Shown here: positions 1 through 64,000 of the stretch, in pieces
How positions within the stretch are numbered: the stretch's first letter is position 1
How the letters are laid out: each line of letters begins with the position of its first letter
Assembly: GCF_019468465.1 (NCBI RefSeq)
Contig: NZ_CP080519.1
Span: 7,929,001-7,993,000, forward strand
Source: Amycolatopsis sp. DSM 110486
GTDB taxonomy: Bacteria > Actinomycetota > Actinomycetes > Mycobacteriales > Pseudonocardiaceae
DNA: 64,000 nt
Direction: 5' to 3'
The notes under the pieces: model-generated
What the model saw: the letters and a program-made list of their open reading frames with translations, nothing else
The model's database searches: none
Told to the model about the DNA's origin: nothing
Program-made: the position numbers and the translations under genes

Positions 1-1018
1 GCCAGGACGGCGCCGCGACCAGGTCACCGCGCCTGACACGCCAGCTGCGCGCACCGACCTCGACGGTGCCTTCGCCCTCGAACACCTGCCACACCGCGGA
101 GCCGACCTCGCGCCGCGCGGCGGTGGTGGTGCCCGCGCGCAGGCGGTGCACCTCGGCGCGGATCGTGGGCAGGACGTCGCCGCCGGTCGTCGGGTTGGTG
201 AAGCGGACGGCCGCGTGGCCCGGCTCGAGCACCCCGGGGTGGCCCTCGGCCTCGAGGTCGAGCTGGTCGCGCAGCGCGGCGTCGGTGTGCTCCCACCGGT
301 AGGCGGCGATGGGGGAGCTCACCCGCGGCCCGTTCTGGGACACCGGTCGCAGGCCGGGGTGGGCCCACAGCCGCTCGGCGCGTGAGCGGTCCGGAGTGGA
401 GCGGTCCTCGACCTGATCGGGGCCGAACTCGAAGAAGGCCGATCCGGTGTGGTGGGCGAACGGGATGTCGAGGCCGTCGAGCCACGCCATGGGGACGTCG
501 GACTGGTTGTGGTGGCCGTGGAAGTGCCAGCCGGGCGTGAGCAGGAAGTCGCCGCGCCGCATCGCGACCGGGTCGCCGTCGACGACCGTCCACACGCCCT
601 CGCCCTCCAGGACGAACCGGAACGCGTGCTGGCTGTGGCGGTGGACCGGAGCGTCTTCGCGGGGCTTGAGGTACTGGATCGCCGCCCACAGCGTCGGTGT
701 CGCGTACGGCGCCCCGCCCAGGCCGGGGTTGGCCAGCGCGATCGCCCGGCGCTCGCCGCCGCGCCCGACCGGCACGAGCTCGCCCGAGCGCTCCGCCAGC
801 CCGAGCAGGTTCGCCCAGCGCCACAGGTGCGCCTGCGCGAGCGGCCGGGGGCTCGCCGGCATCAGGTCGCCGATCTCCGCCCACAGCGGGATCAGCAGTT
901 CCTGCTCGAAGCCGCGGTAGAGCTCGTGGAGCTCGGGGGTGGGTTCCGGCTGCCCTGGTCCCGCGGTGGCGCGCAGGGTCACCGGGGAGGCCGGTCGGTG
1001 TTCCGCCTTCGCTGTCAT
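1..1018 (-). CDS. gentisate 1,2-dioxygenase (3' end outside window)
   Basis: Ring-cleavage dioxygenase predicted to open gentisate to maleylpyruvate with Fe(II) and O2. Reading down from ATG at 1018, 339 codons are open and run off the left edge, so the C-terminus is missing. The first cupin barrel has the iron-binding pattern HRHSQHAFRFVLEGEG, followed by TPGWHFHGHHN; a second cupin begins near the edge (GSAVWQVFEGEG). The family is usually about 340-380 residues, so little is missing. It is divergent from the IclR gene with only 48 bp between the starts, the usual arrangement for a regulator controlling aromatic catabolism. A 1-hydroxy-2-naphthoate or salicylate 1,2-dioxygenase is a possible alternative within the family. 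Confidence 0.88.
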   Translation of the reverse strand, partial: MTAKAEHRPASPVTLRATAGPGQPEPTPELHELYRGFEQELLIPLWAEIGDLMPASPRPLAQAHLWRWANLLGLAERSGELVPVGRGGERRAIALANPGLGGAPYATPTLWAAIQYLKPREDAPVHRHSQHAFRFVLEGEGVWTVVDGDPVAMRRGDFLLTPGWHFHGHHNQSDVPMAWLDGLDIPFAHHTGSAFFEFGPDQVEDRSTPDRSRAERLWAHPGLRPVSQNGPRVSSPIAAYRWEHTDAALRDQLDLEAEGHPGVLEPGHAAVRFTNPTTGGDVLPTIRAEVHRLRAGTTTAARREVGSAVWQVFEGEGTVEVGARSWRVRRGDLVAAPSW

Positions 1019-1029
1019 GCGGGCAACGC

Positions 1030-1060
1030 TAGACAAGTTCTGCTGTGCGGTGCTTATAGT
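1030..1060 (+). promoter_or_regulatory. divergent promoter/operator region of the IclR gene
   Basis: A TATAGT -10-like box (1055-1060) lies 19 bp after a TAGACA -35-like box (1030-1035). Transcription would begin at or next to the GTG at 1067, so the IclR mRNA is probably leaderless. The heptamer AGTTCTG occurs twice (1036-1042 and 1058-1064), 22 bp apart on the same helix face, and is a candidate IclR operator. Prediction only. Confidence 0.45.
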
Positions 1061-1066
1061 TCTGAT

Positions 1067-1801
1067 GTGAAGAACAAGCCGACCTACGGGATCGATTCCG
1101 TCGACCACGCGCTGCACCTCGCGACGATCCTTCAGCAGGAGGGTCCCCTGCGGCTGACCGAGGCGGCCGAACGGCTCGGCGTCGCCCGTTCGACCGCGCA
1201 CCGGCTGCTGGCCATGCTCGTCTACCGGGACTTCGCCGAGCAGGACGAGGATCGGCGTTACGTCGCGGGTTCGGTGCTGCGGCGCCCGACGGTGATCGAA
1301 CCCGTCGACCACCTCCGCCAGATCGCGTTGCCGCACCTGCAGAACCTGACCGAGCGGACCCGGGAGAGCAGCAACCTGATCGTCGTGGTCGGCGACCAGG
1401 CGCGGTTCGTGGCGACGGCCGAGAGCGACCAGGTGCTGCGCGTCGGGGACCGGGCCGGGCGCATGCTCCCCGCTCACCTCGCGTCGGGTGGGCGGGTGGT
1501 GCTGGCGGCGCTCGACTCCGACGACGTGCGCGCCCGGTACGCCGGGACGGACGTCGACGTCGAAACGCTGGTGCGGGACCTCAAGAAGGTGCGGCGCCAG
1601 GGCTTCGCGCTCAACGACCAGCTCACCGAGGTCGGGCTGACGGCCGTCGGCTGCCCGATCGCCGGTTCACCGGGCTCGATCCCGGCGGCGATCTCGATCG
1701 CCATGCCCACCGCCCGGTACCGGCGCGACCGTCTTCGCGAGTGGGTCGCCCACCTCACCGCCACCGCCGAGGACATCGCGCGAGAGCTCGCCGAGGCCTG
1801 A
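1067..1801 (+). CDS. IclR-family transcriptional regulator
   Basis: DNA-binding regulator of 244 residues. The N-terminal winged helix-turn-helix (about residues 5-65) includes LTEAAERLGVARSTAHRLL; the C-terminal IclR effector domain includes GRMLPAHLASGGRVVLAAL. The GTG at 1067 is chosen because upstream codons in this frame are antisense to the dioxygenase and because a -10-like box sits directly before it. It is divergent from the gentisate dioxygenase and probably senses an aromatic acid or pathway intermediate. Whether it represses or activates cannot be read from the sequence. Confidence 0.9.
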   Translation: MKNKPTYGIDSVDHALHLATILQQEGPLRLTEAAERLGVARSTAHRLLAMLVYRDFAEQDEDRRYVAGSVLRRPTVIEPVDHLRQIALPHLQNLTERTRESSNLIVVVGDQARFVATAESDQVLRVGDRAGRMLPAHLASGGRVVLAALDSDDVRARYAGTDVDVETLVRDLKKVRRQGFALNDQLTEVGLTAVGCPIAGSPGSIPAAISIAMPTARYRRDRLREWVAHLTATAEDIARELAEA

Positions 1802-1809
1802 GCACGCAG

Positions 1810-1842
1810 CCGGGCCGCCGACCGGGGTGGTCGGCGGCCCGG
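1810..1842. terminator. bidirectional terminator hairpin
   Basis: A perfect 14-bp inverted repeat (CCGGGCCGCCGACC / GGTCGGCGGCCCGG) with a 5-nt loop sits between the convergent 3' ends of the IclR gene and the MFS carrier. There is no T-tract, as is common for terminators in GC-rich actinomycetes. Confidence 0.8.
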
Positions 1843-1856
1843 ACTGCGTCAGGCCG

Positions 1857-3218
1857 TCACGCGGCCGGGGTGTCGAGGTCGACGTCCTTGGTCTCGGGAC
1901 CGAGCACCGCGCCGGCCACCGTGCACACGGCGCCGATGACCAGCAGGACCGCCACGCCGTACTCGTAGCTGATGACCTTTCCGAGCCCGATGAGCATGAA
2001 CGAGTACAGCCCGGGGACGATCACGGCGAGCGTGAACCCGATGCCGTAGCCCGAGGCGCGCACGCCGACGTGGAACCGCTCGCACAGGTACGGGATCAGC
2101 ACGGCGTTCGGCGCGACGCTGATGCACAGGGCGATGGTGAAAAAAACCATCGCCAGCCAGAACGGCCCGCCGGTGCCCAGCGTGCGCAGCATGCCGATCA
2201 CACAGCCCACGGACACGGTTCCCGTCAGGACGCCGCAGACGATCAAGGTCCTGCGGCGGCCGAACCGCTGTCCCCACGCGCCGAGGAGCAGGTAGCAGGG
2301 GAAGAGCACCACGTTGGCGGCCAGGATGCCCCAGATCACGGTCTGGCTGGGCAGGTGCAGGTAGGAGATCAGGAGGCCGGACGGCGCGACGGTGAGCATC
2401 TGGATGGCGAACCAGATCCCCGTCATGAGCAGGAAAACCTGCCCGAGGCTGCGCAGGTTGTCCCCGCGGAACAGCTCCCGCAGCGGCGACCGGGTCTTCG
2501 CCGCCTGCTCCTCCTTGGCCTTGTTGGCGGCCCACGCCTGCGACTCGGCGGTCTTGCGCGCGTAGGCGAACAGGACGAACGCCATCACCGCGCCGATCAG
2601 GAACGGGATCCGCCAGCCCCAGGTGGCGTACGCCGACGTCGCCGAGCCGCTCGGGAACACCACCACGAGCACCGCCGTCAGCAGCGACACCGCGACGTAG
2701 GAGACCGGCCAGGCCGACGCGATGAACCCGCCCACGACCCCGCGCCGGGACTTCTCCGCGGACTCCATGGCCAGCGGGTTGGCCCCGGTGTACTGCCCAC
2801 CCATGAAGATCCCGCCGAGCAGCCGCAGCAGCAGGACGCCGGCGAGACCCCACATGCCGACGGATTCGTAGCCCGGCAGGAACGCCACCAGCAGGACCGC
2901 GAACCCCATGCCGACCGAACACACGACCGTCGTGCGGCGCCGGCAGAGGGTGTCGGCGAGGTGGCCGAAGATCACGCTGCCGATCGGCCGGCCCAGGAAC
3001 GCCGCGGCGAACGTGAGGAACGTGAGCGTCGACTTCGTCTGGGGTGGCAGCGTGGACGGGAGGAAGTACTCGATGGCCGGCCCCAGCGCGATCACCGGGA
3101 GCATGATCTCCCAGTAGTCGACGAGGAGGCCGTAGAAGGCGGCGCGTGCTGCTCGCTGCCCGCTCGTTTTGGCTTTCGTGCCGGGGAGGGTGGTTCGCCC
3201 GGCGGCGGAGGTGGACAT
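1857..3218 (-). CDS. MFS transporter, metabolite:H+ symporter type
   Basis: Integral membrane carrier of about 453 residues with around twelve hydrophobic segments. The loop after TM2 is GHLADTLCRRRT, and the acid-rich start of TM1 (DYWEIMLPVIALGPAIEYF) fits the metabolite:H+ symporter (MHS) group that includes aromatic-acid and citrate/proline-betaine carriers. Two adjacent ATGs (3221 and 3218) follow an AAGGA ribosome site; 3218 gives the better spacing of 6 nt. It lies 31 bp after the AhpD-like gene on the same strand, so the two probably form an operon. The substrate may be an aromatic acid given the gentisate enzyme nearby; this is inference. Confidence 0.85.
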   Translation of the reverse strand: MSTSAAGRTTLPGTKAKTSGQRAARAAFYGLLVDYWEIMLPVIALGPAIEYFLPSTLPPQTKSTLTFLTFAAAFLGRPIGSVIFGHLADTLCRRRTTVVCSVGMGFAVLLVAFLPGYESVGMWGLAGVLLLRLLGGIFMGGQYTGANPLAMESAEKSRRGVVGGFIASAWPVSYVAVSLLTAVLVVVFPSGSATSAYATWGWRIPFLIGAVMAFVLFAYARKTAESQAWAANKAKEEQAAKTRSPLRELFRGDNLRSLGQVFLLMTGIWFAIQMLTVAPSGLLISYLHLPSQTVIWGILAANVVLFPCYLLLGAWGQRFGRRRTLIVCGVLTGTVSVGCVIGMLRTLGTGGPFWLAMVFFTIALCISVAPNAVLIPYLCERFHVGVRASGYGIGFTLAVIVPGLYSFMLIGLGKVISYEYGVAVLLVIGAVCTVAGAVLGPETKDVDLDTPAA

Positions 3219-3249
3219 CATGGTTCCTTCGGGGAGTCGGAGGGGCCGG

Positions 3250-3711
3250 CTACTTCGACACGACCGGCGTGGACCGGCCGGGGACCATGCCGGTGGTGAT
3301 GGCCAGCCGGGTGAACGCGTTGATCGTGATGACGGCGAGCACGACGTCGGCCAGTTGCCGCTCGTCGAAGAACTTGCCCGCCAGCCCCCAGGTCTCGGCG
3401 GGAACACCGCGGCCGGCGATGAGCGTCATGGCTTCGGCGAGTTCGAGCGCGGCGCGTTCCTCGTCGGTGAACTCCGGCGATTCGCGCCAGACGGAAAGTG
3501 CGTAGATCCGGCTTTCCTCTTCGCCGTGTTTACGGGCGTCGCGCGTGTGGACGTCGACGCAGTAGGCGCAGCCGTTGATCTGCGCCACCCGGATCTTCAC
3601 GAGTTCGTGCAGGGTGTGGTCGATCGACGACGTCGCCAGGTACTTCTGCATGGCGAGCATCGACTTGTACGCCTCCGGAGCGACGGCGGAGTAGTTCATG
3701 CGCTCGGTCAC
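3250..3711 (-). CDS. carboxymuconolactone decarboxylase / AhpD-like protein
   Basis: Small helical protein of 153 residues with the AhpD redox motif CAYCVDVH (CxxC followed by His) typical of alkylhydroperoxidase-like members of the carboxymuconolactone decarboxylase family. These reduce peroxides through the vicinal cysteines; members without them have decarboxylase or isomerase roles. GTG at 3711 is preferred because GGGAG lies 6 nt upstream; an in-frame ATG at 3762 has no such site. It is the first gene of a probable two-gene unit with the MFS carrier. Confidence 0.83.
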   Translation of the reverse strand: MTERMNYSAVAPEAYKSMLAMQKYLATSSIDHTLHELVKIRVAQINGCAYCVDVHTRDARKHGEEESRIYALSVWRESPEFTDEERAALELAEAMTLIAGRGVPAETWGLAGKFFDERQLADVVLAVITINAFTRLAITTGMVPGRSTPVVSK

Positions 3712-4092
3712 TGCGATCTCCCGGTTTCGTTCGCTGGGCTTGTCGGTCGGCTTTCGGGTCACCTGGAGAGTTCACATCCTGGATCGACCAGGTCCAGGTC
3801 GTGTTGACCGAGGACACTAACCTCGCGACGCTCGGTCGTGACCGGGAATTCTTGTGTGCAGAACGGTTGCGCGCCAAACCGGTCCACGGAGCCGGTGGGG
3901 AAGTGGACCAGGTGCCGGCGCCGGAATCCGGCTAGCGTGGCGGGAGGCAGCCGACGAACTCGGCGCCGACCGGACAGGAAATCGGCGCCGGGATCCCCTG
4001 CTGGTTCTGCTCAGAAGAATTTCAAGCTCCGCCGCACTGGCACGCGGTTAAGTGTCGGGCAGGCTCCAGAGATACGTAATGAGGTGTTTTCC
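3712..4092. other. divergent intergenic region, no gene seen
   Basis: About 380 bp between the AhpD-like and PNPOx-like genes. Open frames here lack ribosome sites and family resemblance. It presumably holds two divergent promoters; no convincing operator or terminator was found. Confidence 0.5.
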
Positions 4093-4572
4093 GTGCCCAC
4101 GATCAGCCAAGAAATGACCGACGTCATCGAAGCCGCGAAACTGATGTTCGTCGCGACCGTCCGTCCTGACGGGACTCCCAACGTCTCGCCCAAGGGCTCG
4201 GTGCGCGTGCTCGACCCCGAACACCTGATCTTCATGGACATCGCTTCGCCGCAGACCGTGGAGAACCTGCGCCACCAGCCGGCGATCGAGGTCAACGTGG
4301 TGGATTTCATCGCCCGCAAGGGTTTCCGCTTCCGGGGCACCGCCGAGATCCTCGACGCGGGACATCCGGATTTCGAGTGGATCCGCGCGTGGCTGGTGTC
4401 GAAGCACAGCGACAGCCAGCCGACCAACCACGCCGTGAAGATCGCGGTCAGCGAGGCGGCTGAGCTCCTGTCGCCCGCGTACACGGTGGACCACGTGCCG
4501 GAGGCCGACGTCCGCAAGGGCTGGCTGCGCAACTACGGCCTCGCCGAGGCCACGTCCGAAGCCGGCGTGTAG
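4093..4572 (+). CDS. pyridoxamine 5'-phosphate oxidase-family flavoprotein
   Basis: A 159-residue protein with the split-barrel flavin-binding fold of the PNPOx family: the early strand LMFVATVRPDGTPNVSPKGS and the dimer-interface strand HLIFMDIASPQTVENL are characteristic. Such small proteins bind FMN or F420 and reduce or protect against diverse substrates; the true PNPOx substrate-binding tail is not evident. GTG 4093 follows GAGG at 8-nt spacing; an in-frame GTG at 4084 is the alternative. It precedes an alpha/beta hydrolase by 26 bp, suggesting cotranscription. Confidence 0.8.
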   Translation: MPTISQEMTDVIEAAKLMFVATVRPDGTPNVSPKGSVRVLDPEHLIFMDIASPQTVENLRHQPAIEVNVVDFIARKGFRFRGTAEILDAGHPDFEWIRAWLVSKHSDSQPTNHAVKIAVSEAAELLSPAYTVDHVPEADVRKGWLRNYGLAEATSEAGV

Positions 4573-4598
4573 CCGCCCATTCCCCTGAAGGAGCCGGA

Positions 4599-5330
4599 GT
4601 GTCAGTTTTTGTTCTCGTGCACGGTTCGTGGCACGACGGATCGTCGTGGGCCGAGGTGGCCGAGCGCCTGGAGGAGCTCGGGCACGAGGTGCACAGCCCG
4701 ACTGTCGCCGGCCACGGCGCCGGAGCGTCGCGGGAGGTGACCCACGACGACTGCGTGGCCTCGATCACGGACTACGTCGACCGGCACGACCTCGCCGGCT
4801 TCGTCCTCGTGGGACACAGCTGGGGCGGGAGCGTGATCGCCCGCGTCGTCGAGCGCTTGCCCGACCGGGTGCGGCGGCTGGTGTTCCTGAACGCCTTCGT
4901 CCCCGCGAACGGGACGAGCGTGCTGGACAACGCTCCGCCCGCCTACCAGGAGCTGTTCCCGATCCTGGCCGCGCAGTCGAGCGACAACACGGTGATGCTG
5001 CCGTTCGAGGTCTGGCGCGACGCGTTCATCGGCGACGCCGACCTGGCCCGGGCTCGGGAGACCTACGAGATGCTCACCCCGGAACCGCTCGGTCCGACGG
5101 TGGAGAAGTTGGACCTCACGAAGTTCTACGCGTCGACCGACGTTCCCCGCAGCTATGTCCTGTGCGGCGAGGACTCGGCTCTTCCGCCAGGCGACCCCGA
5201 GCACGGCTACCTGGCCAACGCCCGCCGGCTCGGCACGTTCCGGCTGGTGACGCTCGAAGGTTCGCACGAGGTCATGTTCACCAACCCGGCTCTGCTGGCG
5301 CGCAAGCTCGAGCTCGCGGGCCGGGACTGA
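4599..5330 (+). CDS. alpha/beta hydrolase
   Basis: A 243-residue alpha/beta hydrolase. The oxyanion strand FVLVHGSWHDGSSW is near the N-terminus, the nucleophile elbow is GHSWGG (about residue 73), an acid probably lies in CGEDSALP, and the catalytic His in EGSHEVMF near the end. The compact fold and the VFVLVHG start resemble the salicylate esterase/methylesterase-like branch. GTG 4599 is preceded by GAAGGAG. A strong hairpin follows, so this ends the PNPOx-hydrolase unit. Confidence 0.85.
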   Translation: MSVFVLVHGSWHDGSSWAEVAERLEELGHEVHSPTVAGHGAGASREVTHDDCVASITDYVDRHDLAGFVLVGHSWGGSVIARVVERLPDRVRRLVFLNAFVPANGTSVLDNAPPAYQELFPILAAQSSDNTVMLPFEVWRDAFIGDADLARARETYEMLTPEPLGPTVEKLDLTKFYASTDVPRSYVLCGEDSALPPGDPEHGYLANARRLGTFRLVTLEGSHEVMFTNPALLARKLELAGRD

Positions 5331-5346
5331 TCGGGTTCGACGGCTT

Positions 5347-5389
5347 GTCGCCGCGTCCGCGCCGGGCCGGGCCCCGCGGACGCGGCGAC
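5347..5389 (+). terminator. terminator hairpin after the hydrolase
   Basis: Perfect 14-bp inverted repeat (GTCGCCGCGTCCGC / GCGGACGCGGCGAC) with a 15-nt GC-rich loop, 16 bp after the hydrolase stop codon. Confidence 0.75.
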
Positions 5390-5439
5390 GTCCCCACCCG
5401 GGGGCCGGGTGGGCTGGAAGAACGAGGAGCCGCACGTCG

Positions 5440-5901
5440 ATGGGCGAAGCCGAGCTGGTTTTCCGGGAGCTGGGACCGGCCGACGATCCGCGGGTGAGGA
5501 AGGACTTGCTGCCGCTGCTGCTGCGGCTGCGGCCCGCGTTGTCCGGCGAACTGTTCGAAGAGCTCGTGACCGAAGGACACGACCAGGGGCTGCGGTACCT
5601 GATCGCGTACTCGCCGGCCGGGCAGCCACTGGCCGCGGCCGGGTACCGCACGCTCGTCACCAGCCGGGGCCGCGTCCTGTTCGTCGACGACCTGGTCACC
5701 GACGAGGCCGCGCGGTCGCGGGGGGTCGGCGCCCGGTTGATGGGCGAGCTGAAGACGCTGGGCCGGCGCGGCGGCTGCGTCCGGCTGGAGCTCGACTCCG
5801 GCGTCGCCAACCCCCACGCGCACCGGTTCTACCTCCGCCACCGGCTGGACATCACGGCGTTCCACTTCGCCGGGCCGGTGGAGCTCGAGACCCGGTCTTG
5901 A
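5440..5901 (+). CDS. GNAT-family N-acetyltransferase
   Basis: A 153-residue single-domain acetyltransferase. The acetyl-CoA pyrophosphate loop is visible as ARSRGVGARLMGEL (motif A, Q/RxxGxG/A type), preceded by the strand RVLFVDDLVTDE; NPHAHRFYLRHRL is the usual end region. Acceptor unknown. GAGGAG lies 10 nt upstream of the ATG. It is followed 36 bp later by an oxidoreductase on the same strand. Confidence 0.84.
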   Translation: MGEAELVFRELGPADDPRVRKDLLPLLLRLRPALSGELFEELVTEGHDQGLRYLIAYSPAGQPLAAAGYRTLVTSRGRVLFVDDLVTDEAARSRGVGARLMGELKTLGRRGGCVRLELDSGVANPHAHRFYLRHRLDITAFHFAGPVELETRS

Positions 5902-5937
5902 CCCGCGTCGGTACCAATCCCTTCAGGAGGAGAAAAA

Positions 5938-6897
5938 GTGCGTGCGGCCTACGTCGAACGGCTCGGTGGCGTGGCGGAGATCCGCTTCGGCGAGCTGCCC
6001 GAGCCCGTGGCCGGCCCGGGTGATGTCGCGGTGGATGTCGTTGCGGTGTCGGTGAACCCGGTCGACACCTTTGTCCGCTCCGGGCTGTATGTGACGGAAG
6101 TCCCGCTGCCGCTGGTGCTCGGCCGGGACCTCGTCGGGCGCGTCGCGGCGGACGCCCGGGGATTCCGGGCCGGTGAGTGGGTGTGGTGCAACAGCCTCGG
6201 CCACGCGGGGCGCCAGGGCGCGGCCGCCGAACGCGCGGTGGTGCCCGCCGACCGGCTCTACCGCGTGCCCGAGGGCGCCGACCCGCTCGACGTCGTCGCG
6301 ATGGCGCATCCGGCCGCCACCGCGTACCTGGCTCTGGTCACCTTCGGCCGCGTGCTGCCCGGCGAGACGGTTCTGGTCGCCGGCGGCGGCGGGAACGTCG
6401 GCGGCGCGCTGATCGAACTGGCGGCCGCGGCGGGCGCCCGGGTCTTCGCGACCGCGTCGGCCGCCGACCTCGGCCGCTGCCGTGACCTGGGCGCCGCAGA
6501 GGTGTTCGACTACCGCGACGAGCGGTTGTCCGACAGGCTGGCGTCCGCCGGGCCGGTCGACCTGTTCGTCGACACCTCCGGCCGCAACGACCTGGAGGCG
6601 GCGGTGCGCCTGCTGGCCTGGCGGGGCCGCATTGTGCTGCTGGCCGGCGCCCGCAGCCGCCCCGTGCTGCCGGCCGGTGAGCTGTACATGCACGACCGCT
6701 CGGTCCTCGGCTTCGCCATCTCGAACGCGACGGCCGCCGACCTCGCCGAGGCCGCCGCGGCCCTGAACCCCCGCTTCGCCGCGGGCGGCTTGCGTCCGCG
6801 CCGGGTGGAGCACCGCACCCTCGCGGACGCCGCGGAAACCCATCGCCGCCTCGAACGCGGCGAGGTGCACGGACGTGTGGTGCTGCTGACCCCGTAG
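5938..6897 (+). CDS. zinc-independent quinone oxidoreductase (MDR family)
   Basis: A 319-residue NADPH-dependent medium-chain reductase of the quinone oxidoreductase type. The N-terminal GroES-like domain has VSVNPVDTFVRSG and PLVLGRDLVG, and the Rossmann loop is VLVAGGGGNVGGALIELAAA (around residues 143-162). The catalytic and structural zinc cysteines of alcohol dehydrogenases are absent. The GTG start has a very strong AGGAGGAG ribosome site. Substrate unknown. A short inverted repeat (GTGTCC/GGACAC, 6902-6918) follows the stop and could be a weak terminator. Confidence 0.85.
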   Translation: MRAAYVERLGGVAEIRFGELPEPVAGPGDVAVDVVAVSVNPVDTFVRSGLYVTEVPLPLVLGRDLVGRVAADARGFRAGEWVWCNSLGHAGRQGAAAERAVVPADRLYRVPEGADPLDVVAMAHPAATAYLALVTFGRVLPGETVLVAGGGGNVGGALIELAAAAGARVFATASAADLGRCRDLGAAEVFDYRDERLSDRLASAGPVDLFVDTSGRNDLEAAVRLLAWRGRIVLLAGARSRPVLPAGELYMHDRSVLGFAISNATAADLAEAAAALNPRFAAGGLRPRRVEHRTLADAAETHRRLERGEVHGRVVLLTP

Positions 6898-7369
6898 GAC
6901 AGTGTCCACGGCGGACACAACGCGTTATCCGGATGCCCGGGCGGCCCCCGGGATCACATTCGTGCAACACCGCGAATAGTGCGATTCAGGCGGGTTGGAG
7001 TATTTCATCCCCCGTTTGTTCCTCGCTCAGACTGGCCGGTTACGGACAGTGAAGATCAAATTCACGACGGTGAATGATCAAATCGGCGTCACTGCTTGAA
7101 AAACAAATCTCGAATCGCTGTAACGGCCCGGTCGGAAAGGCCGATCAGCCGGGTCAGTCCTGATCTTGAACCCGACGCGACGAACTCGGCACCGTGTGCG
7201 AACCCCCTGGTGGATCAAGGAGAGCGCACGCCAGATCGCCCGGCCGACCCGGTTGCCGCTGAAATTTTCCGCTAACTCGGAAGACTTTCTCGGGAGAACT
7301 CCGGCCCCGGGGACGTAATGTGCCCGTAAGGACCGTTTTGGGGTCGACGGCACGCGGAGGGGGATTACA
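6898..7369. other. AT-richer leader region upstream of the Pls-like gene
   Basis: About 470 bp without a credible gene. The stretch 7000-7120 is clearly richer in A and T than its surroundings, as expected for a promoter region, and contains the direct/inverted repeats listed separately. Open frames on the minus strand here show no family resemblance and overlap the Pls-like gene start. Confidence 0.6.
7049..7083. promoter_or_regulatory. candidate operator: repeated GTGAA(T)GATCAAAT
   Basis: GTGAAGATCAAAT (7049-7061) is repeated as GTGAATGATCAAAT (7070-7083), 21 bp apart, so both fall on the same helix face. The first copy also forms GTGAA-N7-TTCAC with 7061-7065. It lies about 290 bp before the first gene of the Dap cluster and is a plausible regulator site; no dedicated regulator gene is visible in the cluster. 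Confidence 0.4.
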
Positions 7370-10207
7370 GTGGGTGGCGAACGGCCTCGAGACGATGCCG
7401 GTACGTCCGGCCGGTCGGGGACGTGGAGGTGGGAGAATACAGGTGGGAAGACCCAAGCCCGGAGCCTGGGGGAATCTGACGAATTCCTGACGGGGGACCG
7501 GGCAGAATCTCGACGGGGTAGTGGCAGGCACGCCATCACCCCCGACCGTACGGAGCGCGTCTACGCCGAGGTGCTCGCGGACGTGGCGAAGGTCGACCAG
7601 GTGTCGGCCGAGAGCCACTTCTTCGACGACCTGGGCGTGAACTCGCTGGTGATGGCGCATTTCTGCGCGCGGCTCCGCAAGCGGGCGGACGTGCCGTCGG
7701 CGTCGATGAAGGACGTCTACGCCAACCCGACCGCGCGGAGTCTCGCGACCGCGCTCACCGTCGACGAACCCGCTGAGGCGGAGCCGGCGGCCGAAGCACA
7801 GGCCCGGGAACAGGGCACACAACAGAACCCGGTGAAGGTTGCTGACCTCCCCCGCGCCGGCGCGGTGGCGTACGTCCTCTGCGGACTGCTCCAGTTCGTG
7901 ACTTTCCTGGGTTATTCCTATCTCGCCGCGCTCCTGGTGGTACGCGGTGCTTCGTGGGTCTACGCCTCGGCGAACCTGCTGGAGGTCTACGTGCGGCTCG
8001 TGCTGTTCGGCGGTGCGAGCCTGATCGGGCTGTGCCTGCTGCCGGTCGTGGCGAAGTGGGTGCTCATCGGCCGGTGGAAGCCGCAGCGGATTCGTGTGTG
8101 GTCGCTTGCCTACTTCCGGTTCTGGCTTGTCAAGACGCTGGTGCAGCGGAATCCGGTGGCACTGCTGTTCCTGGGCTCGCCGCTGTACGTGCTGTATCTG
8201 AAGGCACTGGGCGCGAAGATCGGCCGGGGAGTCGCGATCTTCTCGCGCAACGTGCCCGTGTGCACCGACCTGCTCACGATCGGCGCGGGCTCGGTGATCC
8301 GGAAGGACTCGTTCTTCACCGGGTACCGGGCCGAATCCGGCGTGCTCCAGACCGGTTCGGTGACGCTGGGCAAGGACGTGTTCGTGGGTGAGCTGTCGGT
8401 GCTCGACATCGGCACGTCGATGGACGACGGCTCCCAGCTGGGGCACGTGTCGTCGCTGCACCCCGGGCAGGCGGTGCCGGCCGGTGAGCGCTGGCACGGG
8501 TCGCCGGCGCTGCGCGCGGAGGCGGACTACCGCGGGGTCGGGCCCGCGCGGTGCGGCCGGGTGCGCCGGTTTTCCTACGGTGTCTCGCAGCTGCTGACCA
8601 CGCTGTTCGTGTACCTCCCGTTGGCGGTCGGCGGTGTGGACGTGCTCATCGACAAGGTCCCGCGGCTCAACACGGTGCTCGGGACCCCCGTGGTCGCCTT
8701 CGGGAGCTGGGCGTTCTACGGCAAGGCGCTGGCGGTCACGTCCGTGATCTTCTTCGGCGTCTCGCTGCTCGGGCTGCTCTTCATCGCCGTCGTCCCACGC
8801 GTGCTCAGCCTCGCGCTCAAACCGGACAAGGTCTACCGCCTTTACACCTTGCGCTACTCGATCCTGCGGGCGATCCGGCTGATCACCAACCTCAAGTTCT
8901 TCATGACCGTGTTCGGTGACAGCTCCGCGATCGTGCACTACCTGCGCTACCTCGGCTACCGGATGCCCGACGTCGAGCAGACTGGTTCGAACTTCGGCAC
9001 GGCCATCAAGCACGAGACGCCGTTCCAGAGCTCCGTCGGCAGCGGCACGATGGTGGCGGACGGGCTTTCGATCGTGAACGCCGACTATTCGAGCACGTCC
9101 TTCAAGGTGTCCCGGGCGGCCATCGGCGCGCACAACTTCCTCGGCAACGTGATCGTCTACCCCGCCCAGGGGCGGACGGGGGAGAACTGCCTGCTCGCGA
9201 CCAAGGTCCTCGTGCCCGTTGACGGCCCTGTCCGCGAGAACGTGGGGCTGCTGGGCTCGCCGAGCTTCGAGATCCCCCGCACGGTGGCCCGCGACCACCA
9301 GTTCGACCACCTGCGGACCGGCGATGAGTTCCGCCGCCGGCTCGCCGCGAAGAACCGGCACAACGCCGGCACCGTCGTGATGTTCCTGCTGGTGCGCTGG
9401 TTCTACTTCTTCGCGGTCATGCTGCTCGGCTGGGCCTCGGCGGAGCTCTACCCGCGCTTTGGGGTTTCGGCGGTGGCGCTGGCCTCGGTCGCCGCGCTGC
9501 TGTTCAGCTCCGTGTACTTCACACTGGTGGAACGCGCGTCCATCGTGATCCACCCGTTGCGGCCGCTGTACTGCTCGATCTACGACCGCCGATTCTGGCG
9601 CCACGAGCGGTTCTGGAAGGCGGCGGCGTCCACAGTGCACGTCCAGGCCCTCAATGGCACCCCGTTCAAGAACCTGGCCTGGCGGATGCTCGGGGTCAAG
9701 GTCGGGAAGCGCGTGTTCGACGACGGCGCGGCGATGCCGGAGAAGACCCTCGTGACGTTCGGCGACGAGGTCACCCTCAACATCGGCTCGCACGTGCAAT
9801 GCCATTCCCAGGAGGACGGTGCCTTCAAGTCCGACCGCATCGTCGTCGGCGCGCGCAGCACCGTCGGGGTCGGTGCGTGGGTCCACTACGGAGTGACGAT
9901 GGGCGAGGGTTCGGTGCTCGCGGCCGACTCCTTCCTGATGAAGGGCGAGGACGTACCGCCGCACACCCGGTGGGAGGGCAACCCGGCCCGGGAGATCCGG
10001 CCCGGCCGTGAAGCCGACAGTCGGGTCGCGGCCGGCCGGCACCGGCGACGGGAAGGGCACAACGGCAAGTCGATCGAGCACTTCAGCGTCACCGACGGAA
10101 AACGGCGGCCCAGCCCGCGGCGCCGCGCCTCGGACGGACACAACGGACACAACGGAAAGGCGATCATCGCCGACGGAACGTGGCGGCCGAGCCCGTGGCC
10201 ACGGTGA
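7370..10207 (+). CDS. Pls-type membrane synthetase lacking the adenylation domain (T + 3x[TM-TM-hexapeptide])
   Basis: A 945-residue membrane protein. After a roughly 50-residue low-complexity head comes a carrier (T) domain with the phosphopantetheine serine Ser92 in DDLGVNSLVMAHF. Six hydrophobic segments follow in three pairs (about 163-190 and 210-234; 401-427 and 454-483; 665-694 and 700-724). Each pair is followed by a soluble domain with left-handed beta-helix (hexapeptide) features, e.g. IGAGSVIRKDSF and VGARSTVGVGAWVHYG. Carrier, six TM helices and three tandem soluble domains is the layout of epsilon-poly-L-lysine synthetase (Pls), where the soluble domains make the peptide bonds, but here the N-terminal A domain is absent. 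The tail is basic and repetitive (HNGK units). GGAGGGGG precedes the GTG by 6 nt. It is the first gene of the Dap cluster; presumably the next gene supplies adenylation in trans. Confidence 0.85.
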   Translation: MGGERPRDDAGTSGRSGTWRWENTGGKTQARSLGESDEFLTGDRAESRRGSGRHAITPDRTERVYAEVLADVAKVDQVSAESHFFDDLGVNSLVMAHFCARLRKRADVPSASMKDVYANPTARSLATALTVDEPAEAEPAAEAQAREQGTQQNPVKVADLPRAGAVAYVLCGLLQFVTFLGYSYLAALLVVRGASWVYASANLLEVYVRLVLFGGASLIGLCLLPVVAKWVLIGRWKPQRIRVWSLAYFRFWLVKTLVQRNPVALLFLGSPLYVLYLKALGAKIGRGVAIFSRNVPVCTDLLTIGAGSVIRKDSFFTGYRAESGVLQTGSVTLGKDVFVGELSVLDIGTSMDDGSQLGHVSSLHPGQAVPAGERWHGSPALRAEADYRGVGPARCGRVRRFSYGVSQLLTTLFVYLPLAVGGVDVLIDKVPRLNTVLGTPVVAFGSWAFYGKALAVTSVIFFGVSLLGLLFIAVVPRVLSLALKPDKVYRLYTLRYSILRAIRLITNLKFFMTVFGDSSAIVHYLRYLGYRMPDVEQTGSNFGTAIKHETPFQSSVGSGTMVADGLSIVNADYSSTSFKVSRAAIGAHNFLGNVIVYPAQGRTGENCLLATKVLVPVDGPVRENVGLLGSPSFEIPRTVARDHQFDHLRTGDEFRRRLAAKNRHNAGTVVMFLLVRWFYFFAVMLLGWASAELYPRFGVSAVALASVAALLFSSVYFTLVERASIVIHPLRPLYCSIYDRRFWRHERFWKAAASTVHVQALNGTPFKNLAWRMLGVKVGKRVFDDGAAMPEKTLVTFGDEVTLNIGSHVQCHSQEDGAFKSDRIVVGARSTVGVGAWVHYGVTMGEGSVLAADSFLMKGEDVPPHTRWEGNPAREIRPGREADSRVAAGRHRRREGHNGKSIEHFSVTDGKRRPSPRRRASDGHNGHNGKAIIADGTWRPSPWPR

Positions 10208-10221
10208 GCGGAGGGGAACAC

Positions 10222-13200
10222 ATGGGAGAGCTACCGAGAGCGGACTTCCGGTTCTGGCGCGACGTGCTCGTGGCCGGAGGGGCCACGACCGTGCCGCGCT
10301 GGACCTCGGGTTCGGGGGCGGGAGTGGGGACGACGACCGTGCGGCTGCCCGCCCCGGTGGCGGCGGGAGTGCGCCGGCTGGCGCGGGAGCTGGGGATCCC
10401 GGGCAGCGCGGTGCTGCTCGCCGCGCACGCCAGGGTGCTCGCCGCGCTGACCGGTGAACGCGAGGTCGTGACCGGCTATGCGACGCCGGCCGGCGCGCCG
10501 GTGCCGTGCCGCCTGACGACGGAGCCGGAAACCTGGCGGGAACTGGTGACCGAGACGTACCGGGCCGAGTCGCAGTTGTTGGCGCACCGGCATTTCCCGG
10601 TGGACGAGCTGCGGCGCGACCTGGGTGTGCCCGGCCCGGTCACGGAGACCGTGTTCGACCCCGCCGGCGACGGTGAGCTCACCGGGACGACGGTGCTGCG
10701 CGTCGGGTTCGCGAACCGCCGCAGGCGTCTGGACGTGCGTTACCGCGCCGACGTGCTCGACGCGGCCGCCGCGGCCCGGATCGCCGGCTACCACGTCGCC
10801 GCGCTCGCGCGGCTGGTGGCGGCCCCGGACACCGAGCACGCGCCGCAGAGCCTGCTCGCACCCGACGAGCTGCGGTTCCAGCTCGACGGGCTCGCCGGAC
10901 CGAGTCGGCCTTTGCCCGACCTGCGCGCGCACGAGCTGTTCGAGCAACGGGTGCGGCGGCACCCGGACGCGATCGCGGCCGTGCACGGCGAGCACGCGTG
11001 GACTTACCGCGAGCTCAACGAGCGGGCCAACCGGCTCGCGCGGGCGCTGCTCGCCCGCGGCCTGCGCCGGGAGAGCGTGGTGGCGGTGGTGACCGAGCGG
11101 AACCTCGGCTGGCTCACCGCTGTGCTCGCCGTGTTCAAGGCCGGTGGCGTGTACCTGCCGGTCGAACCGCACTTCCCGCCCGAGCGGATCGCGAAGACGC
11201 TGCGGCGGGCCGGCTGCGAACTGGTGCTGACCGAACGCGGCAGCAGCGAGACGCTCGACCACGCGCTGGAGTTGCTGCCCGGCGCGGTGCGGCTGCACAT
11301 CGAGGCGGCCTGCGCGGAGGACCGGTCCTCGACCGACCTCGGGATCGACGTGACGCCGCGCCAGCTCGCCTACATCTACTTCACCTCCGGCTCCACCGGT
11401 GAGCCCAAGGGCGCGATGTGCGAGCACGCGGGGATGCTGAACCACCTGCACGCCAAGATCGACGACCTGGGGATCGCCGAGGGACAGGTCGTGGCGCAGA
11501 CCGCGCCCCAGTGCTTCGACATCTCGTTGTGGCAGCTGCTGGCGCCGTTGCTCGTCGGCGGGCGGACGCTGCTCGTCGAGCAGGAGGTGATCCTCGACGC
11601 CGAGCGGTTCGTCGACCGGCTCGCGCGGGACCGGGTCGCGGTGGCGCAGGTCGTGCCGTCCTACCTGGAAGCCGTGCTGTCCTTTGTGGAGAGTCATCCG
11701 CGCCCGCTGCCGGACCTGCGGTGCGTGTCGGTGACCGGCGAGGCAGTGAAGAAGGAGCTGGTGCAGCGCTGGTTCGCGGCGTACCCGGACGTCAAGCTGG
11801 TCAACGCCTACGGCCTCACCGAGACCTCCGACGACACCAACCACGAGGTCATGGACCGGCCACCGGACGCCGGCCGGGTCCCGCTCGGGCGGCCCGTGAA
11901 CAACGTGCACGTCTACGTCGTCGACGAGCACCTGCAGCCGGTGCCGCTGGGCGCGCCAGGCGAGATCGTGTTCTCCGGTGTGTGCGTGGGGCGCGGGTAC
12001 GTGAACGACCTCGCGCGGACCCTCGCGGCGTTCCTGCCCGATCCGCACCGGGCGGGCGAACGCCTGTACCGCAGCGGGGACCGCGGGCGCTGGATGCCCG
12101 GGGGCCGGCTGGAATTCCTGGGCCGCCGCGACAGCCAGGTGAAGATCTCCGGCTTCCGGATCGAGATCGGCGAGGTCGAAAACACGCTGCTGCGTGTGCC
12201 CGGCGTCGGCGACGGCGCCGTGGTGGTCGCCGAGCGGGACGGCCAGGGCAAGCACCTGGTGGCGTTCTACTCGGCCGCCGAGGCTCTGCCCGGCGAGACG
12301 TTGCACGCGCGGTTGAGCGGCTCGCTGCCCGGTTACATGGTCCCGTCGGCGTTCCATTGGCGGGAGCAGCTTCCCCTGACCGCCAACGGCAAGATCGACA
12401 AGTTGGTGCTGACCGCGCTGGCGACGGAGCTCGAAGGCGCCGAAGAAGACCACGACGCTCCGGCGACACCCGCCGAGCAGCGGCTGGCGGCCGCGTGGGC
12501 CGGCGTGCTCGGCCTCGCGCCGGAGAAGATCGGCCGGCGCGACCACTTCTTCGACCGGGGCGGCACGTCGCTCTCGGCGGTGAAGCTGGCCGTCGCCCTG
12601 GATCGCGCGGTGTCGCTCGCCGAGATCACCCGGCACCCGGTGCTCGCCGACCAGGCCGCGCTGCTCACCGACCAGCCCCGCGCCGAGGCCGTCGAGCTGC
12701 TGCAGCCGCTCACCGAGCCGGTCGGAGAACCGGACGCCGTGCTCGTCTGCTTCCCGCACGCCGGGGGCAACTCGGTGAACTTCCGGCCGCTGGCTTCGGA
12801 GCTGCAGGGGAGCGGGCTCGCGATGTACGCCGTGGAGCTGCCCGGGCACGACCTGGCCGCCGATCGCGAGGCGTTCGCGCCGATGGCGCGGGTGGTCGAC
12901 CAGGTCGTCGCGGAAATCGATCACCTCGCGCCGAAGGGCGTGCTGTTGTGGGGCCATTCCTCCGGTGCCGCGTTCGCCTTCGAGACGGCCCGGCGGCTCG
13001 CCGGGCGCGGGGTGGACGTGCGGCGGGTGTTCCTGGGCGCGCAGCTGCTGGGCGACGCCGACGAACGGCGCGCCTCGATCACCGAGCTGGGCCGGCTGAG
13101 CAACTCCGCGATCGCCGCGGAGCTGGCCGCGGACAGCGGCGACCCCGCGCTCGGCGAGCTCGACGCGCAGCGGGCCGAGCAGGTCGGCGCGGCGTTCCGG

Positions 13201-13467
13201 CACGACTGCGTGTCCGCGCACAGCTACCTCGCCTCCGCTCTGGCGAACCCGCCGGCCGAGAAGCTGACCACGCCCGTCACCGTCGTCGCCGCGGACGACG
13301 ACCCGATCACCGTGGACTTCCGCGACCGCCACGGCGAATGGCGGCTGCTGGCCGAGCACGTCGAGGTGCGTGCGATCGCCGGCGGCGGCCACTACTTCCC
13401 GCGCACCAACCCGGCCGAGACCGCGCGGATCGTGCTGCGGGCCGCCGAACCGGTGCTCGTCACGTGA
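10222..13467 (+). CDS. NRPS: half-C, A, T, TE
   Basis: A 1081-residue non-ribosomal peptide synthetase. Residues 1-225 resemble only the C-terminal lobe of a condensation domain; no HHxxxDG motif is present. The A domain (about 230-740) shows A3 YIYFTSGSTGEPKG, A4 FDISLWQ, A5 NAYGLTETSDD, A8 GRRDSQVKISGFRIEIGEVE and A10 LTANGKIDK. The T domain has Ser783 (DRGGTSLS), and the terminal thioesterase has GHSSGA (Ser913) and a late His in GGGHYF. ATG 10222 follows GGAGGGG with ideal spacing, 14 bp after the Pls-like gene. Specificity-pocket residues readable here include Asp and Ile of A4 and two Asp after the A5 TET; acidic residues there could hold the side-chain amine of Dap (inference). Its neighbours for Dap supply make Dap the likely substrate. 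Confidence 0.9.
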   Translation: MGELPRADFRFWRDVLVAGGATTVPRWTSGSGAGVGTTTVRLPAPVAAGVRRLARELGIPGSAVLLAAHARVLAALTGEREVVTGYATPAGAPVPCRLTTEPETWRELVTETYRAESQLLAHRHFPVDELRRDLGVPGPVTETVFDPAGDGELTGTTVLRVGFANRRRRLDVRYRADVLDAAAAARIAGYHVAALARLVAAPDTEHAPQSLLAPDELRFQLDGLAGPSRPLPDLRAHELFEQRVRRHPDAIAAVHGEHAWTYRELNERANRLARALLARGLRRESVVAVVTERNLGWLTAVLAVFKAGGVYLPVEPHFPPERIAKTLRRAGCELVLTERGSSETLDHALELLPGAVRLHIEAACAEDRSSTDLGIDVTPRQLAYIYFTSGSTGEPKGAMCEHAGMLNHLHAKIDDLGIAEGQVVAQTAPQCFDISLWQLLAPLLVGGRTLLVEQEVILDAERFVDRLARDRVAVAQVVPSYLEAVLSFVESHPRPLPDLRCVSVTGEAVKKELVQRWFAAYPDVKLVNAYGLTETSDDTNHEVMDRPPDAGRVPLGRPVNNVHVYVVDEHLQPVPLGAPGEIVFSGVCVGRGYVNDLARTLAAFLPDPHRAGERLYRSGDRGRWMPGGRLEFLGRRDSQVKISGFRIEIGEVENTLLRVPGVGDGAVVVAERDGQGKHLVAFYSAAEALPGETLHARLSGSLPGYMVPSAFHWREQLPLTANGKIDKLVLTALATELEGAEEDHDAPATPAEQRLAAAWAGVLGLAPEKIGRRDHFFDRGGTSLSAVKLAVALDRAVSLAEITRHPVLADQAALLTDQPRAEAVELLQPLTEPVGEPDAVLVCFPHAGGNSVNFRPLASELQGSGLAMYAVELPGHDLAADREAFAPMARVVDQVVAEIDHLAPKGVLLWGHSSGAAFAFETARRLAGRGVDVRRVFLGAQLLGDADERRASITELGRLSNSAIAAELAADSGDPALGELDAQRAEQVGAAFRHDCVSAHSYLASALANPPAEKLTTPVTVVAADDDPITVDFRDRHGEWRLLAEHVEVRAIAGGGHYFPRTNPAETARIVLRAAEPVLVT

Positions 13468-13489
13468 ATTCGAGCCGAAAGGACAAGTC

Positions 13490-14494
13490 ATGGTTTCCTC
13501 AACGTCGGCATCGCTCGCCGAAGTGCAGCTGAGCCCGGGCGGGGTTCCGCTGCTGCCGGCCGAGCCGGGCACCGGTGCGCCGGGCTGGGCGAGCGAACAC
13601 CGCGACACGCTGCGCGCCGCCGTCGACGAGCACGGGTCCGTGCTCGTCCGCGGCCTCGGGCTGAGCGACGCCGCCGACGTCGCCGCCGTGTTCGAGCGCC
13701 TGGCCACCGAACTGATGAAAGACCGCGAGGCCTTCGCGTCGCGCGAGGTCTACTCGGCCGGGGTGTACTCGTCGTCGGCGTGGCCGCAGAACCAGCCGAT
13801 GTGCATGCACCACGAGCTGAGCTACCGGCTCGAGGTTCCCGGTCTGCTGCTGTTCGCCTGCCTCGGCGCGCCCACCGAAGGCGGCGCCACGGCTGTGTCG
13901 GACTCGCCGACCGTGCTCGACGCGCTGCCCGCGGACCTCGTCCAGCGGTTCGAGCAGGAGGGCTGGCTGCTCACCCGCAGCTACAACGACGAGATCGGCG
14001 CGACGGTCGCCGAGTCGTTCGGCACCGACGACCGGGCGGAGATCGAGAACTACTGCCGGACAAACGCGATCGAGTTCGAGTGGCAGCCCGACGGCGGGTT
14101 GCGCACCCGGCAGCGGCGCAGCGCGGTGGTGCACCACCCGGTCACCGGCCGGCGCTGCTGGTTCAACCAGGTCGCGTTCCTCAACGAGTGGACCATGGAT
14201 CCCGAGATTCGCGAGTACCTGATCGACGTGTACGGGGCCGACGCGCTGCCGTTCAACACCTGCTTCGGGGGCGGTGACCCGATCGGGGAGGACGTGGTGG
14301 CGCTGCTCAACCGCGTCTACGAGGCCAACACCGCGCGCGAGCCGTGGCAGGCCGGGGACCTGATGCTGGTGGACAACATCCGGACCGCGCACAGCCGGGA
14401 GCCCTTCGAGGGGTCCCGCGAGGTGCTCGTCGGGCTGGCCGATCCGGTGCGGCGGGCCGACCTCGCGCCGAGTACCGAAGCGGGTGCGAGATGA
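13490..14494 (+). CDS. TauD/SyrP-like Fe(II)/2-oxoglutarate oxygenase
   Basis: A 334-residue oxygenase of the TauD/clavaminate synthase superfamily. The iron ligands are readable as His107-x-Glu109 (MHHELSY; the HxE variant is typical of clavaminate-synthase and SyrP-like enzymes) and the distal His301 in RTAHSREPFEG, where the following Arg can bind 2-oxoglutarate. SyrP-type enzymes hydroxylate amino acids held on carrier proteins; DdaC of the dapdiamide pathway epoxidises a carrier-bound fumaramoyl-Dap. AAAGGA precedes the ATG. Its stop overlaps the SbnB-like start (ATGA), so it is translationally coupled to Dap synthesis and probably modifies Dap or a Dap peptide. Confidence 0.88.
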   Translation: MVSSTSASLAEVQLSPGGVPLLPAEPGTGAPGWASEHRDTLRAAVDEHGSVLVRGLGLSDAADVAAVFERLATELMKDREAFASREVYSAGVYSSSAWPQNQPMCMHHELSYRLEVPGLLLFACLGAPTEGGATAVSDSPTVLDALPADLVQRFEQEGWLLTRSYNDEIGATVAESFGTDDRAEIENYCRTNAIEFEWQPDGGLRTRQRRSAVVHHPVTGRRCWFNQVAFLNEWTMDPEIREYLIDVYGADALPFNTCFGGGDPIGEDVVALLNRVYEANTAREPWQAGDLMLVDNIRTAHSREPFEGSREVLVGLADPVRRADLAPSTEAGAR

Positions 14495-15561
14495 CCGCGA
14501 TCCGACCCACCCCGGCCCGCGCCGAAACCGGCGGGCCGAACGCGGTGCCCCCGTTCGCCGTGATCGGCGGCGGCCAGGTGCGGCGCACGCTCGCGGGGCG
14601 CGAGCAGGAGATCGTCGAACTGGTGGAGGGCACCTACCGGCTGCACAGCGCGGGCGACACGGTGAACCCGCCGTCGTACTTCCTGCGGTTCCCCGACCGC
14701 CCGGCGTCCCGGATCATCGCGCTGCCGGCCTCGATCGGCGGACAGGTGCGAGTGGACGGTCTGAAGTGGATCTCGAGCTTCCCCGAGAACATCGAGTCCG
14801 GCATTCCGCGGGCGTCGGCGGTTCTGATCCTCAACGACCACGACACCGGATACCCGTTCGCGTGCCTGGAAAGCTCCATCATCAGCGCCACGCGGACCGC
14901 CGCTCTGGCGGCGTGCGCCGCGGCGGCGCTCAGCCGGGGCCGGGCGCGGCCGACGCGGGTCGGGTTCGTCGGGACGGGGCTCATCGCCCGCTACGTCCAC
15001 ACTTTCCTGGCCGGCACCGGCTGGGAGTTCGACGAAATCGGCGTGCACGACCTGTCGGCCGAGAGCGGCGCGGGGTTCCGCGGGTACCTCGAGCGATCGG
15101 GAACCGGCGGGCGGATCACGGTCCACGAGTCGGCGGAGTCGCTGATCTCCTCGAGTGACCTGATCGTGTTCGCCACCGTCGCGGGCCGGCCGCACGTGTC
15201 CGAGCGGTCGTGGTTCGACCACAATCCGGTGGTGCTGCACGTTTCTCTGCGCGATCTCGCGCCGGAGCTCCTGCTGAGCACGGCGAACTTCGTCGACGAC
15301 GTCGAGCACTGCCTGAAGGCCGGCACGTCGCCGCATCTGGCCGAGCAGCTCACGGGCGGGCGCGAGTTCCTCGACGGCACATTGGACGACGTCCTGGCCG
15401 GACGGGTCTCCGTGCCGGCCGACCGGCCGGTGGTGTTCTCGCCGTTCGGGCTCGGGGTCCTCGACCTCGCGGTGGGCAAGTACGTCTACGACGAAGTGAC
15501 CCGGGCCGGCGAGCTGACCGTCATCCCGGACTTCTTCCACGAACTGCGCCGCTACGGCTGA
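14491..15561 (+). CDS. sbnB: 2,3-diaminopropionate biosynthesis protein SbnB
   Basis: A 356-residue member of the ornithine cyclodeaminase/mu-crystallin family. The NAD-binding loop VGFVGTGLIARYVHTFL sits around residue 155-172, and DGLKWISSFPENIESGIPRA is the typical substrate-proximal segment. SbnB oxidatively cleaves N-(1-amino-1-carboxy-2-ethyl)glutamate (ACEGA) to L-2,3-diaminopropionate plus 2-oxoglutarate with NAD+. Paired with the adjacent SbnA-like gene it completes Dap synthesis. The released 2-oxoglutarate is also the cosubstrate of the oxygenase encoded just upstream. Start ATG overlaps the previous stop. Confidence 0.9.
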   Translation: MTAIRPTPARAETGGPNAVPPFAVIGGGQVRRTLAGREQEIVELVEGTYRLHSAGDTVNPPSYFLRFPDRPASRIIALPASIGGQVRVDGLKWISSFPENIESGIPRASAVLILNDHDTGYPFACLESSIISATRTAALAACAAAALSRGRARPTRVGFVGTGLIARYVHTFLAGTGWEFDEIGVHDLSAESGAGFRGYLERSGTGGRITVHESAESLISSSDLIVFATVAGRPHVSERSWFDHNPVVLHVSLRDLAPELLLSTANFVDDVEHCLKAGTSPHLAEQLTGGREFLDGTLDDVLAGRVSVPADRPVVFSPFGLGVLDLAVGKYVYDEVTRAGELTVIPDFFHELRRYG

Positions 15562-15585
15562 CGACAAACCAGGGAGGGGGTCATC

Positions 15586-16572
15586 GTGACCGTGATATCC
15601 GATCCCACGGACTTCAACGAGGAAGAGCTGTACGTCGATCTCGAGTCGATCTTCGGGCATTCTCTCTTCCTCAAGTGCGAGGGTTTCAACTTCGCCGGGT
15701 CGATCAAGCTCAAGGCCGCGACCGAGATGGTGGAGGCCGCCGAGTGGCAGGGACTGCTGACGCGGGACTCGATCCTGGTCGAGTCGTCGTCGGGCAATCT
15801 CGGCGTGGCGCTCAGCATGGTCGCCGCCAGCAAGGGCTACCGGTTCCTCTGCGTCACCGACTCGCGCTGCAACCTGGCCAGCCGGCGTCTGATGGAGGCG
15901 CTGGGCAGCCGCGTGCACATCATCGCGGAGCCCGCCGCCGACGGCGGTTTCCTGGGTGCGCGGCTCGCGCTGGTGCGTGAGCTGTGCGCCTCCGACGAGC
16001 GTTACGTCTGGCTCAACCAGTACGCCAACCCGGAAAACTGGAAGGCGCACTACCGGACCACCGCGCCGGAGATCGCCCGCCAGTTCCCGAAACTCGACGT
16101 GCTGTTCGTCGGCGCGGGCACCACGGGCACGCTCATGGGCTGCGCCCGCTTCTTCCGGGAATGGCCCCGACCGGTCCACATCGTCGCGGTGGACAGCGCC
16201 GGCTCGGTGACCTTCGGCGGCGCGCCGGGCCGCCGGATGATCCCCGGCCTCGGCACGAGTGTCCGGCCGGCGCTGCTCGATGAGTCCTATGTGGACGAGG
16301 TGATCGCCGTCGAGGAGGCCGACACCATCCGCAGCTGCCACCGGCTGGCCCGCAGGGGGTTCCTCTTCGGCGGCTCCACCGGCACCGTCGTAAGCGGCGC
16401 CATGCGTTGGCTCCCCGAGCACGAGGGGCAAGGCCTCACCGCCGTCGCCATCGCGCCGGACCTCGGCGAGCGCTACCTCGACACGATCTACCAGACGAAC
16501 TGGCTTCAGGACCTCTACGGCGACGACGTGCTCGACCACGACGAGATGATCGCGGGCTTCCGGCGGGACTGA
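15586..16572 (+). CDS. sbnA: 2,3-diaminopropionate biosynthesis protein SbnA
   Basis: A 328-residue PLP enzyme of the cysteine synthase fold. The cofactor lysine is Lys41 in FAGSIKLKAA (a divergent form of the usual GSxKDR), the PLP-phosphate loop is in VGAGTTGTLMG, and ESSSGNLGVALSMVA is the substrate-binding loop. SbnA joins O-phospho-L-serine and L-glutamate to give ACEGA, the substrate of SbnB. It begins 24 bp after sbnB with GGGAGGGGG before the GTG. A plain cysteine synthase is less likely given the divergent lysine motif and the sbnB neighbour. Confidence 0.88.
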   Translation: MTVISDPTDFNEEELYVDLESIFGHSLFLKCEGFNFAGSIKLKAATEMVEAAEWQGLLTRDSILVESSSGNLGVALSMVAASKGYRFLCVTDSRCNLASRRLMEALGSRVHIIAEPAADGGFLGARLALVRELCASDERYVWLNQYANPENWKAHYRTTAPEIARQFPKLDVLFVGAGTTGTLMGCARFFREWPRPVHIVAVDSAGSVTFGGAPGRRMIPGLGTSVRPALLDESYVDEVIAVEEADTIRSCHRLARRGFLFGGSTGTVVSGAMRWLPEHEGQGLTAVAIAPDLGERYLDTIYQTNWLQDLYGDDVLDHDEMIAGFRRD

Positions 16573-16621
16573 TCGTTTGCGGAGTCCAGCTTCCGGCGTC
16601 TGGGTGTGCGACAGTGACCGC

Positions 16622-16972
16622 ATGCCCATCAGCGGAGCCCACGTGATCGTCTCCAGCCACGACGCCGAAGCGGACCGCGCCTTCTTCCGCGAGGTTCTCG
16701 CCTTCCCTCACGTCGACGCCGGCGGCGGCTGGCTGATCTTCAAACTCCCGCCGGCCGAACTCGCCGTCCACCCCGGCGACGGCCCGCCGTCCCACGAGCT
16801 GTACTTCATGTGCGACGACCTGGATGCGACGCTGGCCGATCTGGCCGCCGCCGGCGTCACGTGCGCGCCGGTCGAAGAAGAGCGGTGGGGGCGGTTGAGC
16901 GGCTTCCGGCTCCCCGGCGGCAGTCAGGTGGGGATCTACGAACCCCACCATCCGCGGGCCACCGATCTCTGA
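16622..16972 (+). CDS. VOC-family (glyoxalase/bleomycin-resistance fold) protein
   Basis: A 116-residue vicinal-oxygen-chelate domain: ISGAHVIVSSHDAEADRAFF at the N-terminus and LPGGSQVGIYEPHHP at the C-terminus are typical of dioxygenase/bleomycin-binding-type proteins. It follows sbnA by 49 bp on the same strand and might act as a binding or modifying self-resistance protein for the cluster product, but it could be unrelated. Its 3' end overlaps the convergent GNAT gene by 37 bp. No good ribosome site is visible before ATG 16622. Confidence 0.75.
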   Translation: MPISGAHVIVSSHDAEADRAFFREVLAFPHVDAGGGWLIFKLPPAELAVHPGDGPPSHELYFMCDDLDATLADLAAAGVTCAPVEEERWGRLSGFRLPGGSQVGIYEPHHPRATDL

Positions 16973-17967
16973 GCTCGACGGCGCGCGAGCTTCTCGGTGT
17001 CCTGGGCGAGGATCACCGTTTCCCGCGTGGTCCGGTAGCCGAGCGCCACGTTCACGTTGACCATGTAAGGGTTCGCCGCCGCCGTCGACGTGACGACCTG
17101 TTCGACGTCGGGGCGCTCGGCGAGCAGCAGGCGCAGCATGGCCGCCTTCGCGCAGAAACCGAGTCCGCGCCCGCGGTGCGCGGCCAGCACGGCGATGTCG
17201 CCTTGGTAGCCGAGGTCGCGGCGATGCGGGTACAGCTGCAGTTCCGTGAAGCCCACGACCCGCCCGGAACCCCGGTGTACCACCGCGACCACCCGGTGGT
17301 CGATCCCGCGCCGGCGGCGGTCGGCCTCGGACTCGCGCACGCGGTCGGCGGTCCACCTCGGAAACCGGTACGCTGAGCGGCCGAACGGGCTGTCCGCGAT
17401 CGCGCGCCGCGCCTCGGCGTAGGAGGTCACCAGTTCCTCCGGCGCGCTGCCGTGCCAGGTGTGCAAGCGATATCCGGCTGCCGGGGAGACTTCCCACGCG
17501 CAGCGATCGGCGCCGACGAGCGACAGCGTCTGGAACACCGTCTCGTCGACCACCTCGAAGCCGAGCGCCGTGCCGAAGGCGACGCAGGCGCCGCCCTTGG
17601 TGACGTTCCAGCACTCCAGGACCGTGCGTCCGCGCAGTTCCGGCGTGATCGCGCTGAGGACGGCGGTGCCGATGCGGCGGCGACGGGCCTCGGGGTGGAC
17701 GGTCAGCTCCAGGAGGCCGAGATGGCTGTTTTCGGCGTCCGGAAAGTACAGGGCGGCGAGTCCGGCGACGCGCCCGTCCCGGCGTGCCACCCAGCGCAGG
17801 GCGCGGCCCAGGTTCGGCTGAGGATTCTCGAGCCGGCCGATGGCCGCGTCGAACGTCACCGGCGGTGCGCCCGGCTTGTCCAGCCGATCGGCGGCCGAGA
17901 CCACCTCGTGGACGCCCTCGAGAACCGAGCTGCCGGCCGCCGCCGGGTCGAGCGGTTCGATCTCCAC
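16936..17967 (-). CDS. tandem GNAT acetyltransferase
   Basis: A 343-residue protein with two GNAT domains: the first has LELTVHPEARRRRIGTAVL (acetyl-CoA loop, about residue 95) and the second DIAVLAAHRGRGLGFCAKAA near residue 270. Double-GNAT architecture is shared with mycothiol synthase, but that enzyme's characteristic substrate motifs are not recognised. GTG 17967 is selected because GAGGGG lies 7 nt upstream; upstream codons in frame are antisense to the XRE gene. It starts 14 bp after the XRE-cupin regulator and so forms an operon with it. Acceptor unknown. Confidence 0.82.
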   Translation of the reverse strand: MEIEPLDPAAAGSSVLEGVHEVVSAADRLDKPGAPPVTFDAAIGRLENPQPNLGRALRWVARRDGRVAGLAALYFPDAENSHLGLLELTVHPEARRRRIGTAVLSAITPELRGRTVLECWNVTKGGACVAFGTALGFEVVDETVFQTLSLVGADRCAWEVSPAAGYRLHTWHGSAPEELVTSYAEARRAIADSPFGRSAYRFPRWTADRVRESEADRRRRGIDHRVVAVVHRGSGRVVGFTELQLYPHRRDLGYQGDIAVLAAHRGRGLGFCAKAAMLRLLLAERPDVEQVVTSTAAANPYMVNVNVALGYRTTRETVILAQDTEKLARRRAQRSVARGWWGS

Positions 17968-17981
17968 GTGCGAGCCCCTCG

Positions 17982-18518
17982 TCAGTAGCTCGGCGGAGTC
18001 ACGCTCACCATGAACCGCGCGCTCGTCCGACCGTCGTTGCGGAAGCGGTGGGGGATGTTCGAGTCGAAGTGGCAGCTGTCGCCCGTCTTCAGCACGTGCA
18101 CCTGGTCGCCGACCTCGACCGTGAGGCGGCCGGTGAGCACCACGACGCACTCTTCCGAGGGGTGGGAGCGCAGCGTGTCCGCCGACACCGAGCCCGGCTC
18201 CAGCTGGCCTTCGAGCACCTCGAGCTTCGCGCCGCCGGGGGAGACGCGGGTGTAGGTGATCGCGTGGTGCGGTGACGAGATGCGGTACCGGTTCTCGCGC
18301 CGGATGACGGCGACGGTGTCGTGCTCGCCGTCCTGGAAGAGGCTGAACAGCGGCACCTCGAGGACCTCGGCGATCCGCCGCATCGTCTCCAGGCTCGGGT
18401 CGGTGACGCCGCGTTCGACCTGGCTGATCAGCCCGGTGGACACCGAGGCCCGGTCCGCCAGCTCGCGGACGGTCAAGCCCCGGAGGGTGCGGAACTCACG
18501 GATCCGAGTCATGGTCAT
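17982..18518 (-). CDS. XRE-family regulator with C-terminal cupin
   Basis: A 178-residue two-domain regulator. The N-terminal helix-turn-helix (residues 4-60) has LTVRELADRASVSTGLISQV, and the C-terminal cupin (about 100-175) has SHPSEECVVVLTGRLTVEVG and NIPHRFRNDG. This family (PuuR-like) often controls amino-acid, polyamine or putrescine use. It lies beside a symporter and an aminotransferase/amidohydrolase pair, which are candidate targets. A strong terminator separates it from the symporter unit upstream. Confidence 0.9.
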   Translation of the reverse strand: MTMTRIREFRTLRGLTVRELADRASVSTGLISQVERGVTDPSLETMRRIAEVLEVPLFSLFQDGEHDTVAVIRRENRYRISSPHHAITYTRVSPGGAKLEVLEGQLEPGSVSADTLRSHPSEECVVVLTGRLTVEVGDQVHVLKTGDSCHFDSNIPHRFRNDGRTSARFMVSVTPPSY

Positions 18519-18558
18519 CCGGCCATTATCGTCTGCCGGCCAGTCGAGCCGTGGTGTG

Positions 18559-18590
18559 TCCGGTCCCGGGCGCGCACGCCCGGGACCGGA
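18559..18590 (-). terminator. terminator hairpin after the symporter
   Basis: Perfect 14-bp stem (TCCGGTCCCGGGCG / CGCCCGGGACCGGA) with a 4-nt loop, 15 bp after the stop codon of the sodium:solute symporter gene. Confidence 0.82.
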
Positions 18591-18605
18591 AGGTGCCCGG
18601 AGCGT

Positions 18606-20114
18606 TCATCGGTGCAGCGCGGCCTCACCGACGGGCTCCCGGTCCTCGGCAGGAGCACTGTCCCCGGTCCCGGCGTCGATCGCCGCTGCGGCCGGCGGTC
18701 GCGTCACCAGGCTCACCAGCACCGTGACGACGAGGTTGACCACCAGAGCGGGCAGGCCGATGACGGTGCCCGGCGGCACCGTGTGCGCGAAAAGCGCACT
18801 CAGCTGCGGCACGCCGACGATCAGCCCGCCGCACACCGCCCCGGCCGCCAGCCCGACCGCGGTGACCCGCCGCCACAGCATCGAGAGGAACAGCGCGGGC
18901 GCCAGCTGCCCGACGGCGCTGTACACGTTGGTCATGATGCTGAGCAGTTTCGAGCTGCTCTGCGCCACGAGCAGCACCACGATCGCGGTGAACACCACCA
19001 CGCCGGCCCGGGAGATCGTGAGCGAGCCGGCCAGCTTCTTCGACATGCCGCCCACCACGTTGCGAGTGAACAGGCTGCTGGCGGTGAGCACGAGCACCGC
19101 GGTCGGCACGAGGGCGACGAGGATGCCCGCGCCGCCGAGCAGCCCGATCACCCAGCTCGGGAAGTTGTCGTGGACGAAGATCAGCAGCGACGCGTTGGCC
19201 TGCTTGTCGGGCAGGTTCGGCAGGGCCAGCACCGCGGCCAGCGCGATCAACACGATCAGCACGTAGAACAGCGAGTACAGCGGCTGGATCACCTGGTTGC
19301 GCCGGATCGTCGCCACGTCCTTGGCGGTGTAGGACACCTGGAACATGTGCGGCAGTGCGAACGAACCGAGCGGCGTGATCAGCAGGAAGCTCATCCACCA
19401 CCACGTGTTCGTCGCCGCGGTGCCCTTGATGCCGGGCAACGTGGCCGCGTGCGGCTGGGTGTCCTTGAGGGCGTCGAACACCCCGAGCGGCCCGCTCGCC
19501 CCGGCCGCGCTCGCCGCGCCGACCGCGATCACCAGCAGCACCGCGATGAGCAGCACGTCCTTGACCACCGCGGTGAACGCCGCGCTGCGCATCCCGCCGA
19601 CGAGCACGAACGCCGCCACGAGCACGCCGCCGGCGACGACGTAGGCCAGTGACGGCAGGCTGTCGCCGAACAGGCTGCCCAGGATGAGGCTGAGTCCGGT
19701 CAGCTGGACCTGCGCGTAGAGCAGCAACGAGATGATGCCGAACACCGCGATCAGGCCGCCGAACCAGGGCGCGGAGAACCGGGTCGTGAAGTAGTCGCCC
19801 ATGGTGACCAGGCCGTGCTGCTTGCCCGCCCGCCAGATCCGCGGCACCACCCAGTAGCCCACGGCCGCGGTGAGCACCATGGTGCCCAGCACGTAGTAGC
19901 CGGGCGCGCCGTTGCTGAACACGCTCTGGGACGCGCCCAGCAGCGCGAAGGTCGTGAACGTCTCGCCGACCATCAGGAACCAGAACAGCCAGGTGCCGAA
20001 GCGCCGGCTCCCGACCGACCACTCCTGCAGGTTCATCTTCCGGCCGCGGGCCGCGGCGACCGTGCCCCACGCGATCGAGCCGACCGCGATCACCAACGCC
20101 AGGATCAGGGCCAT
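18606..20114 (-). CDS. sodium:solute symporter (SSS family)
   Basis: A 502-residue polytopic membrane protein with about 13 hydrophobic helices. Features of the SSS family include WSVGSRRFGTWLFWFLMVGE in the first loop/TM region and the later segment GGMRSAAFTAVVKDVLL, close to the family signature. The substrate could be an amino acid, organic acid or similar Na+-coupled solute. It starts 9 bp after the DUF3311 gene, whose stop codon lies inside its AGGAG ribosome site, the classic pairing of a small DUF3311 subunit with an SSS carrier. Confidence 0.88.
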   Translation of the reverse strand: MALILALVIAVGSIAWGTVAAARGRKMNLQEWSVGSRRFGTWLFWFLMVGETFTTFALLGASQSVFSNGAPGYYVLGTMVLTAAVGYWVVPRIWRAGKQHGLVTMGDYFTTRFSAPWFGGLIAVFGIISLLLYAQVQLTGLSLILGSLFGDSLPSLAYVVAGGVLVAAFVLVGGMRSAAFTAVVKDVLLIAVLLVIAVGAASAAGASGPLGVFDALKDTQPHAATLPGIKGTAATNTWWWMSFLLITPLGSFALPHMFQVSYTAKDVATIRRNQVIQPLYSLFYVLIVLIALAAVLALPNLPDKQANASLLIFVHDNFPSWVIGLLGGAGILVALVPTAVLVLTASSLFTRNVVGGMSKKLAGSLTISRAGVVVFTAIVVLLVAQSSSKLLSIMTNVYSAVGQLAPALFLSMLWRRVTAVGLAAGAVCGGLIVGVPQLSALFAHTVPPGTVIGLPALVVNLVVTVLVSLVTRPPAAAAIDAGTGDSAPAEDREPVGEAALHR

Positions 20115-20123
20115 CGCGTGCTC

Positions 20124-20351
20124 CTAGAACCGATCCAGATCGCCGTTGCGGCGATCGATGACGTAGACGGCGCCGATGGCGGCGGACCCGGCGAGCACGC
20201 CGAGGGTCATCCACACCAGCAGGAAGGGGATCGAGCCGAACAGGTAATGGACCCGGTTGGCCAGCGGGATGGCGGCGATGCACCAGACGAACGGGACCAG
20301 CAGCAGTAACCAGTGCCGCCGGCGGCGGGCCGGGGCCTTGGGTTCGGACAT
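20124..20351 (-). CDS. DUF3311 small membrane protein (symporter partner)
   Basis: A 75-residue protein with a basic N-terminus and two hydrophobic helices (about residues 13-32 and 40-64: LLLLVPFVWCIAAIPLANRV; PFLLVWMTLGVLAGSAAIGA), matching the DUF3311 family, which is typically encoded just before SSS-type symporters and is thought to act with them. AGGAG precedes ATG 20351. Confidence 0.85.
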   Translation of the reverse strand: MSEPKAPARRRRHWLLLLVPFVWCIAAIPLANRVHYLFGSIPFLLVWMTLGVLAGSAAIGAVYVIDRRNGDLDRF

Positions 20352-20517
20352 GGGCGCTCCTGAGGGGACACGGCGAGGTGTTCAGCTGTGATGAATTCGC
20401 ATCAGTGTGGGTGATCGCCCCTGCTCCGTCAACCGGCAATCCCGGGTATTGCGCAGCCAGGCTTTCGCATGTTCACTGTGACTGACCAAGACCACAAGTT
20501 GCGCACGGAGGTGACTC

Positions 20518-21654
20518 GTGGACCCGCAGCGGTTCCGAGAGCAGTTCCCCAGTCTCGTCGACACGACGCACCTCGCGTCGTGCAGCCAGGGCGCCATCGC
20601 CACCAGGGTGACCGCCGCGCTGGCCGAGTTCGCGTACCTGCTGCGCGACCAGGGAGCGCCGTGGGGACCGTGGATGTCCGAAGTGGAGCGTCTGCGGACG
20701 TCGATCGCGGCGTTCCTCGGCGCGAGCGCGGACGAGATCGCTTTGGTGCCTTCGGCTTCGCACGCCGCGTACCAGGCTGTCGGGGCGCTGCGCTTCGCCG
20801 AGGAAGACGTCGTCGTGTCGATGGCCGCCGAGTTCCCCAGCGTCGGCCAGGTGCTGCACGCGTGCCGCCCGGGCGAAGGGCAGATGCGCTGGGTCGACGA
20901 CGCGTCGATGCGCGAGCACGGCGTGGTGGAGGCTTACCGCGCGCAGATCGACGAGCGGACGCGGCTGGTGTCGATCCCGTTGGCGCTCTACACCAACGGT
21001 TCGCTGCAGCCGGTCAACGAGATCGCCAAGCTGGCCCGCGAAGTCGGTGCCCGAGTGCTGGTCGACGCGTACCAGGCGACGGGCGTCGTGCCGGTCGACG
21101 TGGCCGAGATCGACTGCGACTACTTGGTGACCGGCACGCTGAAGTACCTGCTCGGGCTGCCCGGCGTCGCCGCGCTGTACGCCCGGGCCGGCGTCGAGGA
21201 CGAGCAGCGGCCGACGATGACCGGCTGGTTCGGCCGGACCGACCCGTTCGGCTTCGACCCGGTCGCGCTCGACGGGCCGGCCGCGGCGCGCCGCTTCGAG
21301 TCCGGCACCCCGGGCATTCCCGCGGTGTACGCGGCGCAGGCCGGGCTTCAGGTGCTGGCCGAGGTGGACCCGGCGGCCCGCTGGCGGCACGTGGCGAGCC
21401 TCGTCGAGGAGGCCACCGCGCGGCTGACCGAGGCGGGCGAGGTGCTGAGCCTCCCGATGCCCGACGCCCGCCCTGGGCCGCAGGTCGCCTTGGTCGACGC
21501 CGATCCCGACGCGCTGGGCCGGTTCCTCGCCGAGCGGCGGATCGTCACGTCGCCGCGCGGGTCGATCCTGCGGGCCGCGTTCCACTACTACAACAGCAGC
21601 GAAGACGTCGGGAAGTTCTGCGCGGCGCTGGCGGAGTACCGGCGGTCGGCATGA
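20518..21654 (+). CDS. class V aminotransferase / kynureninase-like PLP enzyme
   Basis: A 378-residue fold-type I PLP enzyme of aminotransferase class V (NifS/kynureninase/selenocysteine lyase branch). The PLP lysine is Lys209 in TGTLKYLLG; the cofactor-binding aspartate lies in VLVDAYQATGV; the C-terminal RGSILRAAFHYYNSSEDV segment holds the substrate-carboxylate arginine. Reaction unknown (aminotransferase, lyase or desulfurase). It overlaps the amidohydrolase start (ATGA) and is divergent from the DUF3311/symporter unit, suggesting uptake and breakdown of one amino-acid-like compound. Confidence 0.82.
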   Translation: MDPQRFREQFPSLVDTTHLASCSQGAIATRVTAALAEFAYLLRDQGAPWGPWMSEVERLRTSIAAFLGASADEIALVPSASHAAYQAVGALRFAEEDVVVSMAAEFPSVGQVLHACRPGEGQMRWVDDASMREHGVVEAYRAQIDERTRLVSIPLALYTNGSLQPVNEIAKLAREVGARVLVDAYQATGVVPVDVAEIDCDYLVTGTLKYLLGLPGVAALYARAGVEDEQRPTMTGWFGRTDPFGFDPVALDGPAAARRFESGTPGIPAVYAAQAGLQVLAEVDPAARWRHVASLVEEATARLTEAGEVLSLPMPDARPGPQVALVDADPDALGRFLAERRIVTSPRGSILRAAFHYYNSSEDVGKFCAALAEYRRSA

Positions 21655-22904
21655 CCGGGATCTACACGGCCGCCCGGCTGCTGACCGACTCGGCGGCGCC
21701 GCTGATCGAGGACGCCGCGGTGTGCGTCGAGGACGGGCTGATCACCTACGCCGGGCCACGTGCTTCGGCTCCGCGCGCCGACGACGCCACCGATCTCGGC
21801 GACACGACGCTGATGCCGGGCCTGATCGACTGCCACGTACACCTGTCCCTCGACCCCGCCGCGGGCGCCGTCACCCTCGCCGGGCCGGACGACGAGGACG
21901 CCCTGCGCCACCGCATGATCGCCAACGCCCGGCGGCTGCTGGACGCCGGCGTCACCACCGCCCGCGACCTCGGCGCACCCGGCACCCTCGGCACCGAGAT
22001 CCGCGACCTCCTGCCGACCCTGCCCGAGGCGGCGCCCCGGATCCTCGCCGCGAACGCGCCGATCACCGTGACCGGCGGCCACGCCGAGTCCATGGGCGGC
22101 GCCGCGGACGGCGTCGCCCAGCTGCGCATGCGGGTGCGACGCCACGCCGAGGAGGGCGTCGACCTGATCAAGGTCATGACCACCGGCGGGTTCATGACCC
22201 CCGGCAGCCACCCGTCGGAAGCGCGCTACACCACCGCGGAGCTCACCGCGCTGGTGACCGAGGCCCACGCACTCGGCCTCCCGGTGACCACCCACGCCCT
22301 GGGCGTGGAAGGCATCGACCGCGCCGTCACGGCCGGCGTCGACTGCATCGAACACTGCGGCTGGGTCACCCGCACCGGCACCCGCTTCGACCCGGCCATC
22401 GCGGCCCGCATCGTCGCCGGCGGCATCGCCGTGAGCCCCACCATGAACTCCGCCTGCACCGCCGCGGAGTACTTCTGCCCCTGGGACGAACGCGACACCG
22501 TGCTCGACAACCTCCGCCGGCTGGTGGCCCTCGGCGCGACCATCGTGGCCGGCACGGACGCCGGCATCCCCCTCGTCCACTTCGACCGCTACGCCGACGG
22601 CCTCGACCTGCTGGCCGAAACCGGCATGTCGCCCCGCGGCGTCTTGGCGAGCGCCACCGAAGTCGCCGCGTCGGTCTGCGGGCTGTCCACCGTCACCGGC
22701 CGCTTGGCTCCCGGGCTGAGCGCGGACCTCATCGCGGTGGCCGGTGACCCGACCGAAGACCTGTCGACCTTGCACCGGCCCCGGTTCGTGCTGGCCGCGG
22801 GCAGCCGCCATCTCCCTCGCCCACCTCGGACCGACGTGGCGGACGAGCGCGAGCGGGAACGCTTGCGGCGCACCATGACGGAGGGCGCGGGCCGCACTTC
22901 CTGA
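21651..22904 (+). CDS. metal-dependent amidohydrolase
   Basis: A 417-residue amidohydrolase. The N-terminal small beta domain precedes the metal motif His62-x-His64 (LIDCHVHLS); a likely bridging lysine is in DLIKVMTTGG, further metal histidines in TTHALG and CIEHCGW, and the final aspartate in VAGTDAGIPL. It resembles the imidazolonepropionase/prolidase-like (Xaa-Pro, Sgx9260-type) branch. It is translationally coupled to the class V PLP enzyme and likely hydrolyses an amide or lactam in the same route. Substrate unknown. Confidence 0.85.
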   Translation: MTGIYTAARLLTDSAAPLIEDAAVCVEDGLITYAGPRASAPRADDATDLGDTTLMPGLIDCHVHLSLDPAAGAVTLAGPDDEDALRHRMIANARRLLDAGVTTARDLGAPGTLGTEIRDLLPTLPEAAPRILAANAPITVTGGHAESMGGAADGVAQLRMRVRRHAEEGVDLIKVMTTGGFMTPGSHPSEARYTTAELTALVTEAHALGLPVTTHALGVEGIDRAVTAGVDCIEHCGWVTRTGTRFDPAIAARIVAGGIAVSPTMNSACTAAEYFCPWDERDTVLDNLRRLVALGATIVAGTDAGIPLVHFDRYADGLDLLAETGMSPRGVLASATEVAASVCGLSTVTGRLAPGLSADLIAVAGDPTEDLSTLHRPRFVLAAGSRHLPRPPRTDVADERERERLRRTMTEGAGRTS

Positions 22905-22944
22905 GGTTGTGACCCCACCGGTGTGAGTACTCGTCGCTACTACT

Positions 22945-23101
22945 CTCGCGGCGCACGAACCGGCCGCGGCGGCGATTCCCCGAGTGGCTGCGTCGTTGCG
23001 GGCGAGGGCTGGTTGATGGTGATGATCTGGACGCCGTCGCGTGCCTCGACCAGGACGGGGGGCTGCTCTTCGGGGGGTCTGACCGAGCCGTCAACACGCA
23101 T
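22945..23101 (-). pseudogene. enoyl-CoA hydratase (crotonase) N-terminal relic
   Basis: From ATG 23101 the frame reads a typical crotonase start (PPVLVEARDGVQIITINQP). The expected continuation EARNA appears only after a frame change near 23010 (ARNDAATRGIAAAA). The remaining ~200 codons of the gene are absent; the amidohydrolase 3' end follows. A decayed 5' fragment, not a functional gene. Confidence 0.65.
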
Positions 23102-23149
23102 GAACTTCGTGGCCAGCGTCAACGGCGCGCGCGGGGGAGCACCAGCCGA

Positions 23150-23983
23150 TCAGCGGCGGAGACTGAGAGGCGGCACCGTGGATCCGCGCAGGGTCGGCTC
23201 GTTGATCGTCTCCGGGCGGTACGGCAGGGTCGCCCAGCGCCGCACCATGGTGTCCACCGGCGCGTCGAGCTCGGTGCCGAAGAGGAACGCCCACTCGTGC
23301 TCGTCCGAGCCGAAGTACACCGGCGAGGGGAACGTCTCCGTGAACCGGTGCCAGCACTTCACGAGCGTCGAGTTGCGCCAGAGCGTCGGGCAGCCACCCT
23401 GGTATGCCACCACCCCGCCGGGGGTGAGCAGGTTCCGGCACAGCCGCAGGAAATTTGTGCCGTACAAGCGGTTGTGCTGCGCGTCGGTGCCGTCCTGCTC
23501 GTCGGGCAGGTCGACCACCACGATGTCGTACTTCTCGGTGGAGGCGCGGATGAATTCCCAGCCGTCGGCGTAGTGCACGCGGATCGCGCCGTCGCCACGC
23601 TCGGCGGCGGCCAGCTCGGCGGCCGAATAGCCGTAGGGCAGGTGTTGCGCGCACAGCCGCACCGCCTGAGCGTCGATGTCCACGTGGTCGACGACCGACG
23701 CGCCCGCCTGCACCGCGAGCCGGCACACCACACCTTCGCTCGACCCGACGACCAGCACCCGGTTCACCTGGGCGGCCAGCAGCAGCGCGGGCACGAGCAG
23801 GGCCTCGTGGTAGACGAGCTGGCTCAGCTCGGTGCTCTGCCGCTCGTCGTCGCAGAACAACGAGATGCCCTGGGCGGTCTTGCCGATCACCAGGTGCTGG
23901 TAGTCGGTGCGGGTGTCGACGAGCACGTCCGAGACCTGCCAGGCCCGCGTCAGGCCCGCGCCGACCGATTCCGTGATGTTCAC
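23150..23983 (-). CDS. speE: spermidine synthase-like aminopropyltransferase
   Basis: A 277-residue protein with the spermidine synthase Rossmann methyltransferase-like fold: QHLVIGKTAQGISLFCDDER is the N-terminal beta region, VNRVLVVGSSEGVVCRLAV the nucleotide-binding motif I, and YDIVVVDLPDEQDGTDAQHN the region bearing the catalytic Asp. It would transfer the aminopropyl group of decarboxylated AdoMet to putrescine. The GTG start overlaps the stop of the upstream decarboxylase fusion (GTGA). SpeE glycine motif I is altered (GSSEGVV instead of GGGDG), so a related aminopropyltransferase role is possible. Confidence 0.82.
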   Translation of the reverse strand: MNITESVGAGLTRAWQVSDVLVDTRTDYQHLVIGKTAQGISLFCDDERQSTELSQLVYHEALLVPALLLAAQVNRVLVVGSSEGVVCRLAVQAGASVVDHVDIDAQAVRLCAQHLPYGYSAAELAAAERGDGAIRVHYADGWEFIRASTEKYDIVVVDLPDEQDGTDAQHNRLYGTNFLRLCRNLLTPGGVVAYQGGCPTLWRNSTLVKCWHRFTETFPSPVYFGSDEHEWAFLFGTELDAPVDTMVRRWATLPYRPETINEPTLRGSTVPPLSLRR

Positions 23984-25500
23984 CGTGCGTCCTGTCCTCT
24001 GTGGATGGTGCTGGTCCTGGCCGCCGTCGCGCCGAGCATGTCCTGCAACAGCTGCACAGCCAGTTCGGGGTCCGCGCGGCGCCCGCACGTGAACACGTCG
24101 ACGAACACCGACCCGCGTTCGGGATAGGAGTGGATCGACGCGTGCGATTCCGACAGCAACGCGACCACGGTCACCCCCTGCGGGTCGAACCGCGTGGACG
24201 TCACCTCACGCACGGTCGCGCCGGCCTTGCGCAACGCGCGTGCCAGGCTCTCGCACAGGAATTCGACGTCGTCGAGCAGTTCGGCCGCCACACCCGAGAA
24301 CTCGGCGAGCACGTGCCGGCCGGCGAACTCGCCGATCTCCTCGGGTTCTCCGCCGACGAAGTACGTTTTCAACGGCGGGAACCCGTTGAACGACACCGAC
24401 GAGTAGCTCTGCGTGTAGGCGCCCGTGCTCAGGATGTCCACGTGGTCACCGGCCGTCAACCCGAGCGGCAGGCGGTACGGAGTGCGAAGGTAGAGCACGT
24501 CGTCGCCGTCGCACGTGGGACCGGCGACGACGACCGGGCCGTCGGGAGTTCCGTCGAGCGCGGTCTCCAGGCGATAGGCGATGGCCTCGTTCTCGGTCTC
24601 GGCCAGCCCGCCGTACCGGCCGATGTCCAGGTACACCCAGCGTTTTTCGTCGGTCACGGACTTGCGCGACACCAGCACGACCTCGCTGCGGATCAGCCCG
24701 GCGTCGGCCACCACCGCCCGGCCGGGCTCGAACGCGAGGTCCGGCGCGACGGGGAAGTGCCGCGCGATCGACGCCCGGATGGCCGCCGCGTACTCGGCGA
24801 GCGGCGGGGGCGTGGTCGTGTACCGGCCCGGCAGCCCGCCGCCGATGTTCAAGCCGCGCAACGCAACACCGCGCGCCGCCACCTCGCGTGTCACCCTCGC
24901 GGCGGTGGCGACCCCGGCCTCCCAGGCCCGCGGGTCGAGGTGCTGCGAGCCGACGTGGAACGCGACGCCTTCCGGGTCCAGCCCCAGGGCGGCGGCCCGC
25001 GTGAGGAGGTCCACCGCCATCTCCGGGGCGCAGCCGAACTTCTGCCCGAACGGGGTCTGCGAGCCGGAGCTGTCCACGAGGACGCGGCACGACACCGTCG
25101 ACCCGGGCGCGTGCTCGGCGAGGTTGGCGAGGTCCTCGGCGCTGTCGAACGTGAACCGGCGAACCCCGGCCCGGAACGCGAACGCGATGTCCCGGGCCTT
25201 CTTCACGGTGTTGCCGTACGAGATCAGCTCGGGGCGTGCGCCCTGGGCGAGGCAGAGCTCGATCTCCTCGCGGCCCGCGACGTCGAAGCCCGCGCCGGCC
25301 CGGACGAGCAACCGCACGATCTCCGGCGCCGGGTTCGCCTTCACCGCGCAGTACATCCGCGCGTCGGGCAGCGCCTCGCGAAGCCGGTCATGGCTTTCCC
25401 GCACCGCGTCGAGATCGATCACGAGGCAGGGTGTCGGGGGTCTCCGGTCGTCCAGGAACGCCCGAGCTCGTTCCGGCGCCGGCGGTCGGACGTCGATCAC
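23980..25500 (-). CDS. bifunctional ornithine decarboxylase - S-adenosylmethionine decarboxylase fusion
   Basis: A 506-residue fusion. Residues about 1-385 are an alanine-racemase-fold (type III) ornithine/diamino-acid decarboxylase: PLP Lys54 in YCAVKANP, HVGSQ, the GGGLPGRY phosphate loop, EPGRAVVADAG, and the active-site CDGDD. Residues about 395-500 are a bacterial-type SpeD: the self-cleavage site is Glu451-Ser452 in LSESHASIHSYPE, giving the pyruvoyl group, and DVFTCG holds the catalytic Cys. One polypeptide would thus make putrescine and decarboxylated AdoMet, with spermidine synthase next in the operon. The GTG start is close to a TATACT box, indicating a leaderless mRNA. Confidence 0.9.
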   Translation of the reverse strand: MIDVRPPAPERARAFLDDRRPPTPCLVIDLDAVRESHDRLREALPDARMYCAVKANPAPEIVRLLVRAGAGFDVAGREEIELCLAQGARPELISYGNTVKKARDIAFAFRAGVRRFTFDSAEDLANLAEHAPGSTVSCRVLVDSSGSQTPFGQKFGCAPEMAVDLLTRAAALGLDPEGVAFHVGSQHLDPRAWEAGVATAARVTREVAARGVALRGLNIGGGLPGRYTTTPPPLAEYAAAIRASIARHFPVAPDLAFEPGRAVVADAGLIRSEVVLVSRKSVTDEKRWVYLDIGRYGGLAETENEAIAYRLETALDGTPDGPVVVAGPTCDGDDVLYLRTPYRLPLGLTAGDHVDILSTGAYTQSYSSVSFNGFPPLKTYFVGGEPEEIGEFAGRHVLAEFSGVAAELLDDVEFLCESLARALRKAGATVREVTSTRFDPQGVTVVALLSESHASIHSYPERGSVFVDVFTCGRRADPELAVQLLQDMLGATAARTSTIHRGQDAR

Positions 25501-25508
25501 AGGCGCCG

Positions 25509-25514
25509 AGTATA
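25509..25514 (-). promoter_or_regulatory. -10 box of the polyamine operon
   Basis: TATACT on the minus strand, 8 nt before the GTG at 25500. The start codon lacks a ribosome site, consistent with transcription starting at or just before the GTG. The -35 region is weak. Confidence 0.45.
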
Positions 25515-25553
25515 GGGGTGTTTCCGCTGGTGCCGGGCCGGATTCGGCACGCC

Positions 25554-26201
25554 TCACACGCGCTCGGCCGGCGGATCGGGCTCGGTGGTCAGCACGGGGT
25601 CGGCGAACCCGGCGGCCAGGGCTTTCAGGGCGGCCTCCAGGTACACCGTGAGGTCGGCGTCGGCGCGCGCGGACCAGCGCTCGTAGGCGGCGCGGCAGGT
25701 GGCGAGCACCGAACGGCCGACGGTGAGCGGGTAGAGGGAGTCCGTGGGCTGGCCGGTGCGCCGGGCGACGAAATCGGCGACGGCGCGTTCCCAGGCGTCG
25801 TAGTGGATGGTGGCGCTGGCGGCGAGGTCGGGGATGGTGCTGATCAGGCTCATGCGCTTGCGCAGCTCCGGCACGTCCTCGGCGCTGTAGTGGTTGGCCT
25901 CGAGCACGGCGCGGAGCACGGCCTCCATGACGGTCAGGTCTTCGGGCACCGCGGCGAGCAGCGACCGGATCGTGGCCACCTCGTGGTCGAACTCGTTCCA
26001 CAGCACGTCGGCTTTGGTGTCGTAGTAGCGGAAGAACGTGCGCTTGGTGACGCCGGCCGCGGACGCGATCTCCTCGACCGTGGTCTCGTGGAAACCCTGC
26101 TCGGTGAACAGCCTGAGGGCGATGACCTCGAGCTCGCGGGCGCTCGTGCCCGGCGGCCGGCCGCGGCGGGAGGCGCGAGGGGCGGGGGCGTCAGTGCTCA
26201 T
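25554..26201 (-). CDS. mftR: mycofactocin system transcriptional regulator MftR (TetR family)
   Basis: A 215-residue TetR-type repressor. The helix-turn-helix is at residues about 20-65 (TTVEEIASAAGVTKRTFFRY), preceded by a basic stretch RRGRPPGTS. It lies divergent from mftA with 97 bp between start codons, the conserved position of MftR, which in mycobacteria responds to acyl-CoA and represses the cluster. Two inverted repeats in the shared upstream region are likely its operators. Confidence 0.88.
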   Translation of the reverse strand: MSTDAPAPRASRRGRPPGTSARELEVIALRLFTEQGFHETTVEEIASAAGVTKRTFFRYYDTKADVLWNEFDHEVATIRSLLAAVPEDLTVMEAVLRAVLEANHYSAEDVPELRKRMSLISTIPDLAASATIHYDAWERAVADFVARRTGQPTDSLYPLTVGRSVLATCRAAYERWSARADADLTVYLEAALKALAAGFADPVLTTEPDPPAERV

Positions 26202-26232
26202 CGGGTGACCGTTCGTCGGGAGTCTTGTCTTT

Positions 26233-26247
26233 CGTCACGCGGTGACG
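26233..26247. promoter_or_regulatory. candidate MftR operator 1
   Basis: CGTCAC-gcg-GTGACG, a perfect 6-bp inverted repeat with 3-bp spacer, in the mftR-mftA intergenic region. Confidence 0.6.
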
Positions 26248-26264
26248 TTACTCTCCCTGATATT

Positions 26265-26279
26265 CGTCGCGAGGTGACG
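26265..26279. promoter_or_regulatory. candidate MftR operator 2
   Basis: CGTCGC-gag-GTGACG, the same pattern as operator 1 with one mismatch, 32 bp further downstream (three helical turns) and 20 bp before mftA. The repeat of the motif supports a dimeric TetR site pair. Confidence 0.58.
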
Positions 26280-26298
26280 AAAATCGAAGGAGGTCCTG

Positions 26299-26394
26299 AT
26301 GGACGACACCACCGCCGAGGTCGAGGCCACGGACGTGGCCGAAGACCTGCTGGTCGAAGAGGTCTCGATCGACGGAATGTGCGGTGTCTACTGA
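26299..26394 (+). CDS. mftA: mycofactocin precursor peptide MftA
   Basis: A 31-residue acidic precursor peptide, too short for most gene finders. Its C-terminus is the diagnostic IDGMCGVY, whose Val-Tyr pair becomes the redox cofactor core: MftC decarboxylates Tyr and cross-links it to Val, and MftE then releases the modified dipeptide. The ATG follows a strong AAGGAGGT ribosome site. The reading frame overlaps mftB by 11 nt. Confidence 0.96.
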   Translation: MDDTTAEVEATDVAEDLLVEEVSIDGMCGVY

Positions 26395-26671
26395 CCCCGC
26401 GCCGTTCGAGCTGGATGGCGCCTGGGAGCTCGACGCCCAGGTGTCCGTCCGGCCCGAGCGGTTCGGCGCGCTGCTGTACCACTTCGGCACGCGCCGCCTG
26501 TCCTTCCTGAAGAACCCGACGCTGCTGGCCGTGGTGCGAGCCCTGCCGGAGCAGGCGACCGCCCGCGCGGCCTGCGCGGAAGCCGGCGTGGCCCCGGCCG
26601 AGCTGCCCCGTTATCGCGGTGCGCTGGCCACGCTGGCCGCTTCGCGGATGATCCGCCCGAGGAGTGTGTGA
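26384..26671 (+). CDS. mftB: mycofactocin peptide chaperone MftB
   Basis: A 95-residue PqqD-like (RiPP recognition element) protein that binds MftA and presents it to MftC. The region RPERFGALLYHFGTRRLSFL is typical of MftB. The GTG start lies inside the 3' end of mftA in another frame, and the stop overlaps the mftC start, so A, B and C are translationally linked. Confidence 0.93.
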   Translation: MSTDPAPFELDGAWELDAQVSVRPERFGALLYHFGTRRLSFLKNPTLLAVVRALPEQATARAACAEAGVAPAELPRYRGALATLAASRMIRPRSV

Positions 26672-27864
26672 TGTCGCTGGTCGAGGAGTTCCAGTACGGG
26701 CTCGACGCGCCGATCTGCCTGACGTGGGAGCTGACCTACGCGTGCAACCTGTCGTGCGTGCACTGCCTGTCCTCGTCCGGGCGGCGGGATCCGCGCGAGC
26801 TGAGTACGGCCGAGTGCAAGGCGCTGATCGACGAGTTCGAGCGGATGCAGGTCTTCTACGTGAACATCGGCGGCGGTGAGCCGACGGTGCGCCCGGACTT
26901 CTGGGAGCTCGTCGACTACGCGACCGAGCACCACGTGGGCGTGAAGTTCTCCACCAACGGCATCAAGATCACCGACGAGGTGGCGCGCAAGCTCGCCACG
27001 AGCGACTACGTCGACGTGCAGATCTCCCTCGACGGTGCCACCGAGGAAGTGAACGACGCCGTGCGCGGCCCGGGTTCGTACCGCACCGCGGTGCGGGCCA
27101 TGGAACGCTTGCGGGACGCGGGTTTCGCAGACTTCAAGGTGTCCGTTGTGGTCACCCGGCAGAACGCCGGGCAGCTGGATGCGTTCAAGGCCATCGCCGA
27201 TCGCCACGGTGCCCAGCTGCGCCTGACCCGGCTGCGTCCTTCGGGCCGTGGCGCGGACGTCTGGGACGAGCTGCACCCGACGGCCGCCCAGCAGCGCGAG
27301 CTCTACGACTGGCTCGTCGCCAACGGCGACAACGTGCTCACCGGCGACTCGTTCTTCCATCTCGCCGGCTACGGCGACGGCGGCCTGCCGGGGCTGAACC
27401 TGTGCGGCGCCGGGCGTGTGGTGTGCCTGGTCGACCCGGTCGGCGACGTCTACGCCTGCCCATTCGCCATCCACGACACGTTCCTCGCCGGCAACATCCG
27501 CTCCGACGGCGGGTTCGCCCCCGTGTGGCGGGATTCGGAGTTGTTCGCCGAGCTCCGCAGTCCCCAGACCGGGGGTGCGTGCACGTCGTGCTCCGCGTAC
27601 GACTCCTGCCGCGGCGGCTGCATGGCGGCGAAGTTCTTCACCGGCCTGCCGCTCGACGGCCCCGACCCGGAATGCGTGCGGGGACAGGGGGAACTGGCGC
27701 TGGCCGGGGTCGCGCCGGGCAGCGCGCCGAAGCCGTCGCTGGACCACTCGCACCGCGGCGCCCCCTCCCGGCGCCGCACCGGCCCGGTGCCGGTCACCAT
27801 CGGCCTGCGGCGCCCGCCGGAGCGCGCCTGCGACGAGAGCCCGCTGGCCGGGTTCGGGCACTGA
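26671..27864 (+). CDS. mftC: mycofactocin radical SAM maturase MftC
   Basis: A 397-residue radical SAM/SPASM enzyme. The AdoMet [4Fe-4S] cysteines are Cys25, Cys29 and Cys32 (CNLSCVHC); GGGEPTVRP is the GGE motif; the C-terminal SPASM region has CGAGRVVCLVD, YACPFAIHD and CTSCSAYDSCRGGC for auxiliary clusters. It oxidatively decarboxylates the MftA C-terminal Tyr and forms the Val-Tyr carbon-carbon link. ATG 26671 is preferred over GTG 26668 because GGAG lies 6 nt before it. Confidence 0.96.
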   Translation: MSLVEEFQYGLDAPICLTWELTYACNLSCVHCLSSSGRRDPRELSTAECKALIDEFERMQVFYVNIGGGEPTVRPDFWELVDYATEHHVGVKFSTNGIKITDEVARKLATSDYVDVQISLDGATEEVNDAVRGPGSYRTAVRAMERLRDAGFADFKVSVVVTRQNAGQLDAFKAIADRHGAQLRLTRLRPSGRGADVWDELHPTAAQQRELYDWLVANGDNVLTGDSFFHLAGYGDGGLPGLNLCGAGRVVCLVDPVGDVYACPFAIHDTFLAGNIRSDGGFAPVWRDSELFAELRSPQTGGACTSCSAYDSCRGGCMAAKFFTGLPLDGPDPECVRGQGELALAGVAPGSAPKPSLDHSHRGAPSRRRTGPVPVTIGLRRPPERACDESPLAGFGH

Positions 27865-27865
27865 G

Positions 27866-28555
27866 ATGCAGCTGTCCGACTTGCCGTTCCCGGAGGTCGC
27901 GCGGCGCGCCGCGGCGGGCGCCGTCCTCGCGGTGCCGATCGGCGCGACCGAGCAGCACGGTCCCCACCTGCCGCTGTCCACCGATACCGACATCGCCCTC
28001 GCGCTGTGCGAGGCGCTCGCGGCGGCGCGGCCCGAGGTCCTGATCGCGCCCGCGGTCGCGTACGGGTCCAGCGGCGAACACGCCGGTTTCGCCGGCACGC
28101 TGTCCATCGGGCAGGCCGCGACCGAGCTGCTCCTGGTCGAACTGGGCCGGTCGGCCACGGAGACGTTCGGCCGGGTCCTGTTCGTGTCCGCGCACGGCGG
28201 CAACGCGGAACCGGTCGCCCGCGCCGTCGCCACGCTGAGGTCGGAATCCCGCGACGTCTCCGTCTTCCAGCCCCGCTGGAGCGGCGAGCCTCACGCCGGT
28301 GCTCCGGAGACCGCTCTGCAGCTCGTCTTGCGGCCGGCCGCGGTGCGCATGGAGCGGGCCGTCGCGGGGGACCGGCGTCCGTTGAGTGAAGTGCTGCCGC
28401 TGCTGCGATCCGGAGGCGTGCGGGCCATCACGGACACCGGCGTCCTCGGCGACCCGACCGGAGCCACGGCGGCCGAAGGCCACGTGCTGCTGGATACGTT
28501 GACTGCTCAGCTCCTCGCGCACGTCGCGGCCTGGCTTCCGGTGGTGGCCTCGTGA
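27866..28555 (+). CDS. mftE: mycofactocin peptidase MftE (creatininase family)
   Basis: A 229-residue member of the creatininase amidohydrolase family. The metal-binding pattern GATEQHGPHLPLSTDTDIA and the later SAHGGNAEP are characteristic. MftE cuts the modified MftA to free the C-terminal AHDP dipeptide. It begins 1 bp after mftC; its stop overlaps the GTG of the next gene. Confidence 0.94.
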   Translation: MQLSDLPFPEVARRAAAGAVLAVPIGATEQHGPHLPLSTDTDIALALCEALAAARPEVLIAPAVAYGSSGEHAGFAGTLSIGQAATELLLVELGRSATETFGRVLFVSAHGGNAEPVARAVATLRSESRDVSVFQPRWSGEPHAGAPETALQLVLRPAAVRMERAVAGDRRPLSEVLPLLRSGGVRAITDTGVLGDPTGATAAEGHVLLDTLTAQLLAHVAAWLPVVAS

Positions 28556-29331
28556 GCCCCCGCGTCGCCCTCGTCACCGGCGCCGCGCGCGGCATCGGCG
28601 CGGCGACCACCCGGCGGCTGGCTTCGGACGGCTGGGCCGTTCTGGCCGTCGACCTCGCCGCCGACGATCCGGCTTTGCCCTACAGGATGGGCACTCTCGC
28701 TGAACTGTCCACTGTGGCCGAACACCCGAACGTCGTGGCGCGCGTCGCCGACGTTCGCGACCGAGCCGCGCTGGCCTCCGCCGTCTCCGAAGCCGAAGAA
28801 CGCTGGGGCGGCCTCGACGCGGTCATCGCGGCGGCGGGCGTGATCGCCGGTGGCGTTCCGCTGTGGGAAGTTCCTGAGGAGCAGGAAGACGCTGTGCTCG
28901 ACATCGACCTCCGGGGCGTCGTGAACCTCGCGCGCGCCGCGATCCCGGCGTTGCTGCGCCGCCCGGCGCCACGCTCGGGCCGGTTCCTGGCCGTGGCCTC
29001 CGCCGCGGCGACGCGGGGGCTGCCCATGCTCGCGGCGTATTGCGCCGCCAAAGCCGGTGTCGCCGGGCTCGTCCGCGCGCTCGGCGTGGAACTGGGCGAC
29101 ACCGGGGTAACCGCCAACGCCGTCAGCCCGGGCTCCACCGACACCCCGATCCTGGCCGAAAGCGCCCGGCTCTACGACCTGCCCGCGGCCGCCGCGTTCG
29201 CCACTCAGCAGCCGATGGACCGGCTGCTGGACCCGGACGAAGTCGCCGCGGTGCTGGCGTTCCTCGCCGGTCCGGACAGCAGCGGGATGACGGGCTCGGT
29301 CGTACCGGTGGACGGAGGGCTGGCCCTGTGA
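28552..29331 (+). CDS. mycofactocin-coupled SDR-family oxidoreductase
   Basis: A 259-residue short-chain dehydrogenase: GAARGIG nucleotide loop near residue 10, VIAAAG, catalytic Ser in VASAAA and the YxxxK motif as YCAAKAG. Between the second strand and the third it has a long insert (DDPALPYRMGTLAELSTVAE) typical of mycofactocin-dependent SDRs, which hold NAD(H) without release and need mycofactocin as electron acceptor. Placement inside the mft operon (between mftE and mftF) supports this. Alcohol substrate unknown. Confidence 0.88.
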   Translation: MSPRVALVTGAARGIGAATTRRLASDGWAVLAVDLAADDPALPYRMGTLAELSTVAEHPNVVARVADVRDRAALASAVSEAEERWGGLDAVIAAAGVIAGGVPLWEVPEEQEDAVLDIDLRGVVNLARAAIPALLRRPAPRSGRFLAVASAAATRGLPMLAAYCAAKAGVAGLVRALGVELGDTGVTANAVSPGSTDTPILAESARLYDLPAAAAFATQQPMDRLLDPDEVAAVLAFLAGPDSSGMTGSVVPVDGGLAL

Positions 29332-30749
29332 CCGAGCCTTTGCCACACGGCTTCCGTGTCGTCCTCGATCCCGGCACCAAACAGCTCACCGGCGCCCTGT
29401 GGTTCGGCGGCTCCCCGGCCCGCGTGCTGCGCCTGACGGCCGCCGGGCAGAAAGCGTGGCGCACCCTCGAAAACGGCCCGGTCGACTCACCGGCGACCGG
29501 TGCACTGGCGCGCCGGTTCACCGACGCCGGCCTTGCGCACCCCGTGCCGCCACCTCAGCGGAACCCGCCGGACCTCACAGTGGTCGTCCCAGTGCACGAC
29601 CGCGCGGACGAGCTCGCTCGGTGCCTGGCCGGGCTCGACGGAGCCCACCCCGTCCTGGTCGTCGACGACGCCTCGGCCGACCCGGCCGCGATCGCGGCCG
29701 TGGCGGCCGCGCACGGGGCGAAGCTGGTGCGCCGCGACAGCAACGGCGGTCCCGCCGCCGCGCGTAACACCGCGCTCGACCACGTCACCACCGAGCTCGT
29801 CGCCTTCCTCGACAGCGACTGCGTCCCCCGTCCCGAATGGACAGACCGGCTCGCCGCCCACTTCGCCGACCCGCTGCTCGCCGCGGTGGCGCCGCGGATC
29901 CGCCCTCTCGCGCCCGACACCACGGCCGGCCGCTACACCCGCGCCGCCGGCAGCCTCGACCTCGGCGACCAGCAGGCGCGCGTCGCGCCGGGGACCCGGG
30001 TGTCCTACGTCCCGACCGCCGCACTCGTGGCCCGCCGCTCCGCCCTCGAGGCAGTGGCCCAGGGCGGGGCGGTGTTCGACCCGGCGATGCGGGTCGGTGA
30101 GGACGTCGACCTGGTCTGGCGCCTGCACGCCGCCGGCCTGCGCGTGCGCTACGACCCGTCCGTCCTCGTCGATCACGAAGAACCCACCACCTGGCGCGGA
30201 CTGCTGTCGCGCCGCTTCCGCTACGGCACGTCCGCCGCGCCGCTGACCCAACGGCATCCCGACGCGATGGCACCGCTCGTCCTGCACCCCTGGCCGACAC
30301 TCACGGTCGCCGGCCTCCTCACCAGGAAGCCACTCGCCGCCGCCGCCGGATTCGCCGGGGCGGTGCTGAGCATGCGCAAAACCCTTCAGCAGGGCGACAT
30401 TCCCACCGACGGCGTCACCCGCGCGATGGCCACCGCCGTCCACCAGACCTGGCTCGGCGCCGGCCGCTACACCACGCAGTACGCCGCGCCGGCCCTGGTC
30501 GCCGTGCTGCTCGCCGGCGGTCGCCACCGCCTGGCCGCCGCGTCCCTGCTCCTCGGCCCGCCCCTCGCGAGCTGGCTCACCCGCCGCCCCGACCTCGACC
30601 CGGTGCGCTACAGCGCCGCCGCGGTCGCCGACGACCTCGCCTACGGCGCCGGCGTCTGGGCCGGCTGCCTCACCCACCGCACGGCCGCGCCCCTGCGCGT
30701 CCGCGTCGCGTGGCGTCCTCTCCGCATCGACCGCAAGGAAAACCGATGA
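29328..30749 (+). CDS. mftF: mycofactocin glycosyltransferase MftF
   Basis: A 473-residue protein with a family 2 glycosyltransferase domain (TVVVPVHDRADELARCL, LVVDDASADP, LVAFLDSDCVPRPEW with the DxD-like motif) preceded by a roughly 80-residue MftB-like/PqqD-like head and followed by hydrophobic helices (e.g. PALVAVLLAGGRHRLAAASL). MftF adds glucose units to premycofactocin. Start and stop both overlap neighbouring genes. Confidence 0.93.
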   Translation: MTEPLPHGFRVVLDPGTKQLTGALWFGGSPARVLRLTAAGQKAWRTLENGPVDSPATGALARRFTDAGLAHPVPPPQRNPPDLTVVVPVHDRADELARCLAGLDGAHPVLVVDDASADPAAIAAVAAAHGAKLVRRDSNGGPAAARNTALDHVTTELVAFLDSDCVPRPEWTDRLAAHFADPLLAAVAPRIRPLAPDTTAGRYTRAAGSLDLGDQQARVAPGTRVSYVPTAALVARRSALEAVAQGGAVFDPAMRVGEDVDLVWRLHAAGLRVRYDPSVLVDHEEPTTWRGLLSRRFRYGTSAAPLTQRHPDAMAPLVLHPWPTLTVAGLLTRKPLAAAAGFAGAVLSMRKTLQQGDIPTDGVTRAMATAVHQTWLGAGRYTTQYAAPALVAVLLAGGRHRLAAASLLLGPPLASWLTRRPDLDPVRYSAAAVADDLAYGAGVWAGCLTHRTAAPLRVRVAWRPLRIDRKENR

Positions 30750-31939
30750 GCAGCACCTGGTTCGAATCCGTCGCCGAAGCCCAGCGCAGGGCCAAAAAAC
30801 GCCTGCCCGGCTCCGTCTACTCGGCACTCCTCGCCGGGTCCGAAAAAGGCCTCACCCTCGCCGACAACCTCGGCGCGTTCGACGAACTGCGCTTCGCCCC
30901 GCGCACCGCCGGGCACTCCGCGCAGCGCGAGCTCGCCACGACAGTGCTCGGCCGCGACGTCGCCCTGCCCGTGGTGATCTCGCCCACCGGCGTGCAGGCG
31001 GTCCACCCCGACGGCGAGGTCGCGGTTGCCCGCGCCGCCGCCGCGCGCGGCACGTCGATGGGCCTGTCGTCGTTCGGCAGCAAGCCGATCGAGGAGGTCG
31101 TCGCCGCCAACCCGAACACCTACTTCCAGGTCTACTGGACGGGCACGCGCGACGACATCCTCCAACGGCTCGACCGCGCCCGCACGGCCGGAGCCGTCGG
31201 CATCATCCTCACCCTCGACTGGTCGTTCTCCCACAGCCGCGACTGGGGCAGCCCGCACATCCCCGACAAGCTCACTCCGCGCGAGCTGCTCCGGTTCGCG
31301 CCGGAAAGCCTGCGGCACCCGCGCTGGCTCTACAGCTACGCCCGCACCCGCCGGCTGCCCGACCTGTCCGTGCCCAACATGACCCCGCCCGGCGGCACCG
31401 CGCCCACCTTCTTCGGCGCGTACGGCCAGTGGATGCAGACCACCCCGCCCACGTGGGACGACGTGCGCTGGCTGCGCGAGCAGTGGGACGGCCCGTTCCT
31501 GCTCAAGGGCGTCATCCGCGTCGACGAGGCCCGCCGCGCCGTCGACGCCGGCGTCAGCGCCATCTCCGTGTCCAACCACGGCGGCAACAACCTCGACGGC
31601 ACCCCCGCCACCATCCGCGCCCTGCCCGCGATCGCCGACGCCGTCGGCTCCGACGTGGAAGTCCTGCTCGACGGCGGCATCCGCCGCGGCAATGACGTCG
31701 TCAAGGCCCTCGCCCTCGGCGCCCGCGCCGTGCTCATCGGCCGCGCCTACCTCTGGGGCCTCGCTGCGAACGGCCAGGCCGGCGTCGAGAACGTGCTCGA
31801 CGTCCTGCGCAACGGCATCGACTCCACCCTGCTCGCCCTCGGCCACCGTTCCGTTCACGACCTCAGCCGTGAGGACGTCGTGGTGCCGGACGGGTTCGTC
31901 CACGCTCTGGGTTCCGATGTCCGCGCCACCGCTCACTGA
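30746..31939 (+). CDS. mftD: mycofactocin FMN dehydrogenase MftD
   Basis: A 397-residue FMN-dependent alpha-hydroxy-acid oxidase-type TIM barrel: VISPTGVQAVHPDGEVAVAR at the N-terminal FMN site, the catalytic His in VSNHGGNNLDGTPA, and the phosphate loop LLDGGIRRGNDVVKAL plus GRAYLWGLA. MftD oxidatively deaminates AHDP to premycofactocin. Here it lies after mftF rather than between mftC and mftE as in Mycobacterium. ATG overlaps the mftF stop. Confidence 0.94.
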   Translation: MSSTWFESVAEAQRRAKKRLPGSVYSALLAGSEKGLTLADNLGAFDELRFAPRTAGHSAQRELATTVLGRDVALPVVISPTGVQAVHPDGEVAVARAAAARGTSMGLSSFGSKPIEEVVAANPNTYFQVYWTGTRDDILQRLDRARTAGAVGIILTLDWSFSHSRDWGSPHIPDKLTPRELLRFAPESLRHPRWLYSYARTRRLPDLSVPNMTPPGGTAPTFFGAYGQWMQTTPPTWDDVRWLREQWDGPFLLKGVIRVDEARRAVDAGVSAISVSNHGGNNLDGTPATIRALPAIADAVGSDVEVLLDGGIRRGNDVVKALALGARAVLIGRAYLWGLAANGQAGVENVLDVLRNGIDSTLLALGHRSVHDLSREDVVVPDGFVHALGSDVRATAH

Positions 31940-32366
31940 CCGCGCGCCGGGGATCCGGCTGGGACGGCACGAGTTCACGGGCGAGGAGTTCCTCACCATG
32001 GCGATCGTCAACCGCACCCCGGACTCTTTCTACGACAAGGGCGCCACCTGGAACGAGCAGGCCGCGTACGACCGCGTGCGCCAGGTCGTGGCCGAGGGCG
32101 CCGAGATCGTCGACATCGGCGGGGTGAAGGCCGCGCCCGGCGAAGGGGTCACCGCCGCCGAGGAGATCCGCCGGATCGTCGACTTCGTCGCGAACGTGCG
32201 CGCCGAGCACCCCGACGTCGTCATCAGCGTGGACACCTGGCGCGCGAAGCCTGCGCCGCCGGCGCGGACCTGATCAACGACACCTGGGGCGGCTACGACC
32301 CGGACTTGGCCGTCGTGGCCGCGCAGGCCGGCGTCGGCCTGGTCTGCACCCACACCGGGCGCGACG
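31917..32366 (+). pseudogene. folP2-like dihydropteroate synthase homologue, frameshifted and truncated
   Basis: From ATG 31917 the frame reads a FolP2-like start with LTMAIVNRTPDSFYDKGATW and VDIGGVKAAPGEGV, up to VVISVDTWRA near 32243. The family continuation appears in another frame from about 32245 (REACAAGADLINDTWGGYDP, then GVGLVCTHTG), showing a small deletion that is not a multiple of three. Homology stops near 32366; the last ~120 codons are missing. FolP2-type genes are common neighbours of actinobacterial biosynthetic operons. Clearly non-functional. Confidence 0.8.
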
Positions 32367-32492
32367 GTGGGGTGGGTGAAGAGGCGGTGGTGGACTTCAG
32401 GGCCGAGCCGTGTTTCGGTGATCGCCACGATCTGCGTTCAATCGGAGGGGCACAGCCCGCGCTGCGCGCGAGCACGGCGGGAGAGGGGTTCG

Positions 32493-33443
32493 ATGATGCG
32501 AGCAGGGATCGCTTCGTCAGTGCTCGACGCCATCGGAGGAACCCCTCTGGTGCGGCTGACCCACGTCGTCCCCGGCGCGGCGGCGCAGGTTCTGGTGAAG
32601 CTCGAAGGTGGGAATCCCACGGGAAGTTACAAGGACCGGATGGCGCTGGCCATGATCGAGGGAGCCGAGCGCGCCGGTGTGCTTCAGCGCGGCCGGCGTG
32701 TTGTGGAGTACACCGGCGGCAGTACGGGCTCTTCCCTGGCGTTCATTTGTGCTGTCAAAGGGTATCCGCTGTCCATTGTGACTTCGGATGCCTTCGCGCC
32801 GGAGAAGCTGAGCACCATGAGAGCGTTCGGCGCCGACCTGACCGTGGTCCCGAGCGAGGGTGGGCGGATCACGCCTTCGCTGTTCGACCGGATGCGTGAG
32901 GAGGTTGACCGCATCGTCGCCCGAGAGGGCGCCTTCTGGACGGATCAGTTCCGCAACACGCACGCTCTGGCGGGCTACGAGCGGATGGGCCGTGAAATCC
33001 TCGAGCAGGCACGAGCCGGGGGAGTGACCGTCGACGCCTTCTGCGCCGGCGTCGGGACCGGCGGCATGCTGGCCGGGGTCAGTGCCGCGTTTCGCGCTGA
33101 TCACCTTCCGACGCGGTTTGTCGCCCTCGAACCGGCGAGCTCGCCCATGCTCACGGCGGGACACGGTGGTCCGCACCGGGTCGAAGGGATCGGTACGGGC
33201 ATGATTCCGCCGTTGCTCACCTCGGCGGTCTTCGATGAGGCGAGGGCCGTCGACGAAGACGAGGCGCGCGGTCTGGCGTTGCGGCTGGCAAGGTGTGAAG
33301 GGCTTTTCGCCGGCACTTCGTCCGCGGTGAACGTCTCGGGCGCGATCACGCTCGCCCGGGAGCTCGGGCCCGGGCACAGCGTGGTGACCATCGCGGTCGA
33401 CACCGGACTCAAGTACCTCAGCGGTGATCTCTTCACCGAGTAG
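32493..33443 (+). CDS. cysteine synthase-family PLP enzyme
   Basis: A 316-residue fold-type II PLP enzyme. The cofactor lysine is Lys47 in NPTGSYKDRM; EYTGGSTGSSLAFICAVKG is the substrate loop and AGVGTGGMLAGVSAAF the phosphate loop. It resembles O-acetylserine sulfhydrylase/cystathionine synthase-like enzymes, but its true reaction is unknown. GAGAGGGG precedes two adjacent ATGs. Codon use appears less GC-rich than the mft genes. It is convergent with the amidase gene. Confidence 0.82.
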   Translation: MMRAGIASSVLDAIGGTPLVRLTHVVPGAAAQVLVKLEGGNPTGSYKDRMALAMIEGAERAGVLQRGRRVVEYTGGSTGSSLAFICAVKGYPLSIVTSDAFAPEKLSTMRAFGADLTVVPSEGGRITPSLFDRMREEVDRIVAREGAFWTDQFRNTHALAGYERMGREILEQARAGGVTVDAFCAGVGTGGMLAGVSAAFRADHLPTRFVALEPASSPMLTAGHGGPHRVEGIGTGMIPPLLTSAVFDEARAVDEDEARGLALRLARCEGLFAGTSSAVNVSGAITLARELGPGHSVVTIAVDTGLKYLSGDLFTE

Positions 33444-33465
33444 CGTGGCGCTGTTCCTGACGTCT

Positions 33466-34929
33466 TCACGCGGGTGCGAGCACCGTGCCGAAAACGGCCT
33501 GTGCCCGACGGGCCACGTCGAGCAGCTCGCGGTCACGACCGTGGGCGCCGTCGATCTCGATGCCCAGCGGCAGGCCGTTTCCGGTCAGCCCGAGGGGGAT
33601 GCTGATGCCCGGCAAGCCCGCCCCGCTCGTGGGGACGGTGTTCCTCGCGAGAACCAGCTCGTCCACCTCCTCACCCGCGATCGTGAAGCGCGGCCGATCG
33701 TCGATCAGCGGTGCGGGGCAGGGCGTCGTGGGAAAGATCAGGGCGTCGAACCCGCTCCGGGTGACCACCTCGCCGAACCGGCGCCGGAGTTCCGGGCGGT
33801 CGACGGAAAGCGTGGTTTCGTAGGCGTCCTCAGGGAGGAATCCTTGGCCGCTCGGCAAGACCAGGTGACTCCACACTTCTTTGAGGCCGGGCTTGAGCTC
33901 GGTGAAGACGTCCTCGAAGGAGACCGGGAAGTTGTTGTGCAGTAGGAATTCGGAGACGGCTTGGTGCGCCTCGCGGAAGAAGAGGTTCCATGTCAGCCGG
34001 TCTGCCAGGGCGGAGAAGTCGTCGCCGAGGTCGATTTCACGGACTTCGGCACCGGCGTCGCGCAGGCGGTGCAGTGCGCTCGTGAACTGTGCTTCGGTCT
34101 CCGGATCGATCAACCGCAGGTAGTGGCTGGGTGCGTAAGCGAATCTCACCCCTTTCAGATCGGCGCGATCGGACGAGGGAGCGCCTGCCTCCCCGGTGAC
34201 GATTCGGTCGATCAGCGCGCAGTCCTCGACGGTGCGGGCGAAGACGCCCGGCGTGTCGAGCGTGTGCGAAATCGGGGCGACCCCGCCGCGCGGCCATCGG
34301 CCCGTGGTCGGCTTGAATCCCACCACACCGCACAGCGACGCCGGCACCCTGATCGAACCGACCGTGTCGCCCCCGAACGCGGCGGGCACGATCCGGGCCG
34401 CGACGGCTGCTGCCGAGCCGCTCGAAGATCCGCCGGAAACACGGTAGTGGCCGTAGGGGTTCTTCACCTGGCCGTAGCGCCTGTTGTGCCCGGTCAGCCC
34501 GAAGGACATCTCGACGAGGTTGTTCTTGCCGAACACGATGCCACCGGCATCCTTGATCGCGCCCACGACATCGGCGTCTTCGGCCGGTGTGAAACTTCCC
34601 AGGCTTTCCAGCCCGAGTGTCGTGGGGAGACCACGCGTCAGGTAGCTGTCCTTCACTCCGAGAGGGACGCCGAGCAGCGGCGCGCTGGAACCCGCGGCGC
34701 GCGCCTTGTCCGCCTCCGCGGCCGCGGTCAGCACGGCGGATTCATCCACGGTGATGAACGAATTGAGGTTCGAGTACTTCCGAGCGTGCCGCAGAAGCGC
34801 GGCCGAGTACGACTCGGACGTGATGTCGCCCTGCCGGATAGCGGCGGCCGCTGCCGCCACTCCGAGTCCGGCCAGCTCGGTCTCCTCGGCCGTCGGCACG
34901 CTGTCGACGGAAATATCCTTGTCCTGCAT
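33466..34929 (-). CDS. amidase (amidase signature family)
   Basis: A 487-residue amidase-signature hydrolase. The Ser-cisSer-Lys triad is readable: Lys93 in GVPLGVKDSY, the cis-serine in SGGSSSGSAAAVAA (about residues 166-180) and the nucleophile Ser192 in GGDTVGSIRVPASLCG. It resembles indoleacetamide/mandelamide hydrolases and would release ammonia from an aryl or alkyl amide. ATG 34929 is chosen since GAGAGG sits 5 nt upstream; an ATG at 34965 has no ribosome site. It follows the DUF302 gene by 39 bp, probably in one operon under the TetR-type operators. Confidence 0.86.
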   Translation of the reverse strand: MQDKDISVDSVPTAEETELAGLGVAAAAAAIRQGDITSESYSAALLRHARKYSNLNSFITVDESAVLTAAAEADKARAAGSSAPLLGVPLGVKDSYLTRGLPTTLGLESLGSFTPAEDADVVGAIKDAGGIVFGKNNLVEMSFGLTGHNRRYGQVKNPYGHYRVSGGSSSGSAAAVAARIVPAAFGGDTVGSIRVPASLCGVVGFKPTTGRWPRGGVAPISHTLDTPGVFARTVEDCALIDRIVTGEAGAPSSDRADLKGVRFAYAPSHYLRLIDPETEAQFTSALHRLRDAGAEVREIDLGDDFSALADRLTWNLFFREAHQAVSEFLLHNNFPVSFEDVFTELKPGLKEVWSHLVLPSGQGFLPEDAYETTLSVDRPELRRRFGEVVTRSGFDALIFPTTPCPAPLIDDRPRFTIAGEEVDELVLARNTVPTSGAGLPGISIPLGLTGNGLPLGIEIDGAHGRDRELLDVARRAQAVFGTVLAPA

Positions 34930-34968
34930 GAGTACCTCTCCATCGAAATGGTCCTGAGTGGACATTTG

Positions 34969-35490
34969 TCACATCTGCGGGAGAACGGGAACGTCCAACA
35001 CTCGGAGAAGATCGGCGACCTTGCGGTCCAGTTCCCGTCCGACGGCCGCGATCTCCGGGACTCCGAAGCTCGCGAACAGGGTGCTGGGCTGGTCGAGGGA
35101 GAACCGCGTGACCCCTTGCCCATCCTGGTGGATCGTCGTTCGCAGCGGGGCGTGGAGCATCACCGCGGGGTCGTGCCGGTACATGCGTTCCGCGATGGTG
35201 TGGTTTCCCATCAGGTAGGCAGCGCAGGATCCCGCATTGCCCGCGAGCTGCATGAGCCCTCCGACGTCAGTGCTCCAGAACCGCATGAAGCCATGCGGCG
35301 CGTTCTCTGTCGCCGCCGCGAGCACGGTGTCCCAGCTCGCGTGCTCGGCGCGGTGTCGCGCCATCCGATCGAGGTCCAGCACCGGTACGGCTGCTTCGTA
35401 GCGATCCCTGAAGTCCTCAAAGGATGTTCCTGTGTCGATCGACCACCGGACGACCTCGTGGGAAACCGAGGCGATTTTCTGTGTGGACAT
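34969..35490 (-). CDS. DUF302-domain protein
   Basis: A 173-residue protein whose C-terminal half (LHAPLRTTIHQDGQGVTRFS, then QPSTLFASFGVPEIAAVGRE) matches the DUF302 fold, a small alpha/beta domain of unknown function. The N-terminal half (VVRWSIDTGTSFEDFRDRYE) is characteristic of longer actinobacterial members. ATG 35490 follows GAAGAGGAG. It is the first gene of the amidase operon, directly downstream of the paired TetR operators. Confidence 0.75.
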   Translation of the reverse strand: MSTQKIASVSHEVVRWSIDTGTSFEDFRDRYEAAVPVLDLDRMARHRAEHASWDTVLAAATENAPHGFMRFWSTDVGGLMQLAGNAGSCAAYLMGNHTIAERMYRHDPAVMLHAPLRTTIHQDGQGVTRFSLDQPSTLFASFGVPEIAAVGRELDRKVADLLRVLDVPVLPQM

Positions 35491-35520
35491 GGGTTGCGGG
35501 CTCCTCTTCGGGAGAGTGAA

Positions 35521-35538
35521 GTAAAGCGATCGTTGTAC
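35521..35538. promoter_or_regulatory. TetR operator, copy 1
   Basis: An 18-bp imperfect palindrome of the form GTAnArCGATCGyTnTAC centred on CGATCG, in front of the DUF302-amidase operon. It shares a perfect 16-bp inverted match with copy 2. Confidence 0.78.
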
Positions 35539-35565
35539 TTGACCGTAGCAGGCTTCGCCGAAGAA

Positions 35566-35583
35566 GTACAACGATCGCTATAC
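35566..35583. promoter_or_regulatory. TetR operator, copy 2, overlapping the tetR -10 box
   Basis: The second 18-bp palindrome of the same form, 45 bp centre-to-centre from copy 1. Its right end includes TATACT (35579-35584), the likely -10 box of the TetR gene, 6 nt before its ATG, implying a leaderless, autorepressed transcript. Confidence 0.78.
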
Positions 35584-35590
35584 TTGCGGC

Positions 35591-36199
35591 ATGGCATCAA
35601 TCGAGGCGACGGTCAACGCCCCCAAGGGCGGCCGCGGGGCGCGCGAGCGCATCCTGCGCGCGGCGACCGAGCTGTTCACGAGCGACGGCATCCACGCCAC
35701 GGGCATCGCGAAGCTGACCGACGTGGCGCACGTGTCGACCCGGACGCTCTACCAGCACTTCCCGAGCAAAGAGGCCCTGGTCAGCGCCTACGTGCAGTCG
35801 ATCGAGTCCGACGACGACTTCCTCGCCGAGACCGCCCTGGGGCGCACCGACCTCAGCGCCCGCGAGCGTCTCCTGGCGCTGTTCGCCGAACGCCCGGCCG
35901 GCCCGGCTTCGGCCACGGTCGTCCGCGGCTGCCCCTTGCACAACACCGCCGTCGAAGCGGCCGGCACGATGCCGGAAGCCGCAGCGGTGGTCGAGCGCCA
36001 CAAGCGGGAACTGGCCGCGCGCCTGATCGCCACGGCCGCCGAGGCGGGCGCCCCCGACCCGGAAACCCTGGGGCGGCGCCTCGCCGTGCTGTTCGAGGGC
36101 GCTCGCGCCCTGGCGACCTCGCTCAACGACCCCCGCCCGTTCGAAGACGCCGAAGCCCTCGCCAGGACACTGATCGACGGAGCGGCCGGGCTCGCCTGA
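35591..36199 (+). CDS. TetR-family transcriptional regulator
   Basis: A 202-residue repressor with helix-turn-helix at about residues 20-65 (GIAKLTDVAHVSTRTLYQHF) and a helical ligand domain of the TetR_C type. It is divergent from the DUF302-amidase operon, and the two 18-bp palindromes between them are its predicted operators. The ligand is probably the amide substrate or a product. Confidence 0.9.
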   Translation: MASIEATVNAPKGGRGARERILRAATELFTSDGIHATGIAKLTDVAHVSTRTLYQHFPSKEALVSAYVQSIESDDDFLAETALGRTDLSARERLLALFAERPAGPASATVVRGCPLHNTAVEAAGTMPEAAAVVERHKRELAARLIATAAEAGAPDPETLGRRLAVLFEGARALATSLNDPRPFEDAEALARTLIDGAAGLA

Positions 36200-36284
36200 C
36201 AGCCGCGGTGCTCCGGCTGTGCGCGAGCCGGTGCGCGACTCCTCGTCGCGGGCGCTCAGCTCTCCAGGGCGCGCCTCGCACCGG

Positions 36285-36513
36285 CAGCCGCGGCAGCTTC
36301 GACGTCCCGAGGCTGTCGCCGAGGCGCACGATCCGCGGCGTGACCCTCGGCGACAGCGAGCCGGAAACGTTCGTCCCGATCCTCGTGGACGCCTACCGTC
36401 GCGGCGCGCTGCCGCTGGAACGCATCCAGCGCCGCTACCGCTTCGAGGAGATCAACCAGGCTGCCGCCGACGCCGCGTCCGGGAAGACCGTCAAGCCGGT
36501 TCTGGTGTTCTGA
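36285..36513 (+). pseudogene. 3' fragment of a zinc-type alcohol dehydrogenase
   Basis: The last ~75 codons of an NAD(P)-dependent medium-chain alcohol dehydrogenase: RTIRGVTLGDSEPETFVPIL and FEEINQAAADAASGKTVKPV end with the usual PVLVF terminus and stop. There is no start codon with ribosome site and no catalytic domain upstream; homology begins abruptly near 36285. A truncated relic at the right border of the amidase/TetR segment. Confidence 0.75.
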
Positions 36514-36590
36514 TCGTTCGGCCGCGGGGTCGCATGGGCCGCCGCGCGAAATGCGCCTTTTCGCCCGCCCTGGCCGGATAGTGTGTGCCC

Positions 36591-36884
36591 ATGACTGAGT
36601 CGAGACGTGCCGGCGAGACGTCGGAAGAGCTGGCCCGCACGTTGCGCGCCCGAGCCAGGAACGCCGCGGTCGCCGTGCTGCGCGAAGGGCTGGAAGAGAT
36701 CGACGAACGGCACGGACAGGGCGTCGCCGACGAGGTCGCCGGGATGATCGACGTCGCAGAGGTGTTCGCCGGTCTCGCCGACCGCGAGGTTCCGGCACGG
36801 CCGAGCCGCGAAGGTCGTGGGAGCCGCGGGGGCCGCGAGGACGACGACGAGCCTTGGGAGTTCAGGCCGCTGACCTCGTTGTGA
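36591..36884 (+). CDS. small hypothetical acidic/basic protein
   Basis: A 97-residue protein of unknown function. Residues 10-65 look helical (ARTLRARARNAAVAVLREGL), and the tail is rich in Arg, Gly and Asp. A GATAGT box just before the ATG suggests a leaderless transcript. It is convergent with the DUF4474 gene, 9 bp apart, so an immunity or partner role is conceivable but unsupported. Confidence 0.55.
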   Translation: MTESRRAGETSEELARTLRARARNAAVAVLREGLEEIDERHGQGVADEVAGMIDVAEVFAGLADREVPARPSREGRGSRGGREDDDEPWEFRPLTSL

Positions 36885-36893
36885 CCCCGCCGG

Positions 36894-38213
36894 TCACTTT
36901 TTCCAGTCGTAGCTGAGCACGGGCGGGTGGTCGGACACCTTCGTGACGGTGAGGTTCTCTTCGGGGTGCGCGGCGGCGTACCGCGTCATCTCGTTGTAGA
37001 TCCGGTCGCGCATGTCCGTGTCGCGAACCTCGATCGTGGCTCGCTGGCCCAGCTGGTCGGGGTGCACGCCCGGCTCGGAGCGGATCGCCAGGTTCCAGAA
37101 GTGCCGTTTGTCGCTGCCGTCGGCGCCCTGGCCGTCGTTGGTGAAGTAGACCTTGCCGCTTTCCTTGTCGTAGATCTGCTGGGTCACCTTGATCTGGTCG
37201 TCTCCCTGCGCGGCCGAGTAGTAGCCGGACGGGTCCTGGGACTGGGCGTCGCGGGCGTAGAACCCGACTTCGCCGCCGAACGCGCCGCCGAACCCGTAGC
37301 TGCCCTTCCACAGTTCCAGCCGGTACTGCTTCCCGGTTTTGGGGTCGGTGAACTCCATGTTGTCGCCTTGGGCGCTGGTGCGGTCGAGGTCCGCGCCGAT
37401 GAGCTTCTCCATCTTGTCGTAGATGTCGTGCCAGCCGAGGTAGCTCTGCACCGAGTGCTCGCCGGTGGTGTAGAAATCGCTGCCCTCGACGTACTTGAAG
37501 CCGAAGTAGTCATAGATCTTCTGCGCGACCTCGGGGTCGCGCATGATCGTGTCCCAATCACCTTTGAGCAGGGCGAGATCGAGCTTCGGGTTTTTCGCGA
37601 CGAGCGCGGCGAGGCCAGGGATCTCGCGCAGGATGAGCGCGGCGATCTCGGCCGGGTTCCGCTTCTCGGAGCCGGCGAGCTCCCAGATCTGGCCCGTTTT
37701 GTTGCGCAGCTTCAAACCCTCGGCGAGCAGGACCGCGTCGTAGGTCGTGACCACCCGCTGCAGGTCGGCGAGCAACACGAGGGCCTCGGCCTTGATGATC
37801 TTGTCCTGGGCCCAGGCGAACACGATGTTGCCCTTGCCGTGCGAGAGGTCCTTCCACACGTTGTCGAGTTTCGCCTGCAATTTCTCGGCGTCCTCGCGTT
37901 TGCTCCTGGCGTCGGACTGCGCCTTCGCCAGCGCGTCGCGCACGACTTCGAACGATTTCGCCGACTCTTCGAGGTCCTCGGCCTGGTCCTCGCGGTTCTT
38001 CTTGAAGGCATCCAGCGAGGAAAGGGCCGACTCCCCGGCCCCGCCGTGCCAGCTCTCGCTCAACTGCGTACGGACGCTTTCCACCAGCGATTTGGCGTCC
38101 TCGACCGATTCCTTGGTGGCTCTGCACGCCCGGGCCCGATCATCCAGTTCGGTCGTGCTGCCTTTCTCCACTTTGCCGGCGAGCTCACGGATCTTGTCGA
38201 ACACCGCCGTCAC
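36894..38213 (-). CDS. WXG-like / DUF4474-domain protein, possible type VII-exported effector
   Basis: A 439-residue protein. Residues 1-180 are long charged helices like WXG100/LXG-type export domains (SESWHGGAGESALSSLDAFK contains a W-x-G), a middle helical part follows, and the C-terminal half matches DUF4474 (FGFKYVEGSDFYTTGEHSVQ; RLELWKGSYGFGGAFGGEVG). DUF4474 domains occur at the C-termini of large exported proteins in Firmicutes and actinobacteria. The GTG overlaps the stop of the preceding small helical gene (GTGA), the pairing seen for ESX-type partners. Toxin activity is inference. Confidence 0.7.
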   Translation of the reverse strand: MTAVFDKIRELAGKVEKGSTTELDDRARACRATKESVEDAKSLVESVRTQLSESWHGGAGESALSSLDAFKKNREDQAEDLEESAKSFEVVRDALAKAQSDARSKREDAEKLQAKLDNVWKDLSHGKGNIVFAWAQDKIIKAEALVLLADLQRVVTTYDAVLLAEGLKLRNKTGQIWELAGSEKRNPAEIAALILREIPGLAALVAKNPKLDLALLKGDWDTIMRDPEVAQKIYDYFGFKYVEGSDFYTTGEHSVQSYLGWHDIYDKMEKLIGADLDRTSAQGDNMEFTDPKTGKQYRLELWKGSYGFGGAFGGEVGFYARDAQSQDPSGYYSAAQGDDQIKVTQQIYDKESGKVYFTNDGQGADGSDKRHFWNLAIRSEPGVHPDQLGQRATIEVRDTDMRDRIYNEMTRYAAAHPEENLTVTKVSDHPPVLSYDWKK

Positions 38214-38518
38214 CGGTCGATCCGTGCGAAACCGCTGTCCAGCGCTTTCAGGAACACGCCGCGTGCTTCGTCGTCGCTGCTGTCGTAACTCTTCGCGGCG
38301 TTGCCGATCGTTTCGACCAGACTGTCGACCTGCTGCTGTGCCGCGTCCAGATCTTCCTGCCGGGTCAGCAGCCAGACCTCGTAGTCGCCCGCGAAGCCAC
38401 CGGCCCGATCCGTTCCACCCACGTTCGGCGCCCCCGGCGCGGACAGCGACGGCGGCGTCCCTTGGCCGAGCTTGGCCGCGGCGTTGCTGATGTTCTCGAC
38501 ATCGACCTCGAACCCCAC
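38210..38518 (-). CDS. small helical WXG100-like partner protein
   Basis: A 102-residue helical protein (FEVDVENISNAAAKLGQG; then LDAAQQQVDSLVETIGNAAK) resembling ESAT-6/WXG100-type or DUF-class partners encoded just before exported effectors. GGAAGGAAG precedes the GTG. Translationally coupled to the DUF4474 gene. The exact family is not recognised. Confidence 0.6.
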   Translation of the reverse strand: MGFEVDVENISNAAAKLGQGTPPSLSAPGAPNVGGTDRAGGFAGDYEVWLLTRQEDLDAAQQQVDSLVETIGNAAKSYDSSDDEARGVFLKALDSGFARIDR

Positions 38519-38719
38519 AGAGCTTCCTTCCGCACAGTCCCGCTCGCCAAGCGGAAGTCACCGACGAGCCGAGTGACATCCCGTGTCGGTAATGTAACAC
38601 TCGTCCGTTCTGAGACGTCGGGATTCCGTGCCCGGTTCCCTCACGGTCACGCGGGGTTCCTTCCCGGATCCTGGACCCCCCGGGCTTTTGTGCCGCCTTC
38701 ACTTTTGCCCGGCCCCGCG

Positions 38720-39307
38720 CCGGCGCCGGCGGGCCGTATCGGGTCGCTGGAGCGCGCCGCGTTCCTGGCCGAGGTGACGAGTGAGCTGGGGCTCGTGCCG
38801 GTCGTGTCGACGACCTACACCGAACCGTTCCACGTGTCGTCCGCCCTCGCCGCGCTGGACCACATCGGCCACGGCCGGGCGGGCTGGGTCGTGGGCAGCA
38901 CCGAGAACCCGGCGGCCGCGCTCGCCTGGAGCCGCCCCGCGGTGACGGGGGATACCGCGCTGCGCGAGGCCGCCGACGGCCTGCGGGTGGTGCGCGCGCT
39001 GTGGGACTCGTGGGAGGACGACGCGGTGGTCCGCGACGTGGCCACGAGCCGCTACCTGGACCGCGATCGCTTGCACTACATCGACTTCGAGGGCGAGACG
39101 TACTCGGTCAAGGGGCCGGCGATCGTGCCGCGGCCGCCGCAGGGCAACCCGGTCGTGTTCGCCGCGCCGGAGCTGGTCGATCCGGCGGACGCCGACGTCG
39201 CCCTGATCTCCGGCAGGGACCTCAGTGCGGTGGTCGCGGCGTCGAGCCGGGCGAGCGCCGCACCGCGCCGGTTCGCCGAGGTCGACAAGGGCCACGGCGG
39301 TCCGTAG
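38720..39307 (+). pseudogene. LLM-class flavin-dependent monooxygenase, truncated at both ends
   Basis: The open frame reads the middle of a NtaA/SnaA-type FMN monooxygenase: LGLVPVVSTTYTEPFHVSSA, LDHIGHGRAGWVVGSTENP, and later GETYSVKGPAIVPRPPQGNP. The first ~60 residues with the flavin-site start and the last ~150 residues are missing, and no ribosome site precedes the homology. A gene relic between the DUF4474 pair and phoU. Confidence 0.7.
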
Positions 39308-39331
39308 CGCCGCTGCCTGGGGCACACGACC

Positions 39332-39356
39332 GTTTATCCGGCTGCATTCCGGGTAC
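39332..39356 (+). promoter_or_regulatory. SigB/SigF-type promoter of phoU
   Basis: GTTT (39332-39335), 15-nt spacer, GGGTAC (39351-39356), matching the actinobacterial stress-sigma consensus GTTT-N14-16-GGGTAY, 116 bp before the phoU start. Confidence 0.65.
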
Positions 39357-39472
39357 TCGTTTGCTCCGGCGTCGACTGCAGAGGTCCGGCGGCGGCGCAG
39401 CGTCACGAGTCGATCAGGGCCCGGCTGGGCTTGCTGACGCGGTGGCGGGAGGCGCGCGAGAGGTTGGGTTCG

Positions 39473-40123
39473 ATGGCCATGCGACAAGCATTTCATCACG
39501 AGCTGGCTCGGCTCGGCGCCGAGATGACGGCGATGTGCGTCGCCTGCTCGGAGGCGATGCGACAGGCCACGGCGGCGTTGCTCACCGCGAACTTGGAGCT
39601 GGCCGAGCAGGTGCTCGGCAGCGACGTCGAGCTGGATCTGCAGCGCGCCGAGTGCGAAGAGCACGCTGAGGCGCTGTTGGCGTTGCAGGCCCCGGTCGCC
39701 CACGAGCTGCGACTCGTGCTCGCCGCGGTGTACTGCGCCGACAAACTCGAGCGCATGGGTGACCTCGCCGCGCACATCGCCGGCACCGCGCGCTTTCAGC
39801 ACCCGGACCACCTCGACTCCGCCGAGCTGGAAGAGAAGTTTCGTCGCCTCGGCGACCTCACCGCGGGCATGGCCGACCGGCTCGCGGACATGATGGCGGC
39901 GCCGTTCGCGGGCATGTTCACCGAGCTGGACAACGCCGACCAGGCGGTGGACGACCTGCATGCTCAAGTGCTCGGCCTGATCACGAGCCAGGACTGGGCA
40001 GGCGGCGCCGCCGCGGCGGCCAACGCTGCCCTGCTGGCTCGGTTCTACGAGCGCTTCGGCGACCAGGCCGTGTCGGTGGCCAGACGCCTCGAATTCACCG
40101 TGACCGGAGCCGTGCCCGTCTGA
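39473..40123 (+). CDS. phoU: PhoU-like phosphate signalling protein
   Basis: A 216-residue all-helical protein with two PhoU repeats: MRQAFHHELARLGAEMTAMC opens the first, and YCADKLERMGDLAAHIAGTA and YERFGDQAVSVARRLEF are the conserved metal-binding E/DxxxD-type helices. PhoU modulates the Pst transporter/PhoR sensor, but no pst genes are nearby. GAGAGG lies 9 nt before ATG 39473; ATG 39479 is an alternative. The stress-type promoter upstream is unusual for phoU and suggests a stress-specific paralogue. Its 3' end overlaps the convergent DUF2231 gene by 79 bp. Confidence 0.87.
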   Translation: MAMRQAFHHELARLGAEMTAMCVACSEAMRQATAALLTANLELAEQVLGSDVELDLQRAECEEHAEALLALQAPVAHELRLVLAAVYCADKLERMGDLAAHIAGTARFQHPDHLDSAELEEKFRRLGDLTAGMADRLADMMAAPFAGMFTELDNADQAVDDLHAQVLGLITSQDWAGGAAAAANAALLARFYERFGDQAVSVARRLEFTVTGAVPV

Positions 40124-40701
40124 CTCTGTGCGCGCTGCCAGCGGAAGACCCCCGCGCCCTGGGCGTAGGAGAGGTGGCCGCCGAGCGCGCCACCGACACC
40201 GAGGACGAGCAGGCCGAGTACACCGAGCAACTTGCCCCCAGCCGCACCGCGGCGACGCCGGCGGTAGGAGGCGGCGAAGACCACGGTTGCGACGAGGTTG
40301 AGCACGAGATGGCAGAACCCGACCCGGCGCTGTCGCTCGTCGAGTACGTGGTAATCGGCCGCACCGAGAACCGCGGCCGCCGGAGCCGCCAGCAAGCCGA
40401 TGCCCACGAGGCGACGGGCAGCTTCGTCGTTGCCCGGCACCAAGTCGAGCAGCGACGAGCACGCCCACGCGCCGATCGGGAGAGTAACCGCGACTGGGTG
40501 CAGTGGATGGCCGAGCCGGCGGCCTCGTAGCTCTTCGCCGGCCTGGCCGCTGAAGAACTCGTCCACCGGCCTCGCCACCGCGGCCGCGGGTGCGTCCAGC
40601 GCTTGGACGTCTTCGAGGGCGGACATCAGCCGGTGCGGCGGGGACTCCGTCGCAGTCCGGGTCCTGGTGTACCTGATCGCTGATGGTGAGTTATCGGTCA
40701 T
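40045..40701 (-). CDS. DUF2231-domain membrane protein
   Basis: A 218-residue protein with four hydrophobic segments in the C-terminal two thirds and the DUF2231 motif GHPLHPVAVTLPIGAWACSS; GGHLSYAQGAGV near the end is also typical. The histidines suggest heme or metal binding in the membrane; function unknown. The N-terminal 60 residues are hydrophilic. A stress-type promoter ends 9 nt before the ATG. Confidence 0.83.
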   Translation of the reverse strand: MTDNSPSAIRYTRTRTATESPPHRLMSALEDVQALDAPAAAVARPVDEFFSGQAGEELRGRRLGHPLHPVAVTLPIGAWACSSLLDLVPGNDEAARRLVGIGLLAAPAAAVLGAADYHVLDERQRRVGFCHLVLNLVATVVFAASYRRRRRGAAGGKLLGVLGLLVLGVGGALGGHLSYAQGAGVFRWQRAQSQTGTAPVTVNSRRLATDTAWSPKRS

Positions 40702-40710
40702 GACAGGGGC

Positions 40711-40734
40711 CTACCCCCACGGTCGGGCTCCAAC
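40711..40734 (-). promoter_or_regulatory. SigB-type promoter of the DUF2231 gene
   Basis: On the minus strand GTTG (40734-40731), 14-nt spacer, GGGTAG (40716-40711), immediately upstream of the ATG at 40701. Confidence 0.5.
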
Positions 40735-40833
40735 CCTCACCGCGGAATCGACTTGTTCGCGCTCCCGCCGCTGGCCCGGGAAACGGGCCGCGCGGTGCGG
40801 CGGAGGCGGTGGCGTCGTCTTCGCAGCCGTCCA

Positions 40834-41034
40834 TCATGGCCTCTCGTCCATCGCTTGGTGGATGACGTACCAGATATCCGAACCGTCTGCCTTGGCGTGG
40901 TGCAGTTCGCTCTTCGGCCCGCAGAGACAGTCGTCGCAGAAGTCGTGCCACACCACGTCTTCGATGGGCACCAGGTGCAAGCCGCCGTCGTCAGCCCAGA
41001 CGTTCGCCCACTTGGCTCGCTGTTCGGGCTTCAT
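40834..41034 (-). CDS. small hypothetical protein
   Basis: A 66-residue soluble protein with three cysteines and three histidines (DVVWHDFCDDCLCGPKSELH) that could bind a metal. It resembles short uncharacterised actinobacterial proteins. It follows the MscS-like gene by 50 bp on the same strand and is probably cotranscribed with it from the stress promoter at 42023-42047. Confidence 0.6.
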   Translation of the reverse strand: MKPEQRAKWANVWADDGGLHLVPIEDVVWHDFCDDCLCGPKSELHHAKADGSDIWYVIHQAMDERP

Positions 41035-41084
41035 CAGACCAGCTCCTCTTCTCCGGCGCCCGCGCCGATTCCTCGTCGCTCGGG

Positions 41085-41900
41085 TCAGGATCGGTGAGCG
41101 CCCTCGGTGGTGGCCCTGGGCTGGGCCTGGACAGGCGGTGCACCCGCCTGCTGCTCGGCTTTGTGCTTGGTGTCGGCGGCGTCCTGGGCGGCGCGCTGTT
41201 TGCCGATCGCCGGTTCGGACTTGATCTGGTCGTTCTCATCCCTGGCCTTCTCGTACCCGGAATTGACCAGGTGCGCGGCGGCGTCCCGGCCGCCGATGCC
41301 GAATGCCAGTGCCGCGGCCAGTGCCGCCGCGCCGACCAGCGCGGCGTAGGTGATCGTGACGATCACCGGGGAGATCCCCAGCTGAGTCAGGATCATGAAA
41401 ACGGCGATCCCCATGATCATCGCCGGGGCGAGGGTGCGGGCGATCTTCCCGGTCGGGGTGTCGCCCATGGTGCGGTGCAGCAGCCCGCCGACCGCGCCGG
41501 CGACCGCGGCCGCGACGATGAAGATCAGCAGCGCGGCGATGACGTTGGGCAGGTAGCTCAGCACCTGGTTCATGAACGCGGTCAACGCCGGAATCCCCAG
41601 CGTCCCGATGGCCGAGGAGATCACGAACAGCATGATCACCCAGAACACGACCAGACCGACGAGCTTGGACGGGCTGCCCCGCGGGGAGAGTTTCTCCACG
41701 TAGTTCGCGCCGCCACCGGACTTCAGCCGGTCGTCGACCTTCGCCTTCTGCAGGCCCTTGGTGATGGCCTTGTCCAGCAGTTTGGCGATGATGAAGCCGA
41801 TCAGTAGCACGAGAAGCGCGCCGATCAGCTGGGGCAGGTAGTTCACGAACGTCGTGAATGCGCTCTGCAGACTTTGCAGGATGTTGAAGCCGGTATTCAT
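41085..41900 (-). CDS. MscS-like / conserved TM-helix repeat membrane protein
   Basis: A 271-residue membrane protein with two copies of the TM-helix repeat seen in small mechanosensitive-channel relatives (TFVNYLPQLIGALLVLLIGF and NQVLSYLPNVIAALLIFIVA), further helices, and AALAFGIGGRDAAAHLV like the MscS pore-lining segment. The C-terminal 60 residues are hydrophilic and Gln/Ala-rich. Probably an osmotic-stress protein, fitting the SigB-type promoter 123 bp upstream. Confidence 0.8.
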   Translation of the reverse strand: MNTGFNILQSLQSAFTTFVNYLPQLIGALLVLLIGFIIAKLLDKAITKGLQKAKVDDRLKSGGGANYVEKLSPRGSPSKLVGLVVFWVIMLFVISSAIGTLGIPALTAFMNQVLSYLPNVIAALLIFIVAAAVAGAVGGLLHRTMGDTPTGKIARTLAPAMIMGIAVFMILTQLGISPVIVTITYAALVGAAALAAALAFGIGGRDAAAHLVNSGYEKARDENDQIKSEPAIGKQRAAQDAADTKHKAEQQAGAPPVQAQPRATTEGAHRS

Positions 41901-42022
41901 CGATCTCGTCCTCTCGTGGACAAAATTCGGTTACGTTGATGGGTAGGTCCCGAGTCTGCTGTTGCCGTTTCGGCTCTGGCGTTTCGAGCGGCGACAACCC
42001 GGGCAGGTTGTATTTCCGCTGC

Positions 42023-42047
42023 GTACCCGGTCGGCGGCCGGTCAAAC
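42023..42047 (-). promoter_or_regulatory. SigB-type promoter of the MscS-like gene
   Basis: Minus strand GTTT (42047-42044), 15-nt spacer, GGGTAC (42028-42023), a full match to GTTT-N15-GGGTAY, between gvpK and the MscS-like gene. Confidence 0.68.
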
Positions 42048-42109
42048 ACGCTGTTAGCACCAGACGGAATGCGTCGTTACCCGGTCATTCGATCTCGAAA
42101 GTGGCAATG

Positions 42110-42400
42110 CTATTCCTCGGAAAGCAGCGATCCCAGTGGTCCGAGATCGATGTTCAGGTCCCGCCGCTCGAGTCCGAAGTGATCGCACAATTCTTCCATG
42201 CGCAGATCGAGGTACATCAGCGTCTGGCCGATCTCCTCGACCTTGTCGTCGTCCAGATCTCCGTGGTCGACGCGGCGCAGCGCCTGACGCTCCATGAGCT
42301 GGCGCAACAGTTCCACCACTGTTAGCACCAGACTGACGAGGCTGCGTTCCGCCGTCTCGGGATCGGCGTCGATCCGGTTCTTCCGCTCGTCGTCACCCAT
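42110..42400 (-). CDS. gvpK: gas vesicle protein GvpK
   Basis: A 96-residue GvpK: LVSLVLTVVELLRQLMERQA and VEEIGQTLMYLDLRMEELCD are family hallmarks. GvpK is a minor assembly factor. It is the last gene of the ten-gene operon; its ATG overlaps the gvpS stop by 8 nt. Confidence 0.93.
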   Translation of the reverse strand: MGDDERKNRIDADPETAERSLVSLVLTVVELLRQLMERQALRRVDHGDLDDDKVEEIGQTLMYLDLRMEELCDHFGLERRDLNIDLGPLGSLLSEE

Positions 42401-42575
42401 GGGGCTGCAATGCTGTGATCGACGTGATCAGGGTTCGCAGGGAAACGTGCACGAGATCGACGTCGGCGATGGACAGGGTGATTTCGCCGCTCACCACGAC
42501 ACCGCCCGCGAGTACGCGGTCGAGCAGGTCGATGAGGGCGACGTTGCGGTTTCCGGCGCGTACCGGCACAGTCAT
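42393..42575 (-). CDS. gvpS: gas vesicle structural-type protein GvpS (GvpA family)
   Basis: A 60-residue GvpA-fold protein: VALIDLLDRVLAGGVVVSGE and LVHVSLRTLITSI match the shortened GvpA core. In Streptomyces-type clusters this position (after gvpL, before gvpK) is GvpS. Its ATG overlaps the gvpL stop (ATGA). Confidence 0.85.
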   Translation of the reverse strand: MTVPVRAGNRNVALIDLLDRVLAGGVVVSGEITLSIADVDLVHVSLRTLITSITALQPHG

Positions 42576-43342
42576 GGTTCCTCCGGTGTAGAGAACGAAT
42601 ACGGCGGCCATGGCCCGGTCAGCTCCACGGTGAGCATGGTGCTGTCCCGGCCACGCCAGTCCACCGCCTCGGCGAATCGCCCGGCTTCCGCGTCGTCGAC
42701 GAGGTACGCGCCGTTGAGCATCATCGGCCCGTCCTGGTCGGTCAGCGCCCGGCTCTGCGGGGGGTGGGTGCAGGCGTCGGCCGCGAGTTCGCAGAGCGCG
42801 GCGTGGAGTCGGCTCACCTGGTCCGCGGCCCGCTGCTGACGTTCTTCCTGTGACGCCAGCGCGCTGCGCCGCCGCGCCAGGTAGGCAAATCCGGGGCCTT
42901 CGCCGTCCGGCACGGCCGCGGCGGGCTCCGGTTCGGACTGCAGGAATGCCTTCACCCCCCACTCGACCCGGCCCGAGACGTGCTCGAGCGTCCGCTCGAA
43001 ATCGGTGCAGCGCTCCTCGACGGCGATCCGGACGGAGTCGTCGTCGTGGTACACCGTCGCGAGGCGGACGGGCGCCACCGGCCCCTGCTCGACGAGCGCC
43101 GCGACCACGGAGTCGTGCGCTCGCGCCACCGCGGCCAGCCAGTCGAGGTCCTCCAGGTTGCGACGCAAGGCTTCCGCGCCGAACGAGCCCAACGGGACAT
43201 CGCCCACCACCGCGGCCAGCCTGCCCGCCGTGACGACCCGCGGGCGTTCGGCGGAGACGCCGGTCAGGCCGCCGAGTGCGGCGGCCCCGACTTCAGGCGT
43301 CACGGCGTACAGCCACACGCCCGTCTCGTCACTCTCGTTCAT
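42572..43342 (-). CDS. gvpL: gas vesicle protein GvpL (GvpL/F family)
   Basis: A 256-residue GvpL/GvpF-family protein: VWLYAVTPEVGAAALGGLTG at the N-terminus and GPVAPVRLATVYHDDDSVRI in the middle, with MLNGAYLVDDAEAGRF later. These proteins bind GvpA and help nucleate vesicles. It is the second GvpL/F paralogue of the operon. The ATG lies inside the 3' end of gvpJ (14-nt overlap). Confidence 0.9.
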   Translation of the reverse strand: MNESDETGVWLYAVTPEVGAAALGGLTGVSAERPRVVTAGRLAAVVGDVPLGSFGAEALRRNLEDLDWLAAVARAHDSVVAALVEQGPVAPVRLATVYHDDDSVRIAVEERCTDFERTLEHVSGRVEWGVKAFLQSEPEPAAAVPDGEGPGFAYLARRRSALASQEERQQRAADQVSRLHAALCELAADACTHPPQSRALTDQDGPMMLNGAYLVDDAEAGRFAEAVDWRGRDSTMLTVELTGPWPPYSFSTPEEP

Positions 43343-43685
43343 CGTCTTCCCCGCCGGCCTCGATGTATTCCGGCGCCGCCTCCAACTCGGCGACGCGCGC
43401 CCGAAGCTGCCGGTTCTCGTCTTGCAGCTTTCCGTTGTCACCGGTCAGCCACGGATCGCTCTCCCACCAGTTGATGCCCACCTCCCGGGCGGTCTCGAGC
43501 GAAGCGATCACCAGCCGCAGCTTGATCGTCAGCAGTTCGATGTCGAGCAGGTTGACCTGGATGTCCCCGGCGATGACCAGTCCCTTGTCCAGCACCCGTT
43601 CGAGGATGTCGCCGAGGTTCGCGGGCTGGCTTCCGGTAGCACCGAGCGAGCCCTGGGACCTGCTGACCGGTTGCCCCGATACCAT
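43329..43685 (-). CDS. gvpJ: gas vesicle protein GvpJ
   Basis: A 118-residue GvpA/GvpJ-type protein: PANLGDILERVLDKGLVIAG and LLDIELLTIKLRLVIASLET, then the GvpJ-specific GINWWESDPWL and a coiled tail (KLQDENRQLRARVAELEAAP). A minor structural protein thought to form vesicle tips. GAGGGG precedes ATG 43685, 1 bp after the gvpO stop. Confidence 0.92.
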   Translation of the reverse strand: MVSGQPVSRSQGSLGATGSQPANLGDILERVLDKGLVIAGDIQVNLLDIELLTIKLRLVIASLETAREVGINWWESDPWLTGDNGKLQDENRQLRARVAELEAAPEYIEAGGEDDERE

Positions 43686-43686
43686 C

Positions 43687-44016
43687 TCAGCTCCCCTCAT
43701 TGCCGGTGCCGGACTTGCCGCGCGCGTACCGCCGCGTGCGGCGGAATGCGAGCAGGTCGCCTTCGGTGTCCAGCTCGATCTCGTACAGCGCCAGGATGTC
43801 GGCCGACGACGGGATGCGGTGCTCTTCGATCACTTCGACCTCGACGACCCAGCCGTCTTCGAGCGGCTCGACCGACGTGACGCCCACGGGTTCGTTCGTG
43901 ATCAGCTCGTCCAGCTGACGCACCGCCGAAGCGGCCGCTGTCGAGGCGACCATGCCGTCGCGCCCCGATCGACGCCGGGTCGGCGGGGACCGGTCTTCAC
44001 TTTTTGCGGTGGCCAT
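43687..44016 (-). CDS. gvpO: gas vesicle protein GvpO
   Basis: A 109-residue GvpO: DGWVVEVEVIEEHRIPSSAD and ILALYEIELDTEGDLLAFRR are diagnostic. Here it sits between gvpG and gvpJ, whereas in Streptomyces coelicolor-type clusters gvpO is first. Confidence 0.92.
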   Translation of the reverse strand: MATAKSEDRSPPTRRRSGRDGMVASTAAASAVRQLDELITNEPVGVTSVEPLEDGWVVEVEVIEEHRIPSSADILALYEIELDTEGDLLAFRRTRRYARGKSGTGNEGS

Positions 44017-44022
44017 CGGCCC

Positions 44023-44289
44023 TCACCTTTTCCTCTCGTCGCTTCGGTGCACGGGCCGGCTCGGCCGGGGGCCCGTCAGCCGGCTCAATGCCTGTTGCTG
44101 CGCTTCGGCTTCTTCTTCGGCCGAGATCTCGCCGGCGGCCCGCGCCTGCTCCACGGCCTCCAGCTCGCGCCGGACCGACGCTGGGTCGTGCAGCTCTTCG
44201 TCGACCCGCCGCCGGATCAGCTCGCCCAGGGCGAGGACCCCGCGGACCGGTGCCAGCGGCAGACCGACGATTCCTGACAACAGACCCAC
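44023..44289 (-). CDS. gvpG: gas vesicle protein GvpG
   Basis: An 88-residue helical GvpG: GLLSGIVGLPLAPVRGVLAL and HDPASVRRELEAVEQARAAG are typical. GTG 44289 is 4 bp after the gvpF stop with GGAG in front. Confidence 0.9.
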   Translation of the reverse strand: MGLLSGIVGLPLAPVRGVLALGELIRRRVDEELHDPASVRRELEAVEQARAAGEISAEEEAEAQQQALSRLTGPRPSRPVHRSDERKR

Positions 44290-44293
44290 CGCG

Positions 44294-45088
44294 TCACTCC
44301 GGCGTCCGCGTGACGACGAAGTCGTACGCAGCGAGCGGACCGAGCAGGCGGACCTCGACGCGGCCTTCCCAGTCCTTCGCCAGCTCGCCGATGACGGCTT
44401 CCAGATCGCCCTGCCGGTCGGTCTCGGCCAGCACCGCGAGGTGCACCGCCTCCTCATCGTGAGTCGGCTGTCGCGGCGCGAGCTCCACGACCGAATCGGC
44501 CAGCGCGTCGGCGACCCGTTGCGTGTCGACCGCACGCTTCGCCTCGATCGCCTGGGTGATCTGCTCGCCCAGGGCCATGCGCTCGTTGCGGGTGGCATCC
44601 TGTGGCTTGCCCCGGATCGCGTCCGCGAGCTGCGCCATGCCGTCGTTCTCGGACAGGATCTCCCGCAGGATGGCCCCCTCGTCGTAGCGCGCCCGGACGA
44701 GGTACTCCGCTTTGCCCTCCAGCTCCTCCAGCGCTGCTGTGAAGTCATCGCGGTTCGCGTCGAGCAGCTCGTCGACCACCGCTCGCTCGTCCGCGACCAC
44801 GGCGCCGAAGCGCAGCGGCAGCACCGGGACCTCGGCTGCCGCCGCGTCCAGCAGCCCGGCGTGCGCCGAAAGGTCCTCCGGCCGGCCCAGCGGCGTGTCC
44901 TGGGGGATTTCGCTGACCAGCGCGGCGATCGGTCCACTGTGCACTGTGGTCACGGCGGAAGGCGGATCGCCCACTCCACGCGCGTCGCCGTCGATCTCGA
45001 CGTCGGCGGGCAGGATGCCGTAGACGTAGATCGCCGTCTCGGTTCCGGTCTCCGTCTCGGTGCCGGTTTCGGCGGTCACTCGCCTCAC
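44294..45088 (-). CDS. gvpF: gas vesicle protein GvpF (GvpL/F family)
   Basis: A 264-residue Gvp[14 protein letters not shown] near the start, [20 protein letters not shown] in the middle and [13 protein letters not shown] at the end. GvpF binds GvpA monomers during vesicle growth. The GTG start overlaps the gvpA stop. The first 15 residues are a Thr/Glu repeat (TETETGTET). Confidence 0.92.
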
Positions 45089-45483
45089 CGTCCCTTCCTG
45101 CCGCGGCTCACGGGTTCTTCCTCGTCTTCGTCTTCGCCGAGGATGTCGCGCAGCTTGTCGCCTGCTGCCTCGAGCGCACCGCGCGTCTTGGCCTTGGCGC
45201 CGCCGGAGGTCACGTCCTCCAGGAGGTCGGGCAGGCCCTTCTGCTCGGTGCCCGAGATGTCGAGCCGATTCACCGCTTCCGCGAACCGCAGGTAGGTGTC
45301 GACGCTGGCCACCACGATCCGGGCGTCGATGGTCAGCAGCTCGATGCCCACCAAGGACACCCGTACGTACGCGTCGATCACGAGGCCCTTGTCCAGGATC
45401 GTGTCGATCACGTCGGCGAGGCTGCTGGAGGACGGCCGGTCAAGGCCGCCGCCCCCACCGGAGGGCTGTACTGCTGTTGTCAT
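45085..45483 (-). CDS. gvpA: major gas vesicle structural protein GvpA
   Basis: A 132-residue GvpA with the conserved core [20 protein letters not shown] and [20 protein letters not shown], followed by [15 protein letters not shown]. GvpA forms the gas-permeable ribbed wall. As in streptomycetes it has a long charged C-terminal tail (ending in an acidic run and RGRKGR) absent from cyanobacterial GvpA. The ATG overlaps the stop of the SRPBCC gene. Confidence 0.93.
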
Positions 45484-46643
45484 CGCCTGCTCCCTCGGCT
45501 TCTGCCGGCGCCGGCACCGGCGCGAGCGCGGCCGCGACGAGGCCGCTCTTCTTCGGCCGCCTCGTCGGTCTCTTCGGCCTCTTCGGTTTCGTCGGTGTCT
45601 TCGGTCTCTTCCGGCTCCTCTTCCTCCGGCTCCTCTTCGGACTCTTCTTCCTCTTCGGGCTCCTCCTCGGACTCGGCGGCCTCGTCCTCTTCGGAACCGG
45701 TGTCGGCGGACTCCTCGTCCTGCTCGGGCCCGGTGTCCTCGGCCTCGTCGCGGTCGGCGCCCTCGTCCTGCTGCTCGACGACCTGCCCGTCGTGGATCTC
45801 GCCGTGCCACCCCTCGATGTCGTCGGGGTGCAGCAGGTCTTCCGTCATCACGTGGCGGCGGAAATGCTTGAGCTCCAGCCGCGCCCGGCGGCCCTGCGCC
45901 CGCCAGATGTTGCCGGTGCGTTCGAACAGCCCCTGCGGGTGGTACGCGAGCACCAGCACGACCTTGGTGAGATCCGGCGTGAGCTCGTGGAACGTCACCG
46001 CTCCGTCAACGTGACCCTTCGCGCCCTTGGAGCGCCACACGATCCGCTCGAACGGCACCTGCTCCAGGATGGTCGCCTCCCAGGTGCGGTGCGACCAGAG
46101 GACCTGCGCCTTCCACTCGGTCTTCTCTTCGCTGACCTGCTCGACGTTGTTGACCTTCTTCATGAACGCCGGGAAGTCGGTGAACCGGGTCCACTGGTCG
46201 TACACGAGGTCGATCGGCGCACCGATGTCGATCTCCTCGACGATGTTGGTGAGCTTGATCTTGTTGCCCTTTCCGCTGCCACGGCCGCCCCCGCCGCTGA
46301 ACGCGTCCTTCACCTTCTGCGCGATACCGGACAGGCCGCCCTTGGCGGCGCCCATCATCGCCTTGCCCTTGATGCTGCCCTTGCCACCGGTCGCCGCTTC
46401 GAGAAGGCCACCGCCGCCGCCTTCGGCGAAGTCGGTCAGGCGCCCGGCCGTCGAAGAGATCCGCTTCGTGATGGAACCCGTCGCCCGGGTCATGGCCGCT
46501 TGACCCAGCCCGCGCAGGGCATCGGTCAGCTCACTCGTGTTGCCACCGGTCGCGTTCGACGCGGCGCCGGCGACCGTGCCGGTCGCTTTGCCGGCTGTGC
46601 TGGTGGCCTTGTCGGTGGTTTTCTTCAACGTTTTGGTGACCAC
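45480..46643 (-). CDS. SRPBCC/cyclase-family gas vesicle accessory protein (GvpZ-type)
   Basis: A 387-residue protein. Residues 1-120 are Ala/Gly/Thr/Lys-rich; an SRPBCC (START-like) domain follows at about 125-280 ([40 protein letters not shown]); the last 100 residues are almost entirely Glu/Asp followed by an Arg/Gly tail. GTG 46643 has AGGAGG 8 nt upstream; GTG 46652 is possible. Corresponds in position and fold to the GvpZ gene of Streptomyces clusters. Confidence 0.8.
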
Positions 46644-46648
46644 TGCGT

Positions 46649-47233
46649 TCACCTCCTCGCCCGGCGGACGGGCGAGCGCTTGGTGGCGGTGCGTGTACTG
46701 CCAGAACTCTTGTCGCCGTCATCGGACGGCGTGGACCGCCGGCTCGATGAACGCCGCTGTGTCTGCTGTTCGTCGCCATCGCTCGAGCGGCGGGCCGCCG
46801 CACGGCGGCGCTGGGGCTTCTCGGGCTCCGGCTCTTCCTGGTCTTCGTCTTCGTCCTCGTCCTCGACTTCAGCTTCGTCTTCGTCTTCCGGCGTGGCGTC
46901 GTGCTCGTCGTCGGCCTTGGACTTCTTGCCGCGGGTGAGCGCGCCGCCGTCCGAGAGGCGTTCGCTCAGTGATTCGATCTTCCCGCTGGCGGCCGTCACC
47001 GCCGCGGCCTTCGCCGCGGAGAGCAACTCGTCACGCGCCAGCGACGTCAGCTGGCCGATTTCCGCGGACGAGCCCAGCTGCTTGAGACCACCTTGGACGA
47101 GCTTCGTCGGCGACACCCCGGCCTTGCCGGTGGCCCCTGCGGCCGCGATCATCAACGCGAGGCGCCCCTTCTTCGTCCGCCCCAGTAGATAACCGGCCGC
47201 GACTCCGACCGCCATCCGTGTTCCTGCCTTCAT
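46649..47233 (-). CDS. gas vesicle cluster accessory protein (GvpY-type), first gene of operon
   Basis: A 194-residue protein: a short N-terminal hydrophobic/Gly segment (MAVGVAAGYLLGRTKKGRLA), a helical middle, then a strongly acidic run (about 105-135) and an Arg/Ser-rich basic tail. This charge pattern and position fit the accessory gene preceding gvpZ in actinobacterial clusters. AGGAGG is 7 nt before the ATG. The operon's SigB-type promoter lies about 100 bp upstream. Confidence 0.7.
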   Translation of the reverse strand: MKAGTRMAVGVAAGYLLGRTKKGRLALMIAAAGATGKAGVSPTKLVQGGLKQLGSSAEIGQLTSLARDELLSAAKAAAVTAASGKIESLSERLSDGGALTRGKKSKADDEHDATPEDEDEAEVEDEDEDEDQEEPEPEKPQRRRAAARRSSDGDEQQTQRRSSSRRSTPSDDGDKSSGSTRTATKRSPVRRARR

Positions 47234-47334
47234 GGCCGCTCCTCCTGACTCTTGCGATAGCGAGTTCGTCCCGCACAACCTGCGCGCCGCCCCCGAAACC
47301 AAGGCGAACAGGAATGTGACTTCGTTTGATTCGG

Positions 47335-47360
47335 CTACCCGCAAGGTTCTGCGCGAAAAC
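47335..47360 (-). promoter_or_regulatory. SigB-type promoter of the gas vesicle operon
   Basis: Minus strand GTTT (47360-47357), 16-nt spacer, GGGTAG (47340-47335), 101 bp before the first gvp gene. Confidence 0.6.
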
Positions 47361-47476
47361 GCGAGAAAATGGAAAACACATTTCTTCGTCGTGCGGTAAT
47401 GGGGAGAAAAAATCACGAAAGCGGTTCCAGCGATTTCGCCTTCTTACTGACGGGTATCTTTTGTCGAAAGCATGTT

Positions 47477-47490
47477 TCACCTGCAGGTGA
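47477..47490. promoter_or_regulatory. 14-bp palindrome TCACCTGCAGGTGA
   Basis: A perfect palindrome between the gas vesicle promoter and the CDGSH gene. A possible regulator site, but palindromes of this size can also be chance. Confidence 0.3.
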
Positions 47491-47575
47491 TCGATAGATG
47501 CAGCAATCGTCGCGGTGCGGTAAGACGGGCTCGGCGGACTGACCCCGCTGAGGAGCGTTACTACCCGTTGCCGCT

Positions 47576-47758
47576 GTGGCACTGAAATCGGCTGTTCGGT
47601 CCGGCCATCGGTTTTTCAACGCTCCCGGGACGCCGGACGGGGACGTCGTGCGCTCGGACCACTTCGTCGTCGCGGTGTGCACGTGCCGGCGCAGCAAGCG
47701 GTTCCCGCTGTGCGACACGAGCCACCGCAAGCGGGTGAGGACTCAGGACAACGGTTGA
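47576..47758 (+). CDS. CDGSH-type iron-sulfur protein
   Basis: A 60-residue protein ending in VCTCRRSKRFPLCDTSH, the CxC-x2-S-x3-P-x-C-D-x-S-H pattern that holds a [2Fe-2S] cluster in CDGSH (MitoNEET-like) proteins. A GGGTAT box (47452-47457) with a weak GATT 16 nt upstream could be a stress promoter. The start is uncertain (GTG 47576, no close ribosome site). Its last 16 bp overlap the convergent redox-enzyme gene. Confidence 0.75.
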   Translation: MALKSAVRSGHRFFNAPGTPDGDVVRSDHFVVAVCTCRRSKRFPLCDTSHRKRVRTQDNG

Positions 47759-48737
47759 CGCAGTGAGGACCGCCCGGCGCGCCAGCACGCCAGGAGGTGC
47801 TCACTGAGGCGTGCTTCGAGGAGATTGGTCGCCTGGACGCCGAACACGACGTCGGCTGCGAGCCCGGGATCCCGGGTGAGCAGGTCGCCGACGACGACGT
47901 GGCGCATCACCTGCTCGTGGACGGCGTCGGCCTCGATGTGCTCGGTGTAGAAGAGCTTGCACGCCTCGGCGGCACCCAGGCGGGTCAGCGCTTGCACCAT
48001 CCGGTGCGCTGACGGTCCCGTGGTCACCTCAGTGGCGGCGAAATGACCGACGAGCGCGCCCCGCAGCGACCGGTGCAGACCGAACAGCGACATCATGTTG
48101 ACGATCGCGATCATCGGTGCGGGCACGTGCTCCAGCAGAGCGAGGTAGCCGTCCGGCAGCTCGGCGCCGCGCAAGAGGTCGGCGAACAAGCGCGAATGGG
48201 CGGATTCCGCCCGGCCGCCGCCGAACTCGTCGAACTCGACTGCCACGAGCGCGGCCTTGGCCCGGCCGCACAGTCTCGGAATGACCCACGCGTGGGGGTC
48301 GCCTTCCTTGAGGTGGTAGATCGAGCGGTGGGCGAAGACCTCCCGCACGTGCCACCACTTTCCTTCGTCGCGAAGGAAGTGGGAAACGCCGGAGCTGTCG
48401 ATCGGCTCGACGAGCAGGGCCTCGAACTCGGCGCCGACGTCGTGGCCACCGGGTACCGCGCCCTGGAGGCCGGTCAGGAACTGGTGCTCCAGTGCCGCGC
48501 GGGCCCGGAGCAGGTCCGGATCCCACTCCCACGTCTCGTCGACGCCGGCGTTCCCTGGTAGTGCTGTTCGTAGCAGAGGTGCAGCGCGAGTTGCAGGTCG
48601 TTGCCGAACGGCTGGGCGCCCGCGAGAGCGTCGAGCACCAACGGCCGCCCAGTCGGCGGAGCGGACAGCGCCGCGGCGACCGTGGCGGAAAGCGGGCCCC
48701 GGGCGGCGGGCAGGACGGGGGAGGACAGCATCGTCAT
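47743..48737 (-). pseudogene. iron-containing redox enzyme family (heme-oxygenase-like), single-base frameshift
   Basis: Two frames join into one protein. From ATG 48737 the frame reads to LHLCYEQHYQG (about 48560); the continuation NAGVDETWEWDPDLLRARAA is in the next frame and runs through HFLRDEGKWWHVREVFAHRS to the stop at 47743. The total length, 995 nt, is one base short of 332 codons, so one base is missing near 48551-48556. The restored 331-residue protein has the helical heme-oxygenase-like di-iron fold (H/E-rich). The ATG overlaps the topoisomerase stop (ATGA). Either a real mutation or a sequencing error. Confidence 0.8.
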
Positions 48738-49991
48738 GGCCGCTGGTTACCCCGCCGCGGCGGCTTCATGCCCGCCGGCCGGCACGGTCCGCTTGGCGAG
48801 CAGGCGGAGCACCGCAGGCAGCCCGGCCGTGGCGGCGGCGCGCTGCGCGACGGAATCGCGATCCTGGCGTTCCGCCGCCGCTGACGGTGAACGGCGTCGC
48901 CCGCGCGGGCACCGCCCTGCGCGGGTTCTCCGGTGAAAGGTTCCGTTGCCCGGCGGTGACCCCCCGGGCGGGCTACTGGGTTCTTCCTTCGGCTCAGCAG
49001 CCGGATGGTGGCGCGTTCGAGGACCGCGCGAGCGTCGTCGCTCTCGGCTTTCGCGGCGCGGCTCAGGGCTCGGCTGATCGTCCGTGACCAGCGGTAGGCT
49101 TCGACCACTCGGGGGTCCACATAGGACACCCGGCACACGGCCGGGGTGTTGCCGAGCGCTTCGGAGACCTGGCGGATCACCGCGGCCTCCGCGCGTTGGG
49201 CCGCCGCCTTCGACTTCGGTTCCGCCGCGGTGGCGAACGCGGCCGCGGCGAGCACGGTGGCGTTCCAGGTGCGCAGGTCCTTGGCCGTGCAGTCCTCGCC
49301 CGGCGAGCTCCTTGAACCGCTCGTTGACGTCGGCGGCGTGGATCTCGTGCCAGCCCGAGGGGGTGCGGTAGACGAGCAGCCGGTCGCTGTCCGCGCGGCT
49401 GCGCAGCAAGGATCGCAGCACCTCCACCAGCGCCGGATCGTCGATCGACACCGCCCTCGCGGCGCCGCCTTTGGCCGGGTACTCGAACACGCAGGCACCC
49501 TCGCGCACACAGGCGTGCTCACGCAGCAGGGTGGCCACGCCGTGGCTGCCGTTCTCCTGGGCGTACTCCTCGCCGCCGGTGTGGAAGATGCCCCGGTCGA
49601 GCATCCGCAGCGCGGCGCCGAGCACGCGGCGTTCGGTGAGTCCGCGTTCGGCCAGGTCGTCCTCGACCTGGGTCCGCCATCCGGGCAGCCGCTTCGCCAT
49701 GGCCAGCACCCGGTCGTGCTTCTCCTCGTCGCGGTCGCGGCGCCACTGCGGGTGGTACAGGTACTGCCGCCGACCGGCGGCGTCCGTGCCGACGGCCTGG
49801 ATGTGGCCGTTCGGCTGCGGCGCGATCCACGCGTCACGCCACACCGGCGGGATGACCAGGTCCTCGATCCGCTCCAGCGCCTCGTCTTCGGCGAGCCGGT
49901 CGCCGGCGGGATCGAGGTAGGAGAACCCGTGCCCGCGTCGCACCCGCCGGATGCCCGGGGCGGTGAGGACGCTGCGTCGCAGCCGCGTCAT
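48734..49991 (-). pseudogene. type IB DNA topoisomerase, single-base frameshift
   Basis: From ATG 49991 the frame gives a poxvirus-like bacterial topoisomerase IB: LDPAGDRLAEDEALERIEDL, VIPPVWRDAWIAPQPNGHIQ, AVGTDAAGRRQYLYHPQWRR and VNERFKELAG. An extra G near 49299-49301 shifts the frame; the continuation EDCTAKDLRTWNATVLAAAA with the catalytic C-terminal region (VSYVDPRVVEAYRW, catalytic Tyr) is in the next frame down to the stop at 48734. That stop overlaps the next ATG, as expected of an intact operon, arguing that the gene was recently functional or that the base is a sequencing error. The tail after RRKNPVARP is unlike the family. Confidence 0.82.
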
Positions 49992-50000
49992 TCCCGCCAG

Positions 50001-50025
50001 ATACCCCGGGTGGGGCCCTCGAAAT
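50001..50025 (-). promoter_or_regulatory. possible SigB-type promoter of the topoisomerase gene
   Basis: Minus strand ATTT (50025-50022), 15-nt spacer, GGGTAT (50006-50001), with the ATG 9 nt further. The -35 lacks the usual first G, so this is a weaker match. Confidence 0.4.
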
Positions 50026-50121
50026 CACGCTTCGGGGTGGTTGCCCGTCGCGCGCGATACCGATGCGTCGGTACCAGTCGATCGGAGGGTCCGTCGAACA
50101 GGCCAAGGGCGTGCTGATGGT

Positions 50122-51621
50122 TCAGCGCGGATGCCGGCGCAACGGCCGGACGGCGGGGCCCTGGACGACCGCGCCGTCGGGCGCGAAGCGGGAGCCGTGG
50201 CACGGGCAGTCCCACGTGTGTTCCGCGTCGTTGAAGGTCACCAGGCAGCCGAGGTGCGTGCAGTGGGCTTCGACGGTGTGCAGGTCGCCTGTTTCCGCTC
50301 GGTAGGCAGCGACGAGTTCGGCGCCTACGCGGACCACGGCGCCCTGGCCCGGTCGTACCTGGCCCAGAGAGCGGCCCTGCTGCAGCACGGACACGTGGTC
50401 GCCGACGAGGTGGCGGCCGACCTCGAAGGCGTCTTCGGCGAGGCTGAGCACCGAGCGCGCGTCGAAGCGGTTGGGGTCGAACAGCGCGGCGGCGGGATGC
50501 TCCTCGCCGAGGATGCGGGCGCTCACGACCTGGCCTGCCGCGGTGCCGCCGGTCATGCCCCACTGGCCGAAGCCCGTCGCGACCCACAGCGGGAGCGAGG
50601 CGGGTAGATAGCGGCCGGCGTACGGTAGACCGTCCAAAGTAGACAGATCGTGCGCGGACCAGCGGTGGGTCACGCGGTGCAGGCCCGCGTGTTCGCCGGC
50701 CCAGGCGGCGAGGCGTTCGTACCGCCGCTCGATGTGTGATTCGGCGCCGACGCGGTAGTGCTCGCCGCCGGCGACGACGATCGGGGTGCCGTCGGCGGTG
50801 TAGGCGCGCACCGAGTGGTGGGTGTCGGCGTCGAGGTACATGCCGTCCAGGGAGGTGTTGCCGGCCGCCGGGCCCGCGACGACCAGGTCGCGCACCGGGT
50901 CGAGTCGGGCGAAGTAGACCCCTCGGTCGAACACGGGGTAGTGCGTGGCGACCACCACGTCGTCGGCCTCGACGTCACCCTGGGACGTCCGCACGACCCG
51001 GCCGCGCACGTCGAGGCCCAGCGCGCGCGTGTGCTCGAGGACGGTGCCGCCCGCGTGTTCGACCTCGGCGGCGAGCCCGAGCAGCCAACGGCGGGGGTGG
51101 AAATGGGCTTGCCCGGCGACGCGTACAGCACCGAGGGCGGGCACGTCCAGCTCGACGTCCTTCACGTACGCCGCCGGGAGCCCGGCCTTCGTGGCCGCGT
51201 CGGCTTCCTTCTTGAGCTTGTCGACGGTCCCGTCCTGCGTCGTGTAGACGTAGCTGGGCGCGCGGGTGAACGCGCAGTCGATGCCCGCTTCGCCGGCGAT
51301 CCACTCCAGTGCCGCGGACTGCGCCCCGGCGTAGGTCTTCGCCGCGTCGGCACCGTGGCGTGCCTCGAGCTCGGCGTACTTCAGGCCGTGCTGGGCGCTC
51401 ACCTTCGCCGTCGTGTGCCCGGACACGCCGCTCGCCACCCGGCCGGCCTCGAGCACGACCACCGACTTCCCGGCCCGCGCCAGCAGCACCGCCGTGGTCA
51501 GCCCCGCGATCCCGGCCCCGAGCACGACCACCTCGGCCCATGTGGGCGGCGGCCCAGAGCCGCGTTCCGGCGCGGGCGCGGTGTCGATCCACAACGACAG
51601 CGGGGCGGGCAAGTCCGGCAT
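50122..51621 (-). CDS. FAD-dependent oxidoreductase with C-terminal Rieske domain
   Basis: A 499-residue protein. The DAO-type FAD-binding motif VVVLGAGIAGLTTAVLLARA is near residue 32, VVATHYPVFD and WVATGFGQWGMTGGTAAG complete the flavin site, and the last ~85 residues are a Rieske [2Fe-2S] domain with CTHLGC and CPCHGSRF ligands. Such two-domain proteins are common in stress regions of actinomycetes; substrate unknown. ATG 51621 is preferred by similarity; GTG 51669 is in frame. Divergent from the GlsB-like gene. Confidence 0.87.
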   Translation of the reverse strand: MPDLPAPLSLWIDTAPAPERGSGPPPTWAEVVVLGAGIAGLTTAVLLARAGKSVVVLEAGRVASGVSGHTTAKVSAQHGLKYAELEARHGADAAKTYAGAQSAALEWIAGEAGIDCAFTRAPSYVYTTQDGTVDKLKKEADAATKAGLPAAYVKDVELDVPALGAVRVAGQAHFHPRRWLLGLAAEVEHAGGTVLEHTRALGLDVRGRVVRTSQGDVEADDVVVATHYPVFDRGVYFARLDPVRDLVVAGPAAGNTSLDGMYLDADTHHSVRAYTADGTPIVVAGGEHYRVGAESHIERRYERLAAWAGEHAGLHRVTHRWSAHDLSTLDGLPYAGRYLPASLPLWVATGFGQWGMTGGTAAGQVVSARILGEEHPAAALFDPNRFDARSVLSLAEDAFEVGRHLVGDHVSVLQQGRSLGQVRPGQGAVVRVGAELVAAYRAETGDLHTVEAHCTHLGCLVTFNDAEHTWDCPCHGSRFAPDGAVVQGPAVRPLRRHPR

Positions 51622-51740
51622 CCCCGGGTGGTTCCCCCGGGGAGTGAGCCCAAACACCGGGCGTTTCACCCCGGCGCAATCCGGTCGCGGTATTACGGGG
51701 CGGCGGTCGATGGTGTTCTTGCGAATTTCCGCAAGCGCTG

Positions 51741-51765
51741 GTTTTGCTCGGCCGCGTCCGGGTAT
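51741..51765 (+). promoter_or_regulatory. SigB-type promoter of the GlsB-like gene
   Basis: GTTT (51741-51744), 15-nt spacer, GGGTAT (51760-51765), a perfect match to the stress-sigma consensus, 31 bp before the ATG at 51797. Confidence 0.75.
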
Positions 51766-51796
51766 TCGGGGTCATCGCTTGGAAAAGAAGTCAGCG

Positions 51797-52075
51797 ATGA
51801 CCATCACCGGAATCATTAGTGCACTCGTCATCGGTTTGATCATCGGCGTTCTCGGTCGGCTGCTTGCGCCGGGAAAGCAGAAGATTCCGTTGTGGCTCAC
51901 GATCGTGGTCGGGATCATCGCGGCGTTCGCGGGGACGGCGATCGCGCGTGCGGCCGGATACGCCGACACCGAAGGGTTTGACTGGCTCGAGCTGATCACC
52001 CAGCTCGTGCTGGCCGGGCTCGGGGTTTCGCTTGCCGCTGCCGCCTTTGGCCGGAGGCGGAAAGTGCTGCGATGA
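51797..52075 (+). CDS. GlsB/YeaQ/YmgE-family stress membrane protein
   Basis: A 92-residue protein with three hydrophobic helices: IISALVIGLIIGVLGRLLAP, LWLTIVVGIIAAFAGTAIAR and LITQLVLAGLGVSLAAAAFG. This is the transglycosylase-associated/GlsB family of small general-stress proteins. A perfect stress-type promoter upstream and a strong terminator downstream make it a self-contained unit. Confidence 0.9.
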   Translation: MTITGIISALVIGLIIGVLGRLLAPGKQKIPLWLTIVVGIIAAFAGTAIARAAGYADTEGFDWLELITQLVLAGLGVSLAAAAFGRRRKVLR

Positions 52076-52086
52076 CCCCTGCCCGC

Positions 52087-52118
52087 CCAGCCCGGTCCAG
52101 TTTTCTGGACCGGGCTGG
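52087..52118. terminator. strong terminator hairpin
   Basis: Perfect 14-bp stem (CCAGCCCGGTCCAG / CTGGACCGGGCTGG) with a TTTT loop, between the convergent GlsB-like and HAD genes; likely bidirectional. Confidence 0.85.
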
Positions 52119-52151
52119 TGCGTGGCGCCGTTACAAGATCGTCCGCGGCGA

Positions 52152-52829
52152 TCAATCCCAGAGCAGTGGTGCCAGCGGGCTGTCGTCGAGCTGTGCCAAT
52201 ATTTCGGCGACGTCGCGGTAGACGGCCACTGCGCCGGCTTCGCGGAGTTCCGCGGCGCTGGTTCCGCCGGAGAGGACTCCGACCGTTCGGACCTCCGCGC
52301 GGCGGGCGGACTCGACGTCCCAGACGGCGTCACCGACGAAAATCGACCGTGCAGAACCGGCGCCGGCCGCGTCCAAGGCGACGACGACCGGCTCGGCGTC
52401 GGGTTTGGTCGCTTCGACGTCCTTGCCGGCGATGACCGCGGCGACCTCGTCGTCGACGTCGAGGACCTTGCGCAGGATCTCCAGCTCGTCGGGCCCTGCG
52501 GACGTGGCGAGCACGACGCGTGCTCCGCGCCCGGCCAGGGTCCGGATCAGCTCGCGGGCACCGGGAAACGGCCGCAGCAGGGCCGAATCACGCAGGTACA
52601 GCTCGGAATGCAGGTCCTTCACGCGGGAGCCGAGCTGCTGGGCGTCCGCGTGGCCGAGGAGCCGGACGAGGAGTTTGTCCGAACCCATGCCGATCGCCCG
52701 GTGCACGCGCCAGCCGTCCACCGGACGATCCACGGCGTGGAAGGCCCGCAGCCAGGCATGGACGTGCAGGTAGTTCGAATCGACGAGTGTGCCGTCCACG
52801 TCGAACAGCACGGCGGTCGGCTCGGGCAT
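52152..52829 (-). CDS. HAD-superfamily hydrolase (phosphatase/phosphoglucomutase-like)
   Basis: A 225-residue HAD hydrolase: motif I FDVDGTLVDS near residue 9, a helical cap, motif II in VLATSAGPDE, the motif III lysine in ATKPDAEPV and motif IV in SIFVGDAVWDVESARRA. Probably a sugar- or glycolate-phosphate phosphatase. GGAAAGGA precedes ATG 52829. A SigB-type promoter lies 120 bp upstream, inside the gap to the RsbW-like gene. Confidence 0.88.
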   Translation of the reverse strand: MPEPTAVLFDVDGTLVDSNYLHVHAWLRAFHAVDRPVDGWRVHRAIGMGSDKLLVRLLGHADAQQLGSRVKDLHSELYLRDSALLRPFPGARELIRTLAGRGARVVLATSAGPDELEILRKVLDVDDEVAAVIAGKDVEATKPDAEPVVVALDAAGAGSARSIFVGDAVWDVESARRAEVRTVGVLSGGTSAAELREAGAVAVYRDVAEILAQLDDSPLAPLLWD

Positions 52830-52948
52830 GCTGTGTTCCTTTCCGGACTGTCGCGGGGGTAACCGGTCGGCCACGCTTTCGCCAAGGAGGCGCCACCGGC
52901 CGAGTGACCGGCGGCGCGTCTCGGCTCGGGCCGCGCCCGCAGCGAGGT

Positions 52949-52973
52949 TTACCCGCTTCCTTGCCGGCCGAAC
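52949..52973 (-). promoter_or_regulatory. SigB-type promoter of the HAD gene
   Basis: Minus strand GTTC (52973-52970), 15-nt spacer, GGGTAA (52954-52949), one mismatch from each consensus element. Confidence 0.5.
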
Positions 52974-52992
52974 GTCTCTGCACCGCGGAGTG

Positions 52993-53427
52993 TCAGTCCG
53001 AGGCACTACTGGCCGTCAGGTGCCAGGTCATGGTGACTGTCGTGCCGTGGGGTGTCGGCGTGATGGCGACGTCGTCGGTGAGGGCGCGGATGAGGGGCAA
53101 GCCGTGACCGTGGCACACGTCGGGGCCGCGTGGTGGCTGCCATCGGCCTTCGTCGGTGACCGTGACGCGGAGACTGCGCTCTTCGTGGTGGGCCCGCAGT
53201 TCCACTCCGCCATTCGCGGAGTCTGCGGCGTACGCGTGCTCGACGGCGTTGATCAGGGCTTCGTAGACCGCGAGTTCCACGTCGGTGATCAGCGGCGGCG
53301 CCAATCCGCGGGCGTCGGCCCAGCGGGCGACCGCCCGGCGCAGCGTGGCCGCGTGGGGCACCTGCGCGGGCTCGTGGAGATGCAGCGTGGCTGGGGGGCG
53401 GTACTGCGGGGCGCTCGCCGGGCACAT
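52993..53427 (-). CDS. RsbW-like serine/threonine kinase (anti-sigma factor type)
   Basis: A 144-residue HATPase_c_2 protein: ELAVYEALINAVEHAYAADS is the N-box (with the key Glu and Asn), LRVTVTDEGRW the G1 box and GHGLPLIRALTDDV the G2 box. Such kinases bind stress sigma factors or phosphorylate anti-sigma antagonists. It lies among genes with SigB-type promoters, suggesting a local regulator of that response. ATG 53427 has GAGGAG 8 nt upstream; GTG 53436 is also possible. A GGGTAC box (53472-53477) upstream lacks a good -35. Confidence 0.85.
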   Translation of the reverse strand: MCPASAPQYRPPATLHLHEPAQVPHAATLRRAVARWADARGLAPPLITDVELAVYEALINAVEHAYAADSANGGVELRAHHEERSLRVTVTDEGRWQPPRGPDVCHGHGLPLIRALTDDVAITPTPHGTTVTMTWHLTASSASD

Positions 53428-53589
53428 CGCGGCCACTCCTCGACGTCGGCTGGACGTGGTCTGCTTTCTGCGTACCCGCTGGGGCCGAGGCTATGCGTGG
53501 TCTTCCGCGGTTCAGCCGGTTTCGTCCGTGACCTGGTGCGGTGCGCCGACGGGTTGGGCTCGGGGAGCCGCGGACTCGCGAACCGCGGC

Positions 53590-54534
53590 CCACGGGTGAG
53601 AAGGCCGTGCAGCAGCCCGTCACCGAGGGCCACGCCGAGCCCCAGTAGCGCGAGTGCGACGAACAGCCGTTCCAGTTGACGGCCGAAGGCGTGCAGCACC
53701 TCGTGGTACTCGTGGGACCGTTCCTCCGTGCGCACCGCGACGGCGGCGACGAACACGGCCACGAAACCGTTTCCGTGCACGAGTTCCGCAACCGCGTACG
53801 GCAGGAAGCGAGGGCGAGCAGCATGAGGCCGTCGGCGTAGTCGGCCAGCCGGAATCGCGAGGAGGTCGTGCGGAACGTCGCCCATCCCAGCAGTTTCCCG
53901 GCGCCGAGTCCCACCAGCACGCCGATGCCGACCGGCAGGACGAGGTCCACCAGGATCCAGCCGGCGTCCGGCTCGGGGGCTGCCCGGCCAGTGCCAGCGC
54001 CAGGAGGACGAAGGGCATGGTCAGGCCGGCCTCGATGGTGACCGTGGACCGGATCTCGTTGTGGCGGGCCAGGTCGGCGTCGGCGTCGGCGTCGGGGGAG
54101 GGGACGCCGACGTCGCCGGCCAGCACGGGGGTCGGTCGGCGCCAGGACCGCACCCAGCAGGATCGCGACGGCCGGGGTGAGCGCCAACCACCAGCCGAGC
54201 GGCGCGACGACGGCGATCATCGCGGGCATCGTGATGCCCAGCTGTCGCCCGGCCGACGCCCAGCGGCGGACTCCGAACGGGCGGTCCACCGAAAGCCCGG
54301 CCCCGGCCAGCGACACGAAGATGCCCAGCTGGGCGAACGATTCGACGCCGGTCAGGTGCGCGGCCGGGTCGGCCCACCCGTCGCCGTACGGCGCGGGCAG
54401 TGGCAGCAGGCCGAGCCCGATGCCGGCGACCAGCATCACGAGCGGGGTCGAGAACGGCCGGTCGGCGACCACTTCGGCAGCACGGCCGCGGCGAGCGCGA
54501 GCAGGCCGGCGACGCCGAAGAGGACGGTCAACAT
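53590..54534 (-). pseudogene. cation:proton antiporter, four frameshifts and 3' truncation
   Basis: From ATG 54534 pieces of one Na+(K+)/H+ antiporter appear in succession in different frames: MLTVLFGVAGLLALAAAVLP; then VVADRPFSTPLVMLVAGIGL to VAILLGAVLAPTDP; then VLAGDVGVPSPDADADADLA to LTMPFVLLALALAG; then PEPDAGWILVDLVLPVGIGV to LADYADGLMLLALA; then FLPYAVAELVHGNGFVAVFV to LLGLGVALGDGLLHGLL. The switches (near 54470, 54129, 53977 and 53805) each need one base, mostly in G/C runs. The last transmembrane part of the family is missing. Non-functional as read. Confidence 0.85.
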
Positions 54535-54613
54535 GGACACCGCGACACCTGCTGATCTTCCGGGTCGCCGATTTCGGAGCTTACCCGCCGGACGCGCGGC
54601 GCAAACGCGGCCC

Positions 54614-55606
54614 TCAGCCGGCCACGACGGTGTGGTCCGAGCGCGAAACGAGCTCGCCGATCACCGGGTGGCCGGGCAGCTCGCCCGCGACCAGCAGTCC
54701 GCCGGAAGTCTGGGCGTCGGCCAGGAGCAGGGCTTCGGTCTCGGTGGTCCGCGACAGGTCGGCGTGCGGGCGGACCCAGTCGAGGTTGCGCCGGGTGCCG
54801 CCGCTGACGTAGCCGTCGCGCAGCGCTTCGCGCGCGCCATCGAGGTAGGGCACGGCCGCCGGGTCGATCCGCGCGGTGACGCCGCTGGCGCGGGCCAGCT
54901 TGTGGAGGTGGCCGAGCAGTCCGAACCCGGTGACGTCCGTCGCGCACACGGCGCCCGCGGCCAGTGCGGCGACCGAAGCGTCGCGGTTGAGCGTGATCAT
55001 CGTGGCGATGGCGTGCTCGAACCGCTCGCCGGTGGCCTTGTGGCGGGAGTTCAGCATGCCGATGCCGAGCGGCTTGGTCAGGGTGAGGGGTACGCCCGCG
55101 CGGCCGGAGTCGTTGCGCAGCAACCGGTCCGGGTCCGCCGTCCCGGTGACGGCGAGGCCGTACTGGGGTTCCGGGGAGTCGACGCTGTGGCCGCCCGCGA
55201 GGTGGCACCCCGCTTCGCCGCACACGTCGAGCCCGCCGCGCAGGACCTCGGCGGCCAGTTCGAACGGCAGGACGTCGCGCGGCCAGCCCAGCAGGTTCAC
55301 CGCGACCACGGGAGTACCGCCCATCGCATACACATCGGACAGTGCGTTGGCCGCGGCGATCCGGCCCCAGTCGTACGGGTCGTCGACGACCGGGGTGAAA
55401 AAGTCCGTGGTCGCGATGAGCGCCGTCCCACCGGAAATCCGGACAGCCGCGGCGTCGTCACCGGCGTCCAGGCCGACCAGCAGCTCACCGGCCGCGTTCG
55501 CGGGCCGGGCGCCGGTGAGACCGCTGACGACGGATTCGAGCTCACCGGGCGGGATCTTGCACGCGCAGCCGCCGCCGTGCGCGTACTGGGTCAGCCGGAT
55601 GGTCAT
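54614..55606 (-). CDS. selD: selenide, water dikinase SelD
   Basis: A 330-residue SelD that makes selenophosphate from selenide and ATP. The active-site motif is HGGGCACKIPP: cysteine occupies the position that is selenocysteine in some SelD proteins. GELLVGLDAGDDAAAVRI, TDFFTPVVDDPYDWGRIAAA and TDVTGFGLLGHL bind nucleotide and Mg2+. Start ambiguity: ATGs at 55618, 55615 and 55606, none with a clear ribosome site. Divergent from tRNA-Sec and selA. Confidence 0.94.
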   Translation of the reverse strand: MTIRLTQYAHGGGCACKIPPGELESVVSGLTGARPANAAGELLVGLDAGDDAAAVRISGGTALIATTDFFTPVVDDPYDWGRIAAANALSDVYAMGGTPVVAVNLLGWPRDVLPFELAAEVLRGGLDVCGEAGCHLAGGHSVDSPEPQYGLAVTGTADPDRLLRNDSGRAGVPLTLTKPLGIGMLNSRHKATGERFEHAIATMITLNRDASVAALAAGAVCATDVTGFGLLGHLHKLARASGVTARIDPAAVPYLDGAREALRDGYVSGGTRRNLDWVRPHADLSRTTETEALLLADAQTSGGLLVAGELPGHPVIGELVSRSDHTVVAG

Positions 55607-55660
55607 GGCGCTCATCATGCGCGGGCGCCGCCGTGTTGGCAGGATGGCGGGATGCCCCAG

Positions 55661-55755
55661 GGAGGCGTTTCCGGCCTGGTGACCGGCACGGTCTTCAAAA
55701 CCGTTGAGCGGCAGGTCCTGCCGCTGGCGGGTTCGATTCCCGTCCGCCTCCGCCA
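55661..55755 (+). tRNA. selC: tRNA-Sec (anticodon TCA)
   Basis: A 95-nt tRNA with acceptor strands GGAGGCG (55661-55667) and CGCCTCC (55745-55751), G discriminator and encoded CCA. Anticodon arm ACGGT-CTTCAAA-ACCGT with anticodon TCA at 55695-55697; long variable arm GCGGCA-GGTCC-TGCCGC; T-loop TTCGATT. The long variable arm and UCA anticodon identify selenocysteine tRNA. Its final A is also the first base of the selA start codon. Confidence 0.95.
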
Positions 55756-57041
55756 TGGGTGACCCGCGCCGGGCGATCCCGCGCACCGATGCCGTGCTCG
55801 CCGAGCCGCGGCTCGCGAAAGCGGCCGGCACGCTCGGGCGTGACCTGGTGAAGTCGCTGGTCGTGGCGGCGCAGCAGCGGGCGAGAGCCGGGGAGATCGG
55901 GCCGGGCGACGTCGTCGACGAGGTGTTGGCCCGGCTGCCCACCACCGGGTCTTCGCTGCGTCCCGTACTGAACGCGACCGGCGTTCTCGTGCACACCAAC
56001 CTCGGCCGCGCGCCGCTGTCCGCCGCCGCGCTCGACGCGGTCGTCGCCGCGGCCGGGACCACCGACGTCGAGTTCGACCTCGGGACCGGCGAGCGCGCGA
56101 AACGCGGCCGCGGTGCCCTCGCGGCCCTGGCCGCCGCGGTGCCGGGCGCGGCGGTGCACGTGGTGAACAACAACGCGGCCGCCTTGCTTTTGTGCGCGCT
56201 GGTTTTGGCGCAGGACAAGGAGATCGTGGCCAGCCGCGGCGAGCTGGTCGAGATCGGCGACGGCTTCCGCATCCCCGACCTGCTGGAGTCGACCGGCGCG
56301 CGGCTGCGCGAAGTCGGCACGACCAACCGCACCTCCGCCCGCGACTACGCGGCGGCCGTCGGCCCGGGCACGGGGTTCGTGCTGAAAGTCCACCCCTCGA
56401 ACTACCGCGTTACCGGTTTCACGTCCGAAGCGAGCGTCGCCGAGCTGGCCGGGCTCGGCGTGCCGGTGGTCGCCGACGTTGGGTCCGGGCTGCTGGCCCC
56501 GCACCCGTTGCTGCCCGCGGAGCCGGACGTCACGACCGCGCTGGCCGACGGCGCCGCCGTGGTGACCGCTAGTGGTGACAAGCTTCTCGGCGGCCCGCAG
56601 GCCGGGCTGCTGTTCGGAGACGCCGTGGTGATCGAACGGCTTCGGCGTCATCCCGCCGCGCGGGCGCTGCGCGTGGACAAGCTCACGCTCGCCGCGCTCG
56701 AAGCCACCCTGCGCGGCCCGGAGCCACCGGTGCGTGCGGCACTCGGCGCCGACGTCGGAGAACTCCGGACGCGCGCCGAAACGCTGGCCGCGGCTCTGCG
56801 CTCGTCCGGAGTGGACGCCCGGGCCGTGGACTCGGTGGCGGTCGTCGGAGGCGGCGGAGCGCCGGGCGTCGAACTGCCGAGCTCGGCCGTCTCCTTGCCC
56901 GTCCGCTACGCGGCGGAGCTGCGGCGGGGTGAGCCTCCGGTGGTCGGCCGGATCGTGCGCGAGAAGTGCCTGCTCGACCTGCGCGCGGTGCGCCCGACCG
57001 AGGACGTGATGCTGCGGGAGGCCGTGCGCCGATGCGGGTGA
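55755..57041 (+). CDS. selA: L-seryl-tRNA(Sec) selenium transferase SelA
   Basis: A 428-residue PLP enzyme that converts Ser-tRNA(Sec) to Sec-tRNA(Sec). LRPVLNATGVLVHTNLGRAP is the diagnostic N-terminal segment; the PLP lysine is in VTASGDKLLGGPQAGLLFG. ATG 55755 shares its A with the tRNA-Sec CCA end, so there is no leader of its own; GTG at about codon 14 is an alternative. selB overlaps the 3' end by 10 nt. Confidence 0.95.
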   Translation: MGDPRRAIPRTDAVLAEPRLAKAAGTLGRDLVKSLVVAAQQRARAGEIGPGDVVDEVLARLPTTGSSLRPVLNATGVLVHTNLGRAPLSAAALDAVVAAAGTTDVEFDLGTGERAKRGRGALAALAAAVPGAAVHVVNNNAAALLLCALVLAQDKEIVASRGELVEIGDGFRIPDLLESTGARLREVGTTNRTSARDYAAAVGPGTGFVLKVHPSNYRVTGFTSEASVAELAGLGVPVVADVGSGLLAPHPLLPAEPDVTTALADGAAVVTASGDKLLGGPQAGLLFGDAVVIERLRRHPAARALRVDKLTLAALEATLRGPEPPVRAALGADVGELRTRAETLAAALRSSGVDARAVDSVAVVGGGGAPGVELPSSAVSLPVRYAAELRRGEPPVVGRIVREKCLLDLRAVRPTEDVMLREAVRRCG

Positions 57042-58786
57042 TCGCCACGGCCGGGCACGTCGACCACGGGAAGTCCACGCTCATCCGCCGGCTCACCGGC
57101 ATGGAGCCGGACCGGTGGGCTGAGGAGCGCCGCCGTGGCCTGACGCTGGACCTCGGCTTCGCCTGGACGCGCCTGGCCGGCGAGCAGCTCGCGTTCGTCG
57201 ACGTTCCCGGGCACCGGCGGTTCGTGCCGAACATGCTGGCCGGGATCGGCCCGGTGCCGGCCGTGCTGTTCGTCGTCGCCGCGGACGAGGGCTGGATGCC
57301 GCAGTCGGCGGAACACCTGGCCGCGCTCGACGCGTTCGGGGTCCGCCACGGCCTGCTCGTCGTCACCAAGGCCGACCGCGCGGACCCCGCCGCGGCCACG
57401 ACGGCGGCGTCGCGGGAAATCGCGCAGACATCGCTCGGCCAGGTGCCCGCTGTCGCCGTCGGCGGGACGACCGGTGCGGGCCTCGACCAGCTGCGCACCC
57501 GGCTGGCCGGGCTTGCCGCCGGCCTGCCGCCGCCGGACCCGGGAGCGGACGTCCGGCTCTGGATCGACCGGGCGTTCACGATCAAGGGCGCGGGCACGGT
57601 CGTCACCGGCACGCTCGGCGCCGGCACGCTGCGGGTCGGAGACGAGCTGACGCTCGGCGAGACCCACGTCCGTGTGCGCGGCCTGCAGTCCCTCGGCGAA
57701 GCGCACGAGAGCGTGTCGGCCGTGGCCCGGGTCGCCGTGAACCTGCGCGGCGTGGCCCGCGATGCGGCGGAGCGGGGCGACGCCCTGCTCACGCCCGGCG
57801 CGTGGCGCACCACGGCCGAGCTCGACGTGCGGTTGCGCGGGACGCCCGCGGCCGAGCTGCACCGGCACCTGGTGGCGCACCTCGGCTCCGCGGCCGTGCC
57901 CGCCCGGGTCCGCCCCCTCGGCCTGGACACCGCGCGGCTGCTGCTCGCGACGCCGTTGCCGCTGCGCGTGGGCGATCGGGGACTGCTGCGCGACCCGGGG
58001 GAACACCGGATCCCGGCCGGGTTCGACGTCCTCGACGTCCGGCCGCCGCCGCTGGCGCGCCGTGGCGCGGCACGAGCGCGGGGTACGGAGCTGGCGGCGC
58101 CGGAACCCGGCTGGGATCTGCTGCGCCGCGAAGGGTTCGTGCGCCACGACGACTTCCACGCCCTCGGCCTCCCGGAGGCCGGCGAGCGGCTCGGCGGCTG
58201 GCACGCCGACCCGGCGCACCTCGCCCGGCTGCGTGAGGAGGCGCCCCGGGTGGTGGTCGGATGGACGCGCGAGCATCCGAATGCCGCGGGCATGCCGGTC
58301 GACGTGCTCCGGCAGCGGCTCGGCCTGCCGGCTGCGGAGCTGGTCCAGGCGATCCTGGCGGACGGCCTGGCCGCGTCCGGCGGACTCGTGCGGAGCCCGG
58401 GCGCGGCGTTGAGCGCGGACGTCGAACGCGCGCTCGCCGTGCTCGAGAAGCGCTTCGCCGGGCACCCCTTCCAGGCGCCGGAAGCGGACGAACTGCGCGA
58501 GCTCGGCCTGGGCACCCGCGAGCTGGCCGCCGCCGTGCGACTGGGCCGCCTGAGTGCTGTCGCGGACGGCGTGGTACTTTGCCCGGACGCACCGCGGCGC
58601 GCTGGAGAAGCGCTGGCCGCGCTGGGGAAACCGTTCACTGTGTCCGAGGCCCGGCGGGCGCTGGACAGCACCCGCCGCGTGATGATCCCGCTGCTGGAAC
58701 ACCTGGACGCCCTCGGCGTCACCGAACGGCAGGCGGATGGCACCAGACGTGTGGTTGGGGCTGCGAATCCCGCGTACGACGATTAG
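57032..58786 (+). CDS. selB: selenocysteine-specific elongation factor SelB
   Basis: A 584-residue GTPase. The P-loop is AGHVDHGKSTL near residue 6, then FVDVPGHRRFVPNMLAG (G3) and VVTKADRAD (G4). EF-Tu-like domains 2-3 follow (IKGAGTVVTGTLGAGTL), and the C-terminal winged-helix repeats that bind SECIS RNA are represented by the final ~200 residues (ALGKPFTVSEARRALDSTRR). It delivers Sec-tRNA to UGA codons such as that of the adjacent formate dehydrogenase. Confidence 0.95.
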   Translation: MRVIATAGHVDHGKSTLIRRLTGMEPDRWAEERRRGLTLDLGFAWTRLAGEQLAFVDVPGHRRFVPNMLAGIGPVPAVLFVVAADEGWMPQSAEHLAALDAFGVRHGLLVVTKADRADPAAATTAASREIAQTSLGQVPAVAVGGTTGAGLDQLRTRLAGLAAGLPPPDPGADVRLWIDRAFTIKGAGTVVTGTLGAGTLRVGDELTLGETHVRVRGLQSLGEAHESVSAVARVAVNLRGVARDAAERGDALLTPGAWRTTAELDVRLRGTPAAELHRHLVAHLGSAAVPARVRPLGLDTARLLLATPLPLRVGDRGLLRDPGEHRIPAGFDVLDVRPPPLARRGAARARGTELAAPEPGWDLLRREGFVRHDDFHALGLPEAGERLGGWHADPAHLARLREEAPRVVVGWTREHPNAAGMPVDVLRQRLGLPAAELVQAILADGLAASGGLVRSPGAALSADVERALAVLEKRFAGHPFQAPEADELRELGLGTRELAAAVRLGRLSAVADGVVLCPDAPRRAGEALAALGKPFTVSEARRALDSTRRVMIPLLEHLDALGVTERQADGTRRVVGAANPAYDD

Positions 58787-58796
58787 CGTGCGAGGC

Positions 58797-61700
58797 ATGG
58801 GCGTGCGGCAGTGGATCGAAGGCTGGCCGGTGTACCGGCAGCTGACCGGTCCCGACCGCATGGCCCGCGCCGCCGCGGCCAAGTCCGCCGGTTCGGAGAC
58901 CTGGCACGCCCGCACCGAAGACGCCGACAAGGTCGTCCGGTCGATCTGCCCGTACTGCGCGGTCGGCTGCGGCCAGAAGGTGTACGTCAAGGACGGCGCC
59001 GTCACCCAGATCGAAGGCGACCCGGACTCGCCGATCTCGCGCGGCCGCCTGTGCCCGAAGGGCTCGGCCAGCAAACAGCTCGTGACCAGCCCGAGCCGCG
59101 TCACCGAGGTCCTCTACCGCCGCCCGTACGGCACGGAGTGGGAGCGCCTGCCGCTGGACGAGGCGATGGACATGATCGCCGACCGCGTGCTGAAGACTCG
59201 CGCCGACACGTGGCAGGACGTCGACGAGCAGGGCCGCAAGCTCAACCGCACGCTCGGCTTCGCCAGCCTCGGCGGCGCGACGCTGGACAACGAAGAGAAC
59301 TACCTGATGAAGAAGCTCTACACCGCGCTCGGCGCGATCCAGATCGAAAACCAGGCGCGTATTTGACACTCCGCCACGGTTCCCGGTCTGGGGACCTCCT
59401 TCGGTCGTGGGGGTGCCACGACGTTCCAGCAAGACCTCGCCAACGCCGACTGCATCGTCATCCAAGGCTCGAACATGGCCGAGTGCCACCCGGTCGGGTT
59501 CCAGTGGGTGATGGAGGCGAAGGTCCGCGGCGCGAAGATCATCCACATCGACCCGCGGTTCACGCGCACCAGCGCGGTCTCGCACGTCCACGCGGCGCTG
59601 CGGGCCGGGTCGGACATCGCGTTCCTCGGCGGGCTGATCAAGTACGTGCTGGACCACGACCTCGACTTCCGGGAATACGTGCTCGCCTACACCAACGCGG
59701 CCGCGATCCTGCGTGAGGACTTCGCCGACACCGAGGACCTCGACGGTCTCTTCTCCGGTTTCGACCCCGAGAAGCGCCGGTACGACATGACGACGTGGGC
59801 CTACGAGGGCGCCCCGACGGTGCCGGCGGCCGGGTCGACTGATCCGGAGCAGCCCGGCGAGCCCGGTTCGGAGCCCCACCACAGCGGGAAGGGCCATCAG
59901 CGCACCGCCCGCGCCGACTCGTACGGCAGCGGCGGCGCGGCGGTGGGCGCCAAGCCCAAGACGGACGAGACGCTGCGGCACCCGCGGTGCGTCTACCAGG
60001 TCCTCAAGCGGCACTTCGCCCGCTACACACCCGAAGCCGTCGCCGACATCTGCGGGATCCCGGTCGCGCAGTTCACCGAGATCGCGGAGGCGGTCACCGC
60101 GAACTCCGGGCGCGAACGCACCACGGCGTGGGTGTACTCGGTCGGGTGGACGCAGCACAGCGTCGGCGCGCAGTACATCCGCACGGCGTCGATCCTGCAG
60201 ACGCTGCTGGGCAACATCGGCCGGCCCGGCGGCGGCATCCTCGCGTTGCGCGGGCACGCCAGCATCCAGGGCTCCACCGACATCCCGACGCTGTTCAACC
60301 TGCTGCCCGGTTATATCCCGATGCCGCACGCGCACCAGCACCAGACCCTCGGCGAGTTCGTCGAGGCGGATGCGGGCCAGACCGGCTTCTGGGGCAACAT
60401 GCACGCCTACACCGTCAGCCTGCTGAAGGCCTACTGGGGTGACCACGCCCAGCCGCACAACGACTTCGCGTTCGGTCACCTGCCGCGGCTGACCGGCGAC
60501 CACGGCACGTACGCAACGGTGCAGCAGCAGATCGAGGGGGAGTGCAAGGGCTACTTCCTGGTCGGCGAGAACCCGGCGGTCGGCTCGGCCAACGGGAAGT
60601 TCCAGCGCCTCGGCATGGCCAACCTCGACTGGCTGGTCGTGCGGGACCTGCAGATGATCGAGAGCGCGACGTTCTGGAAGGACGGCCCGGAGATCGAGAC
60701 CGGCGAGCTGAAATCGGAGGAGATCGGCACAGAGGTCTTCTTCCTGCCCGCCGCCGCGCACACCGAGAAAGACGGCAGCTTCACCAACACCCAGCGCCTG
60801 TTGCAGTGGCACCACAAGGCCGTGGAGCCGCCCGGCGAGGCCCGCAGCGACCTGTGGTTCTACTACCACCTGGGCCGACTGATCCGGGAACGCGTGGGCG
60901 ACGACCCGCGTGACGCGGCGATCCGCGACCTCACCTGGAGCTACCCGACCGAGGGTCCGACGGCCGACCCGAGTGCGGAATCGGTGCTCGCGGAGATCAA
61001 CGGCCACGGTCCCGGCGGCCCGCTGTCGGCCTACACCGAGCTGAAGGACGACGGCTCGACCTCCTGTGGCTGCTGGATCTACTGCGGAGTCCGCGCCGAC
61101 GGACACAACCACGCGGCGAACCGGCAGCCGGGGTCCGAACAGGACTGGGTGGCGAACGGCTGGGCCTGGGCGTGGCCCGCGAACAGGCGGATCCTCTACA
61201 ACCGCGCCTCGGCGGACCCGGACGGAAAGCCTTGGAGCGAACGGAAAAAGCTGCTCTCCTGGGACGCCGAGCAGGGCAGGTGGACCGGCCCCGACGTCCC
61301 GGACTTCGAGCCCACCAAGGCACCGGACTACGTCCCGCCCGAAGGGGCGAAGGCACAGGCGGCGCTCAGTGGCAGCGATGCGTTCATCATGCAGACCGAC
61401 GGCAAGGCCTGGCTCTACGTGCCCGCGGGGCTGGTCGACGGTCCGCTCCCGACGCACTACGAGCCGTTCGAGAGCCCGGTCGACAACGCCCTGTACAGCC
61501 GGCAGGAGTCGCCGACGCGCCAGACGCTGGACAGCCCGTCGAACCCGTACAACCCGGCGCGCAGTTCGGTGTACCCGTACGTGTTCACGACCTACCGGCT
61601 CACCGAGCACCACACGGCCGGCGGCATGAGCCGGACGCTGTCGCACCTGGCGGAGCTGCAGCCGGAGTTCTTCTGCGAGGTTTCCCCGGCGCTCGCGGCC

Positions 61701-62024
61701 GAACGCGGCCTGGAGAACGGCGGCTGGGCGACCATCGTCTCCGCGCGCACGGCGATCGAAGCCCGCGTGCTCGTGACCGATCGGATCAAGCCGCTCAAGG
61801 TCCGGGGCCGGACCATCCACCAGATCGGGCTGCCCTACCACTGGGGTCCCAACGGCCTCTCGCGCGGCGACGCGGCCAACGACCTGCTCTCGATCGTGCT
61901 GGACCCGAACGTGTACATCCAGGAGGCCAAGGCGGCCACCTGCGACATCCGCCCGGGACGGCGGCCGCGCGGGCCGTCCCTCCTGGACTTCGTGGCCGAC
62001 TACCGGAGGCGAGCCGATGGCTGA
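58797..62024 (+). CDS. formate dehydrogenase catalytic subunit, selenocysteine-containing (UGA at 59364)
   Basis: Molybdopterin oxidoreductase of 1075 residues when the in-frame TGA at 59364-59366 is read as selenocysteine (Sec190). The context ARI-Sec-HSATV, followed by FGRGGATTFQQDLANADC, matches FdnG/FdoG-type enzymes. [4Fe-4S] ligands are Cys51, Cys54, Cys58 and Cys86 (CPYCAVGC; RLCPKGSA). Later LGWTQHSVGAQYIR-like and LYNRASADPDGKPW segments are conserved. No twin-arginine signal is visible at the N-terminus, unlike E. coli FdnG. Conventional gene callers will split it at the TGA. Start ATG 58797; the end overlaps the next gene by 8 nt. It oxidises formate to CO2. Confidence 0.94.
59378..59396 (+). 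promoter_or_regulatory. bacterial SECIS element
   Basis: A hairpin starting 11 nt after the UGA: GGTTCCC (59378-59384), loop GGTCT (59385-59389), GGGGACC (59390-59396). The stem is 7 bp with one G-U pair. The GGUCU apical loop is the SelB-recognised loop known from E. coli fdhF; the UGA-to-loop distance of 18 nt is in the working range. Confidence 0.9.
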
Positions 62025-62844
62025 GTACGGTACCCAGCCCCGCATGGGGTTCTTCACCGACACGTCCGTGTGCATCGGCTGCAAGGCGTGCGAGGTCGCC
62101 TGCAAGGAGTGGAACGGCGTCCCGGAGTCCGGTGGGCTGGACCTGCTCGGGATGTCGTATGACAACACCGGCGACCTGGGCTCGAACACCTGGCGGCACG
62201 TCGCGTTCATCGAGCAGCCCGCGGTGGACCTGGGGATGCCGACGGTCGGCGCGCCTCGACAGCTTGAGCAGGAGCCCGGTGTGCGCTGGCTGATGTCCAG
62301 CGACGTCTGCAAGCACTGCACCCACGCCGCGTGCCTCGACGTCTGCCCGACGGGCGCGTTGTTCCGCACCGAGTTCGACACGGTCGTGGTGCAGCAGGAC
62401 ATCTGCAACGGCTGCGGCTACTGCGTGCCCGCTTGTCCGTACGGTGTCATCGAAAAACGCGAGAGCGACGGCCGCGCGTTCAAGTGCACCCTCTGCTACG
62501 ACCGGCTCGGCGCCGGCCTGGAACCCGCGTGCGCCAAGGCCTGCCCGACCGAGTCCATCCAGTTCGGGGAGCTGGCCGAGCTCCGCTCGCAGGCCGCGTC
62601 GCGAGTCGACGCGCTGCACGCGGACGGGGTGCCGGAAGCCCGCCTCTACGGCCACGATCCGGACGACGGCGTCGGCGGCGACGGCGCGTTTTTCCTGCTG
62701 CTGGACGAACCCGAGGTCTACGGCTTCCCACCCGACCCCGTCGTGACGACCCGCGATCTGCCGGCGATGTGGAAACGCGCCGCGACGACCGCGGCCGGGG
62801 TGGCCGCCGCGCTGGTCGTGTCGTTCCTGGGCCGGCGCCGATGA
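62017..62844 (+). CDS. formate dehydrogenase iron-sulfur subunit
   Basis: A 275-residue ferredoxin-type electron-transfer subunit with four [4Fe-4S] motifs: CIGCKACEVAC, CKHCTHAACLDVC, CNGCGYCVPAC and CTLCYDR with CAKAC. A single hydrophobic helix near the C-terminus (TTAAGVAAALVVSFLG) could anchor it. It passes electrons from the catalytic subunit to the membrane subunit encoded next. Start and stop overlap its neighbours. Confidence 0.92.
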   Translation: MAEYGTQPRMGFFTDTSVCIGCKACEVACKEWNGVPESGGLDLLGMSYDNTGDLGSNTWRHVAFIEQPAVDLGMPTVGAPRQLEQEPGVRWLMSSDVCKHCTHAACLDVCPTGALFRTEFDTVVVQQDICNGCGYCVPACPYGVIEKRESDGRAFKCTLCYDRLGAGLEPACAKACPTESIQFGELAELRSQAASRVDALHADGVPEARLYGHDPDDGVGGDGAFFLLLDEPEVYGFPPDPVVTTRDLPAMWKRAATTAAGVAAALVVSFLGRRR

Positions 62845-63764
62845 GCCCCCGCCGCGAACGCGCCATGGTCGAACCCGTCGAGTTCCGCTCGTATTACGGT
62901 CGCCCGATCCTGAAGGAACCGGCCTGGAAGCAGCCGGACGTGCCGCTGTACCTGTTCCTCGGCGGCGCCGCCGGGGCCTCGGCGTCGATGGCCGCGCTGG
63001 CCGACCTCACCGGCCGCCCGGCACTGGCCCGGGTGGGCCGGCTGGTCGCCTCGGGCGGCTCTCTCGCGAGCGTCGCGGCGCTGGTCCACGACCTGGGCAA
63101 GCCGACGCGGTTCCTGAACATGCTGCGCGTGCTCAAGCCGACCTCGCCGCTGTCGGTGGGGTCGTGGATCCTCTCCCCGTTCTCCGGGCTCGCGGCCGTG
63201 GCGGCCTTCTCGGGGGTGACCGGCATCCTGCCGCGCGTCGGCCGCCTCGCCGGGGCGGGCGCGGGCGTACTCGGCCCGGCGATGTGCACCTACACGGCCG
63301 TGCTGCTGGCAGACACGGCGACCCCGTCGTGGCACGAGGCTCGCGGCACGCTGCCGATCCTGTTCGCGGGCAGCGCGGTGACCAGCGGCGCCGGGGCGGC
63401 GCTGATTTCGGTGCCTCCGGCGGAGAACGGCCCGGTCGTGCGCGCGGGCCTCGCCGCGGCCGCGGCGGAGTTGCTCGCCGAGCACCACCTGGAGACCGGA
63501 CTGGGCCTGGTCTCGGAGCCGTACCGCACGGGCCGCGCGGGAAAGCTGCTCAAAGCGGCTAAGTCGCTCACCGCCGCCGGCGCCGTGCTGTCGCTGGCCG
63601 CGCGCCGCAGCCGTGTTGCGGGTGTGGCCGCCGGGACGGCTTACCTGGCGTCCGGGCTGTGCACGCGGTTCGGGGTGTACGCGGCCGGAGTGGAGTCCAC
63701 AAAGGACCCGAAGTACGTGGTGGTGCCGCAACGGGAACGGCTGGCCCGCCGCGCGGAGGGCTGA
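62841..63764 (+). CDS. NrfD/PsrC-family membrane subunit of formate dehydrogenase
   Basis: A 307-residue membrane protein with about eight hydrophobic helices (e.g. VPLYLFLGGAAGASASMAAL, LGPAMCTYTAVLLADTATPS). NrfD-type quinone-reducing subunits replace cytochrome b556 in many actinobacterial formate dehydrogenases. YYGRPILKEPAWKQPDVPLY at the N-terminus is typical. The ATG overlaps the previous stop (ATGA). Confidence 0.87.
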   Translation: MSPRRERAMVEPVEFRSYYGRPILKEPAWKQPDVPLYLFLGGAAGASASMAALADLTGRPALARVGRLVASGGSLASVAALVHDLGKPTRFLNMLRVLKPTSPLSVGSWILSPFSGLAAVAAFSGVTGILPRVGRLAGAGAGVLGPAMCTYTAVLLADTATPSWHEARGTLPILFAGSAVTSGAGAALISVPPAENGPVVRAGLAAAAAELLAEHHLETGLGLVSEPYRTGRAGKLLKAAKSLTAAGAVLSLAARRSRVAGVAAGTAYLASGLCTRFGVYAAGVESTKDPKYVVVPQRERLARRAEG

Positions 63765-63949
63765 CGGCAGCCCACCACGAGGCGAAGTGGTGATCAACCC
63801 ACGTCCGCCGCGGTCCTGGCGAGTTCCCATTCTTCTCGGGACCGGACGGCGAGCACGGGCACGGCCCGGCTGGTGCAACGCGGCTCCCCGGAGTCGAAGC
63901 CCGTCCGTACCGAGCATCAGGCGACGGACGAGTCCGGCTGAGCCGGGAT
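63765..63949. other. 185-bp gap, no firm gene
   Basis: A minus-strand frame (about 63787-63897) reads SRAVPVLAVRSREEWELART before a stop and looks protein-like, but it has no start codon and a stop immediately upstream, so it may be a small relic. No terminator was recognised. Confidence 0.4.
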
Positions 63950-64000
63950 TCACCGGACTTCGTCGAGTTTTCCGGTGGCCACGTCGAACACGAACCCGCG
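63950..64000 (-). CDS. C-terminal end of a probable beta-carbonic anhydrase (rest outside window)
   Basis: The last 16 codons of a minus-strand gene read RGFVFDVATGKLDEVR before the TGA at 63950-63952. This ending is typical of actinobacterial beta-class carbonic anhydrases. Next to formate dehydrogenase such an enzyme would hydrate the CO2 formed. Too short for certainty. Confidence 0.45.
   Translation of the reverse strand, partial: RGFVFDVATGKLDEVR

Follow-up and report, generated by a model that had tools for sequence, protein, structure and literature searches.

A conserved five-gene operon of soil actinobacteria that may form a trans-fed, oxidising Pls-type assembly line for diaminopropionate

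The window analysed here, a stretch of 64,000 nucleotides from Amycolatopsis sp. DSM 110486, contains at positions 7370-16572 a single tight operon of five forward-strand genes, which is a widespread unit among soil actinobacteria and not a local oddity, and the product of which appears to be an oligomer of oxidised diaminopropionate (Dap). On balance we favour the notion that it encodes a trans-fed, oxidising assembly line of the Pls type, and we infer that a Pls-type polymerase has lost its own adenylation (A) domain and is now supplied in trans by a Dap-loading module. All five genes are found where the earlier note had placed them:

7370..10207, + strand: T-TM, Pls/PosA-type protein without an A domain (TIGR02353 and PF00550 matches, structure model)
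7538..7762, + strand: carrier (T) domain of T-TM, Ser92 (PF00550)
10180..13467, + strand: NRPS with half-C/A/T/TE, likely ATG start at 10222 (PF00501, PF00550, PF00975; inspection of the start region)
10222..10884, + strand: C-terminal half of a condensation (C) domain, without HHxxxD (ObiF1 alignment)
10939..12393, + strand: A domain with code DIWQSTADDK (PF00501/PF13193)
12478..12666, + strand: second carrier (T) domain, borne by the NRPS (PF00550, residues 767-829)
12742..13464, + strand: thioesterase (TE), Ser in GHSSG, optional among relatives (PF00975, 74.3 bits)
13490..14494, + strand: OX, TauD-type Fe(II)/2-oxoglutarate oxygenase (PF02668, 149 bits)
14491..15561, + strand: SbnB-type dehydrogenase of Dap synthesis (TIGR03944, 408.6 bits, cut-off 326.9)
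15586..16572, + strand: SbnA-type PLP synthase of Dap synthesis (TIGR03945, 393.8 bits, cut-off 349.95)

The intergenic gaps measure 14, 22 and 24 bases, whereas OX and SbnB overlap by the ATGA at 14491-14494. T-TM, for which a GTG start with GGAGGGG upstream is predicted, has both the terminal domain and the carrier of a homopolymer synthetase, since it matches the Pls/PosA profile at 733.9 bits (cut-off 423.1) and has a PP-binding match at residues 67-129, while the AMP-binding profile has no match anywhere in its chain. The structure model (mean pLDDT 67) consists of a carrier fold, six long helices arranged as three pairs (residues 165-232, 397-480 and 651-727) and three beta-helix stretches, in agreement with the earlier note, which had described a Pls-like protein with a carrier, six transmembrane segments and three hexapeptide domains. 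In a simple hydropathy scan seven peaks are seen, of which the seventh (263-281) has no long helix in the model, and most of the proteins listed by a fold search are hexapeptide acyltransferases or others with a beta-helix, matching single domains. The carrier serine is kept at all 61 loci having a carrier match, and 54 columns are near-invariant both in 28 T-TM proteins and in 15 intact A-T-TM synthetases. The membrane part is only 24-30% identical to those of the polylysine-type and DFE-type synthetases compared, and in the tree T-TM stands across a long branch from both, so that its chemistry could have changed.

Remnants of an A-domain core are found at five of 91 T-TM loci, all five without the C-terminal catalytic lobe, and none is found at the other 86, the window locus included. 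Two of the five (L061 and L119) read D-F-E, as do the intact synthetases L152-L156, and according to the accessible text of PMC10522769 Phe at position 2 together with Glu at position 3 is reported for poly-Dap/Dab synthetases; the others depart from D-F-E (DCQ in L056, DLE in L010 and HLE in L009). Nesting of the T-TM clade within the poly-Dap/Dab synthetases was rejected, as the tree places T-TM apart, and it is thus only the two A-core remnants, and not the membrane domain, that point to this group. Furthermore, SbnA and SbnB have no match in the 16-20-kb contexts of five DFE-type enzymes (L170-L174), and these enzymes are therefore not established as poly-Dap synthetases. A Lys-type A domain is present in full in one protein of the T-TM clade (L141).

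The A domain of the operon is carried by the NRPS, which matches the AMP-binding, PP-binding and thioesterase profiles and has no match to the full Condensation profile. An alignment of its residues 14-1083 with ObiF1 begins at chain residue 211 and so takes in a C domain only from its second half; the separate half-C/A/T/TE protein read earlier from the sequence is thereby confirmed. The HHxxxD motif is found in none of 52 related NRPS genes, and a related fragment of 203 residues (L090) matches positions 186-278 of the 456 of PF00668, under the gathering score. In the 80 related A domains retrieved at E <= 1e-100 only two code positions vary, the code being DIWQSTADDK in 67, DIWQSTTDDK in 12 and DIWQCTTDDK in one. 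This code or a close one adjoins annotated SbnA and SbnB at L136 and is found beside SbnA-like and argininosuccinate-lyase-type genes at L137 and L138, where the SbnA-like scores (209 and 238 bits) are both under the cut-off, and the pattern DIW[Q/E]-x-T-x-DDK recurs near several Dap-type supply neighbourhoods. The near-invariance of the code and its recurrence beside other Dap-type supply genes make Dap the likely substrate, for which gene context gives good support. The code has Asp at position 1 and Trp at position 3, where by the available part of PMC10522769 Glu is conserved in all homopolymer synthetases; these letters set the domain apart from the Pls kind, and standard Pls membership was rejected both for this Trp and for the lack of an in-chain A domain. 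The NRPS carrier serine is kept at all 62 related loci. TE (counted as a match above 80 bits) is missing at 23 of these 62, and release by TE is therefore not a core step, which tells against a TE-released Dap peptide as the general product, although GHSSG is kept in 37 of 39 TE copies.

The relative loci were found through OX, and its presence in them is thus by construction, but its residues H107, E109, H301 and R310 are also kept at all 62, and from these four metal and 2-oxoglutarate residues OX is probably active; its structure model (mean pLDDT 50.7) was left out of all readings. SbnB and SbnA, likewise named earlier, both score over their cut-offs.

When the five-gene order was sought in relatives it was found unchanged at 53 of 80 named loci (the best 80 of 455 relatives) and at 9 of 17 loci from other genomes of the same genus (L043 and L094 are one genome, counted in both sets). 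The claim that these parts are not normally seen together can consequently not be upheld, and chance adjacency was rejected on the same count. The operon occurs in many named actinobacterial isolates, and rearranged or partial forms occur in one Chloroflexota and one Rokubacteria genome. Over 63 rows the gene distances are correlated (r = 0.76 for TM against A, r = 0.82 for A against OX), and in a permutation test of four gene pairs none of 1000 permutations reached the observed correlation, which vertical descent alone could however also produce. All open frames flanking the 53 loci were searched for a sixth gene (median flank length 3.9 kb on the upstream and 7.8 kb on the downstream side), and as any one further gene family is shared by at most 8 of the 53, the five genes seem sufficient.

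In the assembly line proposed here, SbnA and SbnB would produce L-Dap, and the half-C/A/T module would activate it and charge its own carrier, possibly also that of T-TM directly. OX would oxidise Dap while it is carrier-bound, by hydroxylation or desaturation, and the oxidised unit would pass to T-TM, whose tandem beta-helix domains would couple units at the membrane to give a short isopeptide-linked chain, with TE, if present, acting in editing, shuttling or release. We infer trans loading, on-carrier oxidation, polymerisation and export, and the reading draws on the conserved order, the correlated gene distances, the stable A code, the remnants, the columns shared with A-T-TM synthetases and L141. 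Counted against it are OX occurring with T-TM in the absence of a DIWQ A domain (L038, L086, L087, L098 and others), the cassette occurring without T-TM (L047 and L121, and also L048, where SbnB was undetected) and the three remnants that are not D-F-E. Furthermore, by general chemistry a hydroxyl group adjoining a free beta-amine would be unstable, which makes the oxidation step hard to draw. Only tentatively do we extend the proposal to widespread split, oxidising synthetases, in which an A-less Pls protein might polymerise separately made oxidised Dap (e.g. hydroxy-Dap or diaminoacrylate), so that the polymer would have a hitherto unknown monomer, and the cassette might be portable and present in ordinary NRPS lines as well.

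A small dapdiamide-like peptide, with the NRPS loading and oxidising one Dap and TE freeing the product, is an unlikely alternative, as is the role that T-TM would then have in forming a single amide bond or transporting the product, with no polymerisation. It derives support from the conserved GHSSG and from locus L177 on plasmid pPag2 of Pantoea vagans C9-1, which we take to be a dapdiamide-type cluster from its annotated ddaG and its gene set, and where the same four activities (SbnA, SbnB, TauD and an A-T-containing NRPS) are likewise adjacent. Identities to the window proteins are 46% for SbnA, 42% for SbnB, 34% for TauD and 32.5% for the A domain. L177 however has a different A code (DS-DIGVINK) and no T-TM match, and it has DdaG, ATP-grasp and AsnB-type partners, none of which was found among the 15 ORFs scanned around the operon or is conserved in the flanks, and dapdiamide membership was rejected on this ground. 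The loci without TE and the columns that T-TM has in common with polymer synthetases also speak against such a peptide. The dapdiamide NRPS is 578-579 residues long, has a separate gene for a hydrolase as its neighbour and, going by this length, would be too short for the A-T-TE that the earlier note had ascribed to it.

It is improbable that the A domain activates a substrate other than Dap, with Dap as free nucleophile or chain starter. In favour of this reading, no NRPS paper or biochemical report on the code letters was found in the open-licence literature, and the A domain of the dapdiamide-type NRPS, which acts on a Dap derivative, differs in its code; against it, the pattern recurs beside Dap-type supply genes, and the two Asp would fit a small basic side chain. 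Similarly improbable is an unoxidised or comb-like poly-Dap, in which two carriers would build Dap-Dap for T-TM to join and OX would act elsewhere (trimming or a side reaction). This agrees with the presence of one Dap-type A domain beside two carriers and with a branched poly(Dap-Dap) polymer cited in the accessible part of PMC10522769, but poorly with an OX that is probably active.

The trans-fed, oxidising assembly line would, if true, be an exception to the single-chain A-T-TM pattern of polymer synthetases and show a route by which an A domain is lost and re-supplied in trans. It would also bring oxidative tailoring to a class described as plain diamino acids in the parts of the literature available, and provide a signature by which Dap-specific A domains could be recognised. 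Since the operon is small and seems self-contained, and many named isolates have it, the proposal lends itself to direct testing. In the open-licence literature no paper on an A-less Pls protein with a Dap A domain and an oxygenase was found with the terms tried. The idea of a Pls/dapdiamide hybrid is sound as regards the Pls-type polymerase, the Dap supply, the separate activating module and a dapdiamide-like oxygenase logic, but not as regards uniqueness, the operon being conserved.

Sulfazecin SulM/SulO, as described in the available part of PMC11298585, likewise combine a Dap module and TE with Dap supply genes and an oxygenase of the nonheme iron type, but the SulM TE has a catalytic Cys (Gln-Cys-Asn) where the window TE has the Ser of GHSSG, and membership in the sulfazecin-type monobactams was rejected for this reason; no sulfotransferase was found among the 15 flanking ORFs. 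With PosA, which makes delta-poly-L-ornithine, and the cationic homopolymer family, T-TM has TIGR02353 and a carrier in common, but that family is described as A-T-TM chains in which the third code position is Glu (PMC10522769, accessible text). In the poly(L-diaminopropionic acid) synthetase system of Streptomyces albulus PD-1, cysteine-synthetase and ornithine-cyclodeaminase homologues make L-Dap, and a Pls-type membrane domain is thus found with L-Dap supply genes as it is here (PMC4668381, available part); the PD-1 enzyme is however A-T-TM in one chain, and the added oxygenase, half-C and TE would set the window operon apart. In capreomycin synthesis CmnA-A1 loads L-Dap in trans on the A-less CmnI, and although CmnI includes a C domain, there is a requirement for an MbtH-like protein and no membrane polymerase is described in the accessible part of PMC12400406, the gene layout in the window is compatible with this logic of a Dap A domain and an A-less carrier elsewhere. 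Together with DdaC, which by the available part of PMC12451424 works on a carrier-bound Dap derivative, CmnA-A1 and CmnI provide precedents for the assembly line proposed here.

The five genes form a compact forward-strand operon (window positions 7370-16572; the window covers 7.929-7.993 Mb of an 11-Mb genome), which profile matches read, in order, as the Pls/PosA-type protein T-TM, a half-C/A/T/TE NRPS, a TauD-type oxygenase (OX), SbnB and SbnA; three intergenic gaps measure 14, 22 and 24 bases, and OX and SbnB share an ATGA overlap. The profile for the terminal domain of Pls/PosA polymer synthetases, TIGR02353, matches T-TM with 733.9 bits, and a domain profile scan of this protein finds a carrier domain and no A domain. 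In its AlphaFold model (mean pLDDT 67, with lower confidence in the middle) the carrier is accompanied by three beta-helix stretches and by six long helices arranged as three pairs; hydropathy alone gives seven peaks. A comparison of 28 T-TMs and 15 intact single-chain A-T-TM synthetases gives 54 columns near-invariant in each set, among them the carrier Ser92, R250, N593, E746, R772, E791, Q810, H812 and D816, so that, as judged from the alignment, the T-TM machinery looks kept relative to the intact enzymes. We know of no catalytic residue for this machinery. Mycofactocin genes also lie in the window, at 25554-31939 (MftR, MftB, a radical SAM maturase, a mycofactocin-coupled SDR and MftD, each above its NCBIfam cut-off).

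OX was the query by which these loci were located, and its presence in them is therefore by construction. The named-genome scan compared the best 80 of 455 OX relatives, a sample leaning to close kin, and all five genes stand in the same order in 53 of these 80, 36 with and 17 without a TE by the threshold used, the divergent TE of L127 being counted as absent. Thirteen of the other 27 lie near a contig end, including three of the ligase type, in which an AMP ligase replaces the A domain (L086, L090, L099). Among the 14 away from contig ends, L087, L098 and L112 are of the ligase type, SbnA lies upstream in L056, L083 and L103, T-TM is absent from L121, all five genes are rearranged in L117 (Chloroflexota), the Sbn genes are not within reach of L120 (Rokubacteria), and one gene is missing by the thresholds used in L100, L105, L116, L119 and L123, with an upstream SbnA match, cut or on the other strand, in L116 and L123. 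Within the genus, OX found matches in 63 of 80 genomes, own included, and 20 stretches were selected at our discretion, most of them around matches with higher scores (17 from other genomes and three from the own); the order recurs in 9 of the 17, L041 carries a T-T-T-TM/OX/ligase set, L047 has no T-TM, and the remainder are other contexts.

With a crude gene caller, which assigned SbnB to its own family in just 27 loci, no further family exceeded 9 of 101 loci, a spurious antisense frame in SbnB excepted; among all open frames of at least 80 aa, no flank family exceeds 8 of the 53 five-gene loci (median flanks 3.9 kb upstream and 7.8 kb downstream). The five proteins have correlated pairwise distances (r 0.60 to 0.83, 63 rows), and none of 1000 permutations came near the observed correlation for the four gene pairs tested; the tests with 62 and 63 rows include one genome twice, as it is present in both samples (L043 and L094). 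The correlation shows that the five genes travel together, and it is not evidence of interaction, since vertical descent alone can produce it.

The ten code positions of the A domain were placed by alignment with GrsA numbering. Across 80 related A domains (E <= 1e-100) the code reads DIWQSTADDK in 67, DIWQSTTDDK in 12 and DIWQCTTDDK in one. DIWQSTADDK is retained outside the full operon in L047, L048 and L121, and the same or a near code adjoins other Dap-type supply genes at three plasmid loci. In L136 (DIWELTADDK) these are annotated SbnA and SbnB; L137 (DIWQSTADDK) and L138 (DIWQATCDDK) have an SbnA-like gene (209 and 238 bits, below the SbnA cut-off of 350), an argininosuccinate-lyase-type gene and a kinase nearby, and the lyase route would presumably yield diaminopropionate (Dap). 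According to PMC10522769, all homopolymer synthetases, Pls/PosA included, have Glu at code position 3, whereas the operon's A domain has Trp, and the activating module thus belongs to a different NRPS lineage; that it is a displaced Pls A domain is, against this reported rule, ruled out.

As to the original A domain, 97 loci were checked (80 named, 16 others and the window), and 86 of the 91 with a T-TM match show no A remnant. An A core without a C-terminal-lobe match is found in L009 (there a separate annotated gene), L010, L056, L061 and L119; a further A piece, at the start of the first of two tandem T-TM genes in L118 (18-3527 and 4062-6683), was left out of the count; the locus boundary truncates this copy. 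L119 and L061 have remnants with the code DFEC, which resembles the DFE[Y/C] codes of the intact L152-L156 and comes near the Phe/Glu rule that PMC10522769 gives for poly-Dap/Dab synthetases. The others deviate (L056 DCQ, L010 DLE, L009 HLE), and the A5 motif is broken in L061. In a tree of 58 chosen membrane domains, a long branch (100/100) separates 47, among them that of L141 with its complete Lys-type A domain, from 11 polylysine- and DFE-type enzymes. The simple reading is that the A domain decayed and was lost and that its activity was re-supplied in trans, in whichever order these events took place. The own genome also encodes a complete A-T-TM protein (L037, G000:C1:10514000-10532000), the code of which, DAESIGTVVK, is of the polylysine type, and T-TM genes without a neighbouring NRPS or oxygenase match occur there (L036) and on Streptomyces plasmids (L007, L008), the neighbours of the plasmid copies being metal-related (CopC, cation diffusion facilitators, a P-type ATPase).

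The OX residues H107, E109, H301 and R310 are kept in 62 of 62 rows. The cassette of NRPS, OX and Sbn genes occurs without T-TM in L121, L047 and L048 (SbnB undetected in the last, where P450s and a multi-domain NRPS lie beside it), and in 6 of the 80 named loci OX stands with T-TM where the DIWQ A domain is missing, an exosortase-type AMP ligase taking its place, as is also the case in L038 of the window's own genome (TIGR03098, 763 bits). OX thus seems to serve more than one assembly line, with carrier-bound units as its substrates. The paralogous L038 cluster (G000:C1:8657000-8676900) comprises T-T-T-TM, an OX-family oxygenase (71%), the ligase and a small gene, the relative of which in L090 is a carrier protein; at 2319-2930 of L090 the NRPS is cut down to half-C and carrier (203 aa), the A domain gone and a discrete AMP ligase adjoining. 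L121 (Kutzneria viridogrisea, 14-12931) has no T-TM match, and its cassette lies beside the end of an A-T-TE protein and a fatty-acyl-AMP-ligase/KR/carrier protein. In L047 (4844-11432) it lies about 850 bp downstream of an NO synthase oxygenase gene (2754-3998; 494.9 bits), near a second TauD gene and SARP-type regulators, and N-N or nitro chemistry on Dap is possible there. The TE motif GHSSG is present in 37 of 39 copies, and a TE match above 80 bits is absent in 23 of 62 loci; on a FastTree tree TE presence changes at least five times (shuffles: mean 19, least 13).

In the mechanism we propose, SbnA and SbnB would make L-Dap, half-C/A/T would load it, and the Dap unit might then be oxidised on a carrier and transferred to T-TM, or the T-TM carrier be loaded directly in trans, whereupon T-TM would join the units. 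Since a hydroxyl beside a free beta-amine would not be stable, the oxidised unit may have a dehydro form, or acylation may precede its formation; this is the weakest step of the scheme.

Among the open-licence papers that the searches listed, none describes the operon. Its nearest known systems are the S. albulus poly-Dap synthetase (PMC4668381), PosA, dapdiamide, capreomycin and sulfazecin. A Pantoea vagans dapdiamide-type cluster has an oxygenase 34% identical to OX, and the substrate of DdaC is, according to PMC12451424, a carrier-bound Dap derivative. From each of the Pls, dapdiamide and sulfazecin kinds the operon differs in at least one tested defining feature, and it is best called a variant, apparently undescribed, of the Pls kind.
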